64,000 nucleotides of DNA from Rutstroemia sp. NJR-2017a BVV2. Lineage: Eukaryota > Ascomycota > Leotiomycetes > Helotiales > Rutstroemiaceae. Positions 1 through 64,000 of the stretch are shown piece by piece. The first letter of the stretch is position 1, and each line of letters begins with the position of its first letter. Under the pieces are notes generated by a model. That model was not told the DNA's origin. It saw only the letters and a program-made list of their open reading frames with translations, and did no database searches. The DNA lies in contig NJPS01000062.1 of NCBI GenBank assembly GCA_002946415.1, positions 1 through 64,000 on the forward strand, given 5' to 3'. The position numbers were made by a program, and so were the translations under genes.

Positions 1-79
1 TTTACTTGGAAATCCTGGAAAACCGGCGGATTCACGGATACCCGCCGGATTTCTAATAATCCGCCGGATTTCAGGAGCT

Positions 80-190
80 ACTGCGGATATCCGCGGATTA
101 TCCGCAGTAGTACCACTTAGAAATCGCCAAAATCCGCTCCGGTCCGGATTAATCCGCGGATCCCTTTGAACCTAAGTGGTAGTACCACGG
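80..190. repeat. GC-rich dyad/hairpin segment
   Basis: Positions 80-89 (ACTGCGGATA) and 99-108 (TATCCGCAGT) are perfect inverted arms around a palindromic TCCGCGGA centre. A second inverted pair lies at 112-121 and 172-181 (TACCACTTAG / CTAAGTGGTA). Repeated CCGCCGGAT and CCGCGGAT words fill the preceding 60 bases. The segment is much more GC-rich than the DNA after it. It may be the end of a transposon or another structured repeat; no gene is seen. Confidence 0.5.
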
Positions 191-279
191 AGCTCCGTTT
201 GCGCAGCCTAAGAATAATCTAATTAGATAATTAGAAAATAGGAACAGATCTTATTTAGATTTCAGATATAATTGATCTT

Positions 280-930
280 TTTCCAAGGATAGTCTTTCTC
301 CAAGAATTAGTCTTTCTTTGGGGACTAATCTTTCTTTGGGAACTAGTCTTTCTTCGGGGACTAGTCCCTCCGCATATTTTGAAATATACTATACTAGTCT
401 CTTTCTATATATCAGTCTCTTTCTACATACTAGTCTCTTTCTATATACTAGTCTCCCTCTATATACTAGTCTCCCTACATAAATTAGTCTCTTTCTATAT
501 ATTGGTCTCCTTGAGAAATCTTATACTAGTCTCTCTCTATATACTGGTCTCCTTAATATATATCATACTAGTCTCTTTCTGCGTACTAGTTTCTCGTTAC
601 ATACTAATCTCCCTCTGCCTACCAGTCTCCCTCTGCGTATCAGTCTCTTTCTGTGTACTAGTCTCTCTCCACATACTGGTCTCCCTCCGCGTACTAGTCT
701 CTCTCCGCATATTAGTCTTTTCAAATAATAATTTCTTTTTCTGTATACTAGTCTCTCTCTATATACTAGTCTACTAGGAAGATTAATCTCATTTCAAGGA
801 TTAGTCTTTCCCTGAGAACTGGTCTTTCCTTGAGGACTAATATTTTTTTAAGAACTACCCTTTCTTTTAAGAATAATCTTTCTTGAGGGATAATTCTTTC
901 CTGGAGAACTGGTCTTTTCTTAACTTCTTC
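280..930. repeat. CT-rich minisatellite, ~18-bp unit
   Basis: Imperfect tandem copies of a unit close to ATACTAGTCTCTTTCTAT (18 bp, with some insertions) run through this stretch. The first and last parts use a related longer unit with CTTTGGGGACTAGT. Because the unit is a multiple of three, one frame stays open from 379 to 777 and would encode a monotonous ILVSFY repeat. I treat that as a by-product of the repeat and not as a gene. Confidence 0.75.
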
Positions 931-1446
931 AATATACGATATAGTTTTACTATCTTCCTTGGTATGAAATGACCTATGCTTACACGGCGCCTACAACCCA
1001 CTGATAGAACAATAATGTTAAAAATAGTATGTGTTAAGCCTTTTCGATGAAATGTACTAAGTAAGGAAGAACACCTCTCTGAGTGTGCATTCTAAATGCG
1101 GGACGTTAGCGAAGTCAAACTTATGGCTGAGACTGTTTAAAATATCGATTAAACTTGCTAAATGAGGTAGTTTTATTATGTAATTCGGCGAGCATGTAAC
1201 TAGAGTCGGAAAAACGGTTCACTGCCTGCTTATGGCTGTCGACTGTGCGTAAGAAACACCTGTTAAAGACTTCATCTTCAGCACAGTGGTAGTATGAATT
1301 CTTGGTGTATTATACAATAAGATATTTCTGGTGTCATTGTATCGTACAGTTTTCTCTAGACCCTTTGTGCCCAAAAAGAAAAAGATCCAAATTCCCCCTA
1401 CCTCCCCAAAAAAACGCCTCACAATACTAACACCCAGTTGCTTCCC
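931..1446. other. intergenic, no gene seen
   Basis: About 500 bases downstream of the FunK1 kinase gene. Only short open frames without family resemblance are present. The stretch probably includes the 3' untranslated region of the minus-strand kinase gene. Confidence 0.4.
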
Positions 1447-4090
1447 TTATGCATTTACCTGTTCCTCCTTCCCCAGACGGTCGATTGCCGTGTTGAACGC
1501 CATGATCATCCCATCGTACATTATATCACTGTCGTGGAACGTTCCTGTAAATATGTCCCCATCCCTGATTGGAAAGAGAACAGACCGGAGCTCACGAGCC
1601 AACGGCTTGAGGTTCTCGAACTTCGGCGCAAACTCCGCGATGATGTTCTCAAATCGATTTTTGCCCATATCCCCCACCTTATTCCGAGCAATTTCTGTAT
1701 ATGTTCCAGTATACCAACCTCGCAGTATATTTGTCTTCGCTCTCACCAACTTGCTGGGTTTTTGCCTGCCCGTATCTTCGTAGCCATATCGAATGCACAT
1801 CCATAAGAAAACGTAAAAAAATGACTCGAGGTCGTGCCGATATGTGTGACCGTTGCCTTCAAGAACCTCGATCGCCATAAACTGCATTGTGCCAGTCCGG
1901 TGACGAGCCCCACTTGGCATACTGTCCAGCTCCTTTGCCAAGTCCAAGTCAATTAGTCTTCCTTTCGGGTCACCTTCAGCAGGGAGCTCGGTGATGATGA
2001 TGTTATTTTCGGAGATATCCCGATGTAGAATCTTTCCATTCTCTAGTAGCGACCTATGGCCTCGGATAGCATCACGTAGCACCTCTAAAAGCTCTCTAAC
2101 TGAACGATATTCGCGGAGAGGTCGTCCAGCCGGTGAAGTTACCAAACAGTAGTTCACTCGGTTGTCGTACGTCTCACTTTCGCAATCCGTGAAACTGTCG
2201 ACTCCGGCTTCTTGAATACAGTCAACGTTATTCCGCTGCCACTCATTCCGGCAGTGGGCCAGACTGTCAACTACCGTTTCTTGAATGCTGTGAGCGCCGA
2301 TTGCATCTGGCTCGCGTTCTTTAATCCGCATATTCGTCCCGCTGGCATGACTACCGTCGGATTTAGATCTCTTCAGTCTGCTCCCCGGATCAAATCTTTC
2401 ATTTCTTTTTCTTTTCCTTCCAGAGGAAGATGTACTTGCACCAATTCCTAGGCCCTTCAAGCGATTCGAACTACTCTCTGATCTTCCTCTGAGACTTGAT
2501 TTAGAGTACGCCCGACTGGATTCCGGACTACTGTCGACCCAAGAGGCTTTGCTCGATAGCTTTCGTGGCCTTCCGAACTTCATGTCTCGTCGGAAATGCG
2601 AAATAGTGTCCGGGTCGCCGTCAATAACAATCTGCTCATGATTAAACCACGCAGCAATGCCCGTAACTCCCCTCTCTTTGGCCAACTTCAACAGTTCTCC
2701 CTCCCGCTGCCTTTTATCAGACGGCCAAGCAAACTTGACCACATACTCCCATTCTGTGGAGTCGCTCCTCCTTCCTCGATAACACGTTGTTCCACGACAC
2801 ACTATCGCTTTTGTCGAGGCGATTGGCTTGTCCTCCAAATAAATTTTCACATCTCGTGCCACGATGTACTTGCCGTTGCCATCATGCTTAACGAATGTAT
2901 TCAACCCCAACTCGGCGTCCGTCATCAATGCATACCCAGCAATAACCCTAATGAATCGCTCAGGCTCTTTGTGTACATCGAACTTCTCGGAGTTGTACAA
3001 GCCAGATCTGTCGAATACCCAGAGTCGCATCATGCTTCCGCAGATCGTAAAACCAGGGACGAATCGCCGCTCCGGTTGACTTCCGAACACCTCACGCGCA
3101 TACCCTGCCAACTGTACCAATGTTTTTGTAGAGCCATCCTCATCGGGATTCTGTTTGTGTTCCCCAATGACAAGTACATTTGACCAGTCATGCTCGCCAT
3201 GTAGTAGGACAACGTCGGCGGGAGTGAGAAAAATGTCAAGCTTGCGATCAGCCTCCGAGCCCCTCAACACTTTGCTCGCCGAGGTGTAATACCTGCGGCC
3301 AAGTCCGCTGAGAATAGTGTCCTGGAATTTCATGAACCACTCGAAAAATGGACCTTGAAGTGAAGGCTCTGGCCACCCACTCCAACGGCCTTCTGCATAT
3401 TGGGCCCTCGACTCTTCGTAGATATCCCTCGTATTATTCGTCCAGGACTTCCCCTCGAAGTGTCGTTCGTAGAAGTCTCCGACATCATAGTAGACTCGCC
3501 CGGTAAGCTCCTCGAGTATTCGCTGATCAACTTCGTCGTGTGTTTGTTCAACCTCCCTCTGAGAAGCCGAGCTGGATCGAAGCGGCGTGTCGAGGACGGC
3601 TTTCTCGAAGGCAGTCGGAGGCGTGATGGGATTTGTTCGCGCGACTAATTCAAACACGGCATGCCAAATATCCGCATCATTCCAGGTTGGTGTATCAGGT
3701 TCGTTCCTGACAATGTGGTCGACTAAAGGGATTGCTAATGCGATATCCAGCTGGTTCGAATCCACCCGACCATATAAAATACCAAGGTCGCCAGCTAGAG
3801 TTCTGTCACCAATTCGTGAAGGAAGAATACGGCTTGCTGGTTGATTTTGCAAAGCTAGAATAAGGTCGAGCACAAGACTTTTGACAACTATATATATTAG
3901 TCAGAAACGTAATCCCAAAAAGTTAAGCTATACCTGTAGTAGCAGCTGTTGAAAAGACGATTTGTACTGTATCGGACGATAACACGATACCAAGATCGGA
4001 ACGTATCGATTCAAAGCGATGACGGAAGGTGCTTAACCCTTCCTTGATCGGTTCGCTTCTGATTTTGTCCAGTTCGGAGGCTGTAGCCAT
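1447..4090 (-). CDS. FunK1-type fungal protein kinase
   Basis: Two exons give a predicted 865-aa protein. Exon 1 runs 4090-3934 (ATG at 4088-4090, beginning MATASELDKIRSE). A 46-nt intron spans 3933-3888 (GTATAG...CTGACTAAT...TATAG). Exon 2 runs 3887-1447. The N-terminal half is the conserved extension of the FunK1 family. A basic Ser-rich linker with the string GRKRKRNERF lies mid-protein. The C-terminal kinase lobe keeps the catalytic-loop motif HRDISENN and a DLD in place of DFG (RLIDLDLAKEL), both normal for this family. FunK1 kinases are expanded in filamentous fungi; their substrates are mostly unknown. The long frame alone lacks an ATG and would have to start at a GTG (3873); the exon-1 join supplies a proper start. 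A truncated copy lies at 15456-16172. Confidence 0.88.
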
Positions 4091-4605
4091 AATAGCAGAT
4101 TGAAAAGGTCGTAAATAGAGGACTGAGGACCTGAGATGCGAGGATGTAAGTTATCGCGAATTCGCTGAAGAGTAGTAGCAGGTGCGATATAATTACGTAA
4201 GAAATGCCGATGAAGCGAAGTCAAAAAGGGTCCAGCGCCGGAATAACCCGTCTCTAAATTTAGCTTTCTTTCGAGCCACAATAATTTGGGCTATACCTGT
4301 AGTTACCCGTTGCTGCAACAAAAACGAACTATAACTTGATCGAGCGTACATTTTGAATATCCTATACTAACTATGGCTTCCAGAATTTTTTGCGGTGAGT
4401 ATAGGCGATTGGCAGGTCTTACACGCTTATCGTGGTCCAGATGCAAAGACGATGTTAGTGCCGCTCAGCTGCCGCTCAGCTGAGTGCGTCAGCCTTAACC
4501 TGATATCCTCCTAAGTTTTTTACCCGATTTCGCACCTATGCCGATTCGATAGCTTAATAACTACCGAGAACCTTCTCTCTTGCGATCCTCGAATATAGTC
4601 GAATA
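4091..4605. other. intergenic between divergent kinase and HET genes
   Basis: Likely contains the promoters of the minus-strand kinase gene and the plus-strand HET relic. A short duplicated word GCCGCTCAGCT sits near 4460-4480. No gene or RNA is recognised. Confidence 0.4.
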
Positions 4606-5409
4606 ATGCGTTTGCTACAGTATAATAACGATAGCGATTTCAGCCTGGCCGAATTCTTTGAGAGCGATATACCCAAGTATGCTATACTTTCGCACAGATG
4701 GGGAGCAGAGGAGGTCACTTTCAAAGATCTGATAGACGGTACGAGCAAAAGCAAGGCTGGCTATGGCAAGATACGGTTCTGCGGTGAACAAGCTAAGCGT
4801 AACGGCTTGCAATACTTTTGGATGGACACCTGCTGTATCGACAAATCGAACAGCACTGAGCTTGCAGAGGCTATCAACTCGATGTTTCGCTGGTACCGGG
4901 ATGCTACCAAGTGCTTTGTTTATCTGCCCGATGTTTCGCGACCGTGCTCCGATTCGGCCGATGAGTGTAACGAGTCCTGGGAGTCGACATTTCGGAAAAG
5001 CGAATGGTTCACACGAGGCTGGACCCTGAAAGAGCTTATTGCGCCAGCATCAGTCGACTTCTTCTCAAAAGAGGGCCACCTACTAGGCAATAAGGTCTCC
5101 CTGGAACGATATATCTGCGAGGGAACAGGAATTCCCGTCGATGCCCTTTGAGGGAGCCCATTATCTGATTTCAGCATCGCTGAGCGAATGTCGTGGGCGG
5201 CAAGTCGTGAAACATATCGCCAAGAAGACAAGGCATACTCACTACTAGGCATTTTCGACGTCAATATGGCGCTCATCTACAGCGAAGGAAAGGATAAGGC
5301 GTTGCGGCGACTGCGAGAAGAGATTGATAAGACTTCAAAAGGTAGATTCTTCCTTTTTTTTTGTGATTTATTCTTATACGACGAGGTTCTACTGGAATTA
5401 GGTAACTAA
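4606..5409 (+). pseudogene. HET-domain (heterokaryon incompatibility) gene, interrupted by TGA
   Basis: From ATG 4606 the frame encodes a textbook HET domain: MRLLQYNND start, YAILSHRWG, FWMDTCCIDK, and RGWTLKELIAP. It is cut by TGA at 5149-5151. The same frame continues directly after the stop with the rest of the domain (GSPLSDFSIAERMSW, then EDKAYSLLGIFDV and LIYSEGKDKALRRLREEI), so a single CGA-to-TGA change would explain the break. After KTSK a GTAGAT splice donor is plausible at 5342, but no further exon is recognisable before the convergent CorA-like gene. HET proteins trigger cell death in non-self recognition. A truncated 181-aa product could still be made, but the domain would be incomplete. 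I therefore call it a relic. Confidence 0.8.
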
Positions 5410-5488
5410 CCCTTGAGCCTAAGGCCCTTGTTGTATTGGCATATGTTCTATAATTGTTGTAACACTTGTTTGCCTATATATATCCAAT

Positions 5489-7037
5489 CTATCTTACTAA
5501 ATTCTTCTCCAGATCGATTTTGGTTGCTAGGGATTTCCTGAGGAATTTCTCCAAGGTACACCGTAAGAAAATAATAATCTTTACTGCTAATTGGTTGAAT
5601 GGGAGAATAGAAGCGAGCAAGACCACTAAAAGCAATGGCAGTGCTGTAGCAAAGTATATCCAGAACTGCTCTTGCCCTGGGGAGTAGCTTTCCGACATGC
5701 TAAATAGCCCCGTGACCCAGGATAATGGCACAAAGACCAGCGCAATATAAGTGAGCCGCGTGATATTAGCAGCCTGGAGTACCGACTGCCGTGCATCAAG
5801 GAGCTGTACCATCGAAGTTGCTACCGGAACCATCTGCTCAATCGAATGGCTATAGTCCTTAAGTTGCAAGCTTATATAATCAATATCCTTAAGCAGCATA
5901 TCCCACGGCTGCTTCTCAGTTTCTTCGGATAGCCAGTGGCTGATGAATACACTAAGAAGGTGAAGTTTGTGCTGACTTTGTTTGCTTCTCCGCCGCCAGC
6001 GTTGGAGATCGACAATATCGCTATTATGCAGTCGATTATGGATGTCGTGAAGAGAATATTCGTAGTATTTGAGGTAACGGCTCACCAGGTGTATATACAA
6101 AATCCATTCGGCTAGCACAATTTTCATCGGGTAGTATCCGAGGCTGAGAATGCTAGGCTTAGATACCGCAAATCCGGGGGGGGGGTTTTGGAAGTAGTGA
6201 AGCAAGTTGGCAAGCATCGAACTCTTATCCCATAATTCAAAAGAACTATCATGAGTGAGGCCGAAGGAGGAGAATAATGCAGGCTGCTCAAAGTCTTCAA
6301 AACTGCCATGTAAGGGCATACTTGGAAAAGTCCTAGTTCCTGACTCGAGAGTCTCGATGATAGCCTTCGCAGGTGGGTCCGTAAGAATAATAGCTATTAG
6401 TGTTAGAGAACTCACCAAATATAACAATAAAATTCAGGATAGACCTACTATACCATATATCCTCAAGCCTCTTCAGTAGAATAGAGCAGCATCCTCGTGT
6501 AAGAGCGAGTTGCTGTCCTGATAGATGTGGTAGTCGCCTAGTATTGCGGGGAACATTGGAGTCGGTTTTCAGTGCATACGCCGAGTTCTTAAATTGTTCT
6601 GCGCTTCCCAAACCGATCACCTGCTGATAATGGATATGGAGATAACCCTGTGCAGCAAGTTGAGATGGATAAAGAGCAAGAGAAGGTGGAAGAGCTGCTT
6701 TCTCAATATCTGGTAAGTCAGTGCTGATATAGCCGGCAAAGAACAGAGGATCCACATCTAGCAATTGGCCGAGGTGACTTATTAAGGCAGGTGAAATGCT
6801 CTCGATAAATATAACTCGCCCACTAATTGAAGATGCGACTTTGGGTAGCTTTTGAAGTTCAATCTCGGTGATATCGATTGGGCCTGATGAACTGCCATCT
6901 GCTAGATACTCGAGCATGGCAATAGTACTCGCGGCTCTGGGCGCAAGCTTGATATGCTCTGCTAAGCCGGTGATACAAGGATTGATTTGACTTCGAAGCC
7001 TGATGAATTCGCTATATGATGGATTTCTAGCCGCCAT
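5489..7037 (-). CDS. CorA-like Mg2+ transporter family membrane protein
   Basis: Two exons, 7037-6449 and 6393-5489, predict 497 aa. The 55-nt intron (6448-6394) has donor GTAGGT, a CTAAC branch and acceptor CTAATAG, and the join reads LEDIWY-TIILTDPPAKA. The protein has a long soluble N-terminal part and a helical stalk with coiled-coil-like heptads. Two C-terminal membrane helices follow (LTYIALVFVPLSWVTGLFSMS, preceded by the ARQSVLQAANITR helix, then FWIYFATALPLLLVVLLASI). This is the topology of fungal CorA-like proteins. The transporter GMN motif after helix 1 is replaced (GLFSMS), as is common in this group, so ion transport is uncertain. It is transcribed towards the HET relic and divergently from the NLR gene. 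Confidence 0.78.
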
Positions 7038-7810
7038 TTGTTGTCTCGTTTGCTAGTGAGAGGTATACCTCCTGATGATGGATATATATATTAAAGAAAA
7101 AATAGAGAGCCTTTCTTCAATTCCAGTGATATATATATATTTTGAACCTAGATATATATATACCAGATCTAAGTCACAACAATTGTGGCGTCACATTTCG
7201 TCTAACAATATAAGGGCATATCTTCCATTGTACTTGGCTTGCATAATATGCGCATTTCATCACATGTGCTCGGAATGCCCGATATGCATTGCTGAAAAAG
7301 GAACCCGGGAAGGCACAATTGCTTTCCAAAAAGTAACCTTGCAAGACGCCTAGTGAGGCTGAGTGGGGAATAATCACTACTGCGCCATGTATTGTAATGA
7401 ATACTTTGCGGTATACTGTGCCTACGTCTATCAGCCGCTGAGTGAAATATATAGGATTCAGTTACCGCCCTAATATATATATAAAGGGCCGAGCCAGTTC
7501 ATAATATAGATATCAATGTAGTTGAATTGCTGAAGGTGTTGGTTAAGAGCCACCAAGTTTACAATACTTGTATGTAACCCTAGCTCGCTAGACCCAAACA
7601 GGCAAGTTGTGTAACCACCCCCACTTATATTGTATTCGTATCTCCACCCAGCTTATTTTTTTTCTTTGTTTTTCTTTTTACCAGACTTTCTCATATATTC
7701 TGCCTGTTTCATATTTTGTTCGTCTCTTATCTTTTCATAGCTCTTATTTTAGTTCACAAGCACTTGACTCTTATTATCATTGCTATTAACACCTTGTCGC
7801 TTCAAAAAAT
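7038..7810. promoter_or_regulatory. divergent promoter region, CorA-like / NLR genes
   Basis: About 770 bases between two divergent genes. It holds several TATATATA runs (7081-7090, 7131-7162, 7471-7485) and a pyrimidine-rich stretch (about 7650-7760) just upstream of the NLR start, typical of filamentous-fungal 5' leaders. No open frame with family resemblance is present. Confidence 0.4.
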
Positions 7811-10800
7811 ATGGATACTCAATATGAAGCCTCTGCTCAAGCCGTGAACAATAGCATAACCAATCAGCCATTACAAACAAAGATCAATAATCTGATTGGC
7901 CAAGTTCAGCAGCAACGGCCATATGATCAACTCAATAATGAAAGTGTATATTTGAGGTGTACTTTTATCGAGGATATTTGGCCTTTTATCCGCGGTGATT
8001 ATCATGAAATGACGAAAATCTTGAAGGCATTTCTCGAGACTAGTCTGAAGGAGCTTGGTATCAGTGCTGAAGTTTCGGGCCGGGCCAAAGAGGTCGATTC
8101 AGTCAAGAAGACACTAGAGCGTCGTGAAAGTTATCTCCTCCAACAGACCGGAAGAGGGTTTAAAAATGTACAGGAAGTGTTTTATGAGATGCATGATCTT
8201 TCTGGACTTAGGATTGTGCTGGATTACCGGGAGGACCATGGAAAAGCCGACTCATTTATCCAAAAAACTTTCAAAGCACAAAAAGATCCAATCGACTTTG
8301 ACCCTAACCGCGAAATCGGCCAATCTTGGAGGCAGCCATGGTTTGGTGCCTACAAGACTCGGAATCATCGCGTCAGCCTTGCTGAAAACACAACAGACCT
8401 TTCTCAATACACTAATGTTATGTTTGAGATACAGCTTACAACATTTTCGGATGATCTATACAACAAACTCGCACACGATCTATTGTATAAGGGTAAGCCT
8501 GACTCTCTTACTCCCCAAGAGGAGATGGTGATTGATCTATCGCACGGAGTGACTCAATGCTTTGAACTCTGCTTGAGGATACTCAGGGATAAACTGAAAG
8601 GAGTCTCTCACAAGGCGGAGGGATATATAGAAGGGAATGCGGATATCTCGTCGAAGATAGAGAATACACTTGGACCCAGACAGGCGGTGGAAGCTCGAGC
8701 CGCTATAGAAGCCTTTGAACAGAATGCAAGGGGAATAAAGTCGGTCCCGTCTCTGCCGGGCGACGGCTTCACCAGAGAAGAAAGATGGGAGAGTATAATG
8801 AAGAGACTCGAGTAAGTAGTTGTAAAACTTGGTCAGTTGTAATCTCAATTTTGCTAACAGCTCACCAGAGTAATTCTCGAGAAGCATGAACTCGATCCGC
8901 TTCGATCCACGAAAACCCAGGCATGCCTCGCAGACTTGCGGCCGACGGATCCACGTCATGACAAGAAGCGTATCGAGGACACCAAGGGTGGTTTACTAGA
9001 GGGCTTATACAACTGGATCCTAGAAAACTCCGACTTCCGCCAATGGCGCAACGATCAGCAAAGCCGGCTGCTTTGGATCAAGGGCGATCCTGGCAAGGGC
9101 AAGACGATGCTACTCTGCGGAGTTATCAATGAGCTAGGGAGGTCCAGGGCCAAATCGATTCTTCTATCGTACTTCTTCTGCCAGGCTACTGACTCCCGAA
9201 TTAACTCCGCTACAGCCGTGTTACGGGGTCTGATCTATTTGCTTGTTGACCAACAGCCGTCTCTCATCTCGCATATACAGACAAAGTACGACCAGGCTGG
9301 TAAAACGCTCTTCGAGGATACAAATGCTTGGGTTGCGCTGTCCGAGATCTTTACTAATATTCTGCAAGGCCCCAGCCTAGATTACGTGTACTTAATCGTC
9401 GATGCGCTCGACGAATACGTAGCAGACTTGCCAAGATTGATGGACTTTATCGTGCAGACTTCGTCAATATCTCCTCGTATTAAGTGGATTGTCTCCAGCC
9501 GCAACTGGCCAAATATCGAGAAGACGCTCGACACTGCAACGCAGAAGCTAAGGCTTTGTCTCGAGCTTAATGAAAAATCCATCTCTGCTGCTGTTGCGAC
9601 ATTTATCCAGCTCAAGGTGAATTGGCTAGCAAAGCGAAACAAATACAGCAACGATATACAGGAAGCTGTCCAGCTGCATTTAACGCTAAACGCAAACGGT
9701 ACTTTTCTTTGGGTGGCTTTGGTCTGTCAAGAGCTGTCCAATATTTCGGGATGGAAGGCTCGGCAGAAGTTGATAGCGTTTCCACCTGGACTCGATGCCC
9801 TCTACCAGCGGATGTTAGACCAAATCATGGATTCAGAAGATGCTGAGCTCTGTAAAAGTATACTGGCTATCGTTTCAGCTGTGTACCGGCCAGTTACGCT
9901 GGATGAGCTTGTGACTCTTGTGGACATGCCTGACGGAGTTTTTAGCGATTATGAAGCTCTATCGGAGATCATAGGTCTTTGTGGCTCCTTTCTAACGCTT
10001 CGGGGACGCACTATCTTCTTTGTCCATCAGTCTGCCAAAGACTTTTTAATTAAAAAGGCATCTAAAGATATATTTCTTCCTACAATAGAAAATGTGCATA
10101 GCAGCATCTTTTTGCGATCATTACAGGCTATGCCTCGTATACTTCGACGTGATGTCTACAATCTACGCGCTCCCGGAATCTCTATCGACCAAGTCAAGCC
10201 GCCTGATCCAGATCCACTAGCCGCAGTACGGTACTCTTGTCTCTATTGGGTTGACCATCTACTACACTCTAATACTGGAGGGAACTCTAATGACGACCTC
10301 AAAGACAGTGGCTTAGTTCACAGGTTTTTAACCAAGAGTTATCTTTACTGGCTCGAAGCGCTTAGTCTAATGAGAAGCTTGGCAAATGGTATACTAATGA
10401 TTAGGAAGCTCGAGGACTGGGTACAGGTAAGTTTCTTCGTGATTTTAAGCAACAACTTAAGATATAGTTAGAAAACCCATAGCTAATTTAGTAAGGCCAA
10501 TGAAAGTCCCAATCTATATGCATTTGTACATGATGCAAAGAGATTTGCCCTATACAGCCGATTAGTTATTAAGCAGACACCCCTTCAAGCCTATTGTTCG
10601 GCCCTTATCTTCGCCCCAGAAAATAGTATTGTCCGAACAACATTTGAGAAGTGTATTCCACCTTGGATCCAGAAAAAGCCTATAGTAGAACCATATTGGA
10701 ACGCGATACTACAAACGCTCGGGGGCCATATAAGCTCAGTCAATTCAGTTGCTTTCTCACCTAACGGCAAACAAATTGTATCTGGATCTAACGATCGGAT

Positions 10801-11605
10801 AATACAACTCTGGGATACAGCAACAGGACAGCAGATTCTGCCAACACTCGAGGGCTATACAAGCTCAGTCCGTTTTGTTGCTTTCTCACCTAACGGCAAA
10901 AAAATTGTATCTGGATCTAACGATCGGACAATACAACTCTGGGATACAGCGACAGGACAGCAGATTCTGCCAATACTCAAGGGCTATACAAGCTGGGTTA
11001 ATTCAGTTGCTTTCTCGCCTAACGGCAAACAAATTATATCTGGATCTAACGATCGGACAATACGACTCTGGGATACAGCGACAGGACAGCAGATTCTGCT
11101 ACCACTCAAGGGCCATACAAACCTAGTCTATTCAGTTGTTTTCTCGCTTGACAGGAAACAAATTGTATCTGGATCTGACGATCGAACAATACGACTCTGG
11201 GATACAGCGACAGGACAGCAGATTCTGCTACCACTCAAGGGCCATATAAGCTGGGTCAATTCAGTTGCTTTCTCGCCTAACAGCAAACAAATTGTATCTG
11301 GATCTGACGATGAGACAATACAACTCTGGGAGACAGCGACCGGACAGCAGATTCTGCCAACACTTGAGGGCTATACAAGCTCAGTCAATTCAGTTGCTTT
11401 CTCGCCTGACGGCAAACAAATTGTATCTGGATCTAACGATGAGACAATACGACTCTGGGAGACAGCGACCGGACAGCAGATTCTGCCAACACTCAAGGGC
11501 CATACAAGCTCAGTCCGTTCAGTTGCTTTCTCACCTGACGGCAAACAAATTGTATCTGGATCTAACGATGAGACAATACGACTCTGGGAGACAGCAACAG
11601 GATAG
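7811..11605 (+). CDS. RelA/SpoT-NACHT-WD40 NOD-like receptor (open part)
   Basis: Exons are 7811-8811, 8869-10426 and 10496 onward. Introns are 8812-8868 (GTAAGT...GCTAAC...CCAG) and 10427-10495 (GTAAGT...GCTAAT...TAAG). Domains in order: (1) about residues 85-240, a RelA/SpoT-like nucleotidyltransferase fold with SVKKTLERRESY, HDLSGLRIV, FEIQLTT and HDLLYKG; (2) NACHT with Walker A GDPGKGKT (406-413) and Walker B YLIVDALDE; (3) the fungal NLR linker (FVHDAKRFALYSR, PLQAYCSALIFAPE, PPWIQKKP); (4) WD40 repeats. In this receptor family the repeats sense ligand, NACHT oligomerises and the N-terminal domain is the effector, so a (p)ppGpp-synthetase-like effector is inferred. An in-frame TAG at 11603-11605 in the seventh WD40 unit ends the 1,222-aa open product; the frame continues afterwards (see next entry). 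Confidence 0.85.
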
Positions 11606-12658
11606 CAGATTCTGCTACCACTCAAGGGCCATACAAGCTCAGTCTGTTCAGTTGTTTTCTCACCTGACGGCAAAAAAATTGTATCTGGATCTGACGATGA
11701 GACAATACGACTCTGGGATACAGCAATAGGACAACAGATTCTGCCACCACTCAAGGGCCATACAAGCTGGGTTAATTCAGTTGCTTTCTCGCCTAACGGG
11801 AAACAAATTGTATCTGGATCTAACGATGAGATAATACGACTTTGGGATACAGCAACAGGACAGCAGATTCTGCCACCACTCAAGGGCTATATAGGCAGGA
11901 TCAATTCAGTTGCTTTCTCGCCTGACGGCGAACAAATTGTATCTGGATCTAACGATCGAACAATACGACTCTGGGATACAGCAACAGGACAGCAGATTCT
12001 GCCACCACTCAAGGGCCATATAAGCTTAGTCCGTTCAGTTGCTTTCTCACCTAACAGCAAACAAATTGTATCTGGATCTAACGATGAGACAATACGACTC
12101 TGGGAGACAGCGACCGGATAGCAGATTCTGCCAACACTCAAGGGCCATACAAACTCAATCCGTTCAGTTGCTTTCTCACCTAACAGCAAACAAATTATAT
12201 CTGGATCTGACGATGAGATAATACGACTCTGGGAAACAGCGACAGGACAGATTCTGCCAACACTCAAGGGCCATACAAGCTCAGTCCGTTCAGTTGCTTT
12301 CTCGCCTGACGGCAAACAAATTGTATCTGGATCTAACGATGAGACAATACGACTCTGGGAGACAGCGACCGGACAGCAGATTCTGCCAACACTCAAGGGC
12401 CATACAAGCTGGGTCAATTCAGTTGCTTTCTCGCCTAACAGCAAACAAATTGTATCTGGATCTGACGATGAGACAATACGACTCTGGGAGACAGCGACCG
12501 GACAGCAGATTCTGCCAACACTCGAGGGCCATACAAGCTCAGTCAATTCAGTTGCTTTCTCGCCTGACGGCAAACAAATTGTATCTGGATCTAACGATGA
12601 GACAATACGACTCTGGGATACAGCAACAGGACAGCAGATTCTGCCACCACTCAAGGGC
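10727..12658 (+). repeat. 15 near-identical 129-bp WD40 units
   Basis: Units start at 10727 and repeat every 129 bp (43 codons). The twelfth is 126 bp because one CAG codon is missing near 12248. Each encodes the pattern [HY]-x-S-x-V-x-S-V-A-F-S-P-x-x-K-Q-I followed by SGSxDxTIxLWxTATGQQIL. A degenerate sixteenth unit starts at 12659. Units differ mainly at a few surface positions: residues 2-6 (e.g. ISSVN, TSSVR, TSWVN, TNLVY), N/D within SGSND, R/E within DRT/DET, and T/P/L near the end. This is typical of fungal NLR arrays under concerted evolution with diversifying sites. Confidence 0.93.
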
Positions 12659-12913
12659 TATACAAGCTCAGTCAATTCAGTTGCTTTCTCGCCTGACAAT
12701 AAGCAAGGTATACCTGGGTCAGATAATCAGATACTACCACATACTCTAACTGTATCAAAGGACTGGATTATGGAAGATGGTGAAAATATTCTCTGGCTAC
12801 CATTTGACTATCACACAACAGTTATCGCTACTTGTCGTGGATTTGTTGTTCTGGGGCAATCTTCTGGGAGAATCTCATTTTTTGAATTTACGTATACACC
12901 AAAGTTTCTGTAA
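11606..12913 (+). pseudogene. 3' part of the NLR gene after the first TAG
   Basis: The reading frame of the WD40 array stays intact past the first TAG. It meets a second TAG at 12119-12121, exactly four units (516 bp) later and at the same codon (the first Gln of GQQIL). It then runs open to TAA at 12911-12913. The tail after the array (HTLTVSKDWIMEDGENILWLP, ending in SGRISFFEFTYTPKFL) is the standard C-terminus of fungal NACHT-WD40 proteins. Both stops are CAG-to-TAG, a C-to-T change in a CpA context. Either the gene is recently inactivated or a shortened receptor with six complete repeats is made. Confidence 0.75.
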
Positions 12914-13376
12914 TATATATATATAATATAGGTTCTTAATTATACTTTTCCTTATAGGATCTTATCATATCTCTTTTTCATTTGATCTTCATTTTATAGA
13001 GGGTCTTAGGGGAGTTCTTACTATTATAGTAGTTTGAAATTGCTACTCCGTTTCTAGTATCTTCCAGAATCATCAGATACCAGATTGTAGTATATCTAAA
13101 CAAAATTATTGTCCTCTCTCAAGAAACAAATAGAACAAGCCAGAGGTAACTAGGGTGATCACTCTATATGAACTAAGTATAGAAGCCTTCCTACAATACA
13201 GTATACTGTAGTATACCGAATATTCAAAACTAACATGAAAACGCTATCAGCTGGTACTGCTACTATATATCCCTGCCACCTGATCTAGCTCACAAGGAAT
13301 ACTATCGCTTATATTGAACGAGTGCAGAAACAATCTTTTGCGAGCACAGAACTTTTTTCGAGCGAATCCATTAAAT
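12914..13376. other. intergenic, no gene seen
   Basis: AT-rich spacer between the NLR gene and a small hypothetical gene, with TATATATATATAATATA just after the NLR stop and only short frames elsewhere. Confidence 0.4.
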
Positions 13377-13940
13377 ATGTCCAGTCCAAGTGAGACGCCA
13401 GGCCAACCACCGGCCGGCGAGAAGACTTACAACTTCCGAACGCGTAAACGCGTCGCCCCTGATCCCTCTCCTTCGAGATCGGCCTCTGCTGACGCGTCTG
13501 ATCGCTCTGATTCACCAGCAGGAACGACGAACATGCCGCCCTCAGATCAAGAGGTGGCTAGAAAGCTAGAGGGCTATCTGAGCCTTAGTATAGCCAATTT
13601 ACCTAACAGAGGCACAGAAGGGCGCGTGGAGCACGCGTCTAATACCTCAGTACCCCCTGCGCCCGCTAGAGGCGAAACTGACAATTCTACGACTGCACAT
13701 ATAGCACAGTTTACTACAGCGGTCATGCACCTCATCAGAGCCCCCCTCGCCGAGCTCGAACAAGCGGAGCCGGCCTGGGGCTCTACCTTCCGCAATTTCT
13801 TTGGCCAGCTGGCCGGTCGTGCCATGATGGGCTTCCCACCACCCCTAGATATCTCAGCGATCTTCGCCCTGCCGCCAACGCCAACCGCCTCCCCCCCACG
13901 CGCCTCCACAGTACGTCATAGAGTTGAGAATATACTGTAA
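13377..13940 (+). CDS. hypothetical Pro/Ser-rich protein
   Basis: A single frame from ATG 13377 encodes about 187 aa, starting MSSPSETPGQPPAGEK. The first half is Ser/Pro/Asp-rich with a basic patch (FRTRKRVAP). A more hydrophobic helical segment follows (HIAQFTTAVMHLIRAPL, then FRNFFGQLAGRAMMG), ending in a Pro-rich tail. I recognise no family. The local base composition is more GC-rich than its flanks. The gene lies beside a LINE relic, so it could be part of a mobile element (for example an ORF1-like fragment), but nothing in the sequence proves this. Confidence 0.45.
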   Translation: MSSPSETPGQPPAGEKTYNFRTRKRVAPDPSPSRSASADASDRSDSPAGTTNMPPSDQEVARKLEGYLSLSIANLPNRGTEGRVEHASNTSVPPAPARGETDNSTTAHIAQFTTAVMHLIRAPLAELEQAEPAWGSTFRNFFGQLAGRAMMGFPPPLDISAIFALPPTPTASPPRASTVRHRVENIL

Positions 13941-14482
13941 AAGAGTGATCTTGAACTGAACTACGAAGTTATTTATAATTGTAAGGAATTTGTATATATA
14001 GTAGTAGTAGTAGTAATTTGCGTCCGGCGGGCTGCGTGCTAGTCCCGTGGTCTTGTGACCTTATGAAGGGTATAAAGACGTACTAAGCTAAGAAATTATA
14101 TACAGGATGACTATAGAAAGCATTTCATGCATGGTGCGTTGTGGCCATGGGCTGGTCTATTGATACCCCTCCCCGCCGGTTGGGCTGGATTTAAATTGGG
14201 TACGTGTAGAGTGGATTCCATTGGGTTGTATGTGGCCTTAGGGCCTAGGTTTAACCGGTATGGCAGTGATTATTCATGTGGCTAGTGCGCCAGTAAGTGT
14301 GTTTATGTGATTGTTATGATGAGAGAAACCTTTGTCCAATGAAAACGCTCCCCATTATAACGCTACTGTATATAGTGTTAGTGTAAAGGAAAGAGATAGA
14401 AAGAAAAGATGACGACTGCCCCTCCCGAGAGGCCTGGGGCGAAAATGAGAAGGTGGAGGGCCAGTCTCTGCTGCGCTGCAGC
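13941..14482. other. non-coding, possibly LINE 3' region
   Basis: No gene. The stretch starts with a (GTA)n run near 13999-14015. It lies immediately 3' (on the minus strand) of the LINE reading-frame end at 14483, so it may be the untranslated tail of that element. Confidence 0.35.
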
Positions 14483-15080
14483 CTAGCGAGTATATATCTG
14501 AGAGTAGAACTCAGTAAGATCGAGGAACTTTTCGAATTCTAGTGGTTTAGCCAGTAGGCTTGTCAAATATTTGATTCACTCCGTTGTGCTGGTAGGGGAG
14601 AAGAAGGGCCGTAGTGGCTATCTTACGAAGCGTCGAGCTGTCTTGAAGCATCGTACTAGGTGGTCAGGTGTTTTGAGGCGTATGTGAGTTTCGCGTCTTC
14701 GTGAGCAAATCTCCAGTGGTACCAAGAGAAATCGCTATACGTCGAGCGGATGGCTAATAGTCGGTAAAGCATGGCCCGTGGGAGGTCGAGCTCTACTGGG
14801 GCTTTGATTTGATATATGAACTTCCAGTTTTTATACCATGTGGATAGCTTGGTGTTAGCCTTAGCCAACTATGTTGGACGTGCATCCTCCCTGAGGAGTT
14901 TGAGGATCGAGCGTAGCCCGCTGACTGTAGGTTCCCCTGCTTCGCTCGAGTCTCGTTGGTAGTGCTGTGCTCCTTGGTCGGCCAGTTCATCGGCGGCCTC
15001 ATTGCCTTCGATACCCGTACGTCCCAATAACCATCCGACTCGGATATCGTGGGCCGGCCTTCATTAGTTCTTAGCACCTT
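14483..15080 (-). pseudogene. LINE (Tad-like) retrotransposon relic: RNase H and C-terminus
   Basis: Minus-strand translation from about 15070 gives AHDIRVGWLLGRTGIEGNEA followed by ADELADQGAQHY, the RNase H end of fungal Tad-type LINE polyproteins (normally W-x-P-G-H-x-G-I-x-GNExAD). It continues through a TAG (14868-14870) into STWYKNWKFIYQIKAPVELD and LYRLLAIRS...FSWYH, the usual post-RNase-H segment. After another stop and a frame shift the family-typical ending FEKFLDLTEFYSQIYTR appears, with its stop at 14483-14485. The catalytic reverse transcriptase is absent, so this is a 5'-truncated, mutated copy. Confidence 0.7.
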
Positions 15081-15392
15081 AGGAAGGCCCATTGCGATGA
15101 CTCGGCTACGTTGCCCCGTATACACCATGGCTCGAAGCAATTGCCCATTTATGCGTACTTGATATTGAATCTGTCCTGATCTAAGGGTAGCATTCAGCTC
15201 TCTAGCTGGCATAAATTCGTCGAACGGTAGTCTCTCGTTATAGGTCTCTTGGGGCAGAACGTTTTCCCAAGTCCTTCCTCCGTTCTGCTCATGTTTTACA
15301 TAAAATACAGAAATTGCGAATATGAAGCAAGGCCACATAGACAAAAATAGATTTGAGAACATTATCGATAGAATAATCATAGTATTCAACAC
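15081..15392 (-). pseudogene. unassigned retroelement-like fragment
   Basis: A minus-strand open segment upstream of the RNase H relic reads through QYQVRINGQLLRAMVYTGQR. This faintly recalls the D[TS]G region of retroviral-type aspartic proteases (INGx..RAMVDTGA) with the catalytic Asp replaced by Tyr. The frame then shifts relative to the RNase H sequence, so the two are fused fragments. The identification is weak. Confidence 0.25.
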
Positions 15393-15455
15393 AGCGATCG
15401 GCCGTCTAAGGGAGGATAAATAGGCAACTATATAGGCAAGGCGAGGATCAGGGAG

Positions 15456-16172
15456 TTAGGAGTACATATGACCTTTGCCTTCAAGAACCTCAATCGCCGT
15501 CAACTGCATAGTATCAGTTCGATGGCGAGCTCCACTCGGTAGGCTCTCCAGCTCCTTCGCCAAGTCCAGGTTAATGAGTCTTCCTTTCGCGGCTCCGTCT
15601 AAGGCAGGTTCGGCTATGATAATATGATTCTCCGAGATATCCTGATGAAGAACCTTTCCATCCTCGAGTAGCGACCTATAACCTCGAATAGCATCACGTA
15701 GCGCCTCTAAAAGCTCTCGGGCCGATTGATATTCGTGGAGAGGTCGTCCAGCTGGTGAAGTTACCAAGCAGTAGTTCACGCGGTTGGCGATCATCTCACT
15801 TTCGCATTCTGTAAGACTGTTGGCTCCAGCTTCTTGAATATTGTCGAAATTATTCCGCTGCCACTCATGCCGGCCATCTGCCAGACTATCGACCACCGTT
15901 TCTGGAACGGTGTGAGCGCCGATTGCGGCTAGCTCGCCTTCCATGAGACGCACATGGGTCTCGCTGGTATAACTACTGCCGGATTGAAATCTCTTCAGTC
16001 TGCTCTCCCTACCAAGTCTTTTCTCTCTTTTTCTTTTCTGCCTAGAAGATGTCGTGGCACTACCTGCACCGACCCTGGGCCTATCAAGTGAGTCGCACTA
16101 CTCCTGATCTTCCTCGGAGACTGGTTTTCGAGTACGCCCGACTGGATTCCAGACTACTCCTGCTACTACCCA
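15456..16172 (-). pseudogene. truncated, mutated FunK1 kinase copy
   Basis: This stretch aligns along its length with 1848-2542 of the FunK1 gene at 1447-4090 (for example AIGAHTVPETVVDSLADGR against AIGAHSIQETVVDSLAHCR). Homology stops abruptly on both sides: at about 15455 beyond the GHMYS position and at about 16172 in the Ser-rich linker. Catalytic motifs are damaged: HRDIS has become HQDIS and IDLDLA has become INLDLA, both G-to-A on the coding strand. The start of the kinase and its C-lobe are missing. It is a dead duplicate and not an independent gene. Confidence 0.85.
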
Positions 16173-16265
16173 TATTGCAGTGGAAGGATTTGAGGCTATT
16201 GGTATTGCTAAGTGGTTTATTACATTGTAGTAAAATAGAAGAGGATAATAAGCAAACATCGATTA

Positions 16266-18782
16266 TTACTGTCGAAGGCTGATGCCATACACGGTTTGCA
16301 CATGATTCTTGAAATGCTGTAGATGTTGGAGAACAAGCCCTTCAGATTGACAAATAGGATGAGTACAGGAGATTCTCTGGGATAGTGGAACCTCTTTCAA
16401 ATGGCTGTCCACATGGTTCATCATTTTATACGGAGTAGCGTATGTCCGTGTCCGATACGTATATGTACTTCGTTCGTCTCCTATACAGATAATGCATTGG
16501 GTCTTTTTACAAACGAGGGGGAAAGAGTCTTCGTACAAAGACTGATCCTTGGGGGGCTCATCCTTGGGAGACTCGGGAGACTCGGAAGACGCTCGACTCG
16601 AGTGGTTGCTGTGCGGAACTTCTTGTTCTTGTCGAGAGGAGAGTGCGATCATGAAGTCAATGGCACGGATCCGGCGGCTGATGATCTTGCTTGGGCTCAG
16701 GTCCCTCGAGAGATCACAAAGCACCTCCTGGAGTCGAGTTCGTTCGGGAAGCTGGTGATGGACGATAGGTTCAACATATTCGTTTGCAGGGACCTTTTTG
16801 AGTTGCCTCTCTAATTCTTCATCATGGATACGATCGAAATAATCTCGCCGGAACTCGATCTTGATAGCTCGATCGCGTTGTTTCTGTAACGAATCAATCT
16901 GCCGCCGGAGTTGTTCACATTCTTTGCGGATGGCAGGCGGGGCTCGACGGTAGGATCCATATTGCCTCTTGTATTCCTCACGTTCTCGTGTAAGCTCTAA
17001 TATCTCTGGATCCGGAGGGAGAGCCTTCAAAACCTCTGCCGGCACATCGATCGGGGCACGTGGATCGCACGTGAGACTCATGTGTGTAAAGGCACGAAGA
17101 AATCCGATGTCCGTTGGCTGGTCTAACACCGCATCTTGGACAATAAATCGGACCTTTTCGTTGATGTAGGACCCGCAAAAGACTCCTGTCTGAGGGTTAT
17201 GCCTCATCACCTGGTCACGTACAGCGGTTGGAGCGGCCCCTAGAAGATGTCAGCAAGAATCCAACTTATGTACGGGAATCTCGTACCGTCCACAGCATTT
17301 CCAGTGCCTCGACGGAAACAGTAGCTAGTGAGCTTCTGTGCAAATCCAGCAGCCCAGCCGAGACGGTCAAGATAATAGGCAAAGGTCGAGTAACGGAGAG
17401 CCTTGTGTGCTGATGTTGATAGACCATCAAATGTCCATACCGCCTGCCGAAAGATAGGTGTCGTGAGTTTCTCCGGCTTCCAATGTATTAGAACCGCTTT
17501 TGTAGGATCTTGTAGATTGCTGACAAAAAATGGTTCGGCGTGAGTAAATCCGTCTACCTTGATAGCATTATCCCTGATGGCAATGGCTAAGATATGGCTA
17601 ACAGGACAAAGAATTGGTAAAGTTTCTTCGTGAAAAAGGAAGGTCGTCCTACGAACATTATGTCAGCACGATCAAAACACTTCGACTTAGGAACATACAG
17701 TTTGGGTTTCCTGTCAGCTCCTTTATGATAAGCAAGAGTGATCTCCATTCCAAGGAGGTCGCGTTCTCCAGGGGTAGGATTTCGGACAATCCAAAGACGG
17801 ATATCTTCATAACAGAGAGCTTTGTATTCCCGTGTGAGAACCTCCTCATCATCTTTATCATCGCAATCGGAGACCTTTGGATCGACCCAAGGCTCTGGAT
17901 TCTCATATGTAGGATCATCATCTTTCGTCTCATCCAAGCCTTCATATTCTTCATCCCAATTGTCATCTTCATATTTTTGATCGCGATCGATAGCACTTTT
18001 CACCTTGCCTGCATCAACCAGCTCGGCAGGTCGACAGCCAGTATAGATAAGGAGGAGCATGATTGTCGCAAGTGCCAAACGCTGATCTTCGGTGGGAAAT
18101 ATAGATGTGTCCCGGGCCCAGTGATGGGTAAGGAGGAGGATAAGGTCGTCCGCTCCCAGCACTGGCTTTGCTGTCTTTTCTCGTCTTAAAGTGAACTCCT
18201 TGGCCAAGATCGTGTCGAGATACTGTAGTTGTATGATCAGCAATCTGTCTCGGGGAAATGGCGACAGAGTATACTATCATACCTTAAAAACTTCTTTCGC
18301 ATCATTCGTATCCATATGCCGTCCGTTGATTCGGTTGTAGAGCTGTTTGAACTGAAGCAGATACTGATGTACAGAACTGAATGTGCGCACCCTATAATTC
18401 TCACAGATATACCGGAGAAACATCATAGTAATCCCTTTGTTGCATTTTTGAATAGCTGCCCGCCAGTATTGCTCGTTTCGGAATTCGCAGAACCTGATTT
18501 TATATAAGCTCTGCAAGGTGAAGATCAAGGTAGACGATTGTTTTCTTACTTTTTCCATTTGCGGCATATACCAGTGATGTTTTCCTTCGTGGCATCTGCA
18601 TCTTTTGATGCAAGAGGACCGTTTCCATTCAGCTTTTCAATATTGATTTCGTAGTCCTCTGGTGTAAGCTTGGTTTTTTTAGGCCGTTGCTGAAGATTAC
18701 TACGTCGTAGAAGGAATTGCTGGAGATTAATATTCTCGGGGGCATCGTCACAAAGGCGGCGCTTTTTCGAAGAATTAGTCAT
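16266..18782 (-). CDS. DUF3435 (FluG-domain) tyrosine-recombinase-like protein
   Basis: Five exons close in one frame for about 767 aa: 18782-18550, 18493-18283, 18222-17699, 17648-17287 and 17239-16266. The four introns all have GT/AG ends; the first acceptor could instead be 15 nt earlier. Conserved pieces in order: N-terminal helical part (QYLLQFKQLYNRINGRHMDT), the first recombinase Arg in LLLIYTGCRPAEL, an acidic insert, ITLAYHKGADRKPKL, LPILCPVSHILAIAI, SYCFRRGTGNAVDG, MRHNPQTG followed by GVFCGSYIN (candidate R, H and Y catalytic residues), THMSLTCDPRAP, a coiled coil, and two C-terminal CxxC/CxxxxC...H fingers (CIICI...HVDSH, CTHPIC...HFKNH). DUF3435 includes the captains of Starship giant transposons, but many members, especially the zinc-finger 'FluG' type, are not known captains. 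No interrupting stop is seen. Confidence 0.85.
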
Positions 18783-19137
18783 AATCAATGGTTGAAGAAG
18801 ATTTGAAAGGGAGAGGAAAAAGGTAAATTGAAAAATATTCGAATATGAATGAAGAAGGTATATTACTAGGTGAGGTGAAGAGGTGTTGAGAAAAAGAGGA
18901 ATGGGAAGGCCATAGTTTAAATAACTTGAGTACAGCCATTTTTGGCTCTCTCTTGCTTAGAATGGTGATGTTGGAAACGGGAAACAGGAAGGGATAGATG
19001 AGGGCCATGAATTTTGGTGGGGTAGAGTTCGCGCTGATGCACGTGAACGATATCATTAGCGCGTGCTGAGGCTGCGTAAAACAGCGACGAAGCTCGCTCA
19101 ATATAGCGGCCGAAACACCTCGAACTCGCTTTATGGT
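18783..19137. promoter_or_regulatory. 5' region of the DUF3435 gene up to the AT island
   Basis: About 355 bases of ordinary composition between the DUF3435 start and the abrupt beginning of the AT-rich island (about 19138). If the gene is a captain, the outer element boundary would be expected here or just beyond it. I see no clear terminal repeat. Confidence 0.35.
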
Positions 19138-22100
19138 ATAATATATTCGAAAAATAATATACTTTTCCGAAATAGAATCTATTTGAATATAATAAAAGAT
19201 TTAGTAGATATCTAATTTAGTAAAGATTTTTATATTTATAATACTAATAAATATTTTGTTAATTAAAAGTAGTAAATACTAATTCTTATAAATAAAGATA
19301 TTAAGTATTCAGAAATCGATATAGAAATATAAATTATTTATAAATTTCTTAATAAAAAGAATAGAAACTATAAATAATATTTAACTAAATTCGATAAAAT
19401 CTTTTAATAAATTCTCGGTGAAATACTTTTTAACTATATTAAACTTTTCTAGTAATATCTTATAAAACAAATTATATTTTAATATTTTCTTATTATTATC
19501 TTCTAAATAGATCTTATAATTATAGAGATAATAAAGTAATAAGATATTTAATTTGATTTTGGAGAAAATATCAATATAATTAATATATTTATCGAAGATT
19601 AGTAGTTCGATAAAATTATCTATTTATAGTAACAAATATATTATAATTTTTCGAGATTAAAAAAAGAGAAGTTAGATTATAAAGATTACTTTTTATTACT
19701 TTTTATTTTAGATATCTTAATATTAGTTAATTAAGTTATCTAATTTTTATAAAGTTATAGTAAATAGTTTATAATTATTATATCTTTTATAAATAATATT
19801 TAAGATAGTATTCGAGATAATATAGATTTCAATAATAAAGAATTTATATATAATAAGAAGTATTTAGAAAAGTTTTAAGAAATATTTAGAAACTAAAGAA
19901 GATAATATTTTCACTATTTTCAATTTCTTTTCTATTTTAGTAATATTTAGTTTTATTAACTTTTTATAAGATAATCTAATATCAATTAGAATTACTTTAG
20001 TTATATTAGAATTCAATTTACTAAATAGAATAAAATCGGAGAAAATAAAATCTGATTCCAATTTCTATAAATATTTTTTAATTGATTTACAAAATAAGAT
20101 AATTTCGTTAACTATTTTAATCTAAATTTAAAAATATTTCTTTTTTTAAAATATATCTAATTATTTATCTCTCTAATTAGTATTAGCTTAATAGAAATAG
20201 TTAATTATAAATCAGTTATTTAGTTATATTTCGAAATTGATAAAATAGTTAAAAATATAAAATAAATTAGTTAGTTATTTAAATTAATAATAGATATAAT
20301 CTAAAAATATATAGTTCTTAATAAATTATTATTATTTTAAAATAATATATTAGAATCTAAAGTAGATAATTAAAAAAAAGATAAATAATTATATATAGTT
20401 ATCAACTATAAAATTAAATAAAGTATAATATATAATTTCTTAGTTATAAATATTATTATAGCTTTTAATCTATAAAAGGGATTTCAAATATTTAAAAATA
20501 GATTTTAGAATAGAAAAAAGATATTTAAAGAAAGATATATCAATAAATATAATATTATTTATTCTTAAATTAATAAGAATTTTGAATTAGATAAAGAAAC
20601 TATTTTTTATTAAAATATAGAGAAATATTATATATTCTTCTTTTATCAAGATAATAAAATCCAAATATCTTATATTTCTTAATTTATCTAGAAAAAAGTC
20701 TTTTATTAAATAATATCTTTTATTTAGATTATTTCTTGTTTTTATATAAAGATAAATATTTTAGTTTCTATTATAAAATCTTATTTCTTAATAATATCAA
20801 TATAGTTTTCTTTAATAGATTTTTCTATTTCTATTTTTCCAATTATATAAGAAATATATAATCTAGCTTTTTCTATATTATTAATATAAAATAATATAAT
20901 ATTATAGTTTATAAGTTAAGATAGAAAAAAGAATAATAAAGAAGTAATAAAAGATATTAGTAGATAATATAGAAGTTATATTATATATTATAGATATAGA
21001 TATTAGTAATTATCGAGTTTAAACTAAAAGTTCTTAGTAACTTGAAATATATATAAAATTAGAGATTCTATATATAGTAATAGTAAAAATAGTTCTCGAA
21101 ATAGATAAATTAATTAATTTAATATTATCCTTATTTAATTTCAACTATTAATAAATTTTGATATCTTCTTAAAAATCAAAATTTACTATTTTATCTATAT
21201 CTAATATATAATAATAGAAATCGATAACTTTATTAATAAGATTATAATATATAATAATCTAATTAGTAATTCTAGTAATAATTATAAGAAGTCGGAACTA
21301 ATAATAAAATTTAAAGAAAATAAGTTTATTTATAATTAGAATATAATATTAGTTTATTATTTTTTCTATTTTAAAAATATTAGTTAAGAACTCGAAAACT
21401 TCTATAATTAATTTATTAATAATTAGAAGTAATTACTATAGATATAAATCCTTTAGAAATTCTAAAATTATCTTATTTATTTAATTAAATATATACTAAT
21501 ATCTCAAATTCTTACTAAATAGAATTTGTTTATATATAGAAAAGTAATTAAGAATTATTATTTTCTATAAAGAAACTTTGAATAATTTATTATTAGATAA
21601 CTTATTAGTTATATTTATTATCTTTAAGATTTATAAATATATAAAGAATACTATTAAGTTATATATTATAATATATTAGGAAACTAATAATATCGATCTT
21701 TATTAAAAGTAGATAATAAATAGAAATATAGAATTATTATCTTCAATAATTAAGAATAAAATATTAATTGATTTTTATTATTTAAATTAATTAGATTATT
21801 CTTTTAATTATTATAAAAGATCTTTATTATATAGTTTTAATTCGATATATTTAGTAATAAATTATTTAAGTTTATCGAAATAATTTCTAGATCTTTTATC
21901 TATAATTTAAAGAATAATAATATTAGATATTAAACTTTATATTTTTTATTAAGAAAGGATTTTATTTTAATCTTTATTATTATTATTCTTATTTATATTA
22001 GTTCTTTCTTAGATATTAATATATTATTTAGAAAGTAGAATATTATTAGTAGTGAAATAGATATTAATTAAATATTTAGAAAGTATTCTATTTATTATTA

Positions 22101-22283
22101 TTATTATTACTAAATAGAAAATATATTATAAAAGTTATTAATAATTACTATATATCGAGGATCTCTTAGAATAAATCTATTTTTATTATTTAGTAATTAA
22201 GATAATTAAAGATAAAAAAGGATAAATAACTAATATTATTTAGATAGTTATTAGTTAGTTGATAAAATATAAATTATTAATAA

Positions 22284-22503
22284 TATAATAAATCTTCAAT
22301 AATAAAGTAGATTTAGTCTTAGAATTAATAACTAAAGAATTAAAAAAGTTTAAGAATTTGAAGAATTTAAATATAAGAGACTAATTTAAGTTATATAATA
22401 AATCTTCAATAATAAAGTAGATTTAATTTTAGAATTAATAATTAAAAAACTAAAAAAACTTAAAAACTTAAAAAGTTTAAATATAAAAAATTAACCTAAA
22501 TTA
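22284..22503. repeat. tandem duplication, 2 x 110 bp
   Basis: TATAATAAATCTTCAATAAT begins at 22284 and again at 22394. The two 110-bp copies then run in parallel with scattered G/A differences, so the duplication preceded at least part of the mutation of the island. Confidence 0.7.
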
Positions 22504-23339
22504 ACTAAATACTATAGTAACTTAGATTAGGAATTTGATTAAATAAAGAATATAATTATATATATCTTAGATAGAAAGTATAACTAAATATATAAAGTTT
22601 ATTATAAATTTATTATTAAATCTTAATTAAAAAACTAAAATATATATTATCTAAATATTATTATAAAGTTATTAGAAATATAATTAAATCATAGATTTTA
22701 TAATATAATATATAATAACTAATATATATATATTTTATAATTAAATAATATAGAACAAATTATCTAGAAAATAAAAAAGATATTATAATTTAAATTTTTT
22801 ATAATTATTTAATTTTATTATAATAATTTAGAAAACTAAAGAAAATCTAAAATAAAGTAGAATTAAATAAATATTTGATTATTAAATATAATATAAAAAT
22901 ATATAATATATATATATCAAGTTTTTTATTTAATATATTCTATTTCAAATTAAAATTAGAAAATAAATATATAAAATATAAATTAATTTTATTAATTATA
23001 AAATAATATTAATATTATAATATAAATAAATTATAAATATATAAAATAGAAGTAATTTAATTATCAAGATATTAATTTAAAAATAATTTATAATAAATAA
23101 ATTTTAATAATTATTTTCAAAAAGTTTTTTCTAAAGAAATAATATTAGAAATAATATTAAATTATTATTTATATTTTAAATATAAAATAAATATAAATTA
23201 TCAAAACTATTATAAATTTTAAATTTTAATATATTGAGAAAAACTAAATATAAAGAAAATTCTGAAAATAATAAATATTTTTTTTTATTTGAAATTAAAA
23301 TATAATATTTATTATTAAATTTATAATTAAAAAGATATT

Positions 23340-23553
23340 TGTAATGAAATTATATAAAAAGAGTTTAATTTAGATTCTCTATCTAAATAGCTTAATCAAA
23401 CTTCTTATTTAGATTACTATAAAACTAGTTAGCTATATATATTATATATAATTAGTTTTCTATATATAAATCTTTATAATTTACTATCTTTTAATTTTTT
23501 AATTATTAATTTTAAAAATCAAAATTAACTTCTTTATTAGTTATTTCGTTATA
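23340..23553 (+). repeat. left LTR
   Basis: Starts TGTAATGAAATTATATAAAA and ends ATTTCGTTATA; the start and end words are inverted repeats of each other (originally probably TGTAACGAAAT...ATTTCGTTACA). It has the same length (214 bp) as the right LTR and aligns with it without gaps, differing by C/T and G/A transitions. Confidence 0.88.
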
Positions 23554-26500
23554 TTATTAATAATTTATCTTATTTCTTTTACTATACTAATAGCTTTTAA
23601 TAATATCAGATTTATTTACTTCTTTCTTTTTTATTCCGATATTAAATTCTTAAATAATAGAAGAAAATTTATTTTGAAAAATCTTTAATATATAGTTTCT
23701 TATTTTTTATCTATATCTATAAATCCTTTATAATATTCTTAATATATCAATTTCTAGAATATCTTTTTTATATAATTAAATAATTGGAGATCTCTTTACT
23801 TAGATTATATCTAAGTTAATAATAACTAGCTTCAATTATAATAATAATAATCTAGATAAATAGAAAATAGTTAAATTCAATATTAAAGATATTATTTTCT
23901 TTAGTTCTATTATATAAAAACAAAAATATAGAATATCAACTTAAGAATATTAAGCAAATATAAATATATTAATATTAGAAAAATAGAATATATATCTTAT
24001 AAAGTAGTTATAAGAACTCTTTAGAAAAATTAATAAATTAAGAAATATTTAATTATTAATTAAGCAAACTATATTAGTATCTCCAATAAAAGAATATATA
24101 TATTTTTCTCGAAGTATCTTATATATAGTAAATATATCTGAGATACAAAGGTAACTTTATATATAAATATATAATTTATTTATAATAATTAATTTAGCTT
24201 TTTACTATTCTAAGATAATAGATTTATATAATAAACTAAATAATAATATAAATATTAGATCGAGTTTATAAAAAGCTTTTATATTAAAATAATTCAAGAT
24301 TTACCAATATATATTATTAATCAAAAGCTTCTAATAATAATATATATTAAAATAGATATAAGATACTATACTAATATATCTCGAAAAACTATATTTATAA
24401 TAATTCTTTATTTTGATAGTTATATAATTTATCGAATTAATAATAACTTTTTTGACTAATTAAGTAGAAATATAATATATAACTAATAAATATTATATAC
24501 TTTATATAAATAATTTAAGTTATATCAAGTTTTATTAATAACTTATATTATTTACTATTATTATAGATATTATCAACAAATATATTCTTTATTAAGATCT
24601 AATTATTAAAGTTATAAAGTTCTATCAATATATTATAAATATAAGATATATAGTTAATTAATTCTTTAAAGATAATCTATAGATCTACTAATAATTTGAA
24701 GTAAATAAAGTAGAAATCAAAATTATTAATATTATATATTCTAATATCTTTATTAATAACTCTATTTATAGATTATAAAGTAGATTCTATATTATAAATA
24801 AAAGCAAATTAGTTATTTAAGCAAAACAATTTAATATCCCAATTATATATATATTTATAAATCAATATTTTAGTATTTCTATATTTATTAATATCTTATA
24901 GTATTTTATTCTTTATTATAATATACTAGTTTTTTAATAAAGTAATATATAATATTACTTTACTCTTTTAAATAATTATAATAGAGATCGAATTAGATCT
25001 TATATCTTTTATATTATAAAAATAATTGAATATTTAGAGATAGATAAAAATCAAGAAATCTTTATAAATATTTAGAAGAATCTAATTCTAACTAAAATAA
25101 AAATAATTATTTATATAGTTTATAAAGAGATAAATAAAATAAAAAACGATATCTAATAAAAAACTTTTTTCTAAATATTCTAAAAGATATAAAATACTTA
25201 AATTTAATTAAGTTTATAAAGGGAGAATATATAATATCCTATTATATATTAATAAAAAATAGATTTTTCTTTTATATCTAAATCTTTATAGATTTAGAAA
25301 TAAATAGTTTTGTTTTTATTAATATTTCTTTCTTTAATTATTTCTTTTCTTTTTTTAAGTATATATTTAAATAACTTAAATTCTTTTTATAAATCAAAAA
25401 TTATAATAATCTAAAAGATATAAAGATTATTTATTATACTTTACTTAATTATATAATTAATAACTATATATAATTATTTATCCTCTTTTTGATTATCTAT
25501 TTAGATATCTATATTATTATTCTAAAATAATCTTGGTTAGTCGAGAACTATATTTTATTTAATTATATTTAATAGAAACTATATTAGTTTTCTAATCTTC
25601 TTTCTATTTACTTCTATATTAAGAATATAGAAATATTTTTCAGATATAATAATTATCTAATAGTTAATTATTATTATTAGTATAATATAGAATATAGAGA
25701 TTGAAAATTAAACAAATACTAGTTAAAATAATAATAACTATTATTACTTATAATTTAATCAAATACTATCTTGATAATATTATATAGATTAGTTAATCTC
25801 TCGAAATAATAAAATAAAAATAACTTAAATTCTCTAATTTCTATTCTATCTAGTAAATTGAATTAAAATACTAAAACTTTTATCAATTTCTATATAAATA
25901 TTTTAAAAAAGATATAATCAAAGATCTATATAAAATAAAGAAGAATTTGAAATCTCTATTATAACTAATACTTTTTATTTCGAGATAATATTTTAAATCT
26001 CTATAATAGATAAAAGCTTCTTTTAAACTTATTATTATTAAAATCAGATCTATTTCTAATATTATTTTGAATTTTATTTATAAAAATTATTTAGATTATA
26101 AACTCTTTTCTATTACTTTATAAGAAATAAATATATTTCTAAATCAAAAATAAGAATAGAAATAAAGATAAGATAATTTAGATTTCTTTATAATATAATT
26201 ACTTATATTAATAAATTACTATATTATTATATATTCGATCCTTAACTTAGAAATAATTATTAAATTATCTATTCTAACTAAATATAAAAATTATATTTAT
26301 ATCTTCTCTAAAGCTAAATCGAATATTCTATTACTATATTATTTATATAATTATAAGATATAATTTAAAGAAGATAATATTAATTTATTAAAATATAATC
26401 TATTTTATAAAATATTAACTAAGGAGCTAGAGATTATAAAGAAGTATCTAATAGATAATCTAATAAAAGAATTTATCGAATTATCTAAATATTATTTATA

Positions 26501-26829
26501 GTTTCTATATTATTCGTCAAAAAATTTAATAAATTATTATAATTCTATATTGATTTCTATATTCTCAATATACTTATTTACAAAGATTATTATTTATTAT
26601 CTTTAATCAATAAAATATTAATCTATATCTTAAATCTAAAAATCTTTATCAAGCTAAATATCTATTAAATATTTTATTATATCTATATAGATTCTATCTT
26701 TGAAAAGTATATTATTTTCCAGATATATTATAGAATATATAAATATAAAATTATATTTTTTGGATTAATAAATAGATCTATAATTTATCAGTATTATATA
26801 AATAATATTTTTTTCGATTATCTAGATAT

Positions 26830-26890
26830 TTTTTATATTATCTATTTAGATAATATTCTGATTTACTTCGATAACAAACTTAAATATATT
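26830..26890 (+). pseudogene. reverse transcriptase active-site relic
   Basis: Around 26837-26866 the plus strand reads IIYLDNILIY, a mutated form of the YLDDILIY box of Ty3/gypsy reverse transcriptases (second Asp codon GAT changed to AAT). Just upstream, the stretch around 26630-26800 keeps the spacing of the KLDL...F...PFGL region. Confidence 0.65.
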
Positions 26891-29076
26891 ATATAAATAA
26901 GATTAGTATTATAATATCTATAAGATACTAGTTTATAAATAAATCTAAAGAAATATAAATTCGATATCAAATATATAAAATACTTAAATTTTATTATTTC
27001 AACTAATAATATAGAAATCAATTTGGAGAAGGTTGCTATAATATAAAAATAATAATATTCTATTATTATAAAAAATATTTAGTTATTTTTAGATTTCTAT
27101 AATTTCTATTAATACTTTATATATAACTTCGATTTAATTATAAAATCTTTGATTAATCTAATAAAGATTAATACTTATTTTAACTTCAATAAAAACTATT
27201 AATAAATATTTAGTATATTAAAAGAAATATTAATCTTTATCTCTTTATTTAGATATTATAACTATATATTTCGTTATATATTTGAAATCGATATATCAAA
27301 TAAAATAGTAACTAATATATTTTTATAGAAATATAAAAATAACTATTTATCTATTATTTATTTCTTTAAAACTATATAAATTATAAAACTTAATTATAAA
27401 GTTTATAATAAAAAGATATTTACTATTATTAAATTATTTATAAATTAATATATAAAGTTAACTAATATTTTATATCAAATATATATCTATATAGATTATA
27501 AAATACTAGAATATTTTATATTAACTAAGTTTCTAAATATTTATCAAATATACTAAACTAAACTATTTACTAATTACTATTTCTTGATTATATATTATTC
27601 TAGAAAACAGAACTCTCTAACTAATATTTTGATTTATAAAATAAATAAATTAAACTTTTAAAATAAAATTAAGAAAGAGAAAAAAATATAATACCTATTA
27701 AAAGATAATTAGTTAGATTCTTAGATTATTACTATTTATATATATATATATATTTTGATAAATCTAACTTATAACTATCCAAAGTATATATTATATTAAA
27801 TTAGTTAATTCTAGTTATATATATTTTATAAGTAAATTATAAAACAAAAAGCTTATAATTATTAAAACTTATATTAATTATTAATTAGTTCAAATTCTCT
27901 ATATAAAATAACTTTCTATTATATAAATATTATCTAATTATCTCTAATATAGTTAATTTATATATTTTCCTAATTTGCGAAATTTATAACTTTATAACTA
28001 TTATCTATTCTAATATATATAAAACTACTTTATTATTTATATTTTAATACTATTAGTATAATCTAATAAACAATATTATAATATATATTTATAATTATTA
28101 TATTTACTAATATAGCTTAGTTCCAAGAAACAAAATATTTAGTTTATTATATTTCTTACTGATTTCTATATATATTTAGAAATATATTATAATAGATTAC
28201 TATAGTTTCAATTAAGATAAATATAGATATAATAATATATTAATTATTATCGATTATTTAAATAAATAAATTATTATTATTTTCTATTATAAGACTATCG
28301 ATATATATAAATAAGCTAAACTATATTTAATATATATTTATAAATATTATAGTTTATTAACTATTATATTATTAAATTAAGAATTATAATTTATTTTTTC
28401 TTTTTAAAAGGAATTCAATAATATTCTAGATATTAATATAAAGTTTCTTATTATAAATTATTTACAAATTAATAATCAAATAGAGATTTATAATTAATAT
28501 CTATAAAAGTATTTAAAATCTTTTATTAGTTACTACTAAGATAACTAATTAAAATATCTTTTTATAATAGATTATATTTAGTTAATATTTTTATATTTAT
28601 TATTTAGAAACTTTCTATTATTCGAAGTATTATATAGTTATATTTTATATATCTTCTAGATTTAGAAGAAAAATAACTATTTTATTATTGATAATTTTAA
28701 TATTACCGATATTTATATATATATCTATTATAATTATAAAGTATTTAACTATATTTATACTATTATATAAAAAACTTAAAAATATATATCCAAAATAGTA
28801 AACTAGTATTATAGATCTATTAACTTTAATATAGATAACTATATATAACTAGATATATATTATTTGCTAATATAATATTTATTAAGAAAACTGGATTATT
28901 TAATAAATAGATAATTCAAGATATTAGAAAAAATAAATTATTTATTCTATTTAGAGTTACTTGATACTATATATATTTATAAAGTATTCTTTATAAATAA
29001 GTTATATAAAGTTAGTAATAATCTTTTATCTAGATAATATAACAAACTATTATTATTAATCAATATTATAGATATT

Positions 29077-29180
29077 GATAAATATAAAGTCGATAAGATA
29101 TTTATATATAGAAAATATTATAAGTTTTTAAAATACTATATCTTTTAGCTCAATTATAATATTAACTTGATTTAATATAA
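29077..29180 (+). pseudogene. chromodomain relic at the 3' end of pol
   Basis: Translation with one stop ignored reads KYKVDKIFIYRKYYKFLKYY then IF*LNYNINLI. This matches the spacing of the integrase-fused chromodomain of chromoviruses (eYeVEkIl.hR....YlvkW.gY). Confidence 0.55.
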
Positions 29181-29860
29181 AATATCTAATTTAAAGATAA
29201 TATTATATAAGTTATATAACTTCTATTTAGAAAATCTGATATTTTCTAATTTACTAATTCTTTTATCTAAATAACTATATCTATTTCAAAATAGAGAAAA
29301 AAACTATAATTATATTAATAAAGATTATCTAATAATATCGATCTAGAGATATATCTTTTTTAGTTTATTTTATTAATATATTCTCTATCTATTATATATT
29401 ATAATAGCTAAATAAAAAGGAATTAAGTAAGAATAATATTAGATAATTATATAATAAAGTGATAATTATTTAATCTTCTTAAATTGATCTTCTCAATTTT
29501 TTTTATAAATTGATAATCTTTATAAAAGAGATCTAAAATACAAAGTAATATCTAAATAATAATATTCTAAGATTACTAATATCAAAGGTTTATATAAAGA
29601 GATTATTAATCTTCAAAATCCAACTTTATAAATTGCTTATCAAGTAAATTTATAATAATAGAGAAATTTTAATATAAATTAGTAATCAAATAAATCTATA
29701 ATAGTAAAGAAACTCTAATATAGATTAGTAATCTTTATAATCTATATCAGTTAATCAGTTTTTATAATATTATCCTATATTTATTTAATTAATATAGATT
29801 AGTAGTTATAAAATAAATAAGATAATACTTAAAGATAAGTTTATTTAGAGAAAGAAATAA

Positions 29861-30074
29861 TATAACGAAATTATATAAAAAGAGTTTAATTTAGATTTTC
29901 TATTTAAATAACTTAGTTAAACTCTTTATCTAAGTTATTATAAAATTAGCTAACTATATATATTATATATAATTAGTTTTCTATATATAAATCTCTATAA
30001 TCTACTATCTCTTAGCTTTTTAATTATTAATTCTAAAAATCAAAATTGATTTCTTTATTAGTTATTTCGTTATA
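29861..30074 (+). repeat. right LTR
   Basis: Starts TATAACGAAATTATATAAAA and ends ATTTCGTTATA, 214 bp. It is followed by the target duplication ATATT. Transition differences from the left LTR show that the two copies were mutated separately. Confidence 0.88.
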
Positions 30075-31040
30075 ATATTTAGAAATATATTTATTAATAT
30101 TTTTTTGAAATACTATTTTATTTTATTTATAATTTATAATTAAAAGATAATTTCGTTATATATTTCTTATTATTAAATATTTATATCTTAATATATTTAA
30201 TTTTATTGAAAACTATATTTAAAATATATTTAAATTAACTATATATATATCTTTTATTAATAAATATAAATAAGAAAATATAAAGTAATTTTTTATTTAA
30301 AATATATTTATTATTATATATAATATATTCTAATTTATAACTTTTTTATTCAATATTTTTATATTTATTTTTAATTTATTTGTAATTAGAAAAATAACTA
30401 GAGTTTTCAATAATAATATATTATAACTCGGAATAAGTTTAGTAGATAGCCAAATAGCTAATCTAAAGTAGATAGTTCGAGTACTTTAGATTTGCTAACT
30501 AGTTACAATATAAGTAGTATAATTAAAGAACAACTAAGTAATATAGCTACAAAGAACAAAAATATAATAAGTATATAAAAGTGGGAAATACAAAATAGCG
30601 CGATCAATAGTTTTATCTAGAAAGGTTCTATTAATATAATTAATTAGATTAAGCTCCTTTATAACTAGTACTATATATACTAGCTAGCAGGTTAGAAATG
30701 AATAATAAATAATATATTAAATATTATTAAATATAATATTTTAATATATTTGAAATATAATCTTTAACTTTAATCTTTTCTTTTATAAAGTTAAAATTCT
30801 TATTAGTTTATTATAAATTATAACTTCTAATTTAGATATTTTATATAGAATATTATATTATTTATAATATTTTATATTATTAACCTTTGCAGCGGAATTT
30901 TCAATATAAAACCAATATTCGATTCCCACTCTTTTCTTTTTCTCTCTCTCTTCTATTATTTATTTGATAAAATCATCACAACGCGGTAATAAAGTTTATA
31001 GGAGAATTGAATCCCTTTCACTTCCGTTCACCCAAAAATC
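30075..31040. promoter_or_regulatory. end of AT island and aldo/keto reductase promoter
   Basis: AT-rich to about 30890, then a short ordinary-composition leader. A CT-rich tract (30924-30955) lies just before the start codon at 31041, typical of fungal core promoters. Confidence 0.45.
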
Positions 31041-32108
31041 ATGGCAGACCCCTTAGCTCGCACAACCCAGGACCTTCCTGAGATTATCTATGGGACGGCA
31101 TTCAAGTTCGACAAAAGCAAGGTCCTCGTGGAGGCAGCTCTTAATGCGGGGTTTAGAGCTATCGATACGTCAGGTAGCAAATCTGCATATCGAGAAAACC
31201 TGGTTGGGGAGGGGATCGCAGCAGCAATGGCTACAGGAAAGTTCCAGCGTAGCGATCTTTATGTGCGTTCCCTAATTTCCAGCGTCTCATCGCCTGACTT
31301 CATTTGGCTCTCTATTATTTTTTGGCACCTCTGTAACCATCAACTCCGGAAACGCTAACTAGAAAATGTATGGGGATTTTAGATCCAGACAAAGTTCTCA
31401 CCACATAAGCCAGGCAAAGATCCAGCCTTATATCCATATGATTGTACCAAAAGTATCCCGGAGCAAGTTGCGCAGTCAATTGAGTCGTCGCTCGTTAACC
31501 TTGGCGTTACCTACATTGACTCGCTGGTTTTGCATTCGCTTTATGCAGATGTCGAGGACACTTTGGTGGCCTGGAAGGCCATGGAAGCGCTCGTCCCATC
31601 CAAAGTCAAATCTATTGGTCTCTCCAATGCCGATCTGGAATCAATTCGTAAAGTATATGAGACTGCTACAATCAAGCCTACCGCCGTTCAGAATCGCTTT
31701 GTGATAGACACGGTTGATCGACCTAACCCAAAATTTCCTGCTGACCTACCGAATCCAATTGTCCCTTGGGATAGGGACGTTCGGGAGTACTGCCTGAGAC
31801 ACGGGATTGCTTATGCACCTTGGGGAATGTTATGGGGAAGTCTTGATGAACTTGATGGTCCTGATCTTGTGTTGACTAAGGCTGGGAAAGAGTTGGGGTT
31901 CTCGAGAGAGATCGCGTGTTATGCACTTATGAGAAGTTTACGTGGTTGTCAGATCACTCTTCTGTGTGGCACCTCTAGTGAAATTCACATGCGTGAGACG
32001 CTGGCAGGGCTTAGCAAGGTGAAGAAATATATTGAAGAGAGTGAAGAGAATGCAAAGAAGTGGCAGGGTTTCGTGGCTAGTTTGAAGGCAATTATTGATG
32101 ATGCTTGA
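31041..32108 (+). CDS. aldo/keto reductase
   Basis: Two exons, 31041-31262 and 31383-32108, predict 315 aa. The 120-nt intron has donor GTGCGT and acceptor TTTTAG, with CGCTAAC shortly upstream, and the join reads SDLY-IQTKFSPH. The AKR catalytic tetrad is visible: Asp42 (AIDTSG), Tyr50 (SAYREN), Lys78 (QTKF) and His125 (LVLHSLY). Later family segments are VKSIGLSNAD, VQNRF and the NADPH-binding end (CGTSSEIHMRETL). The reaction is NAD(P)H-dependent carbonyl reduction; the substrate is unknown. It is the first gene right of the AT island and may be the edge of the secondary-metabolite region or just its neighbour. Confidence 0.85.
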
Positions 32109-33403
32109 GAATAGAGATGTCAAGAACAATGGGACAGAGTCATTCATTAACTCCACGAGATAAATCATTCAAGATCTGCATGGCTCTTAAGACAGTGTTA
32201 GATATAGTATTACAGATTCTCTAAATGAAATATATATGATGAGAATATTACAGTAGATCAACTTCTAAACAAAAATTTGATGATTTATATCTCTCTTCAG
32301 AAAAGAAAATCAAAAGTAAGCTATATGAAGTTATTACTGACACTTAAATAAAGTCATTTAAGTCCAATTTCAATATCAAAAACAGTAGACTGGTGACTTC
32401 TATCAGATATAATATTTGAGATCAAGTGCCTGCTCAATAGCCTCCAACTGTACTCTGCCCAATCCACCATCTTAAAATTTGAAATCAATTATACCAAGGA
32501 ACAATCACATCATCAACATGAAGCTTCACCCTCTTTGCTTCACGTAGTCAGCACCGCAATGGTGGTTGAATCGTCACGTGAGACGCCGAATTAAATCTTA
32601 TCAAAGCTACAATGTAAATGACTCGCCCCCATCCTATGATTCCGTGATTTGATACATTCAATCCATTAATTTATCAGCGAATCGAGACTATGAAGATCTT
32701 TTCACAATCAGCAAATCCTCGGCATATGAAGACGGCGAAGTACTGTAGTGAGATATGCACAACCAGCTACAGCTACGTCCCAAGGCTGCAGTTGCATTGA
32801 TCCGGTGATCAACTACATTGATAGACAGGGAATAAATTCCTCAAAGTAACGTAGCTGAAGATCAACTCTCTTACGGTGCGTCGGTAACACTTTGGGGAAA
32901 GTATTCTGCAATGGAGCCATGCAGCTACAGGTTAATGCTCTGTGATAGCATAGGATCAGGCAGACTTTCAGATGCATATCACCCAATGCAGTCAGGGATA
33001 TTCGGTCACATTGCTGAATAATAACGCTTTGCGGGGTCTCGGTCGGTCTTCAATGCAGACATACTCCTGCTTGCTAGCACTTTTCGATGATGCAGCGTCA
33101 AGATGTGTTTCAAATGCACATCCTGCATTGCAGGAACCTAGCGTCTGATCATCACGTTAGGATCCACAATGTAAGCTTGGTGAATCTTTGCGATAAGCAT
33201 TCTGCCAAGTAGTCACGCCGAGTAATCAAGGTACATTAGAATTGATTAAGCGAGGAAGGTGAAATTATCTACCGACATCGCATCAATGCGATGCCAGTCT
33301 CGGGTAAATTAAGGAGTGAGCCTATGGAGATACACACAAAAACTTCTTGCGAAGTTTTGACAGTACTTCTTTTCATCACATATGTCCATTTTGACAATCA
33401 CAC
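32109..33403. other. intergenic, no gene seen
   Basis: About 1.3 kb of ordinary composition with only short frames. Nothing recognisable as a gene, tRNA or repeat; the last part must carry the promoter of the UstYa-like gene at 33404. Confidence 0.4.
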
Positions 33404-34480
33404 ATGGATATCGAGGAAGAACCATTTCTGGGTAATGACCACCCTAGCGAGGATTCCCACGACTCTTTTCAGAAGAGACCGAGACATGAGAAAAGAACAT
33501 GGATTGTTATTTTCAGCAAAATAAAACCGAAGAATCTGTTTCAGTGGAACTCGGTGGCTGTCATGAATGTATTCGCAATTTTGGTTAATATGTACTGGGC
33601 TTACGCTACTTGGGAGAAACTTGTTGTGATCGATCATTATTGTCCTACAATTCCTTACTGTAAGTGAACCAAATTACTTCACCCAGGAAGATGTTCTTAG
33701 GTTAGAAATCATTGTGAACTCAATCACTCACGATCTTAAGCTCCGGCAACTTCGGCGCTTCGGTGGGAACAGCAGTCTTACAATTACCATGGCCACACTC
33801 CTTATGGTGGAGAGCTTGACACCCCCGAGCTGAATGACGCCTGGAATGAATTGAAAACTTGTATGATTCCCATTCATAATAGCTTTCCTGCACTAATTGA
33901 CGTGTTACACAGACGAGTTCATTCGTCTCACGAAAGAAGAGCTGGAACGAGTTCAAGGCGTTAGGTCAGAGTCTCTCATGCTGAAGAATGGAGGGTATGT
34001 AGGAACGATGAGGATTTTTGAGGAAATTCAATGCTTGGTTAGTAACATATTCCTCTACCGCATAAAAAATACTTCAATTGCTGAACTCTTCAGGATTGGA
34101 TGAAGCGCGAGTGGAAAGCAGATCGTGCAGAGAATAGGAATCAGTTAGGTACGGCTGGACAAGAACTGTGTGACAATGTGTTGGTTGCTGATGAATAACT
34201 ATTTCTAGATTACTGCTTGAGCGTTCTACGAGATGGTGCTATGTGCAAGGCTGATCTTACGGTGGGATCTCTGTACTGGGGCCACAAAGAAGGAAGTCAA
34301 ACTCCCAGACCAGATGCCTCGCGATCTTGCGTCAATTGGAAGAGCTTAGAGAACTGGCTCATTCATCGCCGGCTATCATCGAATAAGGCGGTTGATGTGA
34401 AAGTCGTCACGTCTGACGGCCGACTGGTAGATGTCAATCTGAACAGCGGTGTCTTTACCTCTGCTGGAGAAAAGAACTGA
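33404..34480 (+). CDS. UstYa-like (DUF3328) protein with eroded HxxHC motifs
   Basis: Five exons (33404-33659, 33741-33860, 33913-34037, 34094-34148, 34209-34480) predict 275 aa in one frame. One N-terminal membrane helix is seen (FQWNSVAVMNVFAILVNMYW). The UstYa landmarks follow: PYSPA, TPYGGELDTPELNDAWNEL, the GGY segment, and GAMCKADLTVGSLYW followed by RSCVNW. UstYa-family enzymes oxidise side chains and form ether cross-links in fungal peptides, using two HxxHC motifs. Here the first is EEIQC and the second QLDYC, so the usual His residues are lost and the activity is doubtful. Exon 3 is 125 nt, as in the paralogs at 35622 and 46593; exon 4 is 55 nt against 70 nt in those two. Confidence 0.82.
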
Positions 34481-34788
34481 TTTTTGTCTTTCGTAGATTG
34501 GACAAGCAATTTGAAATAGGCCATGTCGTACTTATAAATTTAATCTGCTCTCCCCAAGACTATGATTTGTGGCGCAAAGGAACCCCTGAAATTTGAAACT
34601 CCAGAAAGTTTCTTCCTTGCATTTAAACGACTACCTGAGGGTGGAAGAATCAGTACTTATATCATTTGCAGATGTTAACAGAGTTTGTATTGACACTATA
34701 TATTCTTGGGGCGTGGGAAATCCTTTTCACCTTTCGACTTAAAGTATGATCTTAATAATTACCGACCCTTCTTCACTCCCAATAAGTC

Positions 34789-34825
34789 ATGAAAGTGTAC
34801 TTATTGGCAATAAGTACACTTTCAT
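34789..34825. repeat. 37-nt near-perfect palindrome
   Basis: ATGAAAGTGTACTTATTG, one G, then CAATAAGTACACTTTCAT: 18-bp perfect arms around a single central base. It could form a hairpin or cruciform, be a protein-binding dyad, or be the remnant of a miniature transposon. Confidence 0.85.
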
Positions 34826-35109
34826 AACTGATTACCTCTTTATTTCCATTTCCAATTCAGCCCCACTGATCACATGAAACGGTGTGATAGATATACACCA
34901 AAAATCTGCTTATTCGTTTCTCTCTCGACAAGTCCGAGACGCGGAGTACATGCAGCTTGGAGTCGCTCCAGAATAGTAATCTCGTCATTCTTTTTCTCTC
35001 TCGTCATATCTAGAACTCAGAGTCGATTCGGTCTCGCTCCAGGAAAGGAATGGTATAATCGCAATGCTTGCCTTAACACCTCCCGGGGTTTGCCGGTGTG
35101 ACTTGCTTG

Positions 35110-35222
35110 TGCGGCCAGAAAGTCTGCATCCACCATTAGCCGACCCTTCTTTTTTGGTTACATTACAGTTCCACTCATATTTGGCAGCGGAAGCTAGTAA
35201 GAGTGCGGACTTTCTGGCCGCA
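35110..35222. repeat. 113-bp segment with inverted ends (MITE-like)
   Basis: TGCGGCCAGAAAGTC at 35110-35124 is perfectly inverted at 35208-35222; with one mismatch the arms extend to 19 bp. The interior (about 75 bp) is unremarkable, and I see no convincing target duplication. Confidence 0.6.
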
Positions 35223-35621
35223 TGAATATGGCTGTTTCTTACGCCACTACTCTCAAAATAGTTAAAGTTGCCTTACTTCTCAAGCTACTAGGGTGAGCGT
35301 CGGATGCAGCTCTTTTGAGCAGCGACGTCAATCGGATATCTATCGATTGGATGAACACTCTATAATGATGAAGAATAGATTTTGCCTTTTGTATCACGCC
35401 TTTCTCGCAGTGTCGATCGATCTTTTGAGTTCCGGGAATCCCGTCAAAGGACCTTTTGATAGTTGTCAACCCTAAAGTTCTAATCCCACCCTGCTGGTTC
35501 GACAATTTGGCCAGAGGCTGGCCTGATTTCATACGAGTTACGTTACCAAGTATACTTTCGTCTCATCAAAGACCTTTCAGAAATCTAACTACACCTCGTT
35601 GCTCTTTTCCAAGTACTCACT

Positions 35622-36715
35622 ATGTTTCTCAACATACCAAATTGGCTGCCACGTCTTCGCAAGCCAGTCTACCAGACAGTCGATGGCAGCGCCGAAGATG
35701 ATGGTAGTATCGACGGGGGCAGTGACAAGTCACTGTACCACAATACTAAATTTTCAGGGAGAAGCTCAGACGGAAAAGAGACACCGGCATCAGTCGTTGG
35801 AATATTCCTATATACACCTTGGCTTTCTCTTCTCAGTCTGTCGCTCATCGCCATCACAATCACATCGTACGTGTTTGTGAACCAACGTATTGAATTTATG
35901 AAGCATTTTTGCCCCGATCTTCCTTACTGTAAGTTGCAATTGAACTCAGATCTCCTCGTCTAATAGAGGCTGACGAATGGGAAAAGCGCCGCATATTACA
36001 GGTTTCAAATACAAACTTGATATCATGAATTTGGGGGGCTACAATCCTTATGGTGGTGAGCCAGGACCAGAGGTTGACGAAGCTTGGGACAATCTACTTG
36101 GTAGTAAGTAAGCTGTGTTGCCGGTCGATTAACGACTCTTGTGCTCACCTGTATCAAGAGAGGTATTTTCGTGCATCGGAGGAGGAGATGGCTCACTTCG
36201 GTGAATTATCCGCCGACTCGGTAGCTTTGGAGGACGGCGGTTATGTTGCTCAGTTGAGAGTATTCAATGAACTACAATGCATGGTACAGTCTATGGTCTT
36301 TCGATATAATCTGGACAGCTTAATGACGTATCTTATTCTAGGATTGGTTCAAGCGTCAATTTGGAAACCTAGAAGTGAGAGCAATCGCCAACTTCACTGA
36401 GCACGACAGAGGCATGTCTCTATTCTCTCATTATGATACTGTTACTTCGTGCTGATTCTTACAGACCATTGCCTCAATATTATGCTCAAGGGTGTTCGAT
36501 GTAGGGCAGATACAACACTCTCAGGCTGGTTCTTGAGAGACGATAATATTCATAAACCTCTCATTAACAGATGGCAAGCTGAGCACGTCTGTGTTGCGTG
36601 GGATACTGTTGATAATTGGCTGGGACCTCGAGCCATTGGTTCTTCGGAGTCTGTTTTGACGAAGAATGGAAAGATGTCCTTTCAGAACATGCTTTTGCAT
36701 ACTCGGGGTCATTAG
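35622..36715 (+). CDS. UstYa-like (DUF3328) protein, paralog with GC-AG intron
   Basis: Five exons (35622-35928, 36002-36103, 36159-36283, 36342-36411, 36465-36715) predict 284 aa. A membrane helix (PWLSLLSLSLIAITITSYVF) is followed by HFCPDLPYC, NPYGGEPGPEVDEAWDNLL, EDGGYVAQLRVFNELQC, DHCLNIMLKGVRCRADTTLS and AEHVCVAWDTVDNWLG. Motif 1 is NELQC and motif 2 DRDHC, so both HxxHC motifs are incomplete. The fourth intron (36412-36464) begins GCATGT and not GT; the paralog at 46593-47606 has GTAAGT at the same position, so it is a GC-AG intron. The donor of intron 2 could also be 4 nt earlier, in the same phase. Its closest relative in the window is the gene at 46593-47606. Confidence 0.8.
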
Positions 36716-37213
36716 CGGTAAAATTAAGGGCAGGAAATACAACAAATATGAGAAAGATCGTTCACCTGGTAGAATATTATTTGATTGGATTGAAAGTGTA
36801 GCTTAAGCTCAGAAGGCAATGCTTGCGGCGGATGCTTTACTATTTAACGCTTTAGTAAGAAGAATGAAAGATTGATATTATTCTATACCATACACACAAT
36901 AGCTTCCTAGTTTCTTCTTGGATGATTTTTTCTGTCACAAAGTTTTATACGGATTTTTGAATATAAGATTTCGTGAACTTTGAAATTTCAACAGTAATTA
37001 TCCACATGGGAAAAAATAGGACTGGACATTTGGAGTGATTTATTTCCGCACTCTGAGCGTATGAAGACGCTTCTAAAGTGTCTCAAAGAAGTTTGAACAT
37101 CTTCTAGGTCTTGAAATATTGTAATTACTTTACTACAAGATGTAATCTACGACGAATATATATCATCCAATCCTTATATTATCTACAGCAGCCCGTTTTC
37201 ATTGATTCATAGA
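36716..37213. other. intergenic between convergent genes
   Basis: AT-leaning 3' spacer between a plus- and a minus-strand gene; no gene or RNA recognised. Confidence 0.4.
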
Positions 37214-38119
37214 CTAACTCATCTTCACACAATGCCCAATAACCCTTGACACAGTTGCAGGCCGCTCGGTCAATGGAACATCCAGCTCATTCAACAATTT
37301 ATTACAGTGAATGACATGGCCATAGTCATATGCTCTGAAGTAGACATAAACATCCTTCTCCCCATCCTTCACTCTCATACTCGCACGATGCATAATGCGC
37401 TGGAGGTACAGACAATGTGCCCTGTGATAATAGGTATCTGTCCAGATATCATCGAACTGCCCCAGAACTTCAGCGCTCTGTTCGAGCGGCTCGGTTCTAT
37501 TGCTCCAGCGCCACCAGGGCCATGTGCCAGCACCCCCTGCAATGACATATGTCAGCGATGGGGACTGAGTGGGAGGAGCTATCAAGTTAAGAAGCCAGCG
37601 GGGCATGGCGGCCATTCAGTAGCAGTGAAAGCAATTCAGATGGGTTTAATCTGCTTCAGAAATGTACATACGTGTAGGTGCTAACTCAGACAATTCTGAT
37701 GTAACATCGTCATGAATCTCTGTGTCCAAACATGCCGGTGGCGTCCAAGCAAATGTCATAATATCAAAGATGCATCCAGCCATCGCAGCATCCTCAAATT
37801 TCTCACCACAAGTAAGAAGCTCGCCCGAAGCAGTATATTCGAATCCAGATAGTTGTGGAAACCCTAGGGGTGGTTCTGACAGTTGGAATTTGTGATCATT
37901 GTGAAATCTAATGGAGAAGAAGCCAAGAACAATCGTAAAGACCATGAGCAATAGCCCGGTATAGGCAAAGGCTCGGTTCTTCAAGGCGTCTCGAAATAAC
38001 TGTGGTCTTTTGAATGGAAGTTGGTGTTCGAAAAGGAACCGGTCGTCGATGGTCAAAGGAGAAACCCCTTTGTGGCTTTCCCGTCCGACCGAAGGGGAAC
38101 GCAAGTCTAAGGGGGACAT
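37214..38119 (-). CDS. membrane protein with paired HxxHC motifs, second UstYa-like family
   Basis: Two exons, 38119-37672 and 37536-37214, predict 256 aa. The 135-nt intron has donor GTATGT and acceptor ATTGCAG. The in-frame region upstream of 38119 looks non-coding, so I start at the ATG before SPLDLRSP. Layout: cytosolic N-terminus, one membrane helix (FAYTGLLLMVFTIVLGFFSI), a CxxxxxxAxxxGCxFDxxxxxWxPxxC stretch (CGEKFEDAAMAGCIFDIMTF), then YHRAHCLYLQRIMHRASM and HVIHCNKLL. The two HxxHC motifs are spaced as in UstYa, but the rest resembles the two genes at 38708 and 40335 more than UstYa. I infer a luminal oxidase acting on the peptide product; membership of PF11807 is unverified. Confidence 0.75.
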
Positions 38120-38707
38120 GGCTGATCTGAGTGGTTTTTCAGGTTCTCCAACATTCAAGCAGTAAATTGTGGTGCCAGTATGACTCGAAGAAGCTGATGA
38201 TGTTGTGCGCCGTGCTCGAATCACCCACATTCCACGAAGGTGTGAAGCAATGTGGGAGGAAGACACTTGGTTGTTGGTTGGGTGCATATAGAATACTCCC
38301 ACCAATGGGATATGATTTATCCGCTGAATTAGACGAGTCAAATCCAGGTATTTTACTGGGCGGGAGTTTTGGGGATTAGTTGGCTCAATAAAAAGTGGGA
38401 CACTCATGACTGGTTTTGCATCATGTAATAGCAGGGAATGAACGAGAGACAAGCCAGTGGTAGTCTAGCGATTTCCACGTTGAAAACAAGACAGAGGAGG
38501 AAGTGCAGGATAGGGACCACTCTTCTTGGGGGTCAGCTTCGCTCGAATTTTCATTCCGAGACACCATCGTGATGTTCATTTTTTGGAAAATCCAGCATTA
38601 AAATATGAAGTTTGAAAATTTAAGAGCAAGTAGATGGCTTCACAACCGCATCACATTCGAATCAATTATTCCTATTTGAAAATGTTTTGGATCCTACACT
38701 CCTGAGC
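38120..38707. promoter_or_regulatory. intergenic, upstream of the gene at 37214-38119
   Basis: About 590 bases between two minus-strand genes. The frame of the downstream gene stays open to 38452 without a convincing start or family resemblance, so I regard this as promoter and leader. Confidence 0.35.
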
Positions 38708-39475
38708 TTAAGAGTATTGAGCTGAGAGCCCGTCCCATAACCTCTGCGCACGTCTGTCCACTCTTTCACAAGCAGGATAAATCATATCTGCCTCCGTAAC
38801 AATCGTACTGTTTGGCAACCTGCAAACCCTTCCCTCGTCTTCACAATCTGACAACAATATATTCTGACAATGCATGGTGTGACGATAAGTCCTCGCATGC
38901 TCATCTATCCACCCAGTCTCATACGCCCTATGTTGTTGCCGCCAAACAAACATGCAGTGCGTCTTGTGGTATCTCCAGGTAAGGTACAGGTGAGACTCTC
39001 CCTTACGTGCCTCCTCAACTGAAACGGTCTCATTGCCGTATTCACTAGTATAGAATGTCCATGGTTCGCGAGCAGCGAATTCGTCGACCAAAGATTTGTC
39101 GTAGCATTTAGGAAGCTGCCAAGCGAACGTTATCAAATCAAAAGAACAGCCGCGTTGTCGAGCAGTTATGGGATCGGCTCCGCATGATTTCCAACTCGTG
39201 TGTGCTCTATCGACCATATAGATCGGAATAGGAAGGAATAATAATGAGCAAATGATTCCGCTTAGGACATATCGGCATATTGAGCGCCTCTTAGAAGAAA
39301 CGTCGCTCTCGGGCTTCTCAAATCGTAGCTCTGTTTCTGGATGTAGTGATTCCGAATGTAGTGGTTCTCTTTTTTCCGATATCTTCTCGTATATTTGAAC
39401 CGGTCTTACTGAAATCCTCAATTCTGATAGAAACCGACTGAGGTAACTTTTGTGCTCGGTTGGAGGACTCGCCAT
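38708..39475 (-). CDS. membrane protein with paired HxxHC motifs, second family
   Basis: A single exon from ATG 39475 encodes 255 aa. After a charged N-terminus there is one membrane helix (YVLSGIICSLLFLPIPIYMV). Then come CGADPITARQRGCSFDLITF, the WQLPKC Cys, a WTFYTSEYG segment, YHKTHCMFVWRQQHRAYETG (HKTHC) and YRHTMHCQNILL (HTMHC). Both His-Cys motifs are intact. It is a clear paralog of the gene at 40335-40994 and a more distant one of that at 37214-38119. A role in oxidative tailoring of the cluster's peptide is inferred from the UstYa-like motif pair and from context only. Confidence 0.8.
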   Translation of the reverse strand: MASPPTEHKSYLSRFLSELRISVRPVQIYEKISEKREPLHSESLHPETELRFEKPESDVSSKRRSICRYVLSGIICSLLFLPIPIYMVDRAHTSWKSCGADPITARQRGCSFDLITFAWQLPKCYDKSLVDEFAAREPWTFYTSEYGNETVSVEEARKGESHLYLTWRYHKTHCMFVWRQQHRAYETGWIDEHARTYRHTMHCQNILLSDCEDEGRVCRLPNSTIVTEADMIYPACERVDRRAQRLWDGLSAQYS

Positions 39476-40334
39476 GGCAGCTTGTGGGGAGGAACACTCT
39501 GTGATTAACCAAGATAAAATGATTGCTGGTTAAAGAGTATAGGTTTTAGGACAAGGTAGTGCAATGAATGATAGCAAAAACAACGCTTGAGCATTTCCGA
39601 GAGAATCTACCTGACATGCACTCAAGGCAAAGTAGGGTGGCGGCCCCTTCTTCGTGGAAACAGTAAACACTTTCTAATCGCACACTGTCGTAGCTTGCAT
39701 ACTTTTGTGACTGCATAGCTCAGAATGTTGGCAGCGGATACCTTGTGCTTTCGGACCAATCGAAGCAAAAATAGGGCAGCGATGTTTATCTATTGAATTT
39801 GTCTTTTGGATAGGTAAGTATTCACCTACCTTGTCTTGAACATGCCCGCTTTTTTAGTCTCAAGCAGGGATAGCTGGGCCGATAATACTCACATCATGAC
39901 GGTTCTGCAGGTGTCATTTCATCCGTAACAGAAGGCTGAGCCCTGCTATGTGGATCACTATACACAAGATGCAGGCAGGCAAGGATCCTCGGATCGACTC
40001 ATTCGGACTATCTTATGTGGCCCATGATCATCGGAATTAGCTCATATCTGAAAATGCGGGGGGATATATCAGGATCACGGCTGCGGTATTATTCAACTGC
40101 CTCGCTTAAGAATTTTTTACTCATAGAAAATTCGGCTAATATGCACACACCTCGCCATGGATATTATGACCCCTCGATCCAATGTGGGCTGCTGCTGATT
40201 GAGCTGAAACGTGAGCAAAACATCAACTGATTATCGTAAGAGCTCGGTGTAGAACTCAGGTGTATGGATGTCTATTCTTCAATGACTTCTCAAGCTGATT
40301 TAAGTTGCATAGGAACTCTCTATGATCACCTCTT
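39476..40334. promoter_or_regulatory. divergent intergenic region between two HxxHC genes
   Basis: About 860 bases separating minus- and plus-strand paralogs; it should contain both promoters. No gene recognised. Confidence 0.4.
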
Positions 40335-40994
40335 ATGTCAGTTATGGATGCTTTCCCGGAGGAAAAGTTTGAAGACGACGAAAGAAGCGTCTTTCTACCG
40401 CATGTTGAAGGGACCACGGTTCAGAGGCATAGCTCGGAAAACCGGGCAGCAAATATCCTACTTTATACCCTCTTGTGCATATTGGCAAGTGCGCTTGTAG
40501 CAGTTGGAACCGTGGCAGTACGACTTGGGAAAGACTCGCACCACCATCATCAATCTTCCACAGTTCTCTTGGAATGCGGGAACAATCCCACTGAAGCTCG
40601 TCAATTGGGCTGTGTGTTCGACGAGATAAGTTTCACGTGGGATCGCCCCGCCTGTTTCAACGCGAATCTTTCCCAAGAGTTTCGCCAGCGATTTGCTTTT
40701 CAGTACTTTGCAGATTGGGAAGGAGAGGAACAGATCCCCAGTGAAGTAGTTGCTCTCGGCGAGCAAGATCTGAAATCGACTACCGAGCAGCATCTCATCC
40801 ACTGCGTCTATGTTTGGAGGAAATTTCACTCTGCCTATAACGCTGGATTGCCGATTGACTCCTACATTGGAAATCTCAATCACACTCATCATTGTGGAGA
40901 GCAGTGGATCGAGCAGGTTCGGACTCCGCATAACGTGTCATCCATCAAGGTCAAAATCTTCGTTAAATATGCCTCGTGTGCTGTAAGCAGATAA
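40335..40994 (+). CDS. membrane protein with paired HxxHC motifs, second family
   Basis: A single exon encodes 219 aa. One membrane helix (NILLYTLLCILASALVAVGTV) is followed by CGNNPTEARQLGCVFDEISF, WDRPACFNANLSQEF, HLIHCVYVWRKFHSAYNAG (HLIHC) and LNHTHHCGEQW (HTHHC). The order and spacing match the protein at 38708-39475. It is 36 aa shorter, ending soon after the second motif. It lies next to the P450 and in the same direction, so the two may be co-regulated. Confidence 0.8.
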   Translation: MSVMDAFPEEKFEDDERSVFLPHVEGTTVQRHSSENRAANILLYTLLCILASALVAVGTVAVRLGKDSHHHHQSSTVLLECGNNPTEARQLGCVFDEISFTWDRPACFNANLSQEFRQRFAFQYFADWEGEEQIPSEVVALGEQDLKSTTEQHLIHCVYVWRKFHSAYNAGLPIDSYIGNLNHTHHCGEQWIEQVRTPHNVSSIKVKIFVKYASCAVSR

Positions 40995-41311
40995 TGGAAT
41001 GGAATGTATGAAGTAATATTCCAAAAAGGGTTGAGCTCAGTGTAGATATCATGAAAGCAGCACAAATAGCCTATCTTCTCTCGATCTGCAGGCCTAATTC
41101 TCATCATGGTGCCGATATTCTGCTTTTGAGCCTATAAAATTCATTCAGACTGAACTTACTAATCAGCCGAGACTTGTCCCCACGTTCTTTTCAAGATCCC
41201 ACTGAAATTTTATTTCTTCTCTCTTGGTCAAGGCTCATAGGATTCGAACGCATCGCTCAAAAACTTGGACACTCTCTTAGTTTTCTTTCTCAACGCCAAC
41301 AGACGAAGAAT
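40995..41311. promoter_or_regulatory. short spacer before the P450 gene
   Basis: About 317 bases between two co-oriented genes; it includes the P450 leader. Nothing else seen. Confidence 0.35.
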
Positions 41312-43104
41312 ATGGCTCTTCAGATACTAGCTGGTGGGATTTTAGGAGGCTTGCTATTTGTAAACATTTGGTCCTCTGTGCGTTGCTTCGTGCTAACTTT
41401 AAACCCAAGATAGTTCTCAACATCATTTATAGACTGCACTTCCATCCTCTCGCGAAGTTCCCCGGACCTTGGCTGGCCAAGTGTACGGATTTATGGCAAG
41501 TCTACCACGCTTGGAAAGGCGATCGCCACTTAAGTAAGGCATCCTTCAGCACGAAAACAATTACTAACTACTGTACTCGATTAGCTTTCTATAAGCTCCA
41601 CGCGCAATATGGTAAACTATAGCCGTCCTTTACTATTGTGCAAGCTAATGACATGCAGGCGACGTTGTTAGATTCGGACCCAGCAGTCTCTCGTTCAACT
41701 CAGAGGCAGCGCTGAAGACCATCTATGGAAACAGTAGTACGATATACAAGTCTGATTTCTATCGGATTATGGCTTCCAATAATGGCTGGAGCACACAATC
41801 AAGCATTGACAAGATTTTGCATGCCAGAAAAAGGTGATAGTCTCTCCAACTGTGATAGAGAAATTCATGTTAATTGGATAAGACGTGTACTTGCTCCTGC
41901 ATTCTCTGATTCGGTTTTAAGAGAGGCCGATGAGTATATTCTCAAGCATATCAAAGTAATGGAGAATGGGATAATCGACAGTATTCGCTCTAATGATTGG
42001 ACGACACCGCACAACATCTCATCAATCTGCAACTATCTGTCCTTTGATATCATGGGCGATCTAGTTTTCGGAAAAGGTTCTTTTCGAATGCTCTCCTCGC
42101 CCAATAATCGTCCCATCATTAAGCTCATAGAGTCGGTAACTCATCGCCAGTTGATTGTAAGTACAACCCGGTTTGAAAAGAATGAAGCAAGTATTTATAG
42201 ACTCTAGATCGGTAACTACGCCAAAATTCACGATTGGAAACTGTACAAAATATTCTTCTCGGACCTCTCTCAAAGGTTGAAATTGTACGGGAGTTTTGTC
42301 CAGCAGCAAACCGAGCAACGCGTGAGATCCGGCTCGAAAGTCGATCGGAAGGATATCTTTCACTTTCTGTTAAACGCCAAAGATCCCTCGACGGGGATTG
42401 GACTTTCACCACGCGAGCTTCGAGCAGAAAGTAGCCTCATGATCATTGCTGGCTCCGATACAGTAGCATCCGCTCTTGCCGCTACAATCTTCTACCTTCT
42501 GTACAACCCAAGCACGTTGCGAAAAGTACAAGATGAGATATCTTCGACATTCAAGATATCCCATGACATAACTTTTGGGCTGGAACTGCAAAAGTGCGCA
42601 TATTTACGGGCCTGCATAGACGAAGCAATGCGTCTCTCGCCCCCGGTGCCCGGGCTTCTCCCTCGCCAGATGTTGGACTGCGGCGAGGTTGTTGATGGAA
42701 ACTATGTGCCAAGCGGAACAGTTGTTGGCGTTTGCCACTATGCAATACAACGTAACGAAAAGTACTTCTCGAGGGCCTGTGAGTACCTCCCGGAACGATG
42801 GCTTGGGATACTTGCTGGAGATGAGAACCCGGAATCGATTAAGATGGCTAGGAGTGCATTTTGTCCTTTCAGCATTGGTCCTAGAGGCTGTATTGGGAAA
42901 GCACTGGCTTACAGAATTATGATGCTAACTTTGGCTCGCATTATATTTACGTATGAGATGAGAGTTACTGAAGGTACCTCATTGGGCAAGGTCTCTGCAG
43001 CTGCTCTTCAGTACGGTATCACGGAAGGAGACTTCGCCACTAAGGATATATTTACAAGCCATAATGAGGGGCCAATGGTTGAGTTCAAGCAACGGGTAAG
43101 CTAG
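41312..43104 (+). CDS. cytochrome P450 monooxygenase
   Basis: Six exons (41312-41359, 41410-41533, 41585-41611, 41659-41833, 41883-42156, 42208-43104) close in frame for 514 aa; all introns are GT-AG and 47-51 nt. It starts with a short membrane anchor ([16 protein letters not shown]) and the hinge [15 protein letters not shown]. Core motifs are all present: I-helix AGSDT (297-301), ExxR EAMR (355-358), PERW (411-414) and the heme loop [10 protein letters not shown] with Cys444. [16 protein letters not shown] and [14 protein letters not shown] are typical of fungal class II P450s from secondary-metabolite clusters. It probably hydroxylates or couples the peptide made by the neighbouring genes; the exact CYP family cannot be told here. 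Confidence 0.9.
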
Positions 43105-43709
43105 CAGGCTCTACTTTTTGAATCCGGGGCCTCCTGAACGGGTTTGGAAAAGTCGAGCTACTTGCTTTTTCTTCTTCTTATTGGGACTTTTGAATTCATA
43201 TCTGCTATCTTGACTGTAAATTCGTACGTGTGTTATTTATGGCCAAATGATCAGACAGCGCAATTCGAACTCTTCAGTGATTGACATGATTTCAATTTCT
43301 TAGAAATTGATTGAAGCGAGCACCTACTCGAGGGAGACCCGTGCAGTGACCGTGGCGCTTTTCAATACAGCAGGATACTCCTTTCCCAGTCACCAGGTCT
43401 TTATCAAACATTTTCCAAAAGTTGTTCCCCCGTCACTTGTATCGGGTACCTGTTCAATAAGGAACACATACTGATATTAGTCTCGAATGTCACATCAATC
43501 AAGAAAGTTTGAGAATGGAATATGAGATTCCGGATTCAGGGATTAGAGCATCTAAGCATAATAATTTCTTGGAGCAATTTATCTCTTTTTCTTTTCTAGA
43601 GCGTCTGAAGCTATCTAAACCCATCAGTTCCACATCACACTCAATTAAAATGAGCGTAGCTTTCAAGTTTTCATCTCTCACAACTCATCATCGGGGAACG
43701 GATTGGCGC
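43105..43709. other. intergenic between convergent P450 and UstYa-like genes
   Basis: About 600 bases of 3' spacer; no gene recognised. Confidence 0.4.
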
Positions 43710-44833
43710 CTAAGAGGTTTTGAGCTTCACATTTCTTAGAGGGGCGAAACTCTTATACACACCAGTCCATGGATGAACAATCATCTCCTTGAAAGGAAGC
43801 ACGCTGTGGTCTTCAAGGAAGGAATTCAGTCTTTCTTGATTTACACAAACATGTGGTGCGTGCTCCACGATCTGGGGAACTCTAACTCCTTCTTGCCATT
43901 CAAACATAAGGAGTGTCATGTCTGCGTGGCATAATTCTGATTGACGGAGCCTAAAAACAAAATTATTTAGCATAGAAATTACGTTCCTATCAATTTCCTG
44001 CTTACACGTCGAGGCAGTGATCTAGAAATCATCAGTACCAATTCTCAACACGAAAAAATGTAGTTCTTACCCATGTGGGTGGCTGTCAGTCTGGGAGGGT
44101 GTGGTGCGAACAGCTTTGCAGTATCTGGATAGTAGGAGGGAGTGATGTACTTTCGAATAGTATTCTGTTGTCTCATTAGCATCTCATCTTGTGGTTCTAA
44201 GACAAGTAGATTGACCAAGCAGTGCAAGTTATGGAGAAAGCTGAAGGTTGCGTAGGTCCCCCCTTCAGCATCTTGAAAATCAGTCTTCTTATGAGCAGGA
44301 TTACTCGTATTTTGCCAATGAAATGGCACGCGGATATTGTAATCTTGGAGATGTTAGTTCTCATGTGGAGTGAAGTGATAGAAAGATCATCCTGAACTTT
44401 CCTTTCAACATGCCCATCCAGGCGTCATCCAACTCGGGGCGCGGGTCTCCTCTGAAAGCAGTATCATGTACCTGGAAGAGATCATCGTAGGTTCTAACTT
44501 CCCACTCTACAGCAGGGGAGATCCAATCTGTATTTCTTAATCTCTGATTCTCTATAGAAAGTGACAGGTTTAGATTGGTAACTAACCGGCATAGGGTAAT
44601 CGAGCTGACGGGACTTGGACATCTTGGACATGTGGAGGGACAATCGAATTCTTGGTCAGAGCTGTCATCAGCAGAGTGACATTAACAAGAAGAAAGCCGA
44701 CATTGAAGGTGAAAAACAGCCAACTTCTCCGTCTTCCTTGACCATTTGTTTCGTCGAACTTCTCATCATTAGCAAGAAAGGGTAAATCCTCCATAGAAGA
44801 ATCCCGAAACTCTTCAGATGCAACTTTTCCCAT
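43710..44833 (-). CDS. UstYa-like (DUF3328) oxidase with both HxxHC motifs
   Basis: Five exons predict 300 aa: 44833-44587, 44527-44402, 44343-44071, 44021-44006 (a 16-nt micro-exon) and 43950-43710. A membrane helix (WLFFTFNVGFLLVNVTLLMT) is followed by DWISPAVEWEVRTY, FRGDPRPELDDAWMGML, TYATFSFLHNLHCLVNLL (motif 1 HNLHC), THMDHCLDVLRQSELCHADM (motif 2 HMDHC) and HVCVNQERLNSFL. It is the only member of the UstYa group here with both motifs intact, so it is the best candidate for the oxidative macrocyclase. Oddity: intron 2 (44401-44344) starts with GA (G|GAAAGT) and not GT, although phase and homology demand a splice there. This is either a rare GA-AG intron or a mutated donor. An in-frame start further upstream (44890) is possible. 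Confidence 0.8.
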
Positions 44834-45718
44834 GATAATTACTTTTTCATGAGCTGCAACTCGCAGAAGATTAGAGTCAAAAAGCATCACTCATGAGGGG
44901 GGTCGTGTTGACCCGGAATTCCAGATATTCTCACCATCGAAATAGGATAGCAACACTCCTGTTCGAAAGCAGCGTGCTCTGAACCCCGAGCACGAATATC
45001 ATGCACTCATTAAGCAATCGGGAGCGGGAACTCGCCATTTGCTGCAGTATCTACGTAGCAGTGGAGTCCATATCGTTTCCCTATTCACGAGCATGGTTAA
45101 GTCTGCATGAGGCCGTGGGGATAGGCTAGGTAGCATATTCGACGGAAGTGACGCTAGGAGCAAACCATTTTTGGAAGGACGATCTTTTCTCCCTGTCAGG
45201 AAAGTATACGATGTGGACTTAGTACTCCGCACGTACATGTGCGTGATGATACGAGGTATTAGCGAGCTAGCCAGTTCCGGCAAAGCCGAGTGGATGCAGA
45301 TAGCCGATTGTGGTTCCACAACGACGGGGCCAATAGGCAAAATGAACTCCAATACAGCCCACTCGTCGCTATAGTCAATTTTATGCATATCTGACGCTGC
45401 AGTGAGATTCCATGCTATAGAGAAGTAAGCACGAGAGCGGTGCATTAGGCTTGGCAACGGTTGGGCTCCTACCTTTGACCTGACTGGTGGGCAGACGAAG
45501 TCTAGAAGTTCTAGTCGAAACGGGAGTGCATGTATCATTAGACAACGAATTAGGCATGTCGACATAAGTGAAAGGCTACTATCTCATTCTGAATCAAACC
45601 GAATCACACAAAACTCTTGGAAGCCGATCTATTTCCCAAATTCACTGCAATCGTTCTTTTTGAAACTCAACCCCCATTCCATAAGAAAACAACAACTCCA
45701 TCCCATACCACCGTCAAG
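44834..45718. promoter_or_regulatory. divergent intergenic region upstream of the precursor gene
   Basis: About 885 bases between the UstYa-like gene (minus) and the precursor gene (plus). A minus-strand frame of 188 codons (44999-45565) lies inside; it has no recognisable domain and I do not call it a gene. The last 100 bases are a CA/CT-rich leader ending ACCACCGTCAAG directly before the precursor ATG, a good fungal start context. Confidence 0.45.
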
Positions 45719-46140
45719 ATGAAGTTCACTCAAACCATATTGGCAGCAGTGCTGGCTTTTTCAATTGGGGCCCAGGCTGCTCCTGCGGCTGTCGCAATCC
45801 CACATCCATTGATTGCTATCGCAGAAAGGAATGGTAAACTGACCTTGGACATAACCTCGATATTCACTGACACTGCTGAAAATTAGCCGTAAATGCCATC
45901 CTGGAGCGTGGAACAGACGCCGATGCCGCCAACAAAGTGTACAAGCGAGGCACTGACGCGGATGCCGCCAACAAAGTATACAGACGAGGCACTGATGCGG
46001 ATGCCGCCAACAAGGTGTACAAGCGAGGCACTGACGCGGATGCCGCCAACAAGGTGTACAAGCGAGGCACTGACGCGGATGCCGCAAATAAAGTGTACAA
46101 GAGAGGTACTGATGCGGATGCGGCCAACAAAGTATACTAG
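45719..46140 (+). CDS. RiPP precursor peptide, six GTDADAANKVY cores (dikaritin-type)
   Basis: Two exons, 45719-45833 and 45887-46140, predict 122 aa. The 53-nt intron runs 45834-45886 (GTAAAC...CTGCTGAAAATTAG). Residues 1-20 are a signal peptide (MKFTQTILAAVLAFSIGAQA, cleavage before APAA). A short leader follows (residues 21-46, ending NAILER). Six identical 11-residue cores GTDADAANKVY start at residues 47, 60, 73, 86, 99 and 112. The first five are each followed by KR or RR (Kex2 sites) and the last ends at the stop codon. This is the precursor plan of ustiloxin, phomopsin, asperipin and epichloecyclin-type RiPPs: secretory-pathway entry, Kex2 and Kex1 trimming, then UstYa-type oxidation of an aromatic core residue, here probably Tyr. 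It is flanked on both sides by UstYa-like genes. Confidence 0.93.
45910..46137 (+). repeat. 39-bp core repeats of the precursor gene
   Basis: Six units start at 45910, 45949, 45988, 46027, 46066 and 46105; the last is 33 bp. Nucleotide differences between units are silent within the core (GGA/GGC/GGT for Gly, GCC/GCG/GCA for Ala, GTG/GTA for Val). The only protein difference is KR against RR in the linker of unit 2. Because the unit is a multiple of three, other frames are also open across the array; the frame joined to the signal peptide is the real one. Confidence 0.93.
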
Positions 46141-46592
46141 CGCAGTCTCGTGGGAGCGCCCAAGACCACGCCCCGCAGATCGTGTTGTGGTCCCAGCATA
46201 ATTTGTGCAAGACAGTACGTCGGGATCAGAAGAACTTCTGGATCTTTGTGTAGCTCATTAAGGGATCATGTGTTTAGTTTTCCAAGTGTAGTGGATGAGT
46301 TTGGTTTCGTTTGCTCGCTCGTTTCATTGGATGGCCAGGAGGTGAATTATGTGCTGGGGACTTCTTAGGAAGAAAATGAATTGTTTTAAGGACCTGATTA
46401 AGTTCAATGTGAAATTCGCAAGCTTTTGAAATGCTATATGTGTTCAAACACTCGTGTACCAATCAATGACTTGATCAGCTTCACTATAAGATAGCTATGG
46501 CAATGGGAAAGCTTTGCTCTATTCTTGGCATTCTGCAATGATTGAAATCACAAATCTTGATGAGTGTGAAATATAAGTAAATTCAAAATTCG
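46141..46592. other. intergenic between convergent precursor and UstYa-like genes
   Basis: 3' regions of the two genes; no further core repeats or genes seen. Confidence 0.4.
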
Positions 46593-47606
46593 CTAATGTG
46601 CCTTCATGCGTGACATCATCTCCTCTTGTGACATCAATCCATTCTCCGACCGAATCTTCTCCTTTGCTGGAATCTTTCGGTCTTCAAGCCATCTCAAAAC
46701 ACTGTACCAATCAACGCAGACATGTTCAGCATTCTCCCGATTAATCAAGGGCCTGTCAAAAGTCTCATTCTTCTCGAGAAACAAAGAGGAAACTGTCACA
46801 TCTGCTCTGCACATGACACCTTTAAGTATAACATTGATACAGTGATCTAAAGCATTAATTTTAGTAATTGGAAGCCAGAAGGAGCGACAGATTCAACTTA
46901 CCGCGGTCAATTTCCGTGTAATTGGAGTGGGAATAGACCTCGGGATTTCCATATTGACGTTTGAACCAGTCCTGGAGAAAAATGAACCATGAACGGGTCA
47001 CTACTGAAGTAGGCTTACCATGCATCGCAATTCCCCAAAGACTCTCAACCCAGCTATGTAACCGCCATTTTCTAATTCGATGGAGTTCTGATCGTACTCT
47101 TCAAATCTCATCATCTCTTCCCTCGAAGCGCGGAAGATTTGTTCTAAAATATTGCTTTAGCTTAGGGCCATAATGTTCTTGAACCCCGTGCTTACTACTT
47201 AGCAGTCTGCTCCACGAGTGCTCAACAACCTGCCCCGGTGCTCCACCAAAGGGGTTGAATCCATTGAGATTCATAATCTTGGTCTCAAAACGAATTCCTG
47301 TTACCTCCGGCTCTTTCATCAAATCAGTACATTCTTTAATTTATTTCAGTGAAAATACTCACGGAATGGTAAGTCTGGACAATAGTGCTTCTTGAATTCC
47401 ACATGTTGATTCACGTGCCACAAAAAGATGAGATTCCCTACGATAAATGACAGGGTTATGATGGAAGGAACAGGTGAGTGTATGACTTTTCCACAGGTAG
47501 ATAAGAACTTCTTCCAGTATATCTCGGTTCTTGCGGCCAACGATTTGATTGTTGTAGTTGAAATAGAATGTTGCTGGCGCCCACGGGTAAGTGTTAAGGG
47601 ATGCAT
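46593..47606 (-). CDS. UstYa-like (DUF3328) protein, paralog of the 35.6-kb gene
   Basis: Five exons (47606-47363, 47312-47196, 47143-47019, 46971-46902, 46846-46593) predict 269 aa. A membrane helix (SIITLSFIVGNLIFLWHV) is followed by HYCPDLPF, FNPFGGAPGQVVEHSWSRLL, ELENGGYIAGLRVFGELRC, DHCINVILKGVMCRADVTVS and AEHVCVDWYSVLRWLED. The middle exon lengths (125 and 70 nt) are identical to those of the gene at 35622-36715. The motifs are GELRC and DRDHC, so again the first His pair is lost. The in-frame region upstream of 47606 has no ATG. Two such motif-poor paralogs were probably made by duplication within the cluster. Confidence 0.82.
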
Positions 47607-48320
47607 TTCTGCACGAAGATCAAGTTCCAGCCGCCAGAAACCCAACAACAAGAACAGTTGACAGTACAGACAGCGATGCGGCTTAAGCTCTGTGGTGGAT
47701 GGAAGTGAGCGTAGCTTTCCACAAATCGCTCCACACTCAGAAACTCTGGATTTTCGCCTCCCACAATTGACGTGCGCAGTAGCAATTTTCCCTCGTCCTT
47801 GGTGGCAGCTGCCTGGGTGCTTCCTCTACTCAATAGATGGATGGGGGTGTTTTGCTATCAAGGGTGTTCCTGTATGAACTGTGGACAAGCTTTTAGACCA
47901 AGCTTGCTCAAGCTTTACTCAACGGTTCGGTTGGTAAGGAGGCCTGGGCCTGCCTAAGCGAGCCAAAGATTAACCTTGTCGCGGCGAGCGGTTAATTCAG
48001 ACTTCCAGATAACGGCAACTGCTTTGCGCTTTGTCATGCAACATCCCTGACGGCTCTACTGCATTCAGGGCACTGTAGATTACTCTTAATTGCCACGTCG
48101 TTTTCTTCCCCACCTTTTAGGCGGTGTGTGGTGATCCTTGTTACCGACCGTTTACTTACTAGGGTGGGGGGGTGTCTGTCCCTTATCTCAATTCTTATTA
48201 TTGTTGCCCAAAGGGGAAGGTTACAATGATAGAAACATTGTGGGTAAGAAGATAAGAGATAGAAGTGTTAGACCCACGAACCGTTAGAGAGAACATGAGC
48301 TTACAATAGACTCACACCTC
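47607..48320. promoter_or_regulatory. divergent promoter, UstYa-like / dioxygenase genes
   Basis: About 700 bases between divergent starts; no gene recognised. It is the natural boundary between the RiPP-type genes and the dioxygenase-NRPS pair. Confidence 0.4.
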
Positions 48321-49400
48321 ATGCCGAGAAGAAAAATACCGATGTCGGTGGTTGACCCTTCAAATCGCAACACCCAAGACACGTCCCTATATTGGCCGTA
48401 TATACAGTTTCTAAGTGAAAAAATGCCGGCAACACTCTTATCTCATCCGTCTACAGACTCCAATGAGCAGAAAGCACAAAATATCGGGTCTAAATGGAAG
48501 TCCAACGATGCCGCACCGTTCACTCGGAGTGCTTTACTTGGGGTCCTGGAAGGCAAGGTTCCCGTGATCAAAGTACCTTCGTATGTCTCGGCGGATCTCA
48601 GCAACCGCATTGTCCAGCACTTACTTCCACATTTCACCTCGTATCTACATGCAACCGGCCCAGCCGTCGAGAAAGTTGGAGTTGCTCAATTTGAATTCCA
48701 AGCTCAGTCCGCAGAGGACTTCAAGAATCGTACTGGTGACGGTAAGTACTTCCCATGCTTGATGACGAGAGGAGAAAGCCGTATGCTAATCCCAAAATTA
48801 GAAAAAGAGAGATATTTTGATATGGCCGAAAAGATGAGTACATTGCATGGAAACATTGCGGATGTGGTTGGACAGAACATTTGGGCAAAAGTTGTCGAAG
48901 AAATTGCCGCATTGGTGCCGGAATGGGATGTATCTGTTGCTAGTGAAGTCAATGATCACGGAGAAGAACGGCGTTACTTCTCTGGAATATTCCGCAGTAT
49001 CAATGGCGGTACTCCACCGCATTGTGATTGGTGTCCATACGATACCTTGACTGAAGATTGGATTCTGAGCCGAATCACTAACCAGGCCGTGTTTAACTTA
49101 TATTTATCCCCCGTCGAAGGGGGTGGAACAACGATATATGATGTGCAATGGACGCCAGATGCCTTACAGTATCGAGATCCAAATTCGTATGGTTATGCGC
49201 GTGAGCTGGTGGAGGGACGGCAGAAGCAGGAATGGAAGCCTGAAGTGGGACAGTTGTGTATCTTCAATTCACGGAACATGCATGAAGTTGCACCGGTTGC
49301 TGCGGGATCAAAGGGCCCTCGTATAGCGTTGGCAAGCTTCATGGGGTTGTTGCCTGCTGAGGTAACAGGAGGGCGCCCACGGCTGATGTTTTGGTCCTGA
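48321..49400 (+). CDS. Fe(II)/2-oxoglutarate-dependent dioxygenase
   Basis: An intronless 359-aa frame. The double-stranded beta-helix iron site is visible: His234 and Asp236 in NGGTPPHCDWCPYD, distal His321 in NSRNMHEVAPV, and the 2-oxoglutarate-binding Arg334 in GPRIALASFMG. There is no signal peptide or membrane helix, so it is presumably cytosolic, with the NRPS. Such enzymes hydroxylate, desaturate or cyclise amino acids or peptides in fungal pathways. It lies 366 bp from the NRPS end, convergent to it, which suggests it supplies or modifies an NRPS building block or product. The precise subfamily is not recognised. Confidence 0.85.
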   Translation: MPRRKIPMSVVDPSNRNTQDTSLYWPYIQFLSEKMPATLLSHPSTDSNEQKAQNIGSKWKSNDAAPFTRSALLGVLEGKVPVIKVPSYVSADLSNRIVQHLLPHFTSYLHATGPAVEKVGVAQFEFQAQSAEDFKNRTGDGKYFPCLMTRGESRMLIPKLEKERYFDMAEKMSTLHGNIADVVGQNIWAKVVEEIAALVPEWDVSVASEVNDHGEERRYFSGIFRSINGGTPPHCDWCPYDTLTEDWILSRITNQAVFNLYLSPVEGGGTTIYDVQWTPDALQYRDPNSYGYARELVEGRQKQEWKPEVGQLCIFNSRNMHEVAPVAAGSKGPRIALASFMGLLPAEVTGGRPRLMFWS

Positions 49401-49766
49401 TCACTGGTGGCATATTGTACTTCAGTATATCCAGTCCGTAGGCCAACTCATCATTCTTTTTTGCACTATCAACTCTCCAATACTGTGATTCTATCAATTT
49501 CCAATTTCCTTGTGTTCAATTTCTAGTGCGAATGCGGATATATTACAGTAGATCGGTACACAATTCAAAGCAATTGTGAAAAAACTCAAGTGTAATAGTG
49601 AGATGCCAAATTGCGTTACATTTAGGACAACACGATGAGAATCAAGCAAAGACATGTAAGAGCTTGATCGCAGTCCACAGATCAGAAAGAAAGATTGTGT
49701 TTACCGGTAATACAGATACAGAACTGCTGTCCCATTTCTGAAATATCTGCACAATTAAACTAACAT
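49401..49766. other. 3' spacer between dioxygenase and NRPS
   Basis: Convergent 3' ends; no gene seen. Confidence 0.4.
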
Positions 49767-52700
49767 TCAGATCTTGACAGAGCCGTTATTAAAGTTATGG
49801 ACAAATTCCTCCGCAACAGTACCCATCTCGCTGATCCACTTCAAGATTCGATCCTGATGCTTCAGTGACGGATCCCACGTAACATCAAAGAGGATGTCAC
49901 TTCCTTCATTTCTGATTACGATCTCAAAACAAGATGTATGTCTTACATGAGCGGCAATCTGACCCTCGTCTCCATGCCTCGTGTCAGGCGTAGCCTTGAA
50001 AAGTGCATCTTCTCTCTCGAATTGTTGGTATCGCCCTGCATAATTGACAGTTACCTCCGCGAATTGATGATGTTTGAAGACCTTGATTCCCTTGTCATTC
50101 AAGTATCGGCTAGCAAAATAGTCTGTACCGCCATATGGAACTGAGCTGCGTATTAGAGAAACATGATCGAGAAGGTCCTCGACACTTGTTGCCAAAGGTT
50201 CTTCGAAGGAGACAGGATAGTTTGCTGTGAACCAGCCTACTGTACGAGATAGGTCAATGCTGCTATCCCAGGTATCACGTCCATGGGATACAAAGTAAAT
50301 GCTGGGAAGCCTGCGATCTTGAAAAACTCGACTGAAAGATTTAGCCAAGACGGCGAGGAAAATATCAGCCAGACTTTTCTCGACAAGGGAATCTTTTGAG
50401 GTGAAAAGCGCGGTTGAGTTGTCATTGCTCTTCAAACATATTCTCTTGGTAATGTAATCGGTCCGGAAAATGACCTCTGGATGATTAAGTCCCCAGTAGT
50501 TCAAGAGAGGCATAGGAATTTTGTAAGGCAATACCTTCTCTGGCTCCAGGTGTTCTTTTGCGTGTCTCCCTTGTTCTTCTGACCACTTTCGGAAGGATAT
50601 TCCATCACTCGATCTAGGATCCGTCAAGTTCCCGGAGAGAAGTTGCTCCAGGTCTTGGAATATAATTCTTAGAGATATCAAGTCTGACACTAGATGGTGA
50701 ACGGTGAGATACACAACCTGTGTAGACGGTGCAGAAAACAATCGAACTGCCAGTAACGGGCCTGATTGCATGTTGATAGAGGCACGAGCTACAGAAGTCA
50801 GGGTAGCAAAACCGTCTTGTTCCACATTCTCATATTCTTGGAAGTTGAGCGATCCAGTGACGTCTGCTGTCAGGGTTTGCTGCCACTGCCCGGGACCCAT
50901 GCATCGAAAGCGCGCGCGAAGCATTGAATGCTTGCTGATGATTGCCTCAAGGGCATCTTTCAATTCGCTAGCGGTGATCCTCTTGGTAAGTTCTAGTTGG
51001 TGATCAATTTGGTATAAGGAGTTTCCTTCGGGATAGATCTGGAAAAAGCTAGTTTGAATAGGAGAGAGCTGAAAAGGCACGTTCAACTCATCATCAACGT
51101 GACCATTCACTGTGTGACCATTGACGCCACTGTGACTCTTGAATCCATTCTTAAGTGGTGCTGTCATTGATGTAGACCGGAGGCTTTCGATATGTGCGCA
51201 GATACCAGTAAGAGTTTTGTGTCTCAAGATGTCTGATAAGGTCAAGCTTATACCAAGTGAGCGGCACTTTGACAGTACTTGCATTGCAGAGATAGAGTCA
51301 CCCCCAATTCTGAGGAAGTTGTCTCTTGACTTGATTGATTCAGGAGTTTTGTTTAATACTTGACCCCATATCCCTCGCAGTTGCGTCTCGAGTAGGCTGA
51401 CATGTCCGTCACTTTGGTCTGCTCCGTTTATCTTGGTGGCCCCCATGTATTGAGGGAGAAGATCAATCGCCATCGCTCGAAGCTTTCTCTTATCGACTTT
51501 TTTCGACATTGTCAAGGGCATCTTGGCCAAGGGTATGAACATGGAGGGGATCATGAATGTTGGCAGTGAGGCCTCGAGCCGCTGCTCTAGGTCGTCAATC
51601 AGAGCCACTATTCGCCGGTCGTTGATGGAATAGCACTCCGATCCAAGGTCCTCGCCATCTAACTTAACACAGATAAAAGCCACAAGTCTCAAAGGGCTAT
51701 TTGAATGAGGATCCGAGATTACATCCACCGTTGCATCTGTGATCTGGTTCGTCAAGTTGTTCTTCAGTTGATAATCCACCTCGCCAAGCTCAATGCGTTG
51801 ACCTAATGAACTATGATTAGCATGAAGTTTTCCCTGGAGTTATCATATACCGAAAGACTTACCTCGGATTTTGATTTGCTTGTCCTTCCTTCCCATATAC
51901 ACAATTGATCCTTCGGGCCCATAACGAACCAAATCACCTGTCTTATAAACTCGGCCAGTTCGCCCTTGTGTTAACCCGTGGCCATTCCTCAACCAGATCG
52001 GCGCTTCAAGGAAGACGGTAGATGACTGATCGTCCTGCTTATAGTATCCGCGGGCCATCATGTGAGCCTCCATCACCAGTTCACCGATAACACCGATCGG
52101 TGCCAGTCTGGTGTGATCATTGGCATCCACAATCCAGCTAACGGATCCGACAGCTTTGCCAACATCTGCGGGTTCCAAAACCGTCGAGCTGTCATTAGCT
52201 GCACACATGACGCAAAGTTCACTTGGTCCATAGACATTGATGAGTTGAACTCTATGCGACCATTTCTCCACATGATGTGCCGTAACAGGCTCGCCCCCAA
52301 GACAAAGGGTTTTCAAGGTGGGTACATGATCAGGATCTATGAGCTTCGTCACAGACGGTGTCAAGTGAGCCCAGTTTACTTCCATACGGTTGATAGCACC
52401 AGCTATATCACTTGAACGCTCGCTTTCAGAAGGAACACAAACACACCCACCAACGATAAGTGTTGTCAGTATATTCATGACACAATCATCGAATGAATAT
52501 GATGCAAATTGGAGGACCCTTGAAGAACTACTGATCCTGACGATTGGAATATGTGCAGTCGCGCTAGTACAGTAGGCGAAATGCTCTACAACGACGGGCT
52601 TTGGTGTTCCGGTGCTTCCAGACGTGAAATGAACATATGCTGGAACGTTGGTTCTTATCTGGACCTTCTTCCACGAATCCGAGTCCGGAAGCGACTGGAG

Positions 52701-55700
52701 TGTGGCTCTGGAGACAACAAAGGCGTTTTCACTCAGGCTAGAAGCAAGCTCTTCATTTGTTTCGGATGCTAGAACTAGGTTTCGGCCGTCAACCTGTCGT
52801 ATCAGAGCATCTAGACGAGGTCGCGGATGGTTCGAAGCGTCCAACGGAACAAAGGCTGCACCTGCTCTCAAGATTCCTAGCATTGCCACGACGGTCCACA
52901 TAGACTTTTCGAAAACCAGAGGTACTTTCGTTTCATGTCTCACACCGAGATTTACCAGATGACTAGCAAGTCGGGACGAGAACAGATCTAATTGAGCATA
53001 ATTCAAGTCACCATCCCACGACTGTACGGCGGCACAATGACTTCTCGTGACCACTTGCTCGCCGATGAGATTGTGGATTGTATCGTCGACTTTTGGGGGA
53101 GGAGAGCTATTCCATTTCCAGATTTCAGATTCGTCAGATGCCGTCATTATCGAGAGGTCTTTCAGATTCATGTCCTTAGAATCCAGAGTAAGCTTGTCAA
53201 TGACGGCTTCGAAGTGCCTAAGTAAGCGCTTCATTTGAATTGTCGTTATTCGAGTATCGTCAAAATAAGCTTTTATACCTATTTCCTCTACGCCTATTTG
53301 GCAATCAAGCGTTAGAGGGTAAGTTCGAAATGTTTGCTGACTCGTGACACCGATGGGTTCCAGAAGGGAGTTCCCGGAGTGTGGCTCTGCTTCAATAACC
53401 AAAAGAGTATCAAAGTCACACGTATCTCGGATATTTTGACCGATATTCATGATATTTTGCAGGCCAAAATATTCATGGGGAATGACTTTCGCAGCATCAG
53501 TGCGAATTCGGTCAACCATTTGAGAGACTTGTTGGCTATTGTCGGAAAACTTGGCACGGACAGGGACAGTAGTGAATGTCGGTCCGGCGATACTCATGAT
53601 GTCTGCTATCGGGGCTGTTCGGCCAGAAAGAACAGTACCAAAAACAACATCATCTGAGCCAGTGTACATACTCAGTAAAGTTGCCCAGGCGGTGCGCAGT
53701 ATGAGCGGCAACGTTGTATCAAAACCGTGGTTTCTCACAACCGGTATGTTGTAGGAAACGCACTGGTCTGGATTGGGCTCCGACATCACCCCACGACGGC
53801 GAGGGAAATTGGTACGTGTCGAGGATTCCAAATAGGTGCGCCAAAACTCTCGGCTTTTGTCCCGATCCTGTTGTTGAAGATATTTGATGAAGGTATTGTA
53901 GCTTACTATGGGTGCATGAAGCAAAACCGCTGAGTCCATGGTAGAATAGAACTGGGATATTGTTCTGGATAACAAATGCAAAGTGTACTCGTCATACACG
54001 GAGTGATGCTTGCTCCAAATGAATGTCTTTGGCCTTGTATTAATGATGGCCCATTTTGCAAGGCGCTTCCCTAAGGTCATATCAGAAGGCCTCGTGATGT
54101 AGTCTTCAATCGAATCTCCCATGAACCACTCGATATCGTCCTCAGAGAGGACGACTTGCATCAATTTGGAATTCCCAAGCTGCACAATTCGTGTCCGAAG
54201 AATAGGATGAGCTCGAAAAGTCAATTGACAAGCCCTCACAAATCGATCGATATCAACATCAACGGGCAGTCTATAGAGCTCCTGCGCTACATACGAGCCC
54301 GGACTAGAGACTGACAAAGCCATTAAGCCTTCTTGAAGTGGAGAACATGGGTATATGTCTGTAATCTGCTCTCTGGGGATTCCCCAACTGTTGACAACCT
54401 CGTCAATGATTCTCTGAGCTTTTGTCACACCACCAACAAGCTCGAAACCTTTGACGGGGACCGATTTCGTAGTATTGTGTATTTCTGTACAGATCAAGGC
54501 CTGCGTAGACAGTACAGGGTTTGAAAAAATCTCTGCGACAGTCAGAGATAACATCTGTGCTCGACAAATCGCTACCAATTTCCTGTTTACGCGGGGTAAG
54601 CAAATACTGGGTGATTAAATAAGACAAATGTGCAAACATACATGGCAATTATTGAGTTACCTCCAATACGAAAGAAGTTATCATCTACTCCGATTTCGTC
54701 TGGCTTTAAATTCAAGGCCTCCGACCATGCTTTACTAAGACGGATCTCAATCTCAGTGTTTGGAGGAACTCTCTGAACATCGGAAGCTATCGAAAAAGAT
54801 GACAAAGACTTCGTAGAAAGCGCTGATGCGAGATTCCGAAGCAGCTTCCGATCTAGTTTTCCTGCTCTGCTCAAAGGCATTTCACTGACGGGAATAATGA
54901 CCGACGGGATCATGTAACTTGGCAATTCATTAGCAAGTCTAAGTTTCAAGGCTGACAGAAGGCTGTCTTGTTTGGAATCCGTCTTCACGAAGATACTGGC
55001 ATTCGCAGTTGAGTCTCGACGATGGGTACTCAGAAACTGAATGAATGCAGCAAGTGTGTCAACCTTGTCCTCGCCTGAAGGCGTGATGATCTCTACAGCG
55101 GTAGCGATATTTGGCAAACTCCTCCTGTTCATAAAAAGTAATTAGTAAGGCTCCTGACCAAGATGTGGGTAAGAGGGAGGAAGAGATTGCAATAACTGCG
55201 TGTGGATTGAGGTATATAATATTTTCTCCAAATTCATAGAGAGAACAAACCTAATAGCTTCCTCGACCTCACTCAACTCAATACGCTGACCACGTAGTTT
55301 TACCTGGTTATCCTTTCTTCCGACGAAAAGAAGTCGTCCGTTGGAGTCATACTGAACCAAGTCACCTGATTTGTACATTCGTCGGCGGCCGTCCAGTCCT
55401 GGAAAGTCATCACTGTCGTCTCTTGTCCAGACAGGGTTTTCTATCCAGGAGTCGGAGACTTGATTGAGATATCCACGGGCGAGCGTCCTACCCTCAAGAA
55501 TCATCTCTCCGACGGCCCCAATCGGGAGTAGAATGTTATGATCTTGCGGATCAACGATCCATGCCGGAATCATTGGAAACCCAAGGCTATTTTTTGGTGT
55601 ATCTAAGCTCATCTCACCAAAGATACAAGTTGTTGTCTCCGCTGGGCCAGAGCATTGGAAAAGCCTGACTTTGCTCGCCCATTCATTTACAATCGCTTGG

Positions 55701-58700
55701 CTCACAGCTTCTCCACCGGTAACTATTGTCTCAAGTGTAGGAACATCTTCTCTTCGTAGAAGACTTAGAGTAGAGGGAGTTAGAAAAACCCAGTTAGCTC
55801 TCGTAGCGGCAATGGTCTCGGGAAGTTGATTCAGCTTCTGGTCCTCTGATGGAACAAGTACACAGCCTCCCATCTGAAGGGTGGTCAAGATATCGTAAAC
55901 CGCCATGTCGAAAGCATAAGAGCAAAACTGAAACACGCGCGAATCTTTCGTCACGTTCATTCCAGGCCCATGGCCCTGAGAGCTAGTGCAGACCGCCGAG
56001 TGAGAGAGTGCGATGCCTTTCGGTGTACCAGTGCTTCCTGACGTGAAAACAACACATGCCAAATTTTCAGGATTGACATTGTTAACAGGATCCTCCTTTG
56101 CGTCTGAGATCTCATTAAAGAGTCCCTCACAAACTACTATTGTTTTCATAAAAGTGAATTCAGACCGTTGATTTGCCGAGGTGAGAATAAGTGAAGCTCC
56201 AATCTCCCGGATCATTGTTTTCTGTCGCTCTATTGGATTCCCTGGGTCCATCAGGAGAAACGCTCCTCCCGCTTTCATTACCCCTAGTAGTCCTATAATC
56301 GTCCACTTTGACTTTTCGAAACACAGGGGAACAACGATATCTGGCCCCACTCCATAGGATGACAGATGATGAGCTAGGCGTGTTGAGAATTGATCGACTT
56401 GTGAATAGGTGAAGTCTCCATCCCAGCCGGCAACGGCAATGGCATCTGGTTGATTCAAGACTTGTTTGTGGATAATGCGGTGTACGCAGTCATTGATTGT
56501 AGGTAGCACGCTAAGTCTTTGATTCCAGCTCAATATCTCTTTGCAATCTTGTGGTGACCTGACGTCGATGTCTTGAAGTCGCGCATCTCCCTTGGATGGG
56601 AGTTGGTTCATCACATGCTGTAATTGTTGCAGTATGCGTCGCATCTGGAGCTGGTCTATGATTTTGGAGTCAAAACTTACGTCGAATACTAGATTGTCTT
56701 CCGTATCCGGTGTGACCTGGATCATTATAGCGTATGGGTTGAAATTCGATCTAAAAAGGGCAGTCTACAGTTAGCACGACTTCACTATAGAGTAAAAGTA
56801 TTGGAATAAGGAATTAAACAAAATTAAAAGTGATTCTTACAGTCCACGAGCAAAGTGACCATTGATGAATAGTTCCTTGGGAAAGATGTCTCCTTCCGGT
56901 TGAACCACCAAGATGGACTGGAAAAGAGAAGAGGGCGGCGTCTTTCCGTATACACTTCTTAGTATAGATTCAAGACCGGAATGCTGAAAGTTCCTTAGTC
57001 CCAAAATCTGAGATTGAATACCATGCAGAAATTCGGACACCGTGCTAGAACGGTCAAACTTGACTCGTAGGGGAACCGTTGTGAAAAGGGGTCCGATGAT
57101 AGCCTCTGCACCATCCACAGGTATGTCTCTTCCGCTCAGGGTCGTACCAAAGATGACATCTTCACTGTCCAGATGTTTTGCGATAACCAGCGACCAAGCA
57201 GCTTGGACCAGTATGGACACTGTAAAGCCAGATTCTCGCCAAGACTGAAGCGGAATGCGGTGGGTGATAAAACTATCAGCGTGGGGTCGGTAGTCATCAG
57301 AAGGAAGTTTAGGGAATGACAAGAAGCTAGAAGCCTCGTTATTGCTCAGCTGAGCTTTCCAGAATAATGAGCACTCTTGATTATCAACCGCGCGTTCAAG
57401 GTACTGGATAAACAGGTTGAACTCAACTTGAGGTTTCCACTCAAGCCCTATATATACTCTTTTGATTGCGTTGAGGATCAAACCCAAAGACCACTACGCA
57501 TGATCAAGCTGTCAGCAAATATTTACTTAGAAGAGGGTTTGGGGTGAAGTTTTGAGTCCCGAGTAAGATTGACTTCAATCATCTCCGGATGCCATCAAAT
57601 CTTGCGATTTTACTCGGAAGCCATTCTGCATTATGATCTTTAGCTCTCAAATACTCACACCATCGTATATGGAATGATGCACACTCCAAATGAACAATCT
57701 TTGATCTGAACTTTGAACAATCTCCCATCGTGTCAAAGGAGTGTTAGTTGACATTAAATCATGCTGGTCAGACAGGAGATCGTCGTCAAGACTCTGATCA
57801 CTTTTCCACGCTATTTTACTGTCGCAGACAACTTGCAGCAAGTCTGATTCCAATTGCACAATTCGAGTGCGAAGGATTGGTACAAGTGAATGAACTGTCT
57901 CGCATGCTTTACGAAATCGATCCACGTCAATGAACTTTTGCAGAGCACACACAATCTGGACCACGTACATGCCAGCATCTTTGGCAGAGAGTGCCATGAT
58001 GCCAGCCTGGAGAGGGCTGCATGGATAAGCGTCCTGTATCAGTAAATCCGTACCAACAGCAGAAGTCACCTGACTCTTCAGATTTGAACCATCTCCAGAT
58101 TGTAAATCTTGCCTGATCAACGAGAACTTCTCAGCAGCAGTTGTAGACACTTTATGGTCTGTCTTCGCATCTTGTTTAGCTGCTTCTGCCATATCAGACA
58201 GTATTGGAAACTGAAATACTTTTGCCACAGTCAGGCTAAGATTCAAATGAGACGCTTTTAATAGTGCAACTAATTTCATGGCGAGGACAGAGTCGCCTCC
58301 GGAATGTATGAAATGACTCTTTCGACCGATTTCCGACGAAGGAACTCCCAGTGTCGTCGCCCAACAATTCTGTAGTGCCGCTTCTAATGGATTCAGTGGT
58401 TCGGCCAAGTCCACAGGCCTTATGGTGTCAGACAAAAAGAGAAAGGATCCGGATTCCATCAGCGAACCAATTTTTCTGAGCTTTGCCCTGTCCACTTTCC
58501 CAGAAAGACTCATAGGGAAGTCCTTGACCGGGATAAGTACCGTTGGGGCCATGTATGCAGGAAGCCTGTCTAGCAGACGTGAACGGAGTGTAAGGCTCAT
58601 TTTGGCAAGCCAAGAGCTTGCCGCTTCTGTGCCTATGTCATCGCAAACGATGAAAACGACTAAGTTTCCGTTTGAGTTACCCCCCATCAACGGGACCATG

Positions 58701-61700
58701 TCGACAACAAGACTTGTTTGCGTATCAAGTACTTTACGAATTTGCTCTTCAACGTGACCAAAGTCCACTCGCTGGCCTAATACCTTTCCTTGGTTATCTG
58801 CCCTGCCGAGGAGCTTAATTGTACCCTCTGTACTATACCGAGCTAGATCCCCAGTCTTGTAGAGACGCCTGACACCATACTTTTCAATCGGTAGCCATGT
58901 TGGATTCTTTATGAAGCTTTTTCGCGTGTTTTCTTCTAGGTTCAGATATCCACGAGACATAATTGGTCCCTCGAGAAGAAGCTCTCCAACGGTACCAATG
59001 GGTTGGAGCTTGTTGTGGTCCGCTGGTGAGACAATCCAGGAAAAACCGGCAACAGAGTTTCCTATATTTCCGAGCTCGGTGTCCTCTCTGAGTTGCCGAG
59101 AGTGACTCTTAATAGCGATTTCAGCAGGGCCGTATTCATCTAGTAGCACGACATAATCAGTCCATGCCCGCTTATTCACACTTGTCGATGGTTCACCGCT
59201 TAGACTCAATACTTTCAGGCTAGGAAGTGAGCTCGGATTTAATGTTTTGACTAATGACGGTGTCAATTCGGCGTTAGAGATTTTTGCTCTGTTGATATAG
59301 CCAGTAAGGTCATTGCTTCGTTCTTGATCCGATGGCACGCACACAGTGCCGCCAATAAGCAAGGTGGTCCAGATGTCATCCATCGAGACGTCGAAGTTGT
59401 ATGATGCGAATTGCAGGATTCGAGATGACTTGTTGCGATGCAGGGTCGGGAAGCGGGCCAATGCGCCTGAAAGGTACGATTTATGCTCATGCACTATCCC
59501 TTTCGGTTTACCCGTGCTCCCAGATGTATGAATTACATAGCATATGTTTGTCGAAGAAACAGCGACGTTTGCAACCGCAGAACAATCATGCGGTAAAGTC
59601 TCAACGAAGGCGGCGTTGATTACCACATTTACTACTCCTGGGCTCATAATTTCAAGACTCTGTGAGCTTAAGACAACTTTAGCTCTAGCATTCTCGAAGA
59701 TTGACGTCCTCCAACTTTGAGGATAGGCCATGTCTATTGAAGCGAAGCCAGCGCCCGACTTCCATACAGCAAGCATCGAAACAATCATCCATTTTGACTT
59801 TTGAAATACCAGCGGTACGATATCGTCTGGTTGGATATCATAAGAACTAAGCAAGTATTCAGCTAGTCTTGTAGCAGTGTCGTCAAGTTCTTTGTATGTG
59901 AATTCTCCATCGTGAGCAGAGACGGCAACTGCGTCTGGCTGTTCCTGGGCTTTTGCGTAATAGAGCTCGTGCGCGCACGAATTCACAGTTGGTGGCAGCG
60001 TTTCATTCCACTGCCAGAGCTGACTCTTCTCTGCCTCGCTAAGATGATCCAGGTTGCCAATAGTAAGAGTTTGATCTCCACACAGCTGATGTACTATGTG
60101 CTCGAATTGGCATAGAATATATGGCATCTGACTTTCCGATATGACATTGCTGTCAAACATCGAGATCAATCGGGCGCCATGCTCGTTCAAATTGCACTCC
60201 AGGTTTAAGCTATAAGTTGACCATGAGTTCTTCATCTCAATCTCCACCTTCTCTCCGAGAAACTCCGGAGGGTTTGCATTACTCTGAACAATGAGCAAGC
60301 TCTGGAAAGCACTCGCGGCACTGAGTTCAGGGGCTAAACGGCAAATGTTCTGAAGTCCAATCTGCTCATGGGGTATCATTTCGACAGCCTGCTTTTGAAT
60401 GTCAAGCAAGAATTCCGAAACAGTGTGTTCATGGTTGATCTTGACACGAACTGGAACTGTGGCGATCGTCGGCCCAATAACTGCTTCAATGCCCTGGACA
60501 TTGGCACTGCGACCATTAAGAGTCGCTCCGAATAGGACATCGCTTGTGTTGATGTACCAGTCTAGTAGGATTGCCCAGGCAGCGCGTAATATGTTGGGTA
60601 CGGTTATTGAACTGCCCAAGGGCCTCAGGAAACGTATTGTTTTTTCGAGATTTCCTCGCGGACTTGGTCGGTAATTAGGCTCTGGCAACGCCGGGAATTG
60701 CACGTGACATGGCTTCTCGAACTGCTTTGTCCAGTATGACTTTTCGAATTCTTTGCTTGAAACCGCAAGGTAGTTGATAAAGCAATTATATCCCGGATCT
60801 TCAAGTACGGCATTTTGAAGGTAAAGTGACTCCAGTCTTTGAATGGTACGTTCCATGGACCAGGCCTACAAACTAGTTGTTAGTCGAAAAGTTTCTCAAA
60901 ACTGGAAGATTGGACTTACATCGGTCAAAGCATGATGTATAGTGCAATGAAATCTAGCCCCCCCGTTCGGGTCTTCTCTTACAGCGTATCGTACCAGCCT
61001 TCCTCTCTCTGTGGCAAGTTCTCGCTTACATTCTTCCTCCCACTGTTCAGGACTGTTGTATGTAGACCAATGTGTTTCCTCGTGTAGGACAACTTGAAGA
61101 AGCCCTGACGAAGTTTGAACAAATCTGGTGCGAAATATTGCAATCTGTCGGAAGAGTTCGTTCCAGGATTCCTGGAATCGTTCAACATCTGAATGAGATG
61201 GGAGCATGAAGCTTAGATGAACAAGGTAATCACCGGGTCTTTTCAGTGCGAGTGCTATGAGACCTTCTTGCAATCCAGTAGAAGGATACGCATCCTCAAC
61301 ATCAATCCAAGCTTCTCCCAAAGACTCCGTGATCTCCTGTTTCATAATTTCTAGGGAATTGGAATCTCCAAGAAGATGAAACCGAGATACGGGAACCTCA
61401 GTTGAGACTCCATGCAAAGTAGTAACTGTAGAAGCCATGTCTTCTAGTGTTGGGTGTTTAAAAATTCCCTCCACGGTAAGTGAGACTCCAAACGATCTGG
61501 CTTCAGAGACCAGACGCATGGCGTAAAGGGAGTGTCCGCCAAGGGAGAAGAAGTTGCTGTCAAGCCCAATGAGTTCTTTCTTGACATTCAATAATGATGA
61601 CCAGATTTGAGCTAGAATTTCCTCGTAATTTGTTGCAGGAATTCTTCCCGACTTTGTTGGCTCTAAAATTGATAGAAGCTCATCTGCGGCGAGCCTTGAG

Positions 61701-63545
61701 GCTAATTTTCTGAGTTCTTGTCGATCCAGCTTCCCGGTCGCTGTCACTGGAAAGTTTTCCAAAGGCAGAAATACGGATGGTATCATAAATGATGGAAGTG
61801 ATAGAGATAGATCGTTTTTTATTTTTGAGATTTGAAAAGCGTTGCGAGGGTTTGCGGTCGAAAGGTTGTTGCCGGCATCTGGATAAGGGGGCGCAGTCCA
61901 AAATACAGCTAACCTGGAATCATGTTCTTCCCTCGACATCTTGAAGGTTTCAACCGCTATTCTAGTTCCAGTGGGTAGGTGTCGTCTGATGTGACTCTCA
62001 ACCTCTCCGAAGTTTACTTTTTGACCTCTGATCTTGACTATGTCATCTTTGCGGCCAACTATCTGAATAGATCCGTCATGATTATACCGAGCGAGATCGC
62101 CAACTCGGCAGACTCTTGTTAATTTAAAGGACCGGAATCTTTGAAGCCATTGTGGAGTCTGGATGAATGTGCTAGCTGACTTCTCGGGGTTATTGAGGTA
62201 GCGTTGAGCGAGTGACCAACTTTCTACCAACAACTCGCCCTCGCTACCAACAGGGGCAAGCTTTTCATGGTTACCTGGCTCGACTATCCAGCAAACTGAT
62301 TGACCGGGGAAACTCTTCGCAGCTTGTCGAGACTCGCTACCAACAATCTGGAGTAAGGCTAGATTTGTTTCGGTTGAGCCGTAGCCGATCACAACCTTCG
62401 TAGAGCTCGACCATCGTTCTATCATATCTTGCGGTACTTTTTCTCCTCCTAAACCGAGAACTTCCAGGCTGGGTATCTGAGAAGGTAATACGGGCCCCAA
62501 GAAAGATGGCGTTAAATGAGCTAAGGTGATCTGATGTGCCCGCATGAAACCCGCAGGATCGTTCAGTCGCTGGCTTTCTGACGGAATACATACTCTTCCC
62601 CCATATATCAGAGTTGAGAGAATCTCGGTAGTGCATGGCATCCAGATATATGCCGTGAACTGAGCAACACGACTATGTGAGCTGATATTATAGTAGAATG
62701 CATGCATTTTCGCTGCTGAAGCAAGAGCGCTACGGAAACCATCAGCAACCTTTTCCTCTTTCTAAGGTATATATATTCTTACCTATGTTGAATGATGACA
62801 CCATTTGGCTTGCTCGTACTGCCGGACTAAAGACTATCAGGACATTTGAAAGACTCTCTGGGGGAAATTAACGTACAGTAAACATAATTAATGCCGGCTG
62901 TTCGGGAAAAATAGTAGGAATCGGAGCCGTAAAATGATCAATGGTCAACTCTTGCACGAGATGCTCCTCTAAAATGATAATTTCCTGAGTAGCTTCAGAA
63001 CCAAACTTCTCAGCACCGCTCGCCGACGCAACTATAAATCTTGCGCCGACCTCCCCAGAAATTTCCAATAACCTTCTCAAAGGCTGGGCAGGGTCCAACG
63101 GCACAAAAGCTGCACCAGCCCTCATGATTGCAAGCATGGCAACAACAGTCCATTTCGATTTCTCAAAGCACATTGGAATGTTCGACCCCGGGAGAACACC
63201 ACTTTGAACAAGCTTCTCGGCTACAAGAGATGAAACCTTTTCAAGCTCTTCATACGTGAAAGAGCCATCCCAAGAGCATATGGCAAGGGACTTTGGTTGC
63301 TTTTTCACATGGCTGAATATCAGCTCTGTGACACAAGAGCAAACGGATTCAGGACTTGATGCATTCCAGGACTGAATCTGAAGAAAATCACTGCGAGACA
63401 GCCCAGAGTCTTCAAACTCGGTGCCCAGGACTTTACTTTCGATCTGCTCCATGGATTAGCCTCTAACTAGTGGTTTTTTTTAAAAATCATTGATTCAAGC
63501 ACGCACCTCATAGTTTATATTCATTTGCTCAATAGAAAGAGCCAT
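49767..63545 (-). CDS. non-ribosomal peptide synthetase, A-T-C-A-T-C-A-T-C-A-T-E
   Basis: Ten exons close in one frame for 4,352 aa: 63545-63507, 63443-62877, 62826-62783, 62729-60920, 60865-57659, 57493-56841, 56750-55251, 55124-54642, 54582-51863 and 51802-49767. Exon 1 encodes MALSIEQMNINYE; an internal ATG at 63452 is a fallback start. Four adenylation domains; carrier Ser motifs LGGHSL (about 61531), SGGDSV (about 58290), IGGNSI (about 54660) and IGGDSI (about 51300). Condensation motifs HHALTDA, HHSIYDG and HHSVYDE. The last domain has LSPIQTSFFQ, HHLVSDLISLR, VGWFTANYPV and VNYAGRYQQF, the marks of an epimerase. No thioesterase, reductase or terminal cyclising C domain follows. A1 has the degenerate TSGSTSKPNG loop and lacks the Asp that binds the amino group. 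The product is expected to derive from four building blocks with an epimerised last residue. Confidence 0.88.
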
Positions 63546-64000
63546 GGTTCATGCGCGTAACTTTTTCTTTTCTTCTATCTCAAAGGACTCGTAAGAAAGC
63601 AAATACAGAGTTCTGAGGAAGTCGTGCGGACATCGGCAGGTGATGTGTGAGTTTAGAAATATTCCATGTGGGGCTATCCGGGAGTGCATTTATCAGCTAC
63701 AAGCTTCACTCTAACCTTCTCGCCTAACATTAAGCGAGCACGCAATTAGGCGCTGATCGCGGAAAAGACTCCCACTTCTGACCGCGTATTTTGATATCCA
63801 CCAACGTTATGGCTAGAGTCTCCCCGATCGAAACACATCCAGATTCCCGATGATCCCTGACGGCAGACCGACTTTCGTGTACAATTATCCGTGGAATAGC
63901 GTCGGGCTTCCTTGCTAGCATGCATTTCTCCCCGGGTGATTGTTGACAAAATACCCCTCTATATCTTCAGTAAGTGGCGGGAAACCTGAGCACTCCAATC
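63546..64000. promoter_or_regulatory. NRPS upstream region to window end
   Basis: Contains the NRPS promoter and leader. No further gene can be supported in the last 455 bases; short frames on both strands have no family resemblance. Confidence 0.4.

Follow-up and report, generated by a model that had tools for sequence, protein, structure and literature searches.

Only five fungal RiPPs of the UstYa/dikaritin type are counted in a 2022 review (PMC10512285), against thousands of predicted Kex2-processed repeat proteins (KEPs) (PMC7329392), so that any precursor whose enzymes are clearly identifiable offers a lead that can be tested. In the account given by PMC6514808, AprA, the precursor of asperipin-2a, was found by searching for UstA-like precursors together with UstYa/Yb-type genes. 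Asperipin-2a resembles the locus described here in pairing a repeat precursor with a UstYa-family gene (the DUF3328 cyclase AprY), and also in that, according to PMC6514808, none of the four genes in its cluster encodes a tyrosinase. It differs in its core, FYYTGY as opposed to (AA)NKVY, and in its enzymes, since we found four UstYa genes (U1, U2, U4, and U5), three of them without the motif-1 histidines, as well as three other double-HxxHC genes (Y1 to Y3), a cytochrome P450, and 2-oxoglutarate (2OG) oxygenases. Victorin, from Cochliobolus victoriae, likewise comes from a multi-core precursor, and its ring is reported to include the aromatic residue at the core's C terminus (PMC9233826), a role that we propose for the C-terminal Tyr here. 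In victorin, however, a C-terminal Phe is joined to an internal Leu and the product is chlorinated (PMC9233826), whereas the unit here contains neither Phe nor Leu. Ustiloxin B and the phomopsins share a KEP precursor and UstYa genes with our locus but are described as using a tyrosinase, UstQ or PhomQ, and a repeat of the EDYXI type (PMC6514808, PMC6339444), in place of which the repeat here is GTDADAANKVY. KEPs with nearby UstYa genes are an established type of system, and new KEPs are common, 2560 of the 7878 reported in the Umemura survey being without a homologue (PMC7329392). Judged from their sequences, the peptide and the make-up of the neighboring enzymes at this locus look new.

The window is the whole stretch analyzed, 64 kb long (bases 1 to 64000 of contig C59 in a 43.4-Mb genome). 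It contains a gene that probably encodes the precursor of a dikaritin-like fungal RiPP of the UstYa type (Table 1). Read with a predicted splice, this gene encodes a KEP of 122 amino acids in which a signal peptide and a short leader precede six identical copies of GTDADAANKVY; the initial annotation had described this arrangement, with dibasic sites after the first five units, and the translation bears it out. Units 1 to 6 are followed in order by KR, RR, KR, KR, KR, and the stop codon, which gives five dibasic sites. The leader ends in NAILER, which places LER before the first unit, and the lack of a Kex2 site at this position counts against the RiPP reading. Tandem Repeats Finder returned a period of 39 nt and 6.1 copies. 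The signal peptide has a K followed by a hydrophobic run (maximum 11-residue hydropathy of 2.53) and, by reading, an AQA-A cleavage-like site. Enumeration of every GT..AG pair spanning 39 to 130 nt left two open joins, of which one was convincing; its intron carries a CTGAC branch-like site 20 nt before the 3' end. The other join, with a donor at 45791 (GTCGCA), was rejected because the donor is poor and most of the leader would go. KEPs are recognized by an N-terminal signal peptide, at least three near-identical repeats with KR, RR, or KK, and a Kex2-type protease in the genome, and all of these are found here, the protease as a PF01483 P-domain gene on contig C5 (E = 1.3e-15). The six-unit Kex2 architecture and single plausible splice support the RiPP reading, as does the P-domain gene, given that ustiloxin B is reported to be nearly lost in Aspergillus oryzae without KexB (PMC4740483).

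Table 1. Coordinates of the precursor gene, neighboring genes, and related loci (window positions unless a contig is named)
Feature	Position	Strand	Remark
Precursor gene, ATG	45719	+	From sequence
Precursor gene, stop codon	46138-46140	+	From sequence
Precursor exon 1: signal peptide MKFTQTILAAVLAFSIGAQA and leader	45719..45833	+	Sequence, hydropathy, splice enumeration
Precursor intron, 53 nt, GTAAAC...TTAG	45834..45886	+	Predicted
Precursor exon 2: leader end AVNAILER, six GTDADAANKVY units, stop	45887..46140	+	
GTDADAANKVY unit starts	45910, 45949, 45988, 46027, 46066, 46105	+	
Aldo/keto reductase (AKR)	31011..32108	+	Near AT-rich block; pathway membership uncertain
U1, UstYa (PF11807)	33404..34480	+	EEIQC at motif 1, DYC at motif 2
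U2, UstYa (PF11807)	35622..36715	+	NELQC replaces HxxHC; start approximate
Y3, related protein	37214..38119	-	HRAHC and HVIHC; probably one intron; model approximate
Y2, membrane protein	38708..39475	-	HKTHC and HTMHC; no Pfam match
Y1, membrane protein	40335..40994	+	HLIHC and HTHHC; no UstYa Pfam match
Cytochrome P450	41281..43104	+	Heme motif; terminal exon boundaries approximate
U4, UstYa	43710..44833	-	HNLHC and HMDHC across predicted intron; introns by eye
U5, UstYa (PF11807)	46593..47606	-	GELRC, without motif-1 histidines
2-Oxoglutarate/Fe(II) oxygenase	48288..49400	+	Pathway membership uncertain
NRPS (A, T, C domains)	49770..63966	-	Possibly core of separate overlapping cluster
ABC transporter	C59:65.4-69.2 kb		Just past the window and the NRPS
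Second KEP of genome	C28, about 704.7-705.9 kb (L026:1315-2475)		20 AVDADNAIVYPADAKR-type units
Third KEP of genome	C41:1075227-1075982 (L021:5227-5982)		Seven QTTEFGPYPEDDYANSKR-type units

The initial annotation took all 11 residues of the unit as the core and considered the product likely undescribed. The second point stands within the reach of our searches, each of them limited, in which GTDADAANKVY was not found elsewhere in the protein database, the same genome, or the literature. Core strings were absent from the literature searched (supplementary KEP tables lying outside that search), shorter strings matched papers that were unrelated as judged from their titles, and NKVY was absent from the papers listed. 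The first point needs revision: the unit is identical six times, but part of it is probably not core. Among 7990 candidates sharing most words, a protein search with the precursor returned only P0001, a protein from a Chaenotheca gracillima MAG, at an E-value (7) that is not significant by itself. P0001 nevertheless reads as a KEP, with the repeats ADADTASNYRVERR, GTDADTATNYEVTKR, and ADADAATNYS, and its kinship with the precursor would rest on architecture and a common DADxA stretch and not on the E-value. Its annotation as "Transcriptional activator, partial" is likely mistaken, given its DADxA KEP repeats. A profile search with both sequences recovered P0001 itself and nothing more among 7988 candidates scored, which suggests that few members of the family exist in the data covered; together with the E-value of 7, this is a point against the RiPP reading.

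Searched against this genome, P0001 gave one match (E = 0.037), a second KEP on contig C28. In the C28 KEP, as in the precursor, DADxA follows the Kex2 site and the core contains VY; UstYa matches (PF11807) lie at a distance of about 2.3 kb, at C28:701.9-702.6 kb, and a P450 fragment is close by. Unlike the precursor, this KEP has its signal peptide and repeats in a single open frame, a longer and variable C-terminal part, and about three times as many units. A third KEP, on contig C41, is accompanied by UstYa genes and by a double-HxxHC gene of the Y type, all no more than about 6.5 kb from it. It was found, along with the window precursor, by KEP scans covering the window and loci L001 to L015 and, with looser settings, L001 to L008, L011 to L015, and L020 to L025, L027 and L028 lying outside both; the C28 KEP came to light by similarity instead. 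These two further loci with UstYa genes nearby, and the Chaenotheca KEP with its DADxA, support the RiPP reading. Since the DADxA-like stretch after the Kex2 site is common to the precursor, the C28 KEP, and P0001, while the ends of their units then diverge, DADxA or GTDADA(A) is probably a spacer or recognition segment, and the product is likely formed from the C-terminal NKVY or AANKVY. This comparison suggests a way to tell spacer from core when mining KEP precursors.

UstYa genes are the nearest recognized genes on both sides of the precursor: upstream U4, whose ATG is 886 bp from that of the precursor, and downstream U5, at 453 bp, with U1 and U2 farther away. This matches the published peak of DUF3328 genes adjacent to KEP genes (PMC7329392) and supports the RiPP reading, as does the presence of Tyr in the unit, since Tyr is reported in 65.6% of the repeats of DUF3328-linked KEPs compared to 38.2% of the others (PMC7329392). 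That UstYa/DUF3328 proteins are described as copper enzymes, AprY among them (PMC12435403), is further support. The UstYa type in the broad sense is defined by a UstYa/DUF3328 gene close to the precursor, at least one UstYa with the HxxHC(x)nHxxHC copper site, and a cross-linked or otherwise oxidized core in the product; the first two are present here, the copper site in U4. The broad dikaritin reading is well supported. The stricter ustiloxin/phomopsin set is not present: none of the 24 genome matches to tyrosinase (PF00264) and none of the 4 to S41 peptidase (PF03572) at E ≤ 0.01 fall on C59, and the repeat is not of the EDYXI type. The dikaritin layout claimed by the initial annotation thus holds as a KEP with UstYa genes on both sides but, with no tyrosinase or S41-peptidase match on the contig, is asperipin/victorin-like and not ustiloxin/phomopsin-like, and the adjoining NRPS could claim some of the enzymes. 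Its statement that HxxHC oxidases and a P450 surround the precursor holds for the P450 and for UstYa genes as such, but only one of the four PF11807 genes, U4, has HxxHC, and the other intact double-HxxHC proteins (Y1 to Y3) are not UstYa by Pfam. The lack of a tyrosinase match on the contig weighs against the RiPP reading.

What is unusual about this locus is the Y family and the set of UstYa genes depleted in histidines. U1, U2, and U5 have lost the first HxxHC copper motif, and U4 alone among the four flanking genes carries the complete HxxHC(x)nHxxHC copper site. U4 is also the weakest PF11807 match of the four, its fragments reaching 24.4 and 26 bits where the cut-off is 25. This loss in three of four genes, and the position of U4 at the cut-off, argue against the RiPP reading and leave the cross-linking enzyme as U4, one of Y1 to Y3, or absent. 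We surveyed UstYa motifs in the window, the loci of 30 of the 85 genome matches, and further stretches. In this sample, 19 motif-2-like places were found, and at four of them (L013:5281 included, which holds an internal stop and looks spurious) a motif 1 was missing at distances up to 420 nt. HxxHC was present at 12 of the 15 places with motif 1, and the remaining three are U1, U2, and U5. U4 was missed by the survey pattern, and its motifs were read by eye. By reading, U2 has a probable GC-AG intron at 36370-36470, directly before its DHC motif. One UstYa of the genome (L002) matched no PDB sequence at E-values up to 1. Five open frames between or edging U4, the precursor, and U5 matched no Pfam family. 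One of them, a 194-aa frame at 45002-45583 (-) between U4 and the precursor, is a further point against the RiPP reading.

Cyclochlorotine is a peptide made by an NRPS. The cyclochlorotine hydroxylase CctR, a DUF3328 protein, has a transmembrane helix and a lumenal HxxHC(x)nHxxHC, as do U4 and, by motif only, Y1 to Y3. According to PMC12435403, this motif binds two copper ions in each CctR monomer, and activity is lost when the conserved His and Cys residues are replaced by alanine, whereas several of these histidines are already missing from the natural sequences of U1, U2, and U5. Since dimerization is reported to be required by CctR, ApnU, and AprY (PMC12435403), U1, U2, and U5 may, by analogy, be non-catalytic partners. 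Whether UstYa proteins that lack copper ligands act as such partners is a wider question raised by this locus.

A second such question is whether the Y1-Y3 family represents an unrecognized branch of copper oxidases. No PF11807 match was found for Y1, Y2, or two pieces of Y3. Y2 has seven homologues at E ≤ 1e-5, one of them from Oculimacula yallundae (Helotiales), and an alignment of 10 Y sequences, from which Y3 is absent, shows no variation at the His and Cys residues of the two motifs. A transmembrane-like stretch seen by reading in Y proteins is the best-predicted helix of the Y2 AlphaFold model, which is poor overall (pLDDT 46). Aligned with hhalign, Y and UstYa place motif over motif at a probability of 1.6% (E = 0.031), from shallow alignments of 10 and 5 sequences, a similarity that is not significant. 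Queries with Y1 and Y2 gave eight and seven genome matches, respectively. One relative, at C41:1071 kb, has UstYa matches on either side of it, at 1069 and 1072 kb, and is separated from the C41 KEP by about 4 kb, so that Y genes are present at two of the three KEP loci identified (the window and C41); none of the genome matches to these queries is on C28. Weaker matches at C2:94 kb (also on C71), C2:102 kb, and C39:596 kb have no listed UstYa match nearby.

If the gene is a RiPP precursor, its protein would enter the secretory route by way of its signal peptide, and the Kex2-type protease would cut after KR/RR to give six copies of GTDADAANKVY(KR). Trimming would then remove the basic residues as well as the acidic GTDADA(A) spacer, and the C-terminal NKVY would be oxidized by membrane UstYa proteins, by U4 alone or together with the remaining UstYa proteins and the Y proteins. 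The most likely link would be from the Tyr side chain to a neighboring side chain, giving a possibly cyclic product that could be tailored further by the P450 and 2OG oxygenases. We infer the use of the intron, the trimming, the cross-link, and the identity of the acting enzymes; the locus predicts a small Tyr-containing product. A more detailed version, in which U4 is copper competent, U1, U2, and U5 are substrate-binding or dimer partners, Y1 to Y3 form a second HxxHC(x)nHxxHC family of membrane oxidases that is also present near another KEP of the genome, and DADxA is a per-unit recognition or trimming segment common to otherwise different precursors, is offered as a tentative proposal that may well fail in one part or another.

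It could instead be that the gene is a genuine KEP yielding an unmodified secreted peptide, signal- or hormone-like in the manner of alpha-pheromones, and that the UstYa genes serve the NRPS or another product. We consider this unlikely, but several observations lend it some weight. DADA could be an XA-type trimming spacer of the kind cut by Ste13, XA dipeptides after Kex2 sites being described as Ste13 signatures (PMC6339444), although the unit starts with GT, which is neither an XA nor an XP dipeptide. In the Umemura survey, a DUF3328 gene is near 1758 of the 7878 KEPs and absent nearby for 6120 (PMC7329392); the precursor here, however, has UstYa genes as its nearest recognized neighbors on each side, and the two other KEP loci have them nearby as well, one with a similar DADxA unit. 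The histidine depletion of three of the four flanking UstYa genes would also fit an unmodified peptide. Furthermore, the NRPS adjoins, and more UstYa genes lie beyond the window at C59:71-77 kb, so some UstYa genes may serve the NRPS and not all of them need serve the precursor, which is a further argument against the RiPP reading.

The precursor sits within a biosynthetic run that extends on C59 from 31 to about 77 kb and comprises the AKR, UstYa, Y, P450, precursor, 2OG, NRPS, and ABC transporter genes, followed beyond the window by a second 2OG oxygenase and the additional UstYa genes. An aromatic prenyltransferase of the Orf2 family (E = 4e-97) was found between UstYa genes at C59:74653-75609 (L012:653-1609). 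Such a run might be taken for a hybrid cluster, with ribosomal peptide and NRPS in one pathway and the 2OG oxygenases, ABC transporter, and UstYa proteins in common, but adjacency is the whole of the argument for it, and we think it very improbable. We know of no characterized fungal hybrid ribosomal peptide/NRPS pathway.

Variation among the repeat units provides additional support for the RiPP reading. Among the six 33-nt cores, 9 of 33 columns are variable, every one of them at a synonymous third position, which shows that the unit peptide is under purifying selection. Pairwise comparisons gave 58 synonymous and 0 non-synonymous differences. At least 10 changes are needed to explain this variation; the naive chance that all would be synonymous is ~5e-7, and an all-synonymous outcome occurred in 0 of 20,000 neutral simulations of core changes. 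Only one of the six frames, that of the precursor, is free of non-synonymous differences. Coding in the other frames was rejected, the best alternative (antisense) having 53 synonymous and 5 non-synonymous differences. That the repeat is open by chance, or is a decayed precursor without a product, is hardly credible: the repeat does leave several frames open, antisense included, but the all-synonymous pattern belongs to the precursor frame alone, and the signal peptide, splice sites, and dibasic sites are intact.

Elsewhere in the window, an AT-rich, RIP-like block at 19000-31000 (12.4% GC over bases 20001-30000) separates DUF3435/FunK1 genes from the biosynthetic genes. A NACHT/WD40 gene at 8858-12910 (+) contains about 15 similar 129-nt WD repeats with 90% matches, and a HET gene is located near it at 4561. 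Across the genome, near-identical matches on the contig pairs C2/C71, C50/C74, and C25/C74 suggest duplicated stretches in the assembly.
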